DNA of 47,808 bases from a virus. Within the stretch, counting starts at the first letter, position 1, and each line of letters starts with the position of its first letter. The position numbers and the translations under genes are program-made. The notes under the pieces were generated by a model that saw only the letters and a list, made by a program, of their open reading frames with translations, had not been told where the DNA came from and did not search any database. The stretch is from IMG/VR virus record IMGVR_UViG_3300051212_000522, positions 1-47,808 of that record; one strand, written 5' to 3'. This document shows positions 1-47,808 of this stretch, in pieces.

Positions 1-1
1 C

Positions 2-16
2 TGGGGGGCACCCCCA
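2..16. other. GC hairpin at the left edge
   Basis: TGGGGG (2-7) can pair with CCCCCA (11-16) around a 3-base loop. It carries the string GGGGGGCAC (3-11), which recurs at 251-259 on the other side of the small GC-rich ORF. It may be the right half of a terminator-like hairpin that starts outside the window. Confidence 0.35.
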
Positions 17-34
17 TCACCAGCACCCCACATC

Positions 35-223
35 ATGGCACGACGCGACACCATCGCCCCCATCATGGCACGACACGGATTCATCGAGGTGCGCCATGCA
101 CGGCACCGCATCTGGCAGCACCCCTCAGGAGCAGTCGTCACCACAGGCAGCACCATCAGCGACCATCGGGCATTGAAGAACATCGAACGCGATTGCCGCA
201 GGGCACTGGCCGCGGCTGCATGA
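35..223 (+). CDS. HicA-like small protein (62 aa)
   Basis: The product resembles small HicA/YcfA-type proteins, which are double-stranded-RNA-binding-fold mRNA interferases of toxin-antitoxin pairs. Visible features are an N-terminal helix ending in a GF pair (residues 10-15), a His-containing strand RHRIWQHPSG that aligns with the region of the HicA catalytic histidine, and a C-terminal SDHRALKNIERDCRRAL helix like that of related phage and actinobacterial proteins. The start at 35 is preferred over the in-frame ATG at 65 because it keeps the first helix. The two starts lie in a near-repeat (CATCATGGCACGAC at 31-44 and 61-74). No Shine-Dalgarno sequence is evident, and no HicB partner is adjacent. 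Composition is GC-rich and unlike the rest of the window, so the gene may be transferred or the segment may be an assembly join. Confidence 0.5.
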   Translation: MARRDTIAPIMARHGFIEVRHARHRIWQHPSGAVVTTGSTISDHRALKNIERDCRRALAAAA

Positions 224-238
224 CCCACCATCCTACCA

Positions 239-258
239 TGCCCCCCGACAGGGGGGCA
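239..258 (+). terminator. Strong GC hairpin after the HicA-like ORF
   Basis: TGCCCCCC (239-246) and GGGGGGCA (251-258) form a perfect 8-bp stem with loop GACA. It begins 15 bases after the ORF stop. There is no T-tract behind it, so intrinsic termination is plausible for a GC-rich genome but not certain. Confidence 0.5.
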
Positions 259-398
259 CACGGACAGTAACCCTATAACGTTATCGTTATGGCGGCGCGG
301 CCGAGCGATGCCAAAATTGATAGATACTATTAACCTACAAAACTTTGAAAACGACCAAGTGATTTCGCTTTCATAAAAAAAATTTTTCCCAAATCAAA

Positions 399-655
399 AT
401 GACTCAAAAACCTCTAAGTACTCGGACGACCATAAGAGAAGAGTTTTCGTATATCTACATAGTATTACGAGAACTTTGGAGTATGGCGTGGAACAGATAG
501 ACCATGTTATAATAGAACATGCTAGAATGTCCATTATAGCAGTCAGTAGTCATGGAAGGCAAATAAGATTGCAGTTTCACACGGACTATGAGTTCTTGCA
601 AGGCATTCATAAGTGTTGTAATTGGCTTCCTTCGGAAAGAATACATAATTTTTGA
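399..655 (+). pseudogene. Frameshifted small phage gene (composite about 85 aa)
   Basis: Two overlapping + strand frames read as one protein if a single base is restored near 476. The first frame starts at ATG 399 (MTQKPLSTRTTIREEFSYIY...) and hits TAG at 498-500. The second frame is open from 377 and ends at TGA 653-655, with the stretch LEYGVEQIDHVIIEHARM continuing after the switch. The joined product is a plausible helical-then-beta small protein, and neither half looks complete alone. A one-base loss or a sequencing error fits best. No classical slippery heptamer is visible, so programmed frameshifting is less likely. Function is unknown. Apart from this, 300-688 shows only AT-rich sequence with an A8T5 tract near 375-387. 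Confidence 0.4.
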
Positions 656-663
656 AAAACTTG

Positions 664-676
664 CTATATAAAAATA
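664..676 (+). promoter_or_regulatory. Possible late-type promoter box upstream of the small-gene cluster
   Basis: CTATATAAAAATA lies 13 bases before the ATG at 689. It resembles the T4 late box TATAAATA but with an extra A, so this is a weak call. Confidence 0.3.
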
Positions 677-688
677 ATTCTTAAATTT

Positions 689-886
689 ATGAAAATGACT
701 ACAACATATCAATCAACCGTTGAATTTAATGAAGATTTCAATGAATACTATCTCACAATTCCAGACGAGCTCATTGATCGTCTTGGGTGGGAAGAGGGGG
801 ATATTCTAGAATGGCACATGAATAAAGATGGCACAGTGTTACTTGAAAGAGTAGATGAAGATTTTGGAGGTACTGAAAATGAATGA
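689..886 (+). CDS. AbrB/MazE (SpoVT-like) swapped-hairpin DNA-binding protein (65 aa)
   Basis: The central segment LTIPDELIDRLGWEEGDIL (residues 22-40) has the classic AbrB/MazE pattern of a beta strand, an 'IP.EL...LGW.EGD' turn, and a further strand ending in LLERV. The family includes transition-state regulators and antitoxins that bind DNA as dimers through a swapped hairpin. The C-terminal tail is acidic. Either ATG 689 or ATG 695 could be the start; the longer form is used. No toxin gene of the MazF or VapC type follows, so a regulator role or an orphan antitoxin is likelier than a complete toxin-antitoxin pair. The stop overlaps the next gene. Confidence 0.7.
   Translation: MKMTTTYQSTVEFNEDFNEYYLTIPDELIDRLGWEEGDILEWHMNKDGTVLLERVDEDFGGTENE
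866..870 (+). promoter_or_regulatory. Ribosome binding site that sets the start at 879
   Basis: GGAGG at 866-870 is 8 bases before ATG 879. It favours that start over the in-frame ATG at 855, which would place the site inside the coding region. Confidence 0.7.
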
Positions 887-1193
887 AAACGAATACTATA
901 ACTATACAATTATTGATAAAGATGGTAAAATTGTTGAAGACGTAAACTTTGATGATTATGAGGATCTAGCAGATCATATGATTGATCTGGCAGAAAAATG
1001 GTACAAAGGAGAATACACACAAGACGACCAGTTAAAAATTTCTGCATACGATAAAACTGGCGAAATGGTTTATAGTGATACTGCATCATTCGGAGAAGGA
1101 AGTCATGATATTCCAAACGAGTTTAACCTCACTACTGAAGGCATCCCAGTCAACTGGAAATCAGGTGACGGATTTGGAGAAAAGATTAATTGA
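879..1193 (+). CDS. Acidic small phage protein of unknown function (104 aa)
   Basis: The chosen start has a good ribosome site and overlaps the end of the AbrB-like gene by 8 bases, which suggests translational coupling. The protein is strongly acidic and rich in Tyr and Asp. It opens with NYTIIDKDGKIVEDVNFDDY, a short beta hairpin, followed by a helix (about residues 27-42) with a Trp-Tyr pair. A later segment LKISAYDKTGEMVYSDTA looks like another hairpin. No catalytic motif was recognised and no function is assigned. Its reading frame overlaps the next gene by 29 bases. Confidence 0.65.
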   Translation: MNENEYYNYTIIDKDGKIVEDVNFDDYEDLADHMIDLAEKWYKGEYTQDDQLKISAYDKTGEMVYSDTASFGEGSHDIPNEFNLTTEGIPVNWKSGDGFGEKIN

Positions 1194-1368
1194 AGTAGTA
1201 TCAGATATTGATAGAAGATTAAAAAATTTAGAGAATAGGGTAAGTAAGATACCAGATCCGTTTGTTTTATATTATAAACCACCAGGGGAAGAATATAAAA
1301 AAATAAACGAAGCATTAGATGATGTTTATTGTAGAATAAATATTTTAGAAATGCTAACGGATAAGTGA
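1165..1368 (+). CDS. Small coiled-coil protein (67 aa, GTG start)
   Basis: The frame is open upstream to 1075, but the upstream part overlaps the previous gene extensively. GTG 1165 is preferred, with GGAAA at 1156-1160 as a weak ribosome site. Residues 1-30 (VTDLEKRLIEVVSDIDRRLK...) show regular hydrophobic heptads typical of a coiled coil. A proline- and tyrosine-rich turn (FVLYYKPPGEEY) leads to a second helix ending in EMLTDK. Comparable short helical proteins are common between phage structural genes and could act in assembly. The stop codon TGA overlaps the GTG start of the next gene (GTGA). Confidence 0.55.
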   Translation: MTDLEKRLIEVVSDIDRRLKNLENRVSKIPDPFVLYYKPPGEEYKKINEALDDVYCRINILEMLTDK

Positions 1369-2486
1369 CTCAAATAGTCATTAACAATACTAGTGTTTGT
1401 TTGGGATCTGCCGATCCTAGTTTGGCTGGTAGAAATCCTCCGACCACTAAAGACGTTCAATTACGTCCTTCGCCAACAAATGCTAGTGAATCGATCAATG
1501 CTAGAAAGTATGCTGATAACGGTGTACCATATATTAGCATCTATCAAAATTTCACGTTACCTGTAACATTTCAACCAACAAGAATCATTCCTGGAAGTAA
1601 CCCTCCGAGATTGGAGGCAATTACTTCCATTTCTTGTAGGTTAAAAGAATGTAAGGTGGAAAGTCCGTTAGCTACAGATAATTTTTCAATTGTTGAACCA
1701 GATCCAAATAAACCTGGAAAGGTAAAATTAAGTTTACCAAAGTTTGATCCAAAACGACTGGTATATCATAGTCAGGCACAGTTTTTTGAACCAAAGATTT
1801 TGGGAAACGGAAGATCCATATGCGATAGTCCATCGATTCAAACTTACACGGCAACTCCTGGAGTGAATCAGATTTACACGGTTAGTGGATATTATACTGA
1901 AAGAAACTTCTTTGATCGTGAGTGGATTGTGCAATGGGATTTTCTGCTGTATAAGATTAATGCAAATGGTGTTTATTGGAATGCTCCTTTATTAGATCAG
2001 TTAGTTGGATCAATGACTGGTATTAATAAAGCGATATGGATTCATTCGGGATCATGGACGCCCAATGAGTTTTATCAATTAACCAAAGAACAAGCAAAAC
2101 GATATGATAGCAGTAAAGTTCAGAAGTATATCAAAGGTGCTAAGAAGATTATTCAGTATAAACCTTCTGAGATTGGATCACTGAGATTCTATTATGAATT
2201 CACATGTGTTACAGATTATCCTGGTGCATCTACAGAAACGTTTGAGGCTACCATGTCTGTCAAGTATAACACTCAGTATGGTGCAGATCGTTTAAAGGTA
2301 GCACAAAAGAAGGAGGGAAGTTCTACGACATCCACACCCGAAGGAGAAGAGCAGCAAGGTGCGGCTACACCAGAAGAAGCACAAGCTACTCAGACAGCGG
2401 CAGCAAATGATGAGTTGGATGATGAGTTTACTAAGGTTATGGCAGAGGATCCAGAAGAAGTTAAGAAAGCATTAACATTGTACTAA
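1365..2486 (+). CDS. Probable virion protein of unknown function (373 aa)
   Basis: The start is GTG 1365, overlapping the upstream stop codon, so the genes are likely coupled. Residues 1-300 look like a mixed, mostly beta globular domain rich in aromatic residues and prolines (for example WTPNEFYQLTKEQAKRY and SLRFYYEFTCVTDYPG). From about residue 315 the chain becomes a low-complexity Gln/Ala/Glu/Thr linker, ending in a short acidic helix (DELDDEFTKVMAEDPEEVKKAL). Its place directly before a PAAR-like gene and the gp25-gp6 operon points to a tail or spike component. No family was recognised by eye, so the role is inferred only from position. Confidence 0.6.
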   Translation: MTQIVINNTSVCLGSADPSLAGRNPPTTKDVQLRPSPTNASESINARKYADNGVPYISIYQNFTLPVTFQPTRIIPGSNPPRLEAITSISCRLKECKVESPLATDNFSIVEPDPNKPGKVKLSLPKFDPKRLVYHSQAQFFEPKILGNGRSICDSPSIQTYTATPGVNQIYTVSGYYTERNFFDREWIVQWDFLLYKINANGVYWNAPLLDQLVGSMTGINKAIWIHSGSWTPNEFYQLTKEQAKRYDSSKVQKYIKGAKKIIQYKPSEIGSLRFYYEFTCVTDYPGASTETFEATMSVKYNTQYGADRLKVAQKKEGSSTTSTPEGEEQQGAATPEEAQATQTAAANDELDDEFTKVMAEDPEEVKKALTLY

Positions 2487-2487
2487 A

Positions 2488-3042
2488 ATGGCAGCAGTAT
2501 ACGACTCAAAAAATAGAGAAATTGCGTCTGAAGCAGAAGTTAATCAGTTTGTTGCAGACGAAAAATATATCAATGAAACGGGAACCCTACCACCCAGTTA
2601 TGGGGACCAGGCAGGTACTTCCGTTCCTCAGGATGGAACATCCGTGGAAGACCAGGCAAACGGCGATGTAGCGGCAAAAGGCAACCGTTCCGAGGGCAAT
2701 CACGTCAACCCTGCAATATTTGATAGGGCTCTGTTATCTACGCACCCTGGATATCAACCAGTGGGTTTGGATAAGACGCCAGGTGTTGGGTATTCTAAGA
2801 ATGTTTTCTGCAATGGTACTGCTGCGTTACATGTTGATTGCAAATTTAGTCCCCATGACATACCTCCAAATCCTAAAGATCCTCCACATCAGGATAAAAT
2901 TGCCACAGGTTGCAAGAATGTTTACTGCAATGGAAAGCCAATGTCAAGAGCTGGTGATAAATTGAGCGGCAAAGGGCAGATATTTGGCAGTTTGACGAAA
3001 ACGTGCTATAATGTCTATATACCCAGTAAGGGGCTATTTTAG
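2488..3042 (+). CDS. PAAR-like protein, candidate tail-spike tip (184 aa)
   Basis: The C-terminal half has the signature of PAAR-type spike caps. There are two matching turns, NVFCNG (residues 105-110) and NVYCNG (144-149), and the second runs straight into GKPMSRAGDK (149-158), like the 'NGKPAARVGD' core of PAAR proteins. His and Cys residues around PPHQDK and the CNG turns could bind the structural metal ion. The first 90 residues are polar, Gly/Gln/Asp-rich and probably flexible. In T4 the PAAR protein gp5.4 (97 aa) sharpens the spike; this one is about twice as long. It starts one base after the previous stop and sits before the baseplate genes, which fits this role. Confidence 0.6.
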   Translation: MAAVYDSKNREIASEAEVNQFVADEKYINETGTLPPSYGDQAGTSVPQDGTSVEDQANGDVAAKGNRSEGNHVNPAIFDRALLSTHPGYQPVGLDKTPGVGYSKNVFCNGTAALHVDCKFSPHDIPPNPKDPPHQDKIATGCKNVYCNGKPMSRAGDKLSGKGQIFGSLTKTCYNVYIPSKGLF

Positions 3043-3050
3043 GAGATTTT

Positions 3051-3197
3051 ATGGCAAAAGCAAAAATTGGTCTGGTAAAAACGAATTATGTGCCTGGCAA
3101 ACCAAAATGCACTCGCCAGGGACGCTCAAAAAACACGAATTTGGCAGCTAGTTCCCGTAATGGACGCAAAAAGCGTTATCGTGGTCAAGGAATCTGA
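3051..3197 (+). CDS. Tiny basic protein of unknown function (48 aa)
   Basis: This gene was read directly from the sequence and has an AGGAG ribosome site at 3041-3045. The product starts MAKAKIGLVKTNYVPGKPK and ends KKRYRGQGI. It has 14 Lys or Arg residues in 48 and no acidic residue, so it probably binds nucleic acid or an acidic surface. A hairpin terminator follows 7 bases after the stop, which marks it as the last gene of the upstream transcription unit. I did not identify a named family. Confidence 0.65.
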   Translation: MAKAKIGLVKTNYVPGKPKCTRQGRSKNTNLAASSRNGRKKRYRGQGI

Positions 3198-3204
3198 TAA
3201 TTTT

Positions 3205-3227
3205 ACGCCATTTTATGGCGTTTTTTT
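3205..3227 (+). terminator. Rho-independent terminator
   Basis: ACGCCAT (3205-3211) pairs perfectly with ATGGCGT (3215-3221) around a TTT loop and runs into a seven-T tract (3221-3227). It ends the transcription unit that includes the basic small protein. Confidence 0.85.
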
Positions 3228-3250
3228 ATGAAAATTTCATATTTTGCGAT

Positions 3251-3307
3251 GTTTTCGGGATAGCAACCCCGTAAAAAGTTCTGTTTTACACCTTTTTGGA
3301 GAAAAAC
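3251..3307 (+). promoter_or_regulatory. Candidate structured leader RNA that can hide the ribosome site
   Basis: Between the terminator and ATG 3310, several stems are possible: CGGG (3256-3259) with CCCG (3268-3271), GTAAAA (3271-3276) with TTTTAC (3284-3289), and TTTTT (3293-3297) with AAAAA (3302-3306). The last stem puts the Shine-Dalgarno GGAG (3298-3301) in a four-base loop. AAAAAG (3273-3278) can instead pair with CTTTTT (3292-3297), so alternative folds exist. This resembles cis-acting leaders of marine phages such as the wcaG or PhotoRC motifs in kind, but I cannot confirm membership of any family. Confidence 0.4.
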
Positions 3308-3309
3308 AG

Positions 3310-3501
3310 ATGGCAAAATACCAAGTAGATCGAGATATTTCGTACATGAAAGAAAATTGGGGCACTACAAGATTGGTAACTGATTATGGAGCGGTGACTC
3401 CGACAGATGGTAAAAGAAAAAATGACCCACCTAGCGATAGAATGTCTAGACAGTGTGGTGGTAAGGGTGGATTTGATGACTATGTGGAGTGGATGACTTA
3501 A
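3310..3501 (+). CDS. Short conserved-looking protein of unknown function (63 aa)
   Basis: The frame is open from 3244, but ATG 3310 follows a GGAG site by 8 bases and begins a normal-looking protein (MAKYQVDRDISYMKENWG). The longer N-terminus would translate the foldable leader. The product is polar, with a glycine-rich stretch containing one Cys (SRQCGGKGG) and a C-terminal acidic aromatic end (FDDYVEWMT). It stands alone between an upstream terminator and the late promoter of the gp25 gene, so it probably has its own transcriptional control. No function is assigned. Confidence 0.6.
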   Translation: MAKYQVDRDISYMKENWGTTRLVTDYGAVTPTDGKRKNDPPSDRMSRQCGGKGGFDDYVEWMT

Positions 3502-3509
3502 TATTGGGG

Positions 3510-3517
3510 TATAAATA
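3510..3517 (+). promoter_or_regulatory. T4-type late promoter box for the baseplate operon
   Basis: A perfect TATAAATA lies 21 bases upstream of the gp25 start and directly after the previous gene. In T4-like phages this box is read by the gp55-type late sigma factor, so gp25, gp6 and the following giant gene are probably late genes. Confidence 0.7.
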
Positions 3518-3538
3518 TAAGTAAAATACTGTATTTTT

Positions 3539-3934
3539 ATGCCTGCCAGTAAGGTCTTCAAAGACCTAAACATCACATTTGATGAAAATCCTGTTACTAA
3601 AGATCTTTTAGTAACTAAAAATGATGATGCAATAAAAAGAGCAGTGATGAATTTAGTGTTAACTCAACCAGGAGAAAGATTTTTTAACCTTAGTATAGGA
3701 TCAAAAGTCAGAAATCTTCTGTTTGAACCTCTAGATTTCATCACTGCTTCTTTAATACAGACAGAAATTGAATATACCATCAATGCATTTGAACCTAGAG
3801 TTAGTTTAAAAGATGTTGAGGTTAATTTAGATGAGTACAATAATGGGTTTGATGTAATTATTAGTTATAGTATTGTTGGAACCCCAACCAATGTTCAGTC
3901 AATTGAGATATTCTTAGAAAGGACAAGAGCCTAA
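3539..3934 (+). CDS. gp25: Baseplate wedge subunit gp25
   Basis: The 131-residue product is almost exactly the size of T4 gp25 (132 aa). It has the GPW/gp25-family core: a DDAIKRAVMNLVLTQPGERF segment (residues 29-48), then SIGSKVRNLLFEPLD, and the conserved EPR triad at residues 85-87 followed by a C-terminal beta region. gp25 joins the wedge to the central hub and the sheath-like core of the baseplate, and is the most conserved wedge protein across contractile systems. It is the first gene after the late promoter, and gp6 follows after 5 bases. Confidence 0.93.
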   Translation: MPASKVFKDLNITFDENPVTKDLLVTKNDDAIKRAVMNLVLTQPGERFFNLSIGSKVRNLLFEPLDFITASLIQTEIEYTINAFEPRVSLKDVEVNLDEYNNGFDVIISYSIVGTPTNVQSIEIFLERTRA

Positions 3935-3939
3935 AACCA

Positions 3940-5730
3940 ATGCCTTACAATCAATTAGCAAATCTAGATTACTTTGATATAAGAAATTCTCTTAGGGACT
4001 ACCTGAGAGCAAACTCTGATTTTACTGATTATGATTTTGAAGGTTCTGTATTCAGTAATCTGTTAGATCTCTTAGCATACAATACATATTATACTGCATT
4101 CAATACCAATATGGTGGCGAATGAGGCATTTTTGGATTCGGCAACGTTACGAGACAATGTAGTATCTTTAGCTAAACAGTTAGGTTATAAACCAAGATCT
4201 GCCACTGCTCCAGTTGCAACTGTCAACTGCACCATAACAGTAAACAACACTACCGCACAAACAGCAGTATTTCGTAAAGGATCTGGATTTATTGCTACAA
4301 TTAACAATGTACTTTACCAATATAGTTTGCGTGATGATGTAAAAGCAACTATAAACAGTAACGTAATAGCATTTGAGAATTTAAAAGTATATGAAGGAAC
4401 TGCATTAAGGCAATCATATACGGTAACTGCAGAAACTCCTAAAATTATTTTGAATAATAAAGGAATTGATGTCCAAAGCATCAGAGTGAGAGTGTATACT
4501 AGTGTAACTTCTTCTAGTTTTATCACTTATCTCCCATCCGAAAATATTTTAACTCTTACGCCACAATCGGAAGTATTTTTTGTTTCTGAGACAGAAGATG
4601 AGAATTATACTATAACTTTTGGAGATGGCATTTTAGGAAAAGCACTCACGCCAGGACAATATATTGTAGTAGATTATTCTGTCACAACAGGTGAAATTTC
4701 AAATGGATCAAAAAATTTCACTTACAATGGAGTTATTGAAGATATTGATGGCAATACAAATTTATCTGTTGCGAGTGTTACAGTATCTTTGGTTGATCAA
4801 TCTAGAGGTGGTGCATCTATCGAATCAATCGATAGCATAAAAAAGAATGCTCCTGCTATGTTTGGTACGCAAAACAGGGCAGTAACAGCAGAAGATTATG
4901 CGGCTCTTGTTAGAAGAATCTATCCACCAATTGCAGACATATATGCTTATGGAGGAGAAGACGCAAATCCACCAGAATACGGTAAAGTAAAAATAGTTAT
5001 CAAACCATCAAACGAACCTTCTCTATCTTCTCTTGCAAAAAATACAATTGTAAAAGAATTAAGAAAATTTTCGGTTGCTTCGGTAGTACCAGAAATTATT
5101 GATCCCTCAATAATTTACATCGAAATGAATAGTCAAATTTATTATAATCAATCACAAACAGATAAAACAGCACAAGAAATCAGAAAATTATCAATAGAAA
5201 ATATAGAAAAATATTTACAGAACTCAGATACAGAAAAATTTGGTGGTAAATTTAGGTATAGTAGATTTGTTTCGACAATTGATAATGCAGATCCTTCGAT
5301 TAGATCAAATCTAACCACTATTGTTATGAGAAAAGATTTCTACCCCTCATTAAATAACAAAACTTATTATGAATTGTGTTTTAGTAATTCCTTTGATTAT
5401 GATTGTGATGAAAACGCTTTGACTAGCACTGGATTTATTGTACAAGAGTACCCAAATAATACTTCATATATAGAAGATAGAGATGGGAAGGTAGTTTTAT
5501 TTAAATATGATCAGTATGGAATTAAACAAATTTTAAATCCAGAAATAGGCACAATTGATTATATTAATGGTGAGATAAAAATATATGATTTAACTATTAT
5601 TAAAGGTAGTTTCAATGATGATAAGATAGAAGTTAGATTGAGACCACAGTATAATGATATTAATGCAAAACGTGAAATATTTTTAGATGTTGATATTACA
5701 AAAAGTACATTTAGGGCAATCCAAGAATAA
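3940..5730 (+). CDS. gp6: Baseplate wedge subunit gp6
   Basis: Immediately downstream of gp25, as in T4-like phages. The N-terminus (MPYNQLANLDYFDIRNSLRD, then DYDFEGSVFSNLLDLLAYNT around residues 31-50) and the following EAFLDSATLRDNVVSLAKQLGY segment are typical of the gp6/baseplate-J-like family. The gp6 dimer forms the ring that holds the six wedges together. The product has 596 residues against 660 for T4 gp6. The middle is beta-rich (residues 80-280), followed by a helical segment with KFRYSRFVSTIDNADPSIRS near residues 432-451. A weak AGGACAAGAG ribosome site precedes the start. Confidence 0.9.
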   Translation: MPYNQLANLDYFDIRNSLRDYLRANSDFTDYDFEGSVFSNLLDLLAYNTYYTAFNTNMVANEAFLDSATLRDNVVSLAKQLGYKPRSATAPVATVNCTITVNNTTAQTAVFRKGSGFIATINNVLYQYSLRDDVKATINSNVIAFENLKVYEGTALRQSYTVTAETPKIILNNKGIDVQSIRVRVYTSVTSSSFITYLPSENILTLTPQSEVFFVSETEDENYTITFGDGILGKALTPGQYIVVDYSVTTGEISNGSKNFTYNGVIEDIDGNTNLSVASVTVSLVDQSRGGASIESIDSIKKNAPAMFGTQNRAVTAEDYAALVRRIYPPIADIYAYGGEDANPPEYGKVKIVIKPSNEPSLSSLAKNTIVKELRKFSVASVVPEIIDPSIIYIEMNSQIYYNQSQTDKTAQEIRKLSIENIEKYLQNSDTEKFGGKFRYSRFVSTIDNADPSIRSNLTTIVMRKDFYPSLNNKTYYELCFSNSFDYDCDENALTSTGFIVQEYPNNTSYIEDRDGKVVLFKYDQYGIKQILNPEIGTIDYINGEIKIYDLTIIKGSFNDDKIEVRLRPQYNDINAKREIFLDVDITKSTFRAIQE

Positions 5731-5733
5731 TAA

Positions 5734-8700
5734 ATGGCTGGAAAAACAAAATCTCTTTCAACTTTAGTTGAAAATCAACTACCTCAGTTTATTTCAGACG
5801 ATTATCCTCTGTTTGTGGAATTCGTCAAGAAATACTACGAGCAATTAGAAGTAAAGGGGCAACCTCTAGATATACTTAATAATTTTGTACATTATTTAAA
5901 TATTGATAATTATGATAAAGAATTATTGAAAGGTTATACTACGTTATCTGCGGAAGTATCTTCTTCTTCGTCCACGATAAATGTAGAAAGCACTGTAGGA
6001 TTTCCAAAAACAAACGGATATCTTCTAATAAATGACGAAGCTATATTTTATAAGTCAACTACATCTACATCTTTTGTGGATTGCTACAGGAACGTTAATG
6101 CAACTACAAAATTAGGAGATTTATATCATAAATCTGATATTAAAGTAGTTTTATATGATGATTTAGGGAAAGGACTTTTTCATCAATCTAATTCTAAAGT
6201 TCTTAATATTAGCAATTTATTTTTATATGCTTTTGTCAAGAATTTTGAAACCCAATACTTGGCATCATTCCCCGAAGAATCATTAAAACCAGAAGTAGAT
6301 AAAAAAAATCTCTTAAAAAATATAAAACAATTTTACCAAGCAAAAGGAACTGATCAGTCAATTAGTTTTATATTTAACTCCATTGTAGCGAAAGAACCAA
6401 ATGATTCTCCTACCGTATATTACCCCAAAGACAGTACTTTCAAAGCATCTGGTGGTAAATGGATTAAAAATTATTCTATTAGAGCAAGATTAATTTCTGG
6501 AGATCCTAAAAAGTTAGTTGGCAAAAGAATTAGTCAATTTTTAGATCCATACAATAGTTCTGTTACAAATGCATTTGGTCTTGTTGATAATGTATCGGTT
6601 TTAGATGGTGCATTTTACGAAATAAGTTTTGCTGAAAATAGTATAGTAGGAAATTTTAAAATAGCATCTGAAACATTTCTAACTAAAACATTAGATTCTT
6701 CAGATTCTACTGGAGATAAAATTAATGTATTTTCTACATTAGGGTGGGATTTACAAAGAGATAGAGTTTTTATAGGCAATGAAGAAATTGTTTATGATGG
6801 TAAAACAATTAATCAGTTTAATATTTTATCTAGAGGTCAAACACCACTTACATATCCAGTAACTCCAAGTTCTTCAAAAATTCCAGTTTATTCAGCTTCT
6901 ACAGTTTCTGGATTTTATGAAGAAAACGGAATTGAATATGAAGTAAAATTTATTGTTCTAGGATTGCTGTATAATTTGAATGTTGTTGACGGCAACCCTT
7001 TCTCTTTCGATGGGGATAAAATTGAAAAAACTCCTACTGGATTTACGACAAGAGATCCAATAATTTACGATAAATTTATTTCTGATATTAGATGGAAAAT
7101 TAATGAAACATTTGCATCTCCAATTTCATCATCAAATTCTTCGATAACTAATTCTCTATCAAATATAATTGCCAACGTCTCAGCAGTATTTCAAGATTCT
7201 CAATATTATTATATTACATCATCTGGTTACCCATCCCATGATATGGGTAAATCTAACTGGAATGTTGATTTTAGAGATCAAAAATTATTAAAAATTATTA
7301 AAAAATCTCCAGATAGAAGCACGGAAATATACAAAACACCAACAGAAGACATTGGAGTTTTAGTAAATGGCGTAACAATAAAAGGATATAAAGATGACGA
7401 AGATGTAGTTTTTGGTGGTGTTACCGAAATTGATATTATAACTAAAGGTTCTGGATATCTAAATGAACCATATGTTTTAATTGAAGAAAAATTAGCAGCA
7501 ACATCAGAGGCATCGGCAAAAGCATTTTTATCAGGAGAAACAGTAGACAGAATAGAGGTAATTAATCCAGGATCTGGTTATTTTCCACCAAATCCCAAAA
7601 TTACAATTACATCTGGCAGAAATGCAATTTTAACGGCTGTAGTAACATCTGGGAAAGTAACTAGTATTGTTGTAACAAATCCTGGAGAATATTATTCTAC
7701 TGCTCCTGAAATAAGAATAATAGATAAAGAAGGAAGAGGAAGATTTGCTAAGTATAGAGCAGTTATTTCTTCAAATGGACAGATTGTAGAATGTATACAA
7801 GAAGATCCTGGTAAATTTTATACACAAGAAAATATTGAAGTACAAGTTATACCTATTGGATCTGGTGCTACAGCAGTTTCAACTGTAAGATCATGGAAGA
7901 AAAATAGATATTATAAAGTAAAAAATGATTTAGATTCTAGCAATGGATACTATTTCCAAAGTTATTTGGGCGAAGGTTATGGTTATTCTTATGTGGCAAA
8001 CCCAAGAGCTCTTAGAGTTTTATTGAATGATAATTTAGATTCTTTAGGAAATATACCTCAAATTTTATTACATTCTCCAATATTAGGTTATGCCTATGAT
8101 GGCAATCCAATATATGGACCATATGGTTATTCATCTCCATTAGATAATACTTCCAGCATTCAAAGAATGCAATCCAGTTATATTTTAAAATCTAATCGCA
8201 TTGGCGGACCTGGAACAGATTTATATCCATTAGGATCATTAGTGGAAGATTATGTATATTCTCATCGTTATGGAACTTTAGATGAAAATAACGGAAGATT
8301 TTGTATTACACCAGAATATCCACAAGGAACCTATGCATATTTTATAACTATAGATTCTGACAACAATCCAGTATTTCCATATCTACTTGGAGAAAATTAT
8401 TATTCGTTGCCTGTTGATTCTAACTATAAAAAGAATATTTCTCAAGATCAAATACCAAAAAATATTTCAAGAATTCGATTTGGTAATATGCCAGATAATG
8501 GGAACTATTCTTCGGCTATAATTAAAGAATCAACTAAAGGTCAAGTATCTGGTGTAGATGTTCAATATTCCCACAACAATTTTTCGGTAGATTCTATTGT
8601 ACAAGTTGATTACACCGATACAAATGGTTCTGGCATCAAAGCATATGTCAAATCTGTAGAAGGAGTTTCTGTTTCTTCTTTAGAAAACTATCAAACAAAA

Positions 8701-11700
8701 ACTATTAAAATTGATACTGCAAATCCTTGCTATTTTTATGATGGAGAAATAATTCGTCAGTCGCCAACTATATACGGAACACTTGTCGGGAATGTTTTTG
8801 ATGGAAAATCTTTAATTTTAAGAAATGTCAATGGAGTATTTGATAAATCTGCAACAATTTATACGGACATTAAAGTAGTACGTTTAATTATTGATAGAAG
8901 TTCAACATACACAGAAAATTCTACTATAAAATTAAAAGATGGCAAATCTGCAATAGTTAATTCGCTCAATAATAGTATTATTGGAGTTGCTCCGAATCCT
9001 TTTGTTGACGGTGATTCTATTACATTTACTGGAGGATTTGGCACTGTACAAACTGGGCAAAGATATTTTGTTGTCAACTCTACTAGCACAGGGTTTAAAA
9101 TATCATCAACTTTGAATGGAACTCCATTGACATTAGCAAATGCTAGTAATATAATTAGCACTGCAACTGGAGAAAAGGCAAGAGGAATAGTATTAGAAAG
9201 AGTAGACAATAAAAATAGTATTAAAATAAAAGTATTGTTTGGAGAATTTGTGATTGATGATGATTATTATTTGGAAAGTAGCACTCTTACTGATAGTGTA
9301 GGATCTAAAATATTTTCAACTAGTAATCTTAGCGAAGGTATTGATATTTTTTCAATCAATGAAAATATTGCTCTTGTTAAAACAAATACTGATCATAGTT
9401 TATCAATTGGTGATAAAGTTAATATTGACATAAATCCCAATGACATTTCTACAGAAACAACATACTATGTTAGAAGAAGAGTTTATCAAAAAGTAAAACT
9501 CAAAAAACCAGAAGTAAAAACAAAAATAACCGATAGTGGTATTGGACGCACGCAAGTTTTAAATTCTGGATCATATTATAGTTCTGGTTCAATAGTTGGT
9601 GATTATGCAAATGGTGGAAATAATACCTACACAAATGTAGAATTAATATTTTTAGATCAGACAAAATGTAGAGATATTGATGGTAACGAAGTTGGCAGTT
9701 CATCTTCTGCATCTGTTATAGGAAAACCTGGCAATACAAATAATGCAAGAGCTACTATTTCTGTAACCAATGGAATAGTTACATCTTTAACCATAACGAA
9801 TAAAGGTTCTTTATATGTACTTGGAGATATTTTAACTGTTTCTCCATCTTCCTTGGGAAGACCACTATCATCAGCAAATACTCAAAATTTAAAAGTAAAA
9901 GTAGATCATGTTGGTTTATCAGCATCAAATACTACATTAAAATTAGAAGATATTAAAAACATTTCTGTAAATGATTATCTTTTATTAAACAAAGAAATTG
10001 TCAAGGTTTCTGCCGTTTCAGAATCTAATTTATCTGCAACTATTGTTAGAGGACAAAATGGAACAATTCCCACTGATCATGTAGATCGTTTAGATGTAAT
10101 TGATTATGATATGTCTTACAGGATGACATATCCATATACGATAGGAACGCAATCAGGTAGTGCCATAGTAAAAAATTATGATAATAATACTAATATTTTA
10201 GATGTAGTTTATAGTTTGGCTTTGCCTGTAAATGCTATTAGTAAATTAACCGATAATTATACATTTTATGATCAAAGTATTCCAAAAAAATTGGTAACAG
10301 TAGAAAGTGTTATTGAAGAAGCAGAATATAAATTTGAATTTTCTCCTGATACTAGTGATTTAAATTATATTAGAAATCCTGTTCTTGATTTACAAAAATA
10401 TTACTCATACAAATTTGATACTAGTCATTATACTTTATCTGGATCATTTTTAGAATTTTCTCCCAGTAACAATTTTAATATAATAACTACCGAATCTATT
10501 AAAAGTCCATATTTACCTGGAAATTCAGGATCTTATATAAAATTAAAAATAGGGTATGGTTCGGCATTATCTACAAATACATATTCAGATAAAGTTAATA
10601 TTAATTTTGTAAAATTTTATTATTTTGATAAAGCAAATATAATTTCTTCAGATGATTCATATTTAAACTTAATAGATGATCCATTACAAGGAGAAAAAAC
10701 ACTTATATATGTGACTCCAAATTATTTTGCTTATTCCCTATCATCTAAACCACAGTGGGATGGATCTGGATCTATAACATACTATACTACATCAAAAACA
10801 GCAATAGGAAAAATTAAAGAAATCGGAATATCTAGTTATGGTGTAGATTTAGAAAGATTACCAGTAGTTGAAGGAATATATGCATCAAAATATGTTGAAT
10901 GTTTAACAGACGTAATTTGGGATTCTACTTTACAATCGATTCTGTCTGTAGAGATTCTTAGAAATGGAAGTGGATATTCAAAACCAAAAGCAGTTATCAC
11001 AAATGGAGATGGTGTCGGAGCAGTAATTGATGTTATAGTTGGAACTGGGGGAACAATAAGAGGAATTAATGTATTAAATTCTGGAAAAGGATATACTTAT
11101 AAGCCACATATTAAAATTATAGAAACTGATGTAAAGTGTTATTTTACTTCTTTAGATATTGGACTTCCAAAATCAATTAAAGTTGAATCTAATGGATATG
11201 GATTTTACACAGATCCAAGTATATCAAATTTTTATAAATCATACGATGTTTTAGTTTTGCAAAATGTAGATGACAATTCATTTGGTCCAGGAGAAGAAAT
11301 TGTTCAATACGAATCTTCTGTAGAAACAGCTAGAGGTAGAATTACTACAGATGGTTATAGAAATAAAACAAATATAATAAAAATCATCACATTAAGTGGA
11401 AATTTTAGAGAAAATTTGGAAATTTATGGAACAATTAAAAAAACTACTTGCTTAGTTAAAAAAATATTAAAATCATCTTTTACACCAGATATAAGAAACT
11501 ATGTAGACAACCAAGGGAAATATCTTTCTGATGATTCTATAGTAGGATTAAATACTCAAAGGATATCTGATTCGTTTTTTTATCAAGATTATTCTTATGC
11601 CATAAAATCAAAATCTCAAATAAAAGATTGGAGGCAATTAGTAACAAAAACAACTCATACAGCTGGATTTAAAATATTTGGTGAATTATCTGTAGAAAAT

Positions 11701-14586
11701 TTACCAGAATTGACAGATGTAAAAACTGTAACTAAAGAAATTGTTAGTGTAATTCAGTTGTGGGATGAAAATACTAATCATGCTAGAGTTCTTTCCGAAA
11801 ACACAAAGAGAGAAATTATAAGTAACATAGTAAATGTTTCTGAACTATCTATTGAAAACGGGAAAGGAAGCGTATATGCGCCAATCTATGACAGTGGAGA
11901 AACTACATCGTATGAGTTCGTTTTAGACAGTCCTTTCGATGGTGTGTTGGATGAATCAGGAAATAGAGTTGGAACAACCTCATTCCAAATGCAACTAAAT
12001 TCTACAACTCCGTTAACTGTGACAAATACTGCTAATTTAATTATTACTCTAGACGGTATTCTTCAAGAACCTGAAGTTGCATATACAATTAATGGATCTA
12101 CGATTACTTTTGCTCAACCTCCTTTCGGATGGATTGATCCTACAGATGGACAATGGCCATTCGATTCTTATATTGGTCTAGGTGAAGGATGGAGAACTTA
12201 TACAAATCCAAATTACATTCCTCCTCAGAAATTTATAGGTAGATTTGTTAAATTCAAGGATAATAGTTTAAACAATGAAAAATTTACTAAAATTAAAGAT
12301 ATTTCGTCGCAATTTGATGGCGTAAAAACCTCTTTTGATTTATATGATTTTTATTCTGATATTCCAATGCAACTCGAATATTACGAGAATTTATTGGTGG
12401 CAATTGACGGCGTTGTTCAACAGGCAGGTGTTACTCCAGTTTTTCCAGGTGATAGAGCATATTATATTAAAAGAACTGTAGTTCCAAATCAAATTGTTTT
12501 CACAGAACCACCAAGAGCTGGTCAACGTTTTCATGGTCAGCATGTTGGGGCATATGAAAGATTAGAAATAGATTATCGTTATGTAAATGATTCAAGAAAT
12601 GGTCCATTTATTATAAAATCACCATTAACTAAAAAATCAATCACTGTAGATGAAGAAAGAAATGTTTTAGTGTTTGTTGATGGAGTTTTACAGCGAAGAA
12701 ATAAAGCATATAGTATTAGAGGAGCTGGTATAACTTTTACAGAATCAGTGAAAAAAGGACAAAAAATAAATATCATTTATCTTTTTGGTAGAGATTATTT
12801 AAAATCTTTAGTATCATTTGATTTTGAGCAATCTATATTCTTTAATTATTTTAAAGTGTCTATTTCTGCGGTTGCTAATGGAGCTTTTTGGAATTATTTG
12901 GATAATAACTTAAAAGAAGGATTAATTGCTTATCAAGGTACATCAACATACGAATATACTGCAATTGCAACTTTAAGAGATATAGAAAAAGTATATGGAG
13001 TTAATTCAAAAATAAATTTATACTTCGAAACTGCTCAAAATAAAACTTTTAGTTCTAGTTCTGCTATAAAATTTGTAAATCCATCAGATTTATCTTTAGT
13101 AGTAAATATACCAACTGGAGTTATTTCAGTCGATGCTTTTTCGGAAGACGGGGATACTTTAGATATTTTAAAAAGAACAAAAAAACGTTACGAAGATTCG
13201 ATCAAAATTGGAGATGAAATTAAAATTGATGGAGAAGATGAGTTCAGAAAAGTATTAACAATACCCGATGAAGTAATAAAAACTGAATATAGAATAGATT
13301 ATGATGTAAACTCTGGATATACTGGTAAAATCGGTGTTACTGGGTATAATGGAGAAATCCATGGAGAAGGATTAGATGTAATTGCTGTAGTTGAAAATGG
13401 GCAAATTACTAGATTAGATTGGAATAAAAAAGATTGGGATTCATATTTTGATAATGGTATTGTGCCAACTGGAGCAGGATATGGTTATGTATCATATCCT
13501 ATTATAAAATTTGTTCCTCAACCAGTTAGAGATTCAAATGGGTTAGTAGTATCTAATCAACCAGCTCAAGGTGGAGGAGCAGAAGGTTATGCAATAACTA
13601 ATGGCAACGAAATTATTGATGTTGTTTTGACAAATCCTGGTAGTGGATATTTAACTAGTCCAAAAGTTTATATTACCAGACAATATAAAATAAAGAAACT
13701 GCTCTCATATGAGAATGTACTTAATTTAAATATCGAATCTCCATCAATTTTAGTAAGCAATATCACAGTTACATCGGCCGTTATTGCAAATCCAGCAGTC
13801 GAAGAATTTGATGTTATTGAAATTACTTCTTCTCAATTGATACAATCTAGCGATGCTGTTGGAATACAGAATATAGAAATTATTGCTCCCTCAGCAAAAA
13901 CTACTGCTATTCCTGAAAATCAACAAAATGTCGTTCAAAATAGAATTATCCAACCATCTTCTCAAGAAATAAAAGTAGATACAGAATCTTATACTCATAC
14001 AAATATTATACAAAAGAGTGAATCTGTTTTGGTAAATCCAAATAATTCTGAAATTTTACACACAGTCCCTTCTGGTATTGTTGATACTAAGGTATTTACC
14101 GATTTAAGCACAATTAATTATTCTGGTAATGTATTGGGCAATAGATGGTCAATTGCCTCTTCCTTGTTTTATTTGGATACAGGAATTGCAGATGTTTCTG
14201 GTCTTTCTTTTGCAGAATTTGATTCAAAATATCCAAATGTTACCGTAGAAGAATTAGATCAAGAAAATCTAGATTCTGTATTGATATCATCACACTCTTA
14301 TATTTGGGACAATGGATATCCTTCTTGCCAAGAATATGCAACTCAATTACAAACAGCAAATCTACCTGCTGTAGGTGGAGTCGGTTATGTGGCAACTGGA
14401 GCAGTTGTTTATGCACAAAAAACCACTGCATTCCCATCTTCTGGGTATATTATGGTAAACAATGAAGTTATTAGTTATACTGGAAAACAATCAGATAGAT
14501 TTACTGGTTGTACTAGGGGTGTCTATGGTCCAATATCAGCACATTCTATAGGATCTTATATCAGAAGTACATCAGCTCCTGTATAA
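5734..14586 (+). CDS. Giant baseplate/tail structural protein with YHYH domain (2950 aa)
   Basis: The gene sits where T4 has gp7, between gp6 and gp8, but is about three times longer and I see no clear gp7 identity. The N-terminus (ENQLPQFISDDYPLFVEFVK, about residues 13-32) starts a helical region to about residue 230, with an inserted 'GYLLINDEAIFY' element near 97. Glycine-rich beta repeats (NPGSGY-type) lie at about 572-660. A YHYH-type domain spans about 730-895, with GYAYDGNPIYGPYGY at 785-799 and LDENNGRF...PEYPQGTYAYF at about 849-875. A motif FYQDYSYAIKSKSQIKDW is near 1948. Repeated fibre-like units ('VDGVLQ...Y...I.F...P..GQ') occupy about 2050-2360. The C-terminal motif NNEVISYTGKQSDRFTGCTR ends the protein. 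It probably belongs to the wedge or outer baseplate; the exact role is inferred from position. Confidence 0.8.
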   Translation: MAGKTKSLSTLVENQLPQFISDDYPLFVEFVKKYYEQLEVKGQPLDILNNFVHYLNIDNYDKELLKGYTTLSAEVSSSSSTINVESTVGFPKTNGYLLINDEAIFYKSTTSTSFVDCYRNVNATTKLGDLYHKSDIKVVLYDDLGKGLFHQSNSKVLNISNLFLYAFVKNFETQYLASFPEESLKPEVDKKNLLKNIKQFYQAKGTDQSISFIFNSIVAKEPNDSPTVYYPKDSTFKASGGKWIKNYSIRARLISGDPKKLVGKRISQFLDPYNSSVTNAFGLVDNVSVLDGAFYEISFAENSIVGNFKIASETFLTKTLDSSDSTGDKINVFSTLGWDLQRDRVFIGNEEIVYDGKTINQFNILSRGQTPLTYPVTPSSSKIPVYSASTVSGFYEENGIEYEVKFIVLGLLYNLNVVDGNPFSFDGDKIEKTPTGFTTRDPIIYDKFISDIRWKINETFASPISSSNSSITNSLSNIIANVSAVFQDSQYYYITSSGYPSHDMGKSNWNVDFRDQKLLKIIKKSPDRSTEIYKTPTEDIGVLVNGVTIKGYKDDEDVVFGGVTEIDIITKGSGYLNEPYVLIEEKLAATSEASAKAFLSGETVDRIEVINPGSGYFPPNPKITITSGRNAILTAVVTSGKVTSIVVTNPGEYYSTAPEIRIIDKEGRGRFAKYRAVISSNGQIVECIQEDPGKFYTQENIEVQVIPIGSGATAVSTVRSWKKNRYYKVKNDLDSSNGYYFQSYLGEGYGYSYVANPRALRVLLNDNLDSLGNIPQILLHSPILGYAYDGNPIYGPYGYSSPLDNTSSIQRMQSSYILKSNRIGGPGTDLYPLGSLVEDYVYSHRYGTLDENNGRFCITPEYPQGTYAYFITIDSDNNPVFPYLLGENYYSLPVDSNYKKNISQDQIPKNISRIRFGNMPDNGNYSSAIIKESTKGQVSGVDVQYSHNNFSVDSIVQVDYTDTNGSGIKAYVKSVEGVSVSSLENYQTKTIKIDTANPCYFYDGEIIRQSPTIYGTLVGNVFDGKSLILRNVNGVFDKSATIYTDIKVVRLIIDRSSTYTENSTIKLKDGKSAIVNSLNNSIIGVAPNPFVDGDSITFTGGFGTVQTGQRYFVVNSTSTGFKISSTLNGTPLTLANASNIISTATGEKARGIVLERVDNKNSIKIKVLFGEFVIDDDYYLESSTLTDSVGSKIFSTSNLSEGIDIFSINENIALVKTNTDHSLSIGDKVNIDINPNDISTETTYYVRRRVYQKVKLKKPEVKTKITDSGIGRTQVLNSGSYYSSGSIVGDYANGGNNTYTNVELIFLDQTKCRDIDGNEVGSSSSASVIGKPGNTNNARATISVTNGIVTSLTITNKGSLYVLGDILTVSPSSLGRPLSSANTQNLKVKVDHVGLSASNTTLKLEDIKNISVNDYLLLNKEIVKVSAVSESNLSATIVRGQNGTIPTDHVDRLDVIDYDMSYRMTYPYTIGTQSGSAIVKNYDNNTNILDVVYSLALPVNAISKLTDNYTFYDQSIPKKLVTVESVIEEAEYKFEFSPDTSDLNYIRNPVLDLQKYYSYKFDTSHYTLSGSFLEFSPSNNFNIITTESIKSPYLPGNSGSYIKLKIGYGSALSTNTYSDKVNINFVKFYYFDKANIISSDDSYLNLIDDPLQGEKTLIYVTPNYFAYSLSSKPQWDGSGSITYYTTSKTAIGKIKEIGISSYGVDLERLPVVEGIYASKYVECLTDVIWDSTLQSILSVEILRNGSGYSKPKAVITNGDGVGAVIDVIVGTGGTIRGINVLNSGKGYTYKPHIKIIETDVKCYFTSLDIGLPKSIKVESNGYGFYTDPSISNFYKSYDVLVLQNVDDNSFGPGEEIVQYESSVETARGRITTDGYRNKTNIIKIITLSGNFRENLEIYGTIKKTTCLVKKILKSSFTPDIRNYVDNQGKYLSDDSIVGLNTQRISDSFFYQDYSYAIKSKSQIKDWRQLVTKTTHTAGFKIFGELSVENLPELTDVKTVTKEIVSVIQLWDENTNHARVLSENTKREIISNIVNVSELSIENGKGSVYAPIYDSGETTSYEFVLDSPFDGVLDESGNRVGTTSFQMQLNSTTPLTVTNTANLIITLDGILQEPEVAYTINGSTITFAQPPFGWIDPTDGQWPFDSYIGLGEGWRTYTNPNYIPPQKFIGRFVKFKDNSLNNEKFTKIKDISSQFDGVKTSFDLYDFYSDIPMQLEYYENLLVAIDGVVQQAGVTPVFPGDRAYYIKRTVVPNQIVFTEPPRAGQRFHGQHVGAYERLEIDYRYVNDSRNGPFIIKSPLTKKSITVDEERNVLVFVDGVLQRRNKAYSIRGAGITFTESVKKGQKINIIYLFGRDYLKSLVSFDFEQSIFFNYFKVSISAVANGAFWNYLDNNLKEGLIAYQGTSTYEYTAIATLRDIEKVYGVNSKINLYFETAQNKTFSSSSAIKFVNPSDLSLVVNIPTGVISVDAFSEDGDTLDILKRTKKRYEDSIKIGDEIKIDGEDEFRKVLTIPDEVIKTEYRIDYDVNSGYTGKIGVTGYNGEIHGEGLDVIAVVENGQITRLDWNKKDWDSYFDNGIVPTGAGYGYVSYPIIKFVPQPVRDSNGLVVSNQPAQGGGAEGYAITNGNEIIDVVLTNPGSGYLTSPKVYITRQYKIKKLLSYENVLNLNIESPSILVSNITVTSAVIANPAVEEFDVIEITSSQLIQSSDAVGIQNIEIIAPSAKTTAIPENQQNVVQNRIIQPSSQEIKVDTESYTHTNIIQKSESVLVNPNNSEILHTVPSGIVDTKVFTDLSTINYSGNVLGNRWSIASSLFYLDTGIADVSGLSFAEFDSKYPNVTVEELDQENLDSVLISSHSYIWDNGYPSCQEYATQLQTANLPAVGGVGYVATGAVVYAQKTTAFPSSGYIMVNNEVISYTGKQSDRFTGCTRGVYGPISAHSIGSYIRSTSAPV

Positions 14587-14595
14587 ATATAAATA
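14582..14595 (+). promoter_or_regulatory. Two overlapping late promoter boxes before gp8
   Basis: TATAAATA occurs at 14582-14589 and again at 14588-14595. The first copy contains the TAA stop codon (14584-14586) of the preceding giant gene. The boxes are 34 bases upstream of the gp8 start. Confidence 0.7.
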
Positions 14596-14629
14596 AATCG
14601 ATATTTAAAGTTACCAGAGAGTACAAAAA

Positions 14630-16396
14630 ATGCCAGCTATTATCTCTGAAAAATTCAGAATCTTTAACGCAAAACAATTTGTAGAGTCACTCGATGAAGC
14701 AGTGGCTAGCACGATATACTTTTTTATTGGTGCTCCTAGAGTATGGTATGGTCACATGGAAATTTACGGACAGAATGCACAAGCATTTACTGTTGGTATG
14801 TCCGTGACTTCCACTGGTGGATTTAGCGCAACTGTAAAAGAAGTATATCCATACAGTTTATTTTTAGAAAATGTTGTTGGAACACCAACACCTGGAGCAA
14901 CATTAACAGGAACAGGTGGCACCCCCCCAACAGCAAAAATTGGTGTTTATAGATCTGGTGACGAAAATAATCCACCAAATGTTTTTGATAATCAAGATGA
15001 AAAATATGCAACATATAGAGATATTATTGCTCTTAAAAAGGTAACTAATTCTGACGTAAAACACGTTATCCGTAGATATAATTATAACGTTTCATTATAT
15101 CCAGCTTTTGACATGTGGCGTCCCGATTATTCCGCATTAAACACTTCATACACTGGTGCTTCTTCTCTGGCAACTTCAAGATATATTATTATGAATAATA
15201 ACTATGAAGTATTCATGTGTTTATATAATGGAGCTGGTGTTGATGGTTCTAATAACATTGTAAAAGGTCAAAACATGACCTATGTACCACAAACAGGATT
15301 AGACGGAACAGGTAATACTGGCAAATACACTCCTTATAGTGGCGGTGCTATTAATTCATCTGGTGGCATTTATGCAGAAACAGATTCTTCTGGAAATGTT
15401 TTAGCAGGCACTGCTGGATATATTTGGAAGCATTTATTTACTATTCCAACTTCCGATGTTATTAAATTTGTTTCTACAGATTTTATTCCCGTAGTATTAG
15501 ATAGCACTGTTCAAGGAGTAGCTGCTGTAGATGGTGCAATCCAAGTTGCAGTTCTTAAAGATAGGGGATCGGGTCTACCAACAACATTTTTTGCTCCTGT
15601 TATTGGTGATACAACAGCAACTCAAGCAGTTGTTAAATGCACAACATCAAGTGGACAGATCACCAAAGTTGAAATGGTAGGAAAAGGTGCTGGTTATACT
15701 TGGGGTGAAGTTTATCTTAAGCATGGATATATGTATTCTACATATAATGCTGGCACAAATACATTATCTGGACAAATTAACAGTGGATATGCCAACGCAA
15801 CTGGTAGGGTCGAAGTTATCATTCCACCTCAAGGTGGATATGGAAAAGATCCTATTGTAGAAACTAATGCCAAGCGTGTAATGGTGAACGTTCGCTTAGA
15901 AGGTTTAGATGGTGTTGGCGATTTCCCAGTGGACAATGATTTCCGCAGAATTGGTCTTTTACAAGATCCATTAGCATCTGGAGGATCTGCACTAACTTCA
16001 AACACTGCTTCTGGATTAAATGTAATCAAAGTTACAGGTTTGAGTGCTGGCCAGACATATACACCAGATGAAAAAATTACTCAAACTGTTTCGGGTGGTC
16101 AAGCAATTGGTACAGTAGTATCTTACAGAAGTATTGACAATACATCTGGATATATCTATTATTTCCAAACTCCAGAACTTCATAGAGATTCTACATATTC
16201 TGTTAGATCTTTTGTTACTAATACCGCTGTATTAGGTGCCTCTTCTGCATCAAACGGAACTGTTGATAATACTTATGGTGTTGTTGCTCCAGAAGTTAAA
16301 GTAAATACTGGCGAAATGATGTATGTTGAAAATAGAAGATTTATTTCTAGAGCAGCTGATCAAATCGAGGATGTAAAATTAGTCGTAGAATTCTGA
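14630..16396 (+). CDS. gp8: Baseplate wedge subunit gp8
   Basis: The N-terminus (MPAIISEKFRIFNAKQF), the segment DVKHVIRRYNYN...FDMWRPDY, the GYIWKHLFTIP motif (T4: GYVWEYLFEIP), the DFRRIGLLQDPLAS segment, and the end NTGEMMYVENR...DQIEDVKLVVEF (T4: HSGEMIYMENR...DQTEEINILFTF) all match gp8. The gp8 dimer links gp7, gp10 and gp6 in the wedge. At 588 aa it is far longer than T4 gp8 (334 aa). Part of the excess is an apparent insertion at about residues 42-110 (nt 14753-14959), resembling the 'VGM.V...G..' modules of the neighbouring giant proteins. An AGAGAG ribosome site is near 14615-14620. Confidence 0.88.
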   Translation: MPAIISEKFRIFNAKQFVESLDEAVASTIYFFIGAPRVWYGHMEIYGQNAQAFTVGMSVTSTGGFSATVKEVYPYSLFLENVVGTPTPGATLTGTGGTPPTAKIGVYRSGDENNPPNVFDNQDEKYATYRDIIALKKVTNSDVKHVIRRYNYNVSLYPAFDMWRPDYSALNTSYTGASSLATSRYIIMNNNYEVFMCLYNGAGVDGSNNIVKGQNMTYVPQTGLDGTGNTGKYTPYSGGAINSSGGIYAETDSSGNVLAGTAGYIWKHLFTIPTSDVIKFVSTDFIPVVLDSTVQGVAAVDGAIQVAVLKDRGSGLPTTFFAPVIGDTTATQAVVKCTTSSGQITKVEMVGKGAGYTWGEVYLKHGYMYSTYNAGTNTLSGQINSGYANATGRVEVIIPPQGGYGKDPIVETNAKRVMVNVRLEGLDGVGDFPVDNDFRRIGLLQDPLASGGSALTSNTASGLNVIKVTGLSAGQTYTPDEKITQTVSGGQAIGTVVSYRSIDNTSGYIYYFQTPELHRDSTYSVRSFVTNTAVLGASSASNGTVDNTYGVVAPEVKVNTGEMMYVENRRFISRAADQIEDVKLVVEF

Positions 16397-16438
16397 TTTT
16401 TTATTATAATCAACAATAAATCGTAGATTGAAATAACA

Positions 16439-19400
16439 ATGCCCAATTTAAATTCCAGCCCATATTACGATGATTTTAATGTAACTAAGGGATACTATAA
16501 AGTTCTTTTTAGACCTGGATATTCTATCCAAGCTAGAGAACTGACAGGATTACAATCTATTTTACAAAATCAAATAGAGAATTTTGGCAAAGCAACATAT
16601 AAACAAGGACAAATGGTTGTCCCTGGAGAAATTTCTTTTAATAATAAATTAGATTATGTAAAATTATCTTCAGTTTCCGAAGTTGCAGTAAATAATGGTG
16701 GTGTTGTAGTTTTTCAAAAATACGATATTAAAAATTTAGTAGGTACAAATATTAGAGGATTATCTTCTGGGGTTGCGGCTACTGTTGTTTCTTATGGTTA
16801 TGCATCAGAAACTGAATCTGATATTTTATATGTAAAATATACAAATAGTGGAGATGCTAAGAATGAATCTACTTTTAGACAAGGAGAAACTCTAGAATCT
16901 ATTGATATTTTAGATGGTCCGCTATTAGTTGTTGGTACAGATGGTAGCGTGTTGCCTTCTAGTATTGATATACTAAATTATGATACAGGAGAAATAAAAA
17001 ATGAACCTAGTACTGCTTTAGGTTATGCATCTGCAGTAAAAGTAGAATCTGGAGTTTATTTTGTAAATGGGTATTTTGTCAACAATTTAGAAGAAACTAT
17101 TGTAGTTGACAAATATTATCAAAAACCTTCAGTAAAAGTTGGATTTAATATTACAGAATCTTTAATTACTCCAGAAGAAGATTCTAGTTTATATGATAAT
17201 TCAAAAGGATTTTCAAACTTTTCTGCTCCAGGTGCTCATAGATTACAAATTAAATTAGATTTAATTACATATCCATATGATTTTAAAACGGATGATAAAT
17301 TTATCCAATTAGTTTCCATTAAAAATGGAGAAATTCAGAATTTACTTAAACCAACAGAGTATTCACTATTAGAGGAAACTCTAGCAAGAAGAACATATGA
17401 TGAATCTGGAAATTATGTCGTAGATAATTTTAGTATAGATCTAAAGGAATATTATCAAAATTCTAACAATCTATTTGGAATGTATCCTTTGAATATTGAA
17501 AAAAATACTGTCAACAACAAAACCATCGAAGAAGCAGATTCTTTAATGGTGGCAAGAATTGGTTCTGGCAAAGCTTATGTAAAAGGATATGAAATTATCA
17601 ATAAAGATGTAAAAGATATTGTTGTAGAAAAAGCTAGAGATTCTGTACTAAAAGAAAAAAATAGAATTAAAACAGAATCTCTGTCTTACTTTAATGTAAG
17701 TAATGTTTTTAGTTCCATTCCTTTAAATAGTGAAGGAGAAGATTTAAATTCATATCCAACTGTTTTCTTCAATTCAGTATTTAATGACGGAAGATATGGA
17801 TTTGTAAATCAGTATAGAAATAATTCTGGAACTGTTTTACCATATTCCAGAAGAGGAAAAGAATTTACTACTGATGATGGCATCAGAACAATATATGTTA
17901 GTTTGAATGGAGATCAACCAACATATCCAACAAGTTCTATTCTAGGAACAAATTTGTGGTGGGTAGTAGCCAAAGCACCTACTACTACATCTCAAGCAAA
18001 TACAGTAGCATATGGCACAATTATAGATTACAAAATTGTCAAAAGACCAGAAATTTCAAATGATACTTCAACCCAATATGTTGAATTTACTATAATCGGC
18101 AAGAAAACAGAATTATCTTTATTAAAAGAATTTGATGTTGACGGCAATAGTTTTAGAAGGGAATTATTAACTTCACAATCATTAGCACAGCAATTTTATA
18201 AAGCAAATCAACCAGCAGCTTATGCTACGGTTGTTGATTGGAATGAAACTGTCACTCCTATAGTAGGTTTTTGCAAACCAAAAGATTTTTCATTGATAGA
18301 AAAAGGAAATGGATTTAATATAGATACTGATATAATTCTTTCCCAAGGAAAAAAATCAGGTGGAGAAAAAGAATATTCTTCAGTATTCAGATTTTCTTAT
18401 TTTAATCCAATATTTTTTACAAGATTAACGTTAGATACTGTATTAGATGGTAATTCTTTTGGAATTGGTAAATACGTTACTGGTCTTACTAGTGGTGCTT
18501 ATGGAATTATTGAAGGAAAATCTGGCGATAATTATAATTTTGAAAATATTTTATTTGTAAAAACAATTTCAGGAGAATTTAAACCTGGAGAAACATTATT
18601 AGATGAAAATGCAAATTCCAGAAGAATTGCAACTGAAGGAACTATATCGCATTTTAAAGTTTTACAAAGAGGAGCTAATTATACAGATAACAGTAAAATA
18701 TCTGTAAACGGAGTTGAATATAGCGGTGCTGCAATAGAAATAAAAAGACCGACAGGATCATCAACAATTTATAGTGTTTCTGTCAAAGATAGAGATTTAG
18801 TTTCTTCTACATTTTCAATAACTCCTTCTGTAACAGCATCTAATGGATCAGGAGCAGTAATAATTCCAGTATTATTCAGAAATACGGTATTCACATACAC
18901 ACCAAAAAATGTAAAATCAATTCATTCTAAATTTGGTGCAAATAATAAATATATTTTTACGGCTGATGTAGAATCATTTAATGCCAAATACTACGAAAAT
19001 AAAAAAATAACTGATAGTACATTTTCTGGTACGTTAGGTTATAAGTATATTGAGTGCAATAGTTTTTCCGCAGATCCTTCTAAAGATTTATCGCAAGGAG
19101 ATATAATACAATTAGCATATTCTGATAATACCACATTCAGAGCAACAGTATTATATGTAAATCCACCACAAGGACTTAACAAATCTAGAATATACTTAGA
19201 TACAGCGTTATTACAATCAGTATCAGCAACAGATGTAGTTAGAGTTCGATCAACTATTGAAAATAGTAGTAGATCAACTTTAATAATACCATCTGGAGCA
19301 AAGTATGTAAATTCTATTGTAAATAGTCCAGAAGATTCAAAAATAACTTATTTTTTAAGAAGAGATTTTATTACTAAATTATCAACTAATGGGGGAAAGA

Positions 19401-22400
19401 TAACTTTTGCTGCACAACTTCCATATGGGACGCAATCTTTTAGTCCATTTAGTGAAAACAATTTCTTAATTACTATATTAGATCCAGATAAAACAAGTAA
19501 CCCAAACACCACAGTAGATCAAGGTGATATAATTTACTTAAAATCGGATCAGGTGTCTATATCATCTTCAGTTGATGACGCAACTGGAACTACTTCGGGG
19601 AGCGTATCTATATCTTTACCTTTAGATTTCTTTGGAACAATTAACAATTTTGATACTTTCAAATTAAAATTAACTGCAACTATTCAAGTAGATAAATCAA
19701 AACCAAGATTAAAATCAGTAGTTAGAAATAAAAAATTAGTTATTTACTCTCCAGGAGATAAGTTAATTCCATTTAGGGGGGTAGATTTAGAAGGAAGTAC
19801 TTCAGATGTACTTTCTTATTCCGATGTATTTAATTTCAAAGCAGTTTATGAAGGGTCTTCTACCGTACCACCTTCAGTTGATGCAGACGGAAATCTAGTA
19901 TCGGGAACTGATATAACAGATAAATTCACTTTTGATGATGGACAAAGAGATACGTTTTATGACGTAGCTAGATTAATTTTAAAACCAGGATACACAGCGC
20001 CAACTGGTCAATTAATAATTATTTTTGATTATTTTGAACATTCTCAAGGAGATTTTTGTACAGTAGATTCTTATTTACATGAAGCAGGAGTTTCTTTAGA
20101 AGAAATTCCTTCATTTAGTTCAAATGTTTACGGAAAAGTATCTTTAGCAGATGTTTTTGATTTCAGACCAAAAGTAGACAGTACAACAATCGTAGAAGGA
20201 TATCAAGATACAAGTTTATTAAGTTCTCCCCAATCATTTACAAAATCTGGCGGCATTATTGCGGGCACGCTAGCAATTGATTCAAATTTAAGTTACAATT
20301 TAACATTTAATTTAAAACAATATCAAGATAGAATAGATGGAATATTTTTAAACAAAAAAGGAGAATTTTTTGTTAAAAAAGGAAATCCAGCTTTAAATCC
20401 AACTAAACCATCTGATGTAGAAGATTCAATGGTTTTATATTATTTGTATATACCTGCTTACACAGCATCTGCGTCTTTAGTTAATACTATTCCAGTTGAC
20501 AATAAGAGATATACGATGCGTGACATTGGTAAATTAGAAAAGAGAATAGAAAGATTAGAATCATATACTATGTTGAGTATTTTAGAGCAACAGGCTCTAA
20601 ACACACAAATTAAAGATGATTTTGGATTAGAAAAAGAAAAGAGTGGATTTGCTGTCGATAGTTTTGATACTCATAAATTGGGTAATCTCTCTTCTAGTGA
20701 TTACAAATGTGCTATTGATCCACAACAATCCGTTTTAAGACCAAGATCAATAGAATCATGTATTGATTTGGAAGAGTTAAATTACAGAGATGAAGAAAGA
20801 GTTTTAGATGGATATGTAATTAATAATGGTGTAGTTACACTTCCATATACAGATGTATCTGTAATTAAAAATGAATTTGCGACTCAAACCATAAATCCCA
20901 ATCCATTTGGAGTATCTCAATATGTTGGAGATGCGAAAATACATCCTATAATGGATACTTGGTATGAAGACAAGATTTTCCCCAATATTTTAAATAATGA
21001 CTCGAAAATATTTTCAGTATTTTATGCAAAAAAAGATTCTACAGAAGGGATTTCTAGCGTTTTCAATAATTATATTATAAATTGGATCGGAACAAATAGA
21101 GTATTTTACAATACTTCAACATTAAATGATACTAATTTTGCATCTTCTGCAACAACTACTAATGCTAGTACTTCAAGTTCATCTAATGTAAGTCCACAAA
21201 ATAATGAACAAGCTAAAGGAACGTCAGCAACATCATCAAACAATTCTTTAGTATCATCAACTATTCAATACTATTGTAGATCTAGAGAAGTAAAATTTGT
21301 ATTGTCTAGAATGAAGCCAAATACTAGATTTTATGTTTACTTTGATGGTAAATCTATAGATAAATGGGTTGCTCAAGATTTTAAATTTACTGGCATTGCA
21401 GGAAATTCTTTAGGAGCATTTGGATCAGAATTTACAACAGATTCTAATGGTAACGCTAGTGGTATTATAATTGTTCCATCTGGATATCCGCCCCAAACAA
21501 ATTCTTTGTGGACTGGAGACATAAAAACTTTAGATTACGATTTAAGTCAAAATCCATTATATTTTATTACTGGCAAAAAAACTATAAAATTTACTTCTGA
21601 TTCATCTGGAAACACAAATGAAAATGCTACTACTTACGCAGAAATTGTATATTATGTTACTGGAAATACTCCAGAAAATCCAAGTTCGATTGTTTCCACT
21701 AGTCCAGCAAAATTAAAAGGTTCTGAGGGATTACAGAGTGTAAGCACATCTACTGGAGGATCAACTAACGTAAAACCATCTCCATTATCACAAACATTTA
21801 AGGTACAAAATTATCCTGGTGGTGTTTTTCTTACTGGAATGGATTTATTCTTTAACAAGAAAAGTTCTACAATACCAATTAGAGTTTATTTAACTAATGT
21901 AGAAAGTGGAAAACCTGGAAAATATATTATCCCAGGTTCAGAAAGTTTTATAACTCCTGATACATATCTAAGAGTATATACAAACGGACAATTAAAAATA
22001 AAAAAAGGAGAAAGCGTAACAGGATTTTCTTCCAGTGCTTCTGGTCCAGTATTAAATATTGTTGATAAAAATGGAAACGATGTGGATTTATCTACTACTA
22101 ATGAATTTACATTAGATAACGATCAAGTATATACTTTAATTCTTTCTAATAATAATGGAAAAACATTTTTACAAAACGAAGACCTATCGTTTACATCATT
22201 GACAGAATATAATGCCAAAAACAATACTGATTTAAGATTAATTATTGCTAAAGATTCTGGACGTGTTTCTTCGTTAAGAATTAATAATTGTGGAGTTGGT
22301 TATGAAGATGCTTTGATTATTATAGAAAGTCCTCAATTAGTAGGTGGCACTACTGCAACCGCCTCAATATCTGTCTCTGGAGGCAACGTATATGACGTTG

Positions 22401-24619
22401 TATTGGGCGTAACTGGATCGGGGTATACCGATGCCCCAGCAGTTATTATCAAGGGCACAGGATCGTCTGCTAGCGGTGCTGTAGTTCAATCTTTCATCAC
22501 TATTGATACTCCAGCTGTACGAATGGGAGTTGCTGTAGACGAAGAAACTACTCAATCAACTATAGCAACAAAGTTTAAATTTGATTATCCAGTATATTTA
22601 CAGAATGACACCGAATATGCTTTTGCTATAGAAACAGATTCTAATGATTATGCTATTTGGTCTTCTAAATTAGGAGATGTAGAGGTATCCACAAAATCTT
22701 CAGTTACTAGTCAACCATTATTGGGATCTGTATTCAAATCTCAAAATACTGATGAATGGACTGAAGATATCTTCGAAGATATCAAATTTACCTTATATAG
22801 AGCCCAATTCTCAATAGATAAATCTTGCACTTTAAAATTAAAAAATAAAGAATTGGGATATGAATTTTTACAAGAAAACCCATTCAGTACAAGTGGATAT
22901 TCAGATTCTACTGCCACATCTACATTGTTCAGAAATAATAACAAAATAGTATTTGTTAATCATAAAAATCATGGTTTTGATTATACTAGTAAATCTTATG
23001 TCAATTTTAAACAATGCGATAGTGTTGGGGGAATAGATTCTTCTATTTTAAATTTTGGTTTATTTACAATTAAAAATTGTGGACTAGAATCTTATACTAT
23101 TGATGTAGGATCTAGATCAACTGAAGATGCTAACGGAGGAGGAAGTAGAATACTATCCACTTACAATAGAAAATTTGAAAAAATATATCCACAAATTGCA
23201 ATATTGAATTTTGATCAAACTTCTATTGAATCATATATAAAAACTACAAATATAGAATCTATTGATGATTTAAATCCTGTTTTTACTTCATATACTCAAT
23301 CATCAGATAACGATGGATATGAAAATACTTATATAAATCAAGAACAAATCTTTACTTCTCAAAAAGTGATTGCTTCTCGCATCAATGAGTTAAAAAATAA
23401 TTTAACAAATTCATTTGAACTAAAGTTATCTCTTTCTTCGGAAAAAAATTATTTGTCGCCTGTCGTAGATCTTCGCGGAAGTTCCGTAAAATTAGTAACT
23501 AATGTTGTAGAAAAATCATCTGGTTATGAAGATCGTTATGGAAGAAGAGATCAATCTATCACATTTAGACCAGTTTATAAAATAACCTATGCTGGCGGAG
23601 GATTAAACGCTCCTCCTTTATCTGATATTGTTGGAACCGCAGAAACAGTAAAAGTTGTTAGAGGAAATTCTTCTAAAGCAAGAGCAACTATAGTAAAAAT
23701 AGATAGAGCTAATAATAAATTATGGGTTAAAATGTCAACCGATGTGGTATTTACTGGCGGAGAAACATTAATATTTGAATCATTTAGCACTAGCTCTTCA
23801 TATTCTGACTTAGCAACTTCTTCATCAGGAATAACAGTTTCCACAGGAGGAATAGAAGAAGTCGTATTTACATTTAGTGCAGGAGACATTATTAGTATTT
23901 ACGATAAGAATGATTTGACAAAAACGTATAATAATGTTATTAGCGGTAAAGTAATTAGATGGGATTCAAAGAAAAAAATATTGGTAGTATCAAATAACAA
24001 ACAACCTATTAATAATAATTATATTGCATCTAATGCAAATAGTCCTTACTCTAGAGTTACATATGCTACAACTGCTTTGCAACCATCTACCGTCCAGCAA
24101 ACAGACATTATGAGAGTAGGTGATTTGGTATCATATGACAACCAACCTACTGATGAAAAAGTATTTTTAGAAATTAAAAATATTGATTATACGACGGGAA
24201 TACTTTATGTTGATGAGTTATCATCAAAAAATAGTTCTTCGGTTGCAAAATACACTACTAAAGAAATTTCATTGCAGAATCCATCAGATAGAATTGATGT
24301 ACGTTTGAAATCAAATCTATTTTCAAAAGATGATATAATTGTTCTTTATAAAATAAAACCCGCTAGTTCTCAATCTAATTTTGAAGATTTGGATTGGAAT
24401 TATTTTAATACTTCTGGAAATGCAGATGTAGATGTTTTACCTTCTAGCGACAATTTTATTTCTGGAGATTTGGAAACTCAAGAATCATATAAAGAATACA
24501 AATATAGTGCATCTAATTTAAATGCATTTTCTTCTTATGCTATTAAAATTGTTTTAAGAAGTTCAAATCCCGTTTATGTTCCAAAAGTTCAAGACGTTAG
24601 AGTAATTGCTTCGTATTAA
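16439..24619 (+). CDS. Giant DUF4815-type virion structural protein (2726 aa)
   Basis: The N-terminus (SSPYYDDFNVTKGYYKVLFR, then GYSIQARELTGLQSILQNQI) matches the start of DUF4815 proteins found next to gp8 in T4-like marine phages. Further conserved blocks are the helix KLEKRIERLESYT at 1365, GFAVDSF at 1403, LSRMKPNTRFYVYFDG at 1622, VFLTGMDLFF at about 1796, and SQPLLGSVFKSQN at 2091 followed by DIKFTLYRAQF. A Ser/Thr/Asn-rich linker lies at about 1565-1605. The protein is mostly beta-rich and large for its family. It is probably part of the outer baseplate or a fibre attachment. It starts after a 42-base gap behind gp8 with a weak ribosome site. The last base of its TAA stop is the A of the next ATG. 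Confidence 0.78.
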   Translation: MPNLNSSPYYDDFNVTKGYYKVLFRPGYSIQARELTGLQSILQNQIENFGKATYKQGQMVVPGEISFNNKLDYVKLSSVSEVAVNNGGVVVFQKYDIKNLVGTNIRGLSSGVAATVVSYGYASETESDILYVKYTNSGDAKNESTFRQGETLESIDILDGPLLVVGTDGSVLPSSIDILNYDTGEIKNEPSTALGYASAVKVESGVYFVNGYFVNNLEETIVVDKYYQKPSVKVGFNITESLITPEEDSSLYDNSKGFSNFSAPGAHRLQIKLDLITYPYDFKTDDKFIQLVSIKNGEIQNLLKPTEYSLLEETLARRTYDESGNYVVDNFSIDLKEYYQNSNNLFGMYPLNIEKNTVNNKTIEEADSLMVARIGSGKAYVKGYEIINKDVKDIVVEKARDSVLKEKNRIKTESLSYFNVSNVFSSIPLNSEGEDLNSYPTVFFNSVFNDGRYGFVNQYRNNSGTVLPYSRRGKEFTTDDGIRTIYVSLNGDQPTYPTSSILGTNLWWVVAKAPTTTSQANTVAYGTIIDYKIVKRPEISNDTSTQYVEFTIIGKKTELSLLKEFDVDGNSFRRELLTSQSLAQQFYKANQPAAYATVVDWNETVTPIVGFCKPKDFSLIEKGNGFNIDTDIILSQGKKSGGEKEYSSVFRFSYFNPIFFTRLTLDTVLDGNSFGIGKYVTGLTSGAYGIIEGKSGDNYNFENILFVKTISGEFKPGETLLDENANSRRIATEGTISHFKVLQRGANYTDNSKISVNGVEYSGAAIEIKRPTGSSTIYSVSVKDRDLVSSTFSITPSVTASNGSGAVIIPVLFRNTVFTYTPKNVKSIHSKFGANNKYIFTADVESFNAKYYENKKITDSTFSGTLGYKYIECNSFSADPSKDLSQGDIIQLAYSDNTTFRATVLYVNPPQGLNKSRIYLDTALLQSVSATDVVRVRSTIENSSRSTLIIPSGAKYVNSIVNSPEDSKITYFLRRDFITKLSTNGGKITFAAQLPYGTQSFSPFSENNFLITILDPDKTSNPNTTVDQGDIIYLKSDQVSISSSVDDATGTTSGSVSISLPLDFFGTINNFDTFKLKLTATIQVDKSKPRLKSVVRNKKLVIYSPGDKLIPFRGVDLEGSTSDVLSYSDVFNFKAVYEGSSTVPPSVDADGNLVSGTDITDKFTFDDGQRDTFYDVARLILKPGYTAPTGQLIIIFDYFEHSQGDFCTVDSYLHEAGVSLEEIPSFSSNVYGKVSLADVFDFRPKVDSTTIVEGYQDTSLLSSPQSFTKSGGIIAGTLAIDSNLSYNLTFNLKQYQDRIDGIFLNKKGEFFVKKGNPALNPTKPSDVEDSMVLYYLYIPAYTASASLVNTIPVDNKRYTMRDIGKLEKRIERLESYTMLSILEQQALNTQIKDDFGLEKEKSGFAVDSFDTHKLGNLSSSDYKCAIDPQQSVLRPRSIESCIDLEELNYRDEERVLDGYVINNGVVTLPYTDVSVIKNEFATQTINPNPFGVSQYVGDAKIHPIMDTWYEDKIFPNILNNDSKIFSVFYAKKDSTEGISSVFNNYIINWIGTNRVFYNTSTLNDTNFASSATTTNASTSSSSNVSPQNNEQAKGTSATSSNNSLVSSTIQYYCRSREVKFVLSRMKPNTRFYVYFDGKSIDKWVAQDFKFTGIAGNSLGAFGSEFTTDSNGNASGIIIVPSGYPPQTNSLWTGDIKTLDYDLSQNPLYFITGKKTIKFTSDSSGNTNENATTYAEIVYYVTGNTPENPSSIVSTSPAKLKGSEGLQSVSTSTGGSTNVKPSPLSQTFKVQNYPGGVFLTGMDLFFNKKSSTIPIRVYLTNVESGKPGKYIIPGSESFITPDTYLRVYTNGQLKIKKGESVTGFSSSASGPVLNIVDKNGNDVDLSTTNEFTLDNDQVYTLILSNNNGKTFLQNEDLSFTSLTEYNAKNNTDLRLIIAKDSGRVSSLRINNCGVGYEDALIIIESPQLVGGTTATASISVSGGNVYDVVLGVTGSGYTDAPAVIIKGTGSSASGAVVQSFITIDTPAVRMGVAVDEETTQSTIATKFKFDYPVYLQNDTEYAFAIETDSNDYAIWSSKLGDVEVSTKSSVTSQPLLGSVFKSQNTDEWTEDIFEDIKFTLYRAQFSIDKSCTLKLKNKELGYEFLQENPFSTSGYSDSTATSTLFRNNNKIVFVNHKNHGFDYTSKSYVNFKQCDSVGGIDSSILNFGLFTIKNCGLESYTIDVGSRSTEDANGGGSRILSTYNRKFEKIYPQIAILNFDQTSIESYIKTTNIESIDDLNPVFTSYTQSSDNDGYENTYINQEQIFTSQKVIASRINELKNNLTNSFELKLSLSSEKNYLSPVVDLRGSSVKLVTNVVEKSSGYEDRYGRRDQSITFRPVYKITYAGGGLNAPPLSDIVGTAETVKVVRGNSSKARATIVKIDRANNKLWVKMSTDVVFTGGETLIFESFSTSSSYSDLATSSSGITVSTGGIEEVVFTFSAGDIISIYDKNDLTKTYNNVISGKVIRWDSKKKILVVSNNKQPINNNYIASNANSPYSRVTYATTALQPSTVQQTDIMRVGDLVSYDNQPTDEKVFLEIKNIDYTTGILYVDELSSKNSSSVAKYTTKEISLQNPSDRIDVRLKSNLFSKDDIIVLYKIKPASSQSNFEDLDWNYFNTSGNADVDVLPSSDNFISGDLETQESYKEYKYSASNLNAFSSYAIKIVLRSSNPVYVPKVQDVRVIASY

Positions 24620-24828
24620 TGAAAAATTATTTAAAAGTTTTAGATCACGAATTTTTATATCGTGATCAAGAGACAGGTGCCATTATAAATACTAACAAAA
24701 GTATTGACAGCAATAGTAAAATTAATACTACTCAAGTATTAAGAACGTTGCATTCTGATGTGGAGTGTTTAAAAAATGAATTATCCGAAATAAAAAATCT
24801 TCTACGAGAACTAGTAAAAAATGCCTAA
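24619..24828 (+). CDS. Small coiled-coil protein between giant genes (69 aa)
   Basis: ATG 24619 overlaps the upstream TAA by one base and the stop overlaps the next giant gene by 8 bases, so it is translated as part of a coupled chain. Residues 1-35 are polar (VLDHEFLYRDQETGAIINTN). Residues 38-66 form a helix with leucine heptads (VLRTLHSDVECLKNELSEIKN in outline). It could be a trimerisation adaptor or an assembly factor for the neighbouring large proteins. The role is inferred from position only. Confidence 0.65.
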   Translation: MKNYLKVLDHEFLYRDQETGAIINTNKSIDSNSKINTTQVLRTLHSDVECLKNELSEIKNLLRELVKNA

Positions 24829-27800
24829 CAGAGAAATTTTACGAAATAAAACGCTTGAACAGGCAAGATTAATTACAAACCAAATTGGTGTTGATGTCGG
24901 CAATTTGGATAATCTCGATCCAACTTTTAGCGACAAAAGTAATATAGTTAACGTAGTTAATAGTTTAAAAAATACTGCCACTAAAGTAGCTTCTGCTTCA
25001 GACACTACTAGTTCTAGTAATTTAAACATTCCATTTTTAGCAGATACTAGTTCTGCTACTACAGTAAAATATAATTCTACTTTACAATTTCAATCAAACA
25101 CAAATACATTAAAAGCAAAAAATTTCAGTATTAATGATACTGCGGGGCAAATTCGCGTTCCGATTGGTACTGATCAAACTCCATCGATTGTTTTCAACTC
25201 TCCTGGTAGACCAGATGTAGGATTTTATAGAGTAAATAATAGTGATTCTGTCGGTGTAGGTTTTGCTGGGTTATCGCCCCAAATTAAATTTAATGCTGAT
25301 GGAACCATAAGTTCTGCTGGGGTTCAAACAGCAAATGCATCAGAACTTCAATTAACAAATAATACAAAATGTTTATATGTTAGTGAACAAGAATTATATG
25401 CTTCAGATTCTTGGACTAATAATGGACTTAGTTTAAACAAACCATTTAAATCTATTGGTAGAGCTTTATTAGAAGCAGCAAGACAATCTTATGTTGCAGA
25501 TACAGCATCCGATAAAAATAACGATAGATTTGAATATTTTAGTATTATTGTATTTCCTGGTAATTACGAAATTGATAATCGTCCAGGAAAATCTTTATCA
25601 ATTCAAAATGAAATAGATTTTTTTGATTTAAGAACAAACTACGGCCCTTCAGGAAAACTAGCAACAGTTCAAACTCAAACTGCAGTAGTATCGCCAAACA
25701 CTGGATGGTATTTCGCTGGTCTAACAAATACATACACAAATGTATCTGCATCATATGTGTCTGGAAGTAATAATGGAAGTGGGGCAACGTTTAACGTCGA
25801 ATTTACACCAGAAGAAACGATCATTACTGTAAATTCTTTAGGTTCTGGATATTTTGAAAATGAGGTATTAAAAATTTCTGGAGCTTCAATATCTTCACCT
25901 GGAGCAACAAGATCTGATTTAAATATTGTAATTACTTCCCTATTTGACGATAGCGAAATAAAAATTATAGAAAATTTATATCAATTAAATCCACCTTCAG
26001 GTGGAGTAATTGTTCCCAGAGGTACATCCATTGTTGGTCTTGATTTAAGAAAGACCGTAATTAGACCAAAATACGTTCCCGATCCCACTATCCCTCCATC
26101 TGGTGATCATAGAGCTCAAGACGCTGCTAATCTAATTAAATCTAATCGAGAATATATTATTTCAGAAGCTTTTGGATATCTAGAGGCAAATAAAACTAAA
26201 AAATCAATCAGTGCAATCACTAACGGAGCAGTTATAGGTTCTGGACCAGATGAACCAGATGTCTTCACTTGCGTTGCACATGGTTTTGTAGAAAATACTC
26301 CCATAAAATTTTTAAATATTCCTGCAAATACTACACTGCAAGCAAACCAAGTTTATTATGTAGATTATGTGACAGTTGATACTTTTAGAATTAAAAAATC
26401 AAAAAATAGTGCTCCTCTAAGTGATGTCAGAACTTCAACTGCAGTTACGGTTGGTTCTTTGCAAGCATATTCATTTAATGTTGGATCGCAATCATGCAAA
26501 AGAGATATTGGATATTTTATAGATGCACTTGTATATGACCTTTCTAGAGGCGGTAACTCGAAATTATACGACACAGCAGAATTTTATATTGATGGTAAAA
26601 ATACCAAACTAATAAAAGGTGCCACAGAAATTGCAGATACTTTAACGTGCTTAAAATATGCTACCCATTTAGCAGCATCTGCAGTTAGAAATCACGAATT
26701 TAAAATTAAAGGTGGTAAAAATACCAGTAATACAATAACTCTCAATAATGCCACATATGGTATTACGGTAGGAATGAATGTATCTGGAACTGGCGTAAAC
26801 ACTGGAGCAACAATTACTGCAGTAACTTATAATGTTTCTGGAGCAGTATCTTCTTTCACAGTTTCTAGTGCAAATACAACATCATACACCAACCAAGATT
26901 ATACACTTAGCGCAAAACAAAAATACAATTACGGTTTTGTAACTCCATTTACGCAAAGTAAATTTGATGTTTATCCAAATTTTGATAATTCGTATGTATC
27001 ATCTTCTGGAGCAACTACAGAATGCCAAAGTACTGTTAATTCTTTATTTACTTTATACACCTATTACGAAAAAGTTTTATCGTATCCAACAGAATATTTT
27101 ATTCCAGGAGCTAGCAATTTTGTACAAAAAATGTATCCATTTGGATACGATAGGGATTTAGAATCAGCACTGTTTAGAGTTACTGGTGGATGTTATTTTT
27201 GGCAGATGACATTTAAAGATGGTGATACTAGCAATAGACCATATTATGTAAATTCTTCTGGAATTTTAACTCAATATTCACCATTGATTGACGAACCAAC
27301 AAGTTCACAATTAAGTGCATATAAAATTTTATCAGAAAATAGAACAACAATTATTAATGATACATTTACTACATTACAATCCAATGTTACTCATGGATCA
27401 TATGCTACAGAAAAGTGCAAGAGAGATATTGGATATATTTTTGATGCGGTATCTACTGATTTATTTGATGGACCATCAGCAAATGCAAATACATATGATT
27501 CCGTTTTGCTATATTTTAATGCCGAAAGATCTGCATTGTTAAGTAATGGCATTGATTCATTAGCGGAAAGAAATGCTGCCATTTTTGCTTTTGATACATT
27601 AAAATCTAAAATGCAATATTATATTGATGATATAACAATTGATTCTAGAATTAATACTCTAGTTGGATATTTAACAACCGCTTTAAACTCACAAACAACT
27701 TCAAATTTACCTACTAGAGTTACAAACTCCAATACTGGACAATTTCCTTGTAGTCATCACAGATTAGTAGCTTTTAAATTTGCTAATAAACAAGAATTAA

Positions 27801-30800
27801 AAGAGTACTATGATAAAATAGAATCGATATACAATGCAAACTTCAACCCAGATATTCCAGCTACATCAACTGCTACTATTACTACTATAACAAATGATAA
27901 TACTAATGGTGATTTATTTACTACATTATTGAATCATGGATTTGATGAAAATACTCCAGTTAAATTTAGACCATTTACTAATGCAAATGTACCTGGAATA
28001 GATGCATACAAAACTTATTATGTAAAATATATTAATAAATCACAATTTAGATTGAAGCGAGCACCTTCAATTATTCCATATATCGGGCAAAGAGAAGCTG
28101 ATGCATATAATGCAATATTGGCTAATGTAGATATCATTGCAAAGGAAGCATATTATCAATATGCTTATGCACAATCTCCAACAACGACTACTGGGGTAGC
28201 AGTTCCAACAAACTCAACCGAAACCGACTGCATTGATGACGTTAGAGATGTTATCAAAGCAATTGCATATAACGTCAAGTATGGATATAATGATAGAGCA
28301 TATGAAGCTGGTAATATTTACGCTACAGGTAAATATGTAACAAATAATAAAACGGCAACTATTGGTATCCTGAATAAAGCCAGAGATTATGCCATAGCAG
28401 CGATGAGAAATAATGGCACAAATGGAGTTTCTGTATTTTTTGAAACAAGAAATTGTACTGCTACAAGATCTGGTACAACTGTAACTGTAACCACTCAGCA
28501 CAAGCATGGTTTAGCATCTGGAGACAGTATTACTATTGCTGGTCATGGAACTGCTGCGTTAAATGGAACCTTTACAGTTTCGGCATCTGGATTGACAACT
28601 ACTCAATTCCAATATACAACAGGAACATCTGGAACTGTTTCTAACTCTGGATCTCCAACTTATAGAAGATCTGATAGTGCTCAAACTATTATTGCTGTAA
28701 CTGATGATAGTAGTGCATCAGCTGCTAACAAGTGTTCTTCTGTAGCAGAAGCAATTAATTCGTTAACTGCTATTGTCACAACGGCAATAACTACTGAAAA
28801 TATGGATCATGTCATCAGATCAGTTCCTCCTGTAACTCCCACAGAAGATTCGGAAGATATTATAACAACAGTTGTATCAGCAACACAGTCATCTTTATCT
28901 CTCTCAGTGTATGATGCAAATGCATATTCACAAAGAGTTGAAGAAAATAGAATTGTTGGCGATGCATCACAAAATATCACTATTGATACGGTATCTTCTG
29001 CTTCTCCATATATTTTCAACTGTTCGTTGAGATCTGTTTACGGAATGTCTGGTATGCACGCAAATGGTGAAGATGCAACTGGATTTAAATCTATGGTGCT
29101 TGCCCAGTATACGGGTATTTCTCTACAAAGAGATAATAGAGCATTCACAAGATTAAATTATTTAAATGGACTACCAACTTATAAAGTAAATGCAGCTGAT
29201 AATAGATTTACAAAGGTAGATTCTGAATATATCGACTACTGGAGAAACTATCACGTTAAAGCATCAAATGATGGATTCTTGCAAGTTGTATCGGTTTTTG
29301 CCGTTGGTTATGCAGATCACTTTGTATCAGATACTGGTTCTGATATTTCGATTACAAACTCAAACTCAAACTTTGGTAATATTGCAACCTTATCAGCAGG
29401 ATATAAACAAAAAGCATTCCCACAAGACACTAGAGGTCAAATCGTTGGTATTATTCCTCCAAAGGGAATTGATTATTCTAGAACTACTGCAGTTATTTTG
29501 GATGAAATTGATTATAGAACTATTTCAAAATGGAATGAATCGAGACAATCTATCGATGCTTCAAAGAAAGAAAATTATTTTGGAAAAATTTACATTAAAT
29601 CGACATCAGTAAATGGATTATTCGAAAAAGATGGTTTGCCAGAATACACAGATACAGATGGCAAAAAATGGTTGCTGATTGATGGTGTAAATTATCTACT
29701 AGGAAAAGGAAAAAATATTGCGTATAAAACTGGAGGAGATTATGAAACTTCTTCATCTGAAACAGAATATATCTACGGATCATTCCCAATCTTTAATGGC
29801 GCTACAACACAAGGAGAATTTAGATCTAGATTAAGAGAAAGAAATCCAAATAATGCTTTAGATGCACAAACATCATATGATATTTTAGTTGTATCTAAAA
29901 CTGTTTCTTATACACAAGGACAAACATCATTTACAGTTTCTGATTCTACTGGCATTGCAGCTGGACAAAAAATTGTGTCGGAATTACCTGGCATTCCATC
30001 AAACACATTTGTTGCATCTTCTTACACAGGAGGAAACACAATTCCTATTGTTAATGCTTCTGGTTCACCAGTAACAATCACACAAACTCAATCTGGAGCA
30101 ACTGTCAATTTCTATAGAATTTTATCTCTTCCAGAAAATGCCAATAGAATGTATTACGGATGGGAATGGGCGGAAACTTCAGCTGGCGTTGATTTAGGAT
30201 CTCTTGTGATTTATGTTGATGAATTTGTAATGTATAATGATGTTTTCTATCATGAAGAATACCTCGACGAAATTCAATCTAGAGCTGCTAGCGTAGGTCA
30301 ATCAGCTAACTTCCAGTCACAATCAACAGCTCAATCATATATAAATCCATCAGGAAATACTGTAAGTCCCATCAACCTAAGCTATAATGATGCATATGAT
30401 TATCCATATGGTAATTTACTTAAAAGAATTTTGCAAAGATATGATTCTGATGTAAATTATACTTTGAACACAACTGATAGTTTAGAATTTGAACCTGGAG
30501 CATCTATTGCAAATGCTTATATCAAGAGAGTTTCTGATAATCGCCTCTCCAGAGATCATATCTGGAGATTTATCTATCGTATTCCAAAAGAATCAAATGC
30601 AAAACCACCTGAAAGAAAATATGTCATTCAGATTACTGCAGATGATGCTCCTTCATATAGTAAGTCATTCTACATTTATGACGTAGAAACAGTAGATGAA
30701 TACGTGGCAGATACTCAAGATGGTGTTTACTATTTGACCGTATTAGATGCTAACGTAAAAAATATTAAAAATAGTAATGATTCTTTACCTATTGGTTATG

Positions 30801-32533
30801 GACAAAATCAGTATTTCTTATATCCAGAAATAAATCTTGATAATCCAGAGTGGAATCCAAAAGAAGCTATTAGTGTTTATAATAATGATGTAAAAATTAG
30901 AACTATTGTTCTAGATGATAAAAATTTATCCACAGATAATTATGAAAGAGTTACTTCATATTCTATTACAGGTGAGCTAACTAAAAATTTTGTAAATTAT
31001 ATTACCGATAAAAATTGCAGAGAAACAACTTTCTCATCTTCTGCACTTACTACATCTGCAACAAATTCTTTCTTCGAAAATATTCAGTCGATTTATTCTA
31101 TAAATGAATACAATAATATTGGAGTTAATAAAGATGTTTTTTCTGGCGCATCACTAAGCGAAAGAATTATAAAATTTAAGAGATCTTGCGTTGCTTCTCC
31201 TTCTGGTACTTTACTCAATAATGTGACAGACATTGAGAAATTGGTCGTTGGCGCTGATTTAATTAGTATTTCGGCATCTGGTGGCGGAACAGTTCCAACA
31301 TTAGGAGCGAAAATCACTGCAATTAATTTAGAAACAAGAACAGTTACATTAAGTGCTTCTGTTGGAGTAACTACATCTTCATCATACACATATACATTTA
31401 ATAGTCCTATAGCAGTTAAAATTCACAGACCTTCAAACATCCGTGCATCTGGTCATACGTGGGAATACGTTGGTTATGGTCCTGGTAACTACTCAACTGC
31501 GTTCCCTGTCTTCCAGACAATCGTTCTCAACCGTCAGCAAATTATCAACTCACAAACTATCGAAAGAAATGGTGGATTCAATGGTTCCAGTGGAACTAAC
31601 TCCAATGGTGACTTCTTTATTGGCACACAGGTTATTGATACTAAAGGAAGTCAGTCAGAAACCGTTAACGTTCCCAAACTCAAAACTTCTGCACAAAATA
31701 GATTAATTGATCCAACAGATTTACTATTCATTACTGCCGCATCTAGTAGTGGAACGGGAAATCTATCCGCTTTCTCTGAAAACTTACAGAATACGGTTAG
31801 AACTGAATTATCAGATCAATCAAGTAAAACAGTTACATACGATAAAGTTACGGTTGCTAACCTTGAAGTAGGAACAAACATCAAGATTAAAGGTGGAATC
31901 GATATTGCAAATAGCAATATGAATGAAACTGATGCTATATTAAGATTCCCCAAATTTGATCCAGCTGGTAAGAAGTATGGATTTGCTAAGCGCGTAGACA
32001 CCGAAAACATTAACTGGACTGCCAACCGCCAAACACTTCCAGAAGACGGATTTGTTACTGCTAGAGACCTTGGAGAATGGGCATATATAAACAGAGTAAC
32101 TGGATCTTCTCAGGCACAACAGTGGCAAACATTACAAGATGGTCAGTTCTTATATGCTGCAAAAACTGAAGGGGTAAATAGATTATATACTTTCCAATAC
32201 GGCAGTAATTTCTATTTTAATGTAAGTCCTGCCGAAATTAATGCATCTGATTTCTACTTGAAAATTGGCAAGATACCATCTAGTGTAATTACCCAGAACT
32301 TAGGATTGAGTGGATTTATATTTGTTGATGTTGGTGGTATTAGTTCGCAATATCCTGTTATTAAAGGTATTGATCCATTAGATGTAAATGGTGGTGTTGA
32401 ATGGAAGGCATTAAAAAATGCTTGGTTAAATCCAGAAACCAGTGAAAATGGTGTAACTGGTAATTTCGTAATTAGTTATTATATTCATGCTCAAGACAAA
32501 ATTATCTATAACGTAAACCCATTTGAGGTCTAA
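24821..32533 (+). CDS. Giant tail/fibre protein with beta-helix-like N-terminal region (2570 aa)
   Basis: After about 180 residues a block resembling the start of right-handed beta-helix (pectate-lyase-like) folds appears: NKPFKSIGRALLEAARQSY (near 205-225), FPGNYEIDNRPG (near 247), and PRGTSIVGLDLRKTVIRP (near 397). Three diverged copies of a 'C..D[IV]..[VI].DA...[DN]' element begin at Cys 559 (CKRDIGYFIDALVYDL), 866 (CKRDIGYIFDAVSTDL) and 1137 (CIDDVRDVIKAIAYNV). A highly conserved-looking core follows with GMSGMHANGEDATGF at 1408-1422 and NDGFLQVVSVFAVGYADHF soon after. GHTWEYVGYGPGNYSTAFP starts at 2211. Such features are typical of large host-contact proteins of marine T4-like phages. 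I infer a receptor-binding or fibre role, not an enzymatic one. Confidence 0.75.
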   Translation: MPNREILRNKTLEQARLITNQIGVDVGNLDNLDPTFSDKSNIVNVVNSLKNTATKVASASDTTSSSNLNIPFLADTSSATTVKYNSTLQFQSNTNTLKAKNFSINDTAGQIRVPIGTDQTPSIVFNSPGRPDVGFYRVNNSDSVGVGFAGLSPQIKFNADGTISSAGVQTANASELQLTNNTKCLYVSEQELYASDSWTNNGLSLNKPFKSIGRALLEAARQSYVADTASDKNNDRFEYFSIIVFPGNYEIDNRPGKSLSIQNEIDFFDLRTNYGPSGKLATVQTQTAVVSPNTGWYFAGLTNTYTNVSASYVSGSNNGSGATFNVEFTPEETIITVNSLGSGYFENEVLKISGASISSPGATRSDLNIVITSLFDDSEIKIIENLYQLNPPSGGVIVPRGTSIVGLDLRKTVIRPKYVPDPTIPPSGDHRAQDAANLIKSNREYIISEAFGYLEANKTKKSISAITNGAVIGSGPDEPDVFTCVAHGFVENTPIKFLNIPANTTLQANQVYYVDYVTVDTFRIKKSKNSAPLSDVRTSTAVTVGSLQAYSFNVGSQSCKRDIGYFIDALVYDLSRGGNSKLYDTAEFYIDGKNTKLIKGATEIADTLTCLKYATHLAASAVRNHEFKIKGGKNTSNTITLNNATYGITVGMNVSGTGVNTGATITAVTYNVSGAVSSFTVSSANTTSYTNQDYTLSAKQKYNYGFVTPFTQSKFDVYPNFDNSYVSSSGATTECQSTVNSLFTLYTYYEKVLSYPTEYFIPGASNFVQKMYPFGYDRDLESALFRVTGGCYFWQMTFKDGDTSNRPYYVNSSGILTQYSPLIDEPTSSQLSAYKILSENRTTIINDTFTTLQSNVTHGSYATEKCKRDIGYIFDAVSTDLFDGPSANANTYDSVLLYFNAERSALLSNGIDSLAERNAAIFAFDTLKSKMQYYIDDITIDSRINTLVGYLTTALNSQTTSNLPTRVTNSNTGQFPCSHHRLVAFKFANKQELKEYYDKIESIYNANFNPDIPATSTATITTITNDNTNGDLFTTLLNHGFDENTPVKFRPFTNANVPGIDAYKTYYVKYINKSQFRLKRAPSIIPYIGQREADAYNAILANVDIIAKEAYYQYAYAQSPTTTTGVAVPTNSTETDCIDDVRDVIKAIAYNVKYGYNDRAYEAGNIYATGKYVTNNKTATIGILNKARDYAIAAMRNNGTNGVSVFFETRNCTATRSGTTVTVTTQHKHGLASGDSITIAGHGTAALNGTFTVSASGLTTTQFQYTTGTSGTVSNSGSPTYRRSDSAQTIIAVTDDSSASAANKCSSVAEAINSLTAIVTTAITTENMDHVIRSVPPVTPTEDSEDIITTVVSATQSSLSLSVYDANAYSQRVEENRIVGDASQNITIDTVSSASPYIFNCSLRSVYGMSGMHANGEDATGFKSMVLAQYTGISLQRDNRAFTRLNYLNGLPTYKVNAADNRFTKVDSEYIDYWRNYHVKASNDGFLQVVSVFAVGYADHFVSDTGSDISITNSNSNFGNIATLSAGYKQKAFPQDTRGQIVGIIPPKGIDYSRTTAVILDEIDYRTISKWNESRQSIDASKKENYFGKIYIKSTSVNGLFEKDGLPEYTDTDGKKWLLIDGVNYLLGKGKNIAYKTGGDYETSSSETEYIYGSFPIFNGATTQGEFRSRLRERNPNNALDAQTSYDILVVSKTVSYTQGQTSFTVSDSTGIAAGQKIVSELPGIPSNTFVASSYTGGNTIPIVNASGSPVTITQTQSGATVNFYRILSLPENANRMYYGWEWAETSAGVDLGSLVIYVDEFVMYNDVFYHEEYLDEIQSRAASVGQSANFQSQSTAQSYINPSGNTVSPINLSYNDAYDYPYGNLLKRILQRYDSDVNYTLNTTDSLEFEPGASIANAYIKRVSDNRLSRDHIWRFIYRIPKESNAKPPERKYVIQITADDAPSYSKSFYIYDVETVDEYVADTQDGVYYLTVLDANVKNIKNSNDSLPIGYGQNQYFLYPEINLDNPEWNPKEAISVYNNDVKIRTIVLDDKNLSTDNYERVTSYSITGELTKNFVNYITDKNCRETTFSSSALTTSATNSFFENIQSIYSINEYNNIGVNKDVFSGASLSERIIKFKRSCVASPSGTLLNNVTDIEKLVVGADLISISASGGGTVPTLGAKITAINLETRTVTLSASVGVTTSSSYTYTFNSPIAVKIHRPSNIRASGHTWEYVGYGPGNYSTAFPVFQTIVLNRQQIINSQTIERNGGFNGSSGTNSNGDFFIGTQVIDTKGSQSETVNVPKLKTSAQNRLIDPTDLLFITAASSSGTGNLSAFSENLQNTVRTELSDQSSKTVTYDKVTVANLEVGTNIKIKGGIDIANSNMNETDAILRFPKFDPAGKKYGFAKRVDTENINWTANRQTLPEDGFVTARDLGEWAYINRVTGSSQAQQWQTLQDGQFLYAAKTEGVNRLYTFQYGSNFYFNVSPAEINASDFYLKIGKIPSSVITQNLGLSGFIFVDVGGISSQYPVIKGIDPLDVNGGVEWKALKNAWLNPETSENGVTGNFVISYYIHAQDKIIYNVNPFEV
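32525..32528 (+). promoter_or_regulatory. Ribosome binding site for the 4318-residue protein
   Basis: GAGG at 32525-32528 lies inside the end of the upstream gene, 7 bases before ATG 32536. Confidence 0.55.
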
Positions 32534-32535
32534 GA

Positions 32536-35500
32536 ATGCCAAATAGGATTATATTTACCAGTAAAACAAAGGTAGGAATTGAAGCTGGAAAAATTCCTAC
32601 CTCAGTTGATGTTTTAGTTCAAACTGATAATAGTCCAAACATGGATGATTTTCGTAATTGGGCTTCTGATACCAATGCATTAATTAGTTTAAATAGAACT
32701 CTTCAAAATGAAGGTATAGGTAATACTAGTTCTGGAGCACAATATTTTAATAGATATGGTTCTGCCAACTTATACCAAACTAAACTAATCCCAACTACAG
32801 ATTACGCAGGAAGAACTGTTGCCGCGCAAGGGGACAATAGATCTTGGATTAGAAAAGATTATATTGAAAATTATAAAGTAACCGCAAAAGGAGCACTAAA
32901 CAAAAGCAAAACAATTTTTACTGTAAATTTGAGTGGTGTTCAACAAACTGAAAAATTATATACAATTTTAGTTCCAACAGCTGGCGGCCTTGCTACAGAA
33001 CCTCCACAATCAAATGTTCTCGGCAATCCACCTCAACTTCCTGGCATTTTTGATGGTTCTATTACTAGAAAATTAACAACGTCAACAGGTAACACAACTG
33101 GTTTAAATTCTATTACTGTGACTTCTATATACGGAAGTTCTGTAGCATCATATGGAATATATCCTGGATCATCTATCAGTGGTACGGGGATTCCAGATGG
33201 AACTTATGTTGCTTCAACATACACAACTGGCAGTACAACTATTCCATTAGTTGATATTGATGGAAATACTGTTACTTTGACTGCAGATTGTCAAAACGAA
33301 ATTTTATATATTGAAATACCAGATAATATTATACCTCCAGGTGTTCCTCATTACAACACACCGACTAATGGTTCTGGTGCTACATTTGCTGTGTATTATA
33401 ACGAGGATTCTATAATTGAAGAAATTATTGTGGTTAATCCTGGCGATAATTATTCTGCCTCTAACCAATCAACAGTAAACAAACTAATTATTCCTGGCAG
33501 TTTAGTGGGTGGAGACGATGGAGATAATGATATAACATTAACGTCTTATAATTTAAATACATATGCGCTATTGATAACTGATACAGATTTCCAAGAAAAA
33601 AATGTAAATTTACAAGATACTATAAATTCCGAAGAAACTGGAATTGATACTTTTACTTATTCAGGAACTGCTGCAGGAACTGTAACTAAATCTGCAACTA
33701 TGGTGAAAGACCAAACTTTCATCACTGTTACTAATGCTAGCCTTATTGTAAAAGGAATGAAGGTAACTTCTTCCACAGGATTTGGTATACCACAAAATAC
33801 TTATGTTGGTGATAGCTACGTTTCTGGTTCTACTACTGTACCATTAACTACGTCTAATGGAATTACTCCAGTAAAAGTAACCTTAACATATACGACAGGT
33901 ATAAATGTTTCTTTCGAATATGCAGCAACATTTACCAATGTTACAGGAACTAACATTACTGGATCAGGAAGTGGCGCTACTTTTATTATCACAAAAAATA
34001 TAAATAATACTTACAATGTATTTTTAACTAGTTCTGGTTCTAATTATACTTCTGGCACACAAATTAGAATTCTTGGAAGTCAAATTGGTGGTGTTAATAG
34101 TACAAATGATCTAATTATTACTGTTCAAAAAGTATTGGATAAATTTCCACCAAATACTAGAGTTTCTTTTTTTGAAAGATCAAAAACTAATCCTGGATAT
34201 TATGAATTATATTTAAGTAGTTTGCCGAGAACTGGAGTTTCATATAGCAAAACTTCAACTTTAACTGGAAATACTTCTGGAAATAATTATATAGATATCA
34301 CAAACGGTTCAAGTATTGCTGCTGGTCAACAGATTGCTGGAACGAATTTAAATACTAGTGCTGCAAATAATATTTCATATGTTGCAAACTCTTTTGTCTC
34401 TAACAACACTCAAGGAGTAGGAGGATCTTGTAGAGTTCCTTTAACAGAAGCAGATGGGACAACAGAAGTTACTTTAACTGCAGATGCTAATAATTTATCT
34501 CTGACTTTTTCTTCGCCCGTAGTAATCGAAAATGGAGATGGATTAGTATTTTACAGATCATATAATAGTTTTTGGTCTCAATTAAATAGTGGTTCTATTT
34601 TTGAAGGTAGACCAACTAATTATATTGCATGGTATAGAGCTACAAAACTACAAACCAGAAATATTCCCGTAACATTATTGCCTCCAAATGACAGCAATAA
34701 TAAGTATAAATTATACAACCAAAGATTTAGAGTAGATAGTTCAGTAAACTTAAAAACAGCAGTTACTTTAGGTTCTGACTGGTCATTATATATCCAAGTA
34801 GGTAAAAATCCAGATCCAAAATGGGAAACATCTATTATAATTTCTATTGATACAAAATCAACATATGTTTTAAATGGAAAAACTAGATATATTTTTGAAA
34901 TAATTACACAATATCCATCAAAGTATTCTTGGGATTTATCCACCGAAGAAATTTCATATTGCTATATTTACAAAAATATTCTTGGCGGAATATTTTCAGA
35001 TTATATCACACAAACTGTTCCATACAACAAAGCATATGTAACATCTGAATATGTTTGGAAAGCTCCAACAACAGTGTCAATCCCTGTTACTAATACAGTA
35101 ACTACAACAGAAGGTGGTATTTTTAAATTAAACAGTATCAGTGATACTATTACAGGATCAACTCCTGTTTTTAGGGTGGCAGATAAAGATACTTACTCAA
35201 TGTTTATAAGAACATGGAGAGATATTTTACCACAAACTTATAGTGGAACACTAACATCTAATCAAATTAAATTAATTTCAACTGCATCAAACCCCAGATA
35301 TATTTTCTTAAATCCAAGAAGTATTCAATTCAGATCTGTGATGAACAATAATACTTATTTGAATGTTGATACTGGGAATTTAAATTTAGGAACTACACCA
35401 GAAACAAATCCAAATATTAATTATACTACTAATGTTATTCGTTTAGATACTTTCCCAACATATGCTCCAACAAACCCAGGTATATGGACCTATAGCTTTG

Positions 35501-38500
35501 GTAGGCAGTATTTGTACTTTCAAAATTATGCATGGAATTTTTATTCTGATAATTTAACTTCAAGTACATTTACTGGAAATCCAACTTCTTTATCATCCCC
35601 ATACAAATTTATATCCACTGTTCCATACTATCAAGGTGTTACTGTTACTGCAAGAGGAAGTTCCACGCCAATTTTAGTCACTTTAGATGCTCATGGATTA
35701 CAGGCTGGAGATGCAATACTATTCGACCAAAGTTTATATGGTATTTCTAGTGGCAGTATTAATAGTAGAGGAATTCGATCTGGTACAACATATTTTGTCT
35801 CGCCAAATAATCTAACAGAAAATACTTTTGAAATTGTTACCACAAAAACAGGAACAATATCATTAACTTCCTCTTCTGGTTCGTTGGCAGCACCAGCAGT
35901 TTCAACACCTGGAATGTATGTTGCATTACAAACTGTAAATACTACCATATCTTCATCACAAACTTCTGGTATTCAATTATCTGGACTTCATGGTTTGGTA
36001 ATCCGAGGTGTTTATAAAATTCAAGCAGGCACCACGGAACCAATTCAGCTACAAGATCAATATTATTATTTCAAGAGAGAATTTCCAAATAGAGAAAGTG
36101 TTGATGGTGAACCAAAAACTATAACTGCAATTTCTAGATCTGCTGGCAGTACTACTGTAACTGTAACCACAAGCACTGCTCATGGAATGAGTGTAAATGA
36201 TTTTGTTGTTATAACCACCACAGATTCATCACTAAACACCACAGAAAGCTCACCTGCAGTTGTAACGCAAGTAGTAAATTCAACTCAATTTAGATACACT
36301 ACGGCTGGATTAACAACTGCTGTTTCTTTAAGTGCTGGTACTGCTCAACCTAGAGCGGGATGGAAAAGATATATAAAAATAAATAATGAAATTTTATCTT
36401 TTGATTATTATACTGTAGACGGAAACAATCGTTTTACTTTATATGGTGTTGTTAGAGGAGAACTAGGAACTACTGCACAAACACATTCATCTGGATCGGA
36501 TATTAGTATTGCTTTAGATACGTGGTCATCATCTGGTGTTAGAGTTTCAAACAACTTGTTTAATACTAATGGAACATTAAAATCAAATGTAAATTTAACA
36601 TATCAAAATAATTGGACATATACTAGAGAATTTCCAGATTATGGTGGGTCGAATGGATTAATGTATCATGGAGTAGGAAGAAGAGATGCATTCCAACCAT
36701 CCAGATGGGAGGTAGCATTGTTTGGTCCTGGATATTTTGCTCCAGGAACTTTATCATTTGTTAGTGTACCATCAACTACAGATACTACAAGAACATCTGG
36801 TAGATACACAACCGTTAGTGGAACTGCGAATGCCATAGGAACTGGTGCCCAATTTACCATTACAATTGGATTAACAACTACAAAAACAGCAGCTTCATAT
36901 ACATCTGGAACAAATCAAATAGTTTTAGATGATGCTACTTCTGTTGTTGCTGGTCAAAAAATTCAATCTTCTGCAAGTGGCATTCCTTCAAACACTACAG
37001 TAACTAATGTATCTGGCAATACTATAACTTTATCTGCTAATTTAACTTCTTCCCAAACTTCCACAACTACTCTTTATTTCTTTGATGCTACAGATAGAAC
37101 TGTAATAGCTTCGGTAACTAATGGGGGTTCTCAATATAAAATTGGAGAAACTATTACCATACCAGCTTCAAGCATAGGTGGAACGGGATCTAGTTTAGTT
37201 TTGACAGCAACCTACCTAAATTTTGGAACTTTATATGATGGAATGGATTATGCTCAACCTGGAATAGGCAAAAAATTAAATAAAAATCCATATTATCAAG
37301 CTCTTTATAAAGAATCAAGTGAAGTCAAATACTACCAAGAACCAGCAGAAATAGGTCAACGTTCATACGAAGATTTGTTTGGTGCTTTTTCACAAGCAAT
37401 GGTGAAAACGAAAAATATTATAAGTGGAATTCCAGATGATACAACTCCTTATTATAATGTAAGATCTTCATCAGATGCTATTTTGTTACAAGCATCTAGA
37501 GACCAATATTTCTCTTATCTATCTGGTTTAATCAAAAGACCAAAATATTTAACGACAGCAACTACAATAAATTCAAATGTTCTACAAATTAATGATGCTA
37601 TTGGCATTGAAGTAGGTGATACAGTATATGGTCCTGGAATTGATACTGATGGCGCTATTGTTAAAAGTATCACTGGACCATCATACTTCACACTTTCATA
37701 TAGAAATGGTGTAATTAAATTAGGAGATGGAACATACAAAAAAACTTCTGGTAGTTGGTCATGGAACTCTGATGCATATTCGATAACTGGATATACTACT
37801 AATGTAGTAGCATCCGCAAGGGCAGGAGAAACAACCAGTTATATTATGTTTGGATTGAATAGTGACCCATTGACAAATTCCAGTTACACATCAATAGATT
37901 ACGCATGGTATCCAGCTGGAAATGGTAGATTATATATTTACGAAAATGGTGGTTATATTGGAGATTATGGTGTCTATTACACAACTACAAATTTAAAGAT
38001 AGAATATAATGGTTCACAAGTAATATATTATAAAGATGGTGTTGCCCAGAGAACTGTTAATAGATCGATAGGAAATCCTTTATACTTTGATTCATCTTTT
38101 GTGAATGTTGGCGCATCATTAAAAAATGTATTTTTTGGAGAAATTGGAACAACAACTTCTGGTAGAGAAGCAACCATACAATTACGACAAAAGAGAACTA
38201 TTATAAAAAATATTGATGTTGTAAGTTACATTTATAATAACTTTGCACAAGGAGGATACGAATACCCAGTTAATGATGCTGCATTGGGAATTGTAGCTAG
38301 AATTTCTATTCCAAACTCATATGGAATAAGTCAAACACTTGTTCCAGATATTGTTAATGGTCCGTTCAAATATTACATTTCAGAAATTAAATTTGAATAC
38401 GTTGACCCAATTTACCAATCTCAATTTAAAACATTTTTCTTTGAAGAAGATAAGTATTCTTGCCCAATTTTAAAAACCGAAATTGATAACAATAGTGGAA

Positions 38501-41500
38501 ATCTGTTTTTATATATCAAAAACCCAACTGCTCTAACAGATGCAACAAAAGAAAAATATGATTCCAAATTATATTCACTCAAATCAAAAATTGATATTGT
38601 TGTCTTTGAAGATTATAAATTAAATCCAGAAGTAACAAGAGTAGGGGTAACTTTATCAACTTCCACAAAAGAAGTTAATGTTATTAGTGTCACTGGTATT
38701 AAGCAAGGAATGACTGTAACTACTTTCAATCCTGGAGGGTTTACAAATTATACTGGCACACTACCAGCAAACACAACTGTACAATCAATAGTAAATGATA
38801 CTACTATTTTATTAAATAATTTTCCCACTGCTTCTGGATTAGCATCTCTAAAATTTGTAAACAATTCAATTTATCCAATTGGTACACAATATATTTTTGA
38901 TCCATCCCCAAATTTAAACAAAAATAATAGATATATTTTAGATTCTGCTAGACCATCATATTTTACATCAAAATGGATTCCAAATCAAACAGAGTTAGAT
39001 TTATATTTTTCACCTGATATTAATGATCCATCAAATTCAATAAATTATCCATTTAATTTGAATGATGAAGTTAAATATTATGCTGTGGATAGTGCAGACA
39101 AATTTGTATATAAAATTTCTACAATTACATTAAATAGTGGATCTTCTTACTTATCTCGCTCTACAACTGATACATCATTTGCTAATTTAGCGGTAGGTCA
39201 AAAAATTTATTTTACAAATATCCCAGCAGGAGTTTCATTGTCAGAAAATACTCCATATTATATTACATATGTTTTAAATAATGATCTAAGAATTTCAACT
39301 ACATCTGGAGGATCGCCAATAGATATTTCTAGTGGAGTAACTTTATCTAATTTGAATCTTAGAATGAGAAGAGTATATGATACTGGATTTTATAGAAATA
39401 CTTTAAGAACATCTTTAACATATTTTGATTATCAAGTTCAAACTAGTATTTCAGAAGTTCCTTCTGGTGATGTATTTGCTGTAAATGTCGCCACAAACGG
39501 CGGCACTTTAAATAACGGACAGATTACTGGACAATCATTCAGTGGCACAGCATTAACCACTTATAGTGGATTGAGTGTTTCAAATATTTCTGGATCTGGT
39601 TCAGGAGCGACATTCAATGTTTCAAAATCTGGAACTACATACACTCCAACTAAAGTCAACTCTGGAGATAATTATCAAGTAGGAAACCAATTTAATATTT
39701 TAGGAACATCTTTAGGCGGAGCAACACCAGCAAATGATTTGACATTCACGGTGTCAACTATTTCTAACTCCACATACACCGCACTTTCTGGAACTAATAT
39801 TTCTGGTTCTGGTTCTGGAGCAACATTCAACGTCACTCGTTCTGGCACCACATATACACCAACAGTAAATGCTGCTGGTTCTGGATATGCAGTTAACAAT
39901 CAAATTAGAATTTTGGGAACAGCATTTGCTGGGGGCGCTACTACAACAAATGATTTAACAATCACTGTTGCTTCGGTGACTACAGTTAATTACACTGCGT
40001 TGTCTGGCACCAATGTTAGTGGTACTGGCACAGGAGCAACATTTAACATCGCTCGTTCTGGCACTACATATACACCAACGGTAAATGCTGCTGGTTCTGG
40101 ATATGCAGTTGGCAATCAAATTAGAATTTTAGGAACCTCATTAGGCGGTGCAACTACAGCAAACGATTTAACTATTACAGTTGCTACAGTAACACCAGTT
40201 ACATATACTGGATTATCTGGTACTAATGTTAGTGGCACTGGCACAGGAGCAACCTTTAATGTAAGTAGATCTGGAACAGCATACACAGTAACTGTAAATG
40301 CTGCTGGTTCTGGATACGCTGCAACCAATCAAATTAGGATTTTAGGAACATCATTGGGGGGAGCTACCCCAGCAAATGATTTGACTATCACAGTAAATAC
40401 TACAAGTTCAGGAAGTTTAACAACAGCAGGAAACTCATACTCTGGAACAGCTATTGCTTCAAATCCAATTGCAACTATTACTTCTTCTGGAACTGCATTT
40501 GGCACCGCAATATCAACAATTACCTCATCTGGAACTGCCGTTGCTGCTGGTCCACTAAACACTTTCACATCATCAGGAACAGCACTAACATCATATACTG
40601 GATTAACTGGAACAGTAACTGGTGGAGGAAGTGGGGGAACTTATACAGTAACAGTAAGTGGAACAACATATACAATTAGCAGAACAGCAGATGGATCCAA
40701 TTATACTACAAGTAGCAGTATAAAAATACTAGGAACATCACTTGGAGGATCTACACCTGCTAATGATTTAACCATCACAATTTCTTCCGTTTCTACTGGC
40801 GGAAGCAATTTACTATTGACTTCTGGAAATTCTGTACAAGCAGGTATGTATGTTGTATCAAATATTAGTGGTATACCAGCATTAACAGTAGTAGGGAGTA
40901 GTTATGTTTCTGGTTCATCTACAGTTCCTCTAAGAGATACTTCAGGAAATCCAGTAAGTTTAACAGCAAACATGAGCGGACAGCAGGTTATATTTACCAA
41001 AGCCGCTGTGAGAGTTTATTCATATGATAACACAGCATTTAATACATATCCATATATTGGAGTGGCATATCGTCCATCAGCAACTGGATATCCAGTGGAA
41101 TCAAATGGTGTAAATACTCAGATACCATCCGTTGCATTCCAAGATCAATTACAATTCACTTTTGCTAATGATACCTTACCTCAAGAAATTTATCCATATG
41201 CAAAAATAGAAGTTAAATGGCCGTCGTTAACTTTAGCACAAAATATTACAGTAAACGATACTATTATTAAGGTAAATGAAATTATTCCAGAAGGGTATCC
41301 AGAATTCGGAAATGTAAAAATTGGCACAGAAAGAATTTATTATGGTTATAGAACTAATACTTATTTTGGGGATTGTGTAATTAAATTCCCACACGCAGCA
41401 AGTGATACAATTACACACAGTCCCAACTATTCTATAAAAGTAGATGGTCTATTACAAAATGGTTGCTCACAAAACAACCAGACAAAACTTATTGTAATGG

Positions 41501-44500
41501 CACCAACTCCAGGATCATCTACTGGTTATTCTCCTAGTGCATCAGCACAAACTGTATATGTTGCTGGATTTGAAATGGATCAGGATTCTACCAATACTAT
41601 TAGTTTCCCATCAACGGCAAAATATACTGTAATAAGTGATAAGATAAATTCTTCCATCGAAGTAACAGTTAGTAGAACTGGTAACTCCATTACTTTACCA
41701 GCTAACGCTATTAAAACTGGACAGACATTAAATGATGGAGATGAGATTATTCTATTAACTAGTTTTGGATTAGGTTCTGGTTATAAAATTGTTCAACAGT
41801 TATCATCTTCTAAGATTCTATTAAACAAACCAACATTATCAGATACTAGAAACACTAGTGGCGTTGCAGAATATAGAAGATTATTCTCAACAGATTCCGA
41901 TATTATTTCTGGAATGAATGATACATTCATTGACACTGCATTGAATTTTAATGCAAAGAAAGGATTGAAATATGTTGGATTATCTGGTTGTACTGATTTC
42001 AAGCCAGTTAAATGTACAAAGATAAAATATGCAACAGCAACCGCAAATAAGTATTCAAATACAATAACTTTAGCAGATGATATTGCGGCATCAACTTACA
42101 CACTATCTGGTTTAAGTGCTTATTTTTCATCTGGATCTACAAAAGCATCAAATGTAAAATCAGTTCTTTTCTTTGATGGAGAAGATTATGAAATAAAATC
42201 TATTAATACCACAACTAGAGTTGTGACATTAGTTCAACCATTGAAGCAAAAAATAAGATTCAGAGATGCTGTTACTATAAAATCTGATGGTTACATTCCA
42301 GAATTTGAAAGAGTTCCTAATGTTAAAGGATTGGTTTATGGTCCACAGAAAGCGGTATTCTATGATAGATATAGAGCTGCTCAGGTATCTGCAGCAAGTT
42401 TAGGATATAATAGCACTGTTAATAGATTTAGATGGAGATTGACATTCACAAGAGGAGTTCCATCTGGGTTAGCGTTGAATGATAAAGTTTCAACTAACTT
42501 AAATTATAATGATTATTTCATTACTTGTTTACCAAGTTCAAGTGAATTAGGAACTACAACATCATCATCTCAAATTATTGTTTCTTCTTCATCTAATATA
42601 TTACCAGACAGAAATGGATCAAACCAAAATGTAAATCAAAATATTGTTTACTTCAGCAAACCAAATGGTTATGTTGCTAGAGATTTTGAATCTGCATCAA
42701 TGCAAATAGGTGGATACAAAAACTCTTCAAGACAGCAAATTATTCCAACTCAAGTTTTAGCAGAAGCTACTGATGGTGCTATTGCTGATATTGAAGCAGT
42801 TTCAACAAGAGCAACTAGAGATATATTTACTTCTTCATTGGGTGAAGTAATGGGTAGATTCTTGTTCAAACAAAAGAATTTTGCTTCTTCAAATAGACCA
42901 AATCTATGGAGAAATGAAATAACACCTCCAACTGGAATGAATGTGAAAACAGGAAAATTATTATCATACATTGTAAATAATGTTCCTAATTATATTACAT
43001 TCCAATCAGCAACCAATAGTAAATTATTTTATGGAGATTCTTCAACATGGTCAACGTTTACTGCAACATCAATAACTATAAATGATATAGGTCTAGATAC
43101 AACAAACTCCAGATTATTGTTTGCTTGTTCTTCAAACACAATTAGATATTCTTCGTATTCAACGCCAACTACATTCTCAACAACAACTATATCTGGTTCT
43201 GGTACAAATACTTATATTACATATGTTGGTGGTTATTATTTTGTAGGAAACAGCACGGGTGGACTATATTATTCAACTTCAGTTGCTGGCACTTTCTATA
43301 GTATAACTACAGGAAATACAAGTCCAATTCTTGGTGTATATTATGATGAATTTAAATTCGTTATAACACATGAAAGAATATCTGGATCTGGAACAGTGTA
43401 TAAAAATTACACCGTTGAAACATTAACTGGTGCTGCAATGAATATTAACACAGCATCAGATAAAATAAAAGGTCTCACAAACTTATTCTCTCCAAAGAAA
43501 ACAATATCTTCTGTGTCTGGATTCGGAAAAATACTAGAGGCTGGTTATTCTTTATTTGATGGAGTTTCTACTTATTCATCGCCAGTAACCGAAGTATATG
43601 AGTATGAGAACTTCTCTGATTATACTGCAGATGATATTTCAGACGATTTCGAAACAAAGGGATTATCATTTAACTTTGGACAATTTGCTGCATTCGGAAA
43701 ACAAACAAGTACAAATAAACAATTTGTTAAATACTCTTCAAATGCTAGATTATGGGATACTGTTGAATTTGAAAATCTGATTTCACTTAACGATGAGATT
43801 ACTGGATTTGTATACGGTGGATTCAATAACTATGTTGCTATTGTATGGGATTCAACCACATCAACAAACAAAATACTAACGTCAAATGTAAAATCTCTTA
43901 GCGATACAGCAACATTTACAGTATCCACAAATTCTAGTGGATCAGTAACTGGAATATCTGCTATATCATCTGCTGGAACTGGTTATTTTGTTGGCGATAC
44001 AATTACTTTAGAATCTCCAGGTATTCCAAATAATAAAGTTATTTTAACGGTTTCAGCAGTTAATGCTTCCAGGGGAATAACTTCTTTCACACACCCACAG
44101 ATATCTTCAGGATCTCCAGTTTCTTCAGGAACATTCTCTAGTCCACAAGGTTCTGGATATACTGCAAGTCAAACTAATGTTACTGCAAAATCTTCTGTTG
44201 ATACTTCCCAAACTTCTAGATATAGAAAAATAGAAGAATCGGAAAGTATAAAATTATACAAATATAAAACAATAACAACGTCACAGGAAGGTAATTTATT
44301 AATATGGAATTCAGGCACCAGTAAATTAATTTGGCTTAAAAATTTATTTGGTTCTCCATTAAAATCAAATGAGTTTACAGATTACAAATCTCTAGCAGCA
44401 GAAAATTTTGTGGTGTACACAAAAAATTTAAAGTTATTACCAAATTTTAGATCTATAAATGATGCTGATGGTGCTTCTAGAGCAGTTAGCATTTACAATG

Positions 44501-45492
44501 AAAGATTGCCATTAGGATCAGCAACTATTGCAACATCTGGAAATGGTTATCAATATGGAACTTATACTGGAGTTGAAATATTAAATGGATCTACTTCTGA
44601 ATATGGAAATAATAGAGCAACTGCTACCGTTGGAGTTGATGATACTGGCAAGGTAATATCTGTTAAAGTAGACACATCTGGTGATTATTATCCCTCAAAT
44701 ACTTCACTTTTATTGGTTAATGATACTGGAATTTTAGAAGGATCAGGTGGTTCTGTAAAATTAAATTCAAGTAGAACTGTAAATAAATTAAATATTACTT
44801 TCACTACTACATCACAAACTTCTTATACGAAAACTGCTACATGGTCAGCAAATTCTACAACTGTAACTTTATCGAACTTGACTGGTATAACAATTGTACC
44901 TGGCCAGGAAATTACTGGATCTGGAATACCTACAGGAACTTATGTTGGTAGTAGCTACAGTTCTGGAACTTCAATTCCTCTAGTTAATGCTTCTGGATCT
45001 TTGGTAACATTATTATCTGCTTCATCTGGATCTCCAACATTAACATTTAAATTAAACTTTATTACTATACCCGCAGGACAAGATGTTAGTGGTTTAGTTA
45101 GAGGAATGACAGTTACTGGAGGAACATTGCAAACAGGAACAGTAATATTGAATAATTATTTTGCATCTGAAAATGTAGGACCAGTTGACATTCCAATCAG
45201 CAAAGCTCCAAGTTCCAATTTTACATTACAAACTTTATCATTCAGTATTTCTGGAACGCAAGCTTCTATTACTACATCCCAGACAGCATTAGATGCAAGC
45301 ACATTTTCATTAAATGGTTTTAATGATGGAGAATCTGGGTATTGTGTATTGTATAGAAATACTTTAAATGGCATTGATTTTATTGCATTGTTCTTTAATT
45401 CTTCTGGAATTTTGGTTGATTGTATTACTACACTAAAATCAAGTGACATTATTCACTTGTCTCGTACAGAGATGTTTGCACAGGCTCTATAA
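32536..45492 (+). CDS. Very large tail/adhesin-type structural protein (4318 aa)
   Basis: The gene is an uninterrupted 13-kb frame, starting 2 bases after the preceding stop. The N-terminus (MPNRIIFTSKTKVGIEAGKI) begins like other virion proteins of this region. The rest is a chain of beta-rich modules. They include 'GTYV..[ST]Y..GST.IPL' modules (near 212, 405, 2765 and 4120), a 'NNEILSF...VVRGELGT...H' element near 1285-1330, and a lectin-like beta-sandwich at about 1735-1872 (GRLYIYENG at 1797, LKIEYNG at 1820). A tandem array of 70-residue repeats fills 2342-2755, and probable propeller-like strands lie at about 3476-3790. Composition is rich in Ser, Thr, Asn and Gly, with very few Cys. 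It most likely forms a long fibre or adhesin that touches the host surface. No enzyme motif was identified. Confidence 0.75.
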   Translation: MPNRIIFTSKTKVGIEAGKIPTSVDVLVQTDNSPNMDDFRNWASDTNALISLNRTLQNEGIGNTSSGAQYFNRYGSANLYQTKLIPTTDYAGRTVAAQGDNRSWIRKDYIENYKVTAKGALNKSKTIFTVNLSGVQQTEKLYTILVPTAGGLATEPPQSNVLGNPPQLPGIFDGSITRKLTTSTGNTTGLNSITVTSIYGSSVASYGIYPGSSISGTGIPDGTYVASTYTTGSTTIPLVDIDGNTVTLTADCQNEILYIEIPDNIIPPGVPHYNTPTNGSGATFAVYYNEDSIIEEIIVVNPGDNYSASNQSTVNKLIIPGSLVGGDDGDNDITLTSYNLNTYALLITDTDFQEKNVNLQDTINSEETGIDTFTYSGTAAGTVTKSATMVKDQTFITVTNASLIVKGMKVTSSTGFGIPQNTYVGDSYVSGSTTVPLTTSNGITPVKVTLTYTTGINVSFEYAATFTNVTGTNITGSGSGATFIITKNINNTYNVFLTSSGSNYTSGTQIRILGSQIGGVNSTNDLIITVQKVLDKFPPNTRVSFFERSKTNPGYYELYLSSLPRTGVSYSKTSTLTGNTSGNNYIDITNGSSIAAGQQIAGTNLNTSAANNISYVANSFVSNNTQGVGGSCRVPLTEADGTTEVTLTADANNLSLTFSSPVVIENGDGLVFYRSYNSFWSQLNSGSIFEGRPTNYIAWYRATKLQTRNIPVTLLPPNDSNNKYKLYNQRFRVDSSVNLKTAVTLGSDWSLYIQVGKNPDPKWETSIIISIDTKSTYVLNGKTRYIFEIITQYPSKYSWDLSTEEISYCYIYKNILGGIFSDYITQTVPYNKAYVTSEYVWKAPTTVSIPVTNTVTTTEGGIFKLNSISDTITGSTPVFRVADKDTYSMFIRTWRDILPQTYSGTLTSNQIKLISTASNPRYIFLNPRSIQFRSVMNNNTYLNVDTGNLNLGTTPETNPNINYTTNVIRLDTFPTYAPTNPGIWTYSFGRQYLYFQNYAWNFYSDNLTSSTFTGNPTSLSSPYKFISTVPYYQGVTVTARGSSTPILVTLDAHGLQAGDAILFDQSLYGISSGSINSRGIRSGTTYFVSPNNLTENTFEIVTTKTGTISLTSSSGSLAAPAVSTPGMYVALQTVNTTISSSQTSGIQLSGLHGLVIRGVYKIQAGTTEPIQLQDQYYYFKREFPNRESVDGEPKTITAISRSAGSTTVTVTTSTAHGMSVNDFVVITTTDSSLNTTESSPAVVTQVVNSTQFRYTTAGLTTAVSLSAGTAQPRAGWKRYIKINNEILSFDYYTVDGNNRFTLYGVVRGELGTTAQTHSSGSDISIALDTWSSSGVRVSNNLFNTNGTLKSNVNLTYQNNWTYTREFPDYGGSNGLMYHGVGRRDAFQPSRWEVALFGPGYFAPGTLSFVSVPSTTDTTRTSGRYTTVSGTANAIGTGAQFTITIGLTTTKTAASYTSGTNQIVLDDATSVVAGQKIQSSASGIPSNTTVTNVSGNTITLSANLTSSQTSTTTLYFFDATDRTVIASVTNGGSQYKIGETITIPASSIGGTGSSLVLTATYLNFGTLYDGMDYAQPGIGKKLNKNPYYQALYKESSEVKYYQEPAEIGQRSYEDLFGAFSQAMVKTKNIISGIPDDTTPYYNVRSSSDAILLQASRDQYFSYLSGLIKRPKYLTTATTINSNVLQINDAIGIEVGDTVYGPGIDTDGAIVKSITGPSYFTLSYRNGVIKLGDGTYKKTSGSWSWNSDAYSITGYTTNVVASARAGETTSYIMFGLNSDPLTNSSYTSIDYAWYPAGNGRLYIYENGGYIGDYGVYYTTTNLKIEYNGSQVIYYKDGVAQRTVNRSIGNPLYFDSSFVNVGASLKNVFFGEIGTTTSGREATIQLRQKRTIIKNIDVVSYIYNNFAQGGYEYPVNDAALGIVARISIPNSYGISQTLVPDIVNGPFKYYISEIKFEYVDPIYQSQFKTFFFEEDKYSCPILKTEIDNNSGNLFLYIKNPTALTDATKEKYDSKLYSLKSKIDIVVFEDYKLNPEVTRVGVTLSTSTKEVNVISVTGIKQGMTVTTFNPGGFTNYTGTLPANTTVQSIVNDTTILLNNFPTASGLASLKFVNNSIYPIGTQYIFDPSPNLNKNNRYILDSARPSYFTSKWIPNQTELDLYFSPDINDPSNSINYPFNLNDEVKYYAVDSADKFVYKISTITLNSGSSYLSRSTTDTSFANLAVGQKIYFTNIPAGVSLSENTPYYITYVLNNDLRISTTSGGSPIDISSGVTLSNLNLRMRRVYDTGFYRNTLRTSLTYFDYQVQTSISEVPSGDVFAVNVATNGGTLNNGQITGQSFSGTALTTYSGLSVSNISGSGSGATFNVSKSGTTYTPTKVNSGDNYQVGNQFNILGTSLGGATPANDLTFTVSTISNSTYTALSGTNISGSGSGATFNVTRSGTTYTPTVNAAGSGYAVNNQIRILGTAFAGGATTTNDLTITVASVTTVNYTALSGTNVSGTGTGATFNIARSGTTYTPTVNAAGSGYAVGNQIRILGTSLGGATTANDLTITVATVTPVTYTGLSGTNVSGTGTGATFNVSRSGTAYTVTVNAAGSGYAATNQIRILGTSLGGATPANDLTITVNTTSSGSLTTAGNSYSGTAIASNPIATITSSGTAFGTAISTITSSGTAVAAGPLNTFTSSGTALTSYTGLTGTVTGGGSGGTYTVTVSGTTYTISRTADGSNYTTSSSIKILGTSLGGSTPANDLTITISSVSTGGSNLLLTSGNSVQAGMYVVSNISGIPALTVVGSSYVSGSSTVPLRDTSGNPVSLTANMSGQQVIFTKAAVRVYSYDNTAFNTYPYIGVAYRPSATGYPVESNGVNTQIPSVAFQDQLQFTFANDTLPQEIYPYAKIEVKWPSLTLAQNITVNDTIIKVNEIIPEGYPEFGNVKIGTERIYYGYRTNTYFGDCVIKFPHAASDTITHSPNYSIKVDGLLQNGCSQNNQTKLIVMAPTPGSSTGYSPSASAQTVYVAGFEMDQDSTNTISFPSTAKYTVISDKINSSIEVTVSRTGNSITLPANAIKTGQTLNDGDEIILLTSFGLGSGYKIVQQLSSSKILLNKPTLSDTRNTSGVAEYRRLFSTDSDIISGMNDTFIDTALNFNAKKGLKYVGLSGCTDFKPVKCTKIKYATATANKYSNTITLADDIAASTYTLSGLSAYFSSGSTKASNVKSVLFFDGEDYEIKSINTTTRVVTLVQPLKQKIRFRDAVTIKSDGYIPEFERVPNVKGLVYGPQKAVFYDRYRAAQVSAASLGYNSTVNRFRWRLTFTRGVPSGLALNDKVSTNLNYNDYFITCLPSSSELGTTTSSSQIIVSSSSNILPDRNGSNQNVNQNIVYFSKPNGYVARDFESASMQIGGYKNSSRQQIIPTQVLAEATDGAIADIEAVSTRATRDIFTSSLGEVMGRFLFKQKNFASSNRPNLWRNEITPPTGMNVKTGKLLSYIVNNVPNYITFQSATNSKLFYGDSSTWSTFTATSITINDIGLDTTNSRLLFACSSNTIRYSSYSTPTTFSTTTISGSGTNTYITYVGGYYFVGNSTGGLYYSTSVAGTFYSITTGNTSPILGVYYDEFKFVITHERISGSGTVYKNYTVETLTGAAMNINTASDKIKGLTNLFSPKKTISSVSGFGKILEAGYSLFDGVSTYSSPVTEVYEYENFSDYTADDISDDFETKGLSFNFGQFAAFGKQTSTNKQFVKYSSNARLWDTVEFENLISLNDEITGFVYGGFNNYVAIVWDSTTSTNKILTSNVKSLSDTATFTVSTNSSGSVTGISAISSAGTGYFVGDTITLESPGIPNNKVILTVSAVNASRGITSFTHPQISSGSPVSSGTFSSPQGSGYTASQTNVTAKSSVDTSQTSRYRKIEESESIKLYKYKTITTSQEGNLLIWNSGTSKLIWLKNLFGSPLKSNEFTDYKSLAAENFVVYTKNLKLLPNFRSINDADGASRAVSIYNERLPLGSATIATSGNGYQYGTYTGVEILNGSTSEYGNNRATATVGVDDTGKVISVKVDTSGDYYPSNTSLLLVNDTGILEGSGGSVKLNSSRTVNKLNITFTTTSQTSYTKTATWSANSTTVTLSNLTGITIVPGQEITGSGIPTGTYVGSSYSSGTSIPLVNASGSLVTLLSASSGSPTLTFKLNFITIPAGQDVSGLVRGMTVTGGTLQTGTVILNNYFASENVGPVDIPISKAPSSNFTLQTLSFSISGTQASITTSQTALDASTFSLNGFNDGESGYCVLYRNTLNGIDFIALFFNSSGILVDCITTLKSSDIIHLSRTEMFAQAL
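37740..38150 (+). other. Lectin-like beta-sandwich domain inside the 4318-residue protein
   Basis: Translated residues of about 1735-1872 show the alternating strand pattern of concanavalin-A/LamG-like domains: SIDYAWYPAGNGRLYIYENG, then GDYGVYY, LKIEYNGSQVIYYKDGVAQR, and FDSSFVNVGASLKNVFFG at the end. Such domains bind sugars or act as fibre spacers. The assignment is by eye. Confidence 0.5.
39559..40800 (+). repeat. Tandem array of about 213-bp coding repeats
   Basis: Four head-to-tail copies begin at 39559, 39772, 39988 and 40201 (units of 213, 216, 213 and 213 bp, 71-72 residues each). A fifth, more diverged copy lies at 40591-40800. Each encodes a unit of the form 'Y[TS][GA]LSG.N[IV]SG.G.GATFN' then 'GSGY...NQIRILGTSLGGAT.ANDLTITV'. 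Copies 2 to 4 share long stretches at DNA level (for example AATGCTGCTGGTTCTGGATA), which points to recent duplication or gene conversion. Between copies 4 and 5 (40414-40590) is a short degenerate array of 'SSGTA' motifs. Confidence 0.9.
42961..43900 (+). other. Probable beta-propeller-like segment in the 4318-residue protein
   Basis: Residues of about 3476-3790 contain recurring strands of the type 'YI.YVGGYYFVGNSTGGLYY' followed by 'STS..GTFYSIT', and later 'GFVYGGFNNYVAIVWD'. This resembles repeated blades of BNR/Ycf48-like propellers. Blade number and boundaries cannot be fixed by eye. Confidence 0.35.
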
Positions 45493-45495
45493 ATA
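45488..45495 (+). promoter_or_regulatory. Late promoter box overlapping a stop codon
   Basis: TATAAATA at 45488-45495 (preceded by C, giving CTATAAATA) contains the TAA stop of the 4318-residue gene (45490-45492). It is 27 bases before the next start. Confidence 0.65.
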
Positions 45496-45522
45496 TTATA
45501 GTTATCATTTTACATTAAAACA

Positions 45523-45729
45523 ATGGATACGACTCAGCTTAGAGAAAATTTTAAAACTCAATTAGCGGAAATTGAAGGTAAAATTACAAAAATTCAAGAA
45601 GAGTTAACTAAGGCACAAGAGTATAAACTAAAACTTCAAGGTGGTTTAGAAACTTTGGATTTGCTATCGCAAGAACCTGAAAGTATTCCAGCACCAGAAG
45701 TTGATGTAACTGAAATAGAAGATAAATAA
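45523..45729 (+). CDS. Small coiled-coil protein (68 aa)
   Basis: Residues 1-48 form one long charged helix with heptad hydrophobics (MDTTQLRENFKTQLAEIEGK, then ITKIQEELTKAQEYKLKLQG). An acidic, proline-containing tail follows (EPESIPAPEVDVTEIEDK). It is the first gene after a late promoter box and precedes small virion-type genes. It could be a chaperone or trimerisation factor for fibre assembly. No family was recognised. Confidence 0.7.
   Translation: MDTTQLRENFKTQLAEIEGKITKIQEELTKAQEYKLKLQGGLETLDLLSQEPESIPAPEVDVTEIEDK
45721..45728 (+). promoter_or_regulatory. Possible weak late promoter box
   Basis: GATAAATA differs at one base from the T4 late box and overlaps the TAA stop of the coiled-coil gene. 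It is 18 bases before the next ATG. Confidence 0.3.
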
Positions 45730-45746
45730 TTTAAAAGAGTAATTAA

Positions 45747-46082
45747 ATGGCAGCAGTACCCATTAATCTAGTTATAGAGCAAGGTACAGATTTCTATGCT
45801 ACCTTCACCGTCACAAACGATGATGGTACGCCATTAAATCTGTCTGGATTTAATGGCACCTGTAAGATGAAAACATCACATGCATCTAAAGCAACTCCTA
45901 TATCAGTTGACTTGGGGTATGTGAGTAGGTCTGCAGGAAAAATCTCTATATCTATGACTGCTGCTAATACCACAAACTTAAAAGCAAGGCGATATGTTTA
46001 TGAGATAATTCTTATCTCACCAAACAACGTCAAGGCAAGAGTTATTGAAGGATTGGTAGAAGTAACTCCAGGAGTGCTATGA
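45747..46082 (+). CDS. Small beta-sandwich virion protein (111 aa)
   Basis: The sequence runs NLVIEQGTDFYATFTVTNDD, GTPLNLSGFNGTCKMKTSH, GKISISMTAANT, then RRYVYEIILISPNNVKARVI ending EGLVEVTPGVL. This 'IEQG.DF...F......GTPLNL.G' plus 'RYVYE' pattern is a frequent small immunoglobulin-like virion protein in T4-like marine phages. It probably decorates or connects tail fibres; the precise role is unknown. AAGAG at 45735-45739 serves as ribosome site. The stop overlaps the next start (ATGA). Confidence 0.75.
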   Translation: MAAVPINLVIEQGTDFYATFTVTNDDGTPLNLSGFNGTCKMKTSHASKATPISVDLGYVSRSAGKISISMTAANTTNLKARRYVYEIILISPNNVKARVIEGLVEVTPGVL

Positions 46083-46756
46083 CTGACTATAATGTAATAC
46101 TGGGGCAAAATGACCAATTCAATATTGGTGTTAGTTACGAAATACCTAGCAAATCTAATCAATATCAAAACCTTTTAATTGATGATATCGCTGCTCAATT
46201 TAATGGTTCATTAACCACGTTTGCTATAGAAGTAAATGGCGAACCTTATTATCCAGTAAACGAACAACAACTGATTGTTTCTTTGAACAATGTTGTTTTG
46301 GAGCCAGGTGTTGATTATACTATTCTTGATGATCAAATTACATTTACTGTAGCTCCTTCTAGTGGGTCTGATGTTTTTATTGTCGCTATGGCGACCACAG
46401 CAGACCTCACAAGAACTATAAACTACGTGGTAGATGCCTCTCCTAACGTGATAGGAACGGGTGTGAAGGGGCAAGTTACACTTGATGTAACTGGTACTAT
46501 AGAATCCTGGACACTGGTATCAGACACGCCAGGCAATCTTGTTGTTGATGTAAAGAGAACGACATATCAAAATTACCCATCGTTTTCTTCAATAACTGGC
46601 ACTGAAAAACCAACTCTCTCAAATCAAGCAAAGAACAAAGATGACGGTCTTTTGACCTGGAATACAATTCTAAATGCTGGAGACATATTACGTTTTGAAG
46701 TGGAGAGTTGCGACTTGATTAAACAATTTATGATTGCCATGAAATTAAAATTGTGA
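46079..46756 (+). CDS. Virion structural protein with fibre-type repeat (225 aa)
   Basis: The start codon overlaps the previous stop (ATGA), so the pair is coupled. Residues 38-106 carry a unit 'FNGSLTTFAIEVNGEPYYP', 'LIVSLNNVVLEPGVDYTI' and 'ITFTVAPSSGSDVFIVAM'. This is the same fold pattern as the 'VDGVLQ' repeats in the 2950-residue protein. The second half is beta-rich with SPNVIGTGVKGQVTLDVTGT and a C-terminal LRFEVESCDLIKQFMIAMKL. It is probably part of the tail-fibre or connector set. No catalytic motif is visible. Confidence 0.7.
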   Translation: MTDYNVILGQNDQFNIGVSYEIPSKSNQYQNLLIDDIAAQFNGSLTTFAIEVNGEPYYPVNEQQLIVSLNNVVLEPGVDYTILDDQITFTVAPSSGSDVFIVAMATTADLTRTINYVVDASPNVIGTGVKGQVTLDVTGTIESWTLVSDTPGNLVVDVKRTTYQNYPSFSSITGTEKPTLSNQAKNKDDGLLTWNTILNAGDILRFEVESCDLIKQFMIAMKLKL

Positions 46757-46762
46757 TAAATA
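46755..46762 (+). promoter_or_regulatory. Possible late promoter box before the last gene
   Basis: GATAAATA at 46755-46762 overlaps the TGA stop (46754-46756) of the preceding gene and lies 43 bases before ATG 46806. Confidence 0.35.
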
Positions 46763-46791
46763 ATAGTAGTCAAATAACAGACGGAATTTCT

Positions 46792-46797
46792 GGAGGA
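46792..46797 (+). promoter_or_regulatory. Strong ribosome binding site of the last gene
   Basis: GGAGGA at 46792-46797 is 8 bases before ATG 46806. It is the best Shine-Dalgarno sequence in the window and suggests high expression of the following gene. Confidence 0.8.
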
Positions 46798-46805
46798 AAT
46801 CTCAA

Positions 46806-47808
46806 ATGCCATTAACAGTTCCTAATATCGGTGAGCAGGAATCTCTTCGTTACCTAGTTAACTACGGTCTTGCGAAGCCAACAAACCTAATTCTAAAACT
46901 TCTATCAACGGCGACTAGCGTTTCTTGGGCTGGTCCTACCGAATCAGATACTCCAACTAGCTTACTAGCAGCTACTGGAACCATCAAAGAACCATACACA
47001 TATTCTTCTGGTGGAACTTCAGCATCTACCCCACTTGGTTACCCAGCGTGCGATGCTCCATATGCTAACCAGTATGGTAAGCTTCTTGATGGTTCTAACT
47101 GGACTTGCACACAAGCAGAAGGCACTGATACAACTACTGCTTCATATCCCGAGCAAACATTTACCTTCACTTCAGGTAATACTTATATTCATGGTTACAT
47201 GGTTTGCCGCGCAAACAGCATCAAGCAAGATTTCCTAAACAATACTACTGCTTCTGTTACAGTTGCTGCTGCTTCTGCTCTAACAGGCACAGCTTCAACT
47301 GCTACTGCTAATGGTGGTCCTAACGGTTTTGCTACCAACACTCTTGGTTCACCATATTGCCAAGTCAACGCTGTAGCGTCTCCAACTGGTTCGGCTGGTG
47401 CATTTAACAGCTCCTCATTCACGGTCAGCTCTGCTACTGGTATTGTTGTTGGTCAGTATGCTGTTGGAACTGGCATTGGTCCTTATGCTCGCGTAACTGC
47501 AATCAACTCAACAACGATTTCACTTTCAGTTCCTTGCACAGGAACCGTTTCTGGAACCGTTAACTTCTACGAAGGCAGATGGGCACAAGGTCAGGATATC
47601 AGTGGAACTGGTATTCCTGCTAGCACGAAGATTAATGGTTATGACCCAATGACTGGTATCATTACCTTAAGTCAGAATGCCAACGCAACTATTTCTGGAA
47701 CTATTACCGCAGCATTTAAAGTAATTTCTGGAACTGCTCACGGTGGTCTTCCTGGTGACGTTGTATACCTCGCTCGTCAGTCAGGTAACTCAACTCTAGT
47801 TGCTGGAA
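46806..47808 (+). CDS. Fibre-type virion protein, cut by the right edge (at least 334 aa)
   Basis: The frame is open from ATG 46806 to the end of the window. It starts MPLTVPNIGEQESLRYLVNY, the usual opening of a family of tail-fibre-associated proteins in T4-like marine phages ('VPN.GE'). A Thr/Ala-rich region around residues 150-185 is followed by 'ATGIVVGQYAVGTGIGPYAR' and 'GQDISGTGIPASTKINGY', modules of the kind also found in the giant proteins. GC content is higher than in the giant genes (45% in line 47401-47460), and with the strong ribosome site this suggests a highly expressed structural gene. The C-terminus is outside the window. Confidence 0.75.
   Translation, partial: MPLTVPNIGEQESLRYLVNYGLAKPTNLILKLLSTATSVSWAGPTESDTPTSLLAATGTIKEPYTYSSGGTSASTPLGYPACDAPYANQYGKLLDGSNWTCTQAEGTDTTTASYPEQTFTFTSGNTYIHGYMVCRANSIKQDFLNNTTASVTVAAASALTGTASTATANGGPNGFATNTLGSPYCQVNAVASPTGSAGAFNSSSFTVSSATGIVVGQYAVGTGIGPYARVTAINSTTISLSVPCTGTVSGTVNFYEGRWAQGQDISGTGIPASTKINGYDPMTGIITLSQNANATISGTITAAFKVISGTAHGGLPGDVVYLARQSGNSTLVAG

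Follow-up and report, generated by a model that had tools for sequence, protein, structure and literature searches.

The present analysis indicates that the repeat array in the giant tail-fibre-like gene of this virus is likely to reflect slow modular evolution at the level of lineages, in which shaft or spacer domains in the middle of the protein are gained and lost by occasional unequal recombination, and not a switch. The window, i.e., the whole stretch of 47.8 kb analysed here, is a virus record with T4-like baseplate genes (gp53-like, gp6-like, a gp7-like giant protein, and gp8), and its gp8 is 42–44% identical over the full length to cyanomyovirus gp8. The phage is an uncultured marine T4-like myovirus. 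The baseplate genes are followed by a gene for a 2726-residue protein, to which a PHROG scan of the window genes assigned no function, a 2570-residue short-tail-fibre-like protein (PHROG 529/4527, tail fibre), an open reading frame (ORF) of 4318 residues (32536–45492, plus strand), and an LtfC-like gene (45747–46082, plus strand). The product of the last gene is probably a fibre chaperone; it matched PHROG 3304 ('L-shaped tail fiber protein assembly', E 6e-22) and, below the curated cut-off, the Pfam LtfC model (E 3e-4). The array is carried by the 4318-residue ORF, which was delineated by ORF calling and translation. This ORF matched neither PHROG nor Pfam entries above threshold, and we infer from its neighbours only (the gp53, gp6, and gp8 baseplate genes and the short-tail-fibre-like ORF upstream, and the LtfC-like gene downstream) that it encodes a giant tail-fibre-like virion protein.

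A tandem array at this site had been proposed in the initial annotation, and TRF, pairwise identity, and a profile HMM built from the array units, which was also used to find further copies, bore this out. Four copies of a homologous 64-residue domain lie in tandem within one reading frame at 39562–40395 (plus strand, as are all features of the window below). Unit 1 (39562–39753, HMM E 5e-23), unit 2 (39775–39969, E 4e-24), which is one residue longer, unit 3 (39991–40182, E 1e-26), and unit 4 (40204–40395, E 1e-26) begin 213, 216, and 213 nt apart, each with a core of 64–65 residues and a seven-residue linker. A low-complexity linker (40396–40593) separates them from unit 5 (40594–40782, E 7e-18), and the whole array occupies residues 2343–2750 of 4318, in the middle of the protein. 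TRF reported 39817–40394 with a period of 213, 2.7 copies, and a score of 737; no other repeat in the window scored highly, the runner-up reaching 52. The micro-repeats in the linker are also real: four SGTA motifs occur in its approximately 66–67 residues, a number reached in 0 of 20,000 shuffles, and they recur as a repeat family with a period of approximately 14 residues (42–45 nt) at 61–81% identity. Inverted repeats near the array were weak and were products of the repeat itself, and no invertase-like arrangement was found there.

According to structure predictions, the units are small, independently folding beta-structured domains. A two-unit model based on a 48-row alignment was all-beta except for one short helical turn in each unit (pLDDT 91). 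In a longer model of 409 residues, units 1–4 and unit 5 folded as separate repeats joined by a linker with pLDDT below 50 (23–47). The pTM of 0.42–0.63 leaves the orientation between domains unfixed in these models. The unit model had no match by fold in the PDB, in which sequence and profile searches also yielded chance-level matches only. In Pfam, the consensus unit came closest to Fn3_arc (20.7 bits, cut-off 28.9) and unit 3 had no match. Matches among the predicted viral structures of BFVD included cyanophage tail proteins, and the best single-domain match had an rmsd of 0.9. The domain itself seems to be uncurated.

Copies 2–4 had been described in the initial annotation as recently duplicated and nearly identical over long stretches. 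This description was not upheld. Units 2 and 3 share 83% of nucleotides (86% of amino acids), units 3 and 4 share 79% (88%), and units 2 and 4 share 77%, amounting to 80–88% amino acid identity among the three, and unit 1 is 69–71% identical to the others at the nucleotide level. The longest exact run common to units is 30 nt (39865/40081), and no exact repeat elsewhere in the window is longer. The dS between units was 0.49 (2–3), 0.86 (2–4), and 0.93 (3–4) versus 1.0–1.4 for the array flanks and 1.04 for the single-copy unit at 33931 when the window was compared with its ortholog L083 (see below), although 64 codons allow no precise estimate of values near 1. Units 2–4 thus seem to postdate the split from L083, yet they are far from recent, and gene conversion could have made them appear younger than the duplication. 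Since the differences among units 2–4 fall mainly on third codon positions (20/32, 28/40, and 28/45; dN/dS approximately 0.1–0.2), we regard the units as being under purifying and not diversifying selection.

Diverged single copies were found far from the array, as had been claimed. One is located in the N-terminal part of the 4318-residue protein (33931–34125, E 4e-17) and another in the neighbouring 2570-residue protein (25733–25933, E 8e-11). The profile added a more diverged copy in the 4318-residue protein (33337–33543, E 4e-6), which the initial annotation had not listed. A weak unit-like domain (43867–44022, E 0.005) lies, according to the alignment with L083, inside a stretch missing from that ortholog. 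This second indel (window 43750–44060 vs L083 11032–11085) is approximately 270–280 nt longer in the window, the unit-like domain is gone in L083, and another retrieved locus, L088, appears to hold only part of it.

L083 (IMGVR_UViG_3300011268_000440) is collinear with the whole 4318-residue ORF and 73–75% identical in the DNA flanking the array; no other ortholog found spans the array. Apparent frameshifts break the ortholog gene (L083 1–12377) into several frames, probably due to sequencing errors in that contig. Searches for further orthologs with N-terminal, middle, and C-terminal parts of the protein returned only L088 besides, which covers the 3′ end only, and residues 3595–4318 had no match among sequenced phages. 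At the same site, the window has 4+1 units and L083 has 2+1, and the tandem block of 834 nt in the window is 417 nt in L083, exactly two units shorter. In blocks of 64 residues, the median identity to L083 is 73% across the gene and 20–61% across the array, which is the least conserved among the well-aligned stretches. Units 2–4 are at most 62% identical to any L083 unit, and unit 5 is syntenic to the last L083 unit (58% amino acid identity). Since support in trees of 64 residues was weak except for the 2–3 pair, matches were counted directly. Positions at which units 2–4 match only a sister unit outnumbered those matching only the compared L083 unit (S1 or S2) by 19:1, 20:3, 30:2, and 31:5 (p 8.6e-4 to 2.5e-7). 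Because units 2–4 are closer to each other than to the units of L083, the array appears to have been rebuilt after the two lineages split. The single-copy units at 33931 and 33337 retain 77% and 85% amino acid identity to their L083 orthologs, respectively; therefore, it is the tandem array that turns over and not the domain as such.

Two further observations concern the 3′ part of the gene. Over 45253–47808, which takes in the 3′ end of the ORF together with the genes that follow it, the DNA is 92% identical to L083, versus approximately 73–75% in the upstream part of the ORF. So sharp a step suggests that the fibre end has either recombined or been strongly conserved. Residues 4033–4224 (approximately 44632–45207), which lie immediately ahead of the conserved C-terminus, are another divergent stretch, with 39–44% identity to L083. 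This region is a candidate for host specificity and is better placed for that role than the array.

The same domain was present in 80 retrieved viral loci and, by sequence, in the cultured cyanophages S-CAM1, S-CAM3, S-SSM7, and S-PM2. The longest run found is in L082, in which nine tandem units (7977–9893) lie in a 5488-residue open frame. In another fibre-like gene, four units occur in L004 and L006 versus three in L007, L008, and L013, the missing unit being evident from the alignment for L008 and from the unit counts for L007 and L013. The alignment of L004 with L008 revealed one clean in-frame unit of 222 nt that is present in one and absent in the other, between flanks that are closely similar. 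The extra unit of L004 is older than the split of its flanks because it is 73–78% identical to its nearest relatives there, compared with 88% for orthologous units; loss or import is as likely as gain for this difference. Tandem copy number differed in seven of the pairs whose flanks averaged 65% identity or more, corresponding to approximately two independent events; bins of this table below approximately 60% identity were ignored because they put together units of one protein that are not orthologous. The claim that the array can expand or contract is thus supported on an evolutionary scale and in whole in-frame units (4+1 vs 2+1; 4 vs 3), but rapid switching was not seen. We consider that copy number changes over at least 10% divergence and not within strains, as judged from these alignments.

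Changes in the number of tail-fibre domains have been described in other phages. The Xanthomonas oryzae phages OP1, Xp10, and Xop411 carry tail-fibre domains in tandem in differing numbers (PMC2248197; Inoue et al. 2006, cited there), and OP1 mutants with domain duplications in the tail fibre show host-range changes (PMC2248197). Similarly, duplication of part of the adhesin gp37 gives T4 a wider host range (Tetart et al. 1996, cited in PMC2248197). The array in the window resembles the Xanthomonas phages in that whole domains of a tail-fibre gene, here a putative one, occur in differing tandem numbers among related phages. However, the domains in those phages are small and N-terminal, and the phagovar changes of the host-range mutants were reported, whereas the units in the window are diverged and lie mid-protein. 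As in T4 gp37, a T4-type phage carries a duplication within a gene for a fibre, here a putative one; in contrast to T4, in which the duplications are in the adhesin and widen the host range, the stretch in the window is mid-protein and under purifying selection. The virion proteins of S-CAM1, S-CAM3, S-SSM7 (gp7), and S-PM2 share the domain with the window by sequence and predicted fold (BFVD), but mostly contain spaced single or paired units in constant number, whereas four units follow one another regularly in the window, and no sequenced phage has a close relative of the protein that carries them. The gain and loss of domains is, therefore, a known kind of fibre evolution, and the array is a further instance of it in a domain family that seems to be uncurated.

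These precedents bear on two other readings of the array. The initial annotation had suggested a phase-variation-like mechanism, in which the array often expands or contracts within a population and generates length variants. Its tandem, in-frame arrangement, the difference in copy number between related phages, and the duplications in OP1 host-range mutants are consistent with such a contingency locus. However, an actively expanding array is expected to hold identical copies, and the units in the window have a longest exact repeat of just 30 nt and dS values of 0.49–0.93. Furthermore, none of the 115 pairs with both flanks at least 99% identical differed in tandem copy number. Six isolates of S-CAM1 and three of S-CAM3 were gap-free across their domain-bearing genes at 99.7–99.8% identity, although arrays there are less regular and this evidence is, hence, indirect. 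We consider frequent switching to be very improbable. It had also been suggested that the array serves receptor variation, the units binding the host surface and their diversification or recombination altering the host range. The units are the most divergent part between the orthologs, such beta domains occur in many marine phage tail proteins, and the duplications in T4 and OP1 do change the host range. However, the array is central in the protein, the differences among its units are mostly synonymous, and there is neither an A-directed pattern nor a second template as in a diversity-generating retroelement. No reverse transcriptase was found among the window genes scanned against PHROGs, and in place of an adenine-directed variable repeat, we found changes mostly at third positions in units that all code within one ORF. 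This reading is rather unlikely, if somewhat less so than frequent switching. Because the array is mid-protein and selection on it is purifying, the array more probably affects spacing than receptor choice.

The difference from L083 may also have arisen by import of the whole array from an unrelated phage instead of duplication within the lineage. Unit 1 of the window and unit 1 of L083 are only 38% identical even though their flanks are approximately 70% identical, and the extra unit of L004 is, as noted above, older than its flanks. However, no donor was found, and the best foreign units, those of L070 and L075, are 69–75% identical to units 2–4, below the 80–88% among units 2–4 themselves. 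With 62–75% identity only, L070 and L075 were ruled out as donors of the array. We regard import as unlikely, although it deserves more weight than the two readings above. On the other hand, the source is a metagenome contig, and the array may be a chimera or a collapsed or inflated repeat; a collapse could hide extra identical copies. However, the frame of 4318 codons is intact, an exact repeat of 30 nt is resolvable by ordinary assembly k-mers, and L083, an independent contig, has an array at the same place. An assembly artefact is, therefore, extremely improbable.

We thus favour slow gain and loss of domains between lineages. The units would act as spacer modules in the shaft or spacer part of the giant tail-fibre-like protein, and their number would determine how long or how widely spaced this part of the fibre is. 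Of the proposed change in fibre length, slow length variation is supported, and the effect on length itself is deduced from the tandem arrangement. T4-type phages recombine intensively. Units may occasionally be gained or lost through unequal homologous recombination at mutually similar units, either within one genome or between co-infecting relatives, and purifying selection would act on the units while copy number changes slowly between lineages. More tentatively, and with odds that we place below even, the uncurated 64-residue beta domain, which has no detectable solved relative, may be used generally to build the giant structural proteins of marine T4-like phages; recombination would repeatedly reset its tandem number in the shaft, so that each lineage has a fibre length suited to the surface layers of its host.

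The array provides a concrete case, with orthologs, of the gain and loss of whole domains in giant virion proteins near the baseplate of marine T4-like phages, and it allows slow modular evolution to be told apart from rapid phase variation. Since the domain is widespread and has neither a Pfam model above the cut-off nor a PDB fold match, a single structure may allow many 'hypothetical' virion proteins to be annotated. The unit-bearing ORFs of L006 (6855–10862), L008 (5936–9238), and L063 (6281–8632) also match PHROG 5107 (amidase), and it is possible that the domain adjoins a cell-wall-degrading part in these proteins. In L070 (1–2530), long collagen-like Gly-X-Y tandem arrays with periods of 27, 36, and 72 nt lie upstream of the unit-bearing ORF, and L075 seems to have the same arrays.
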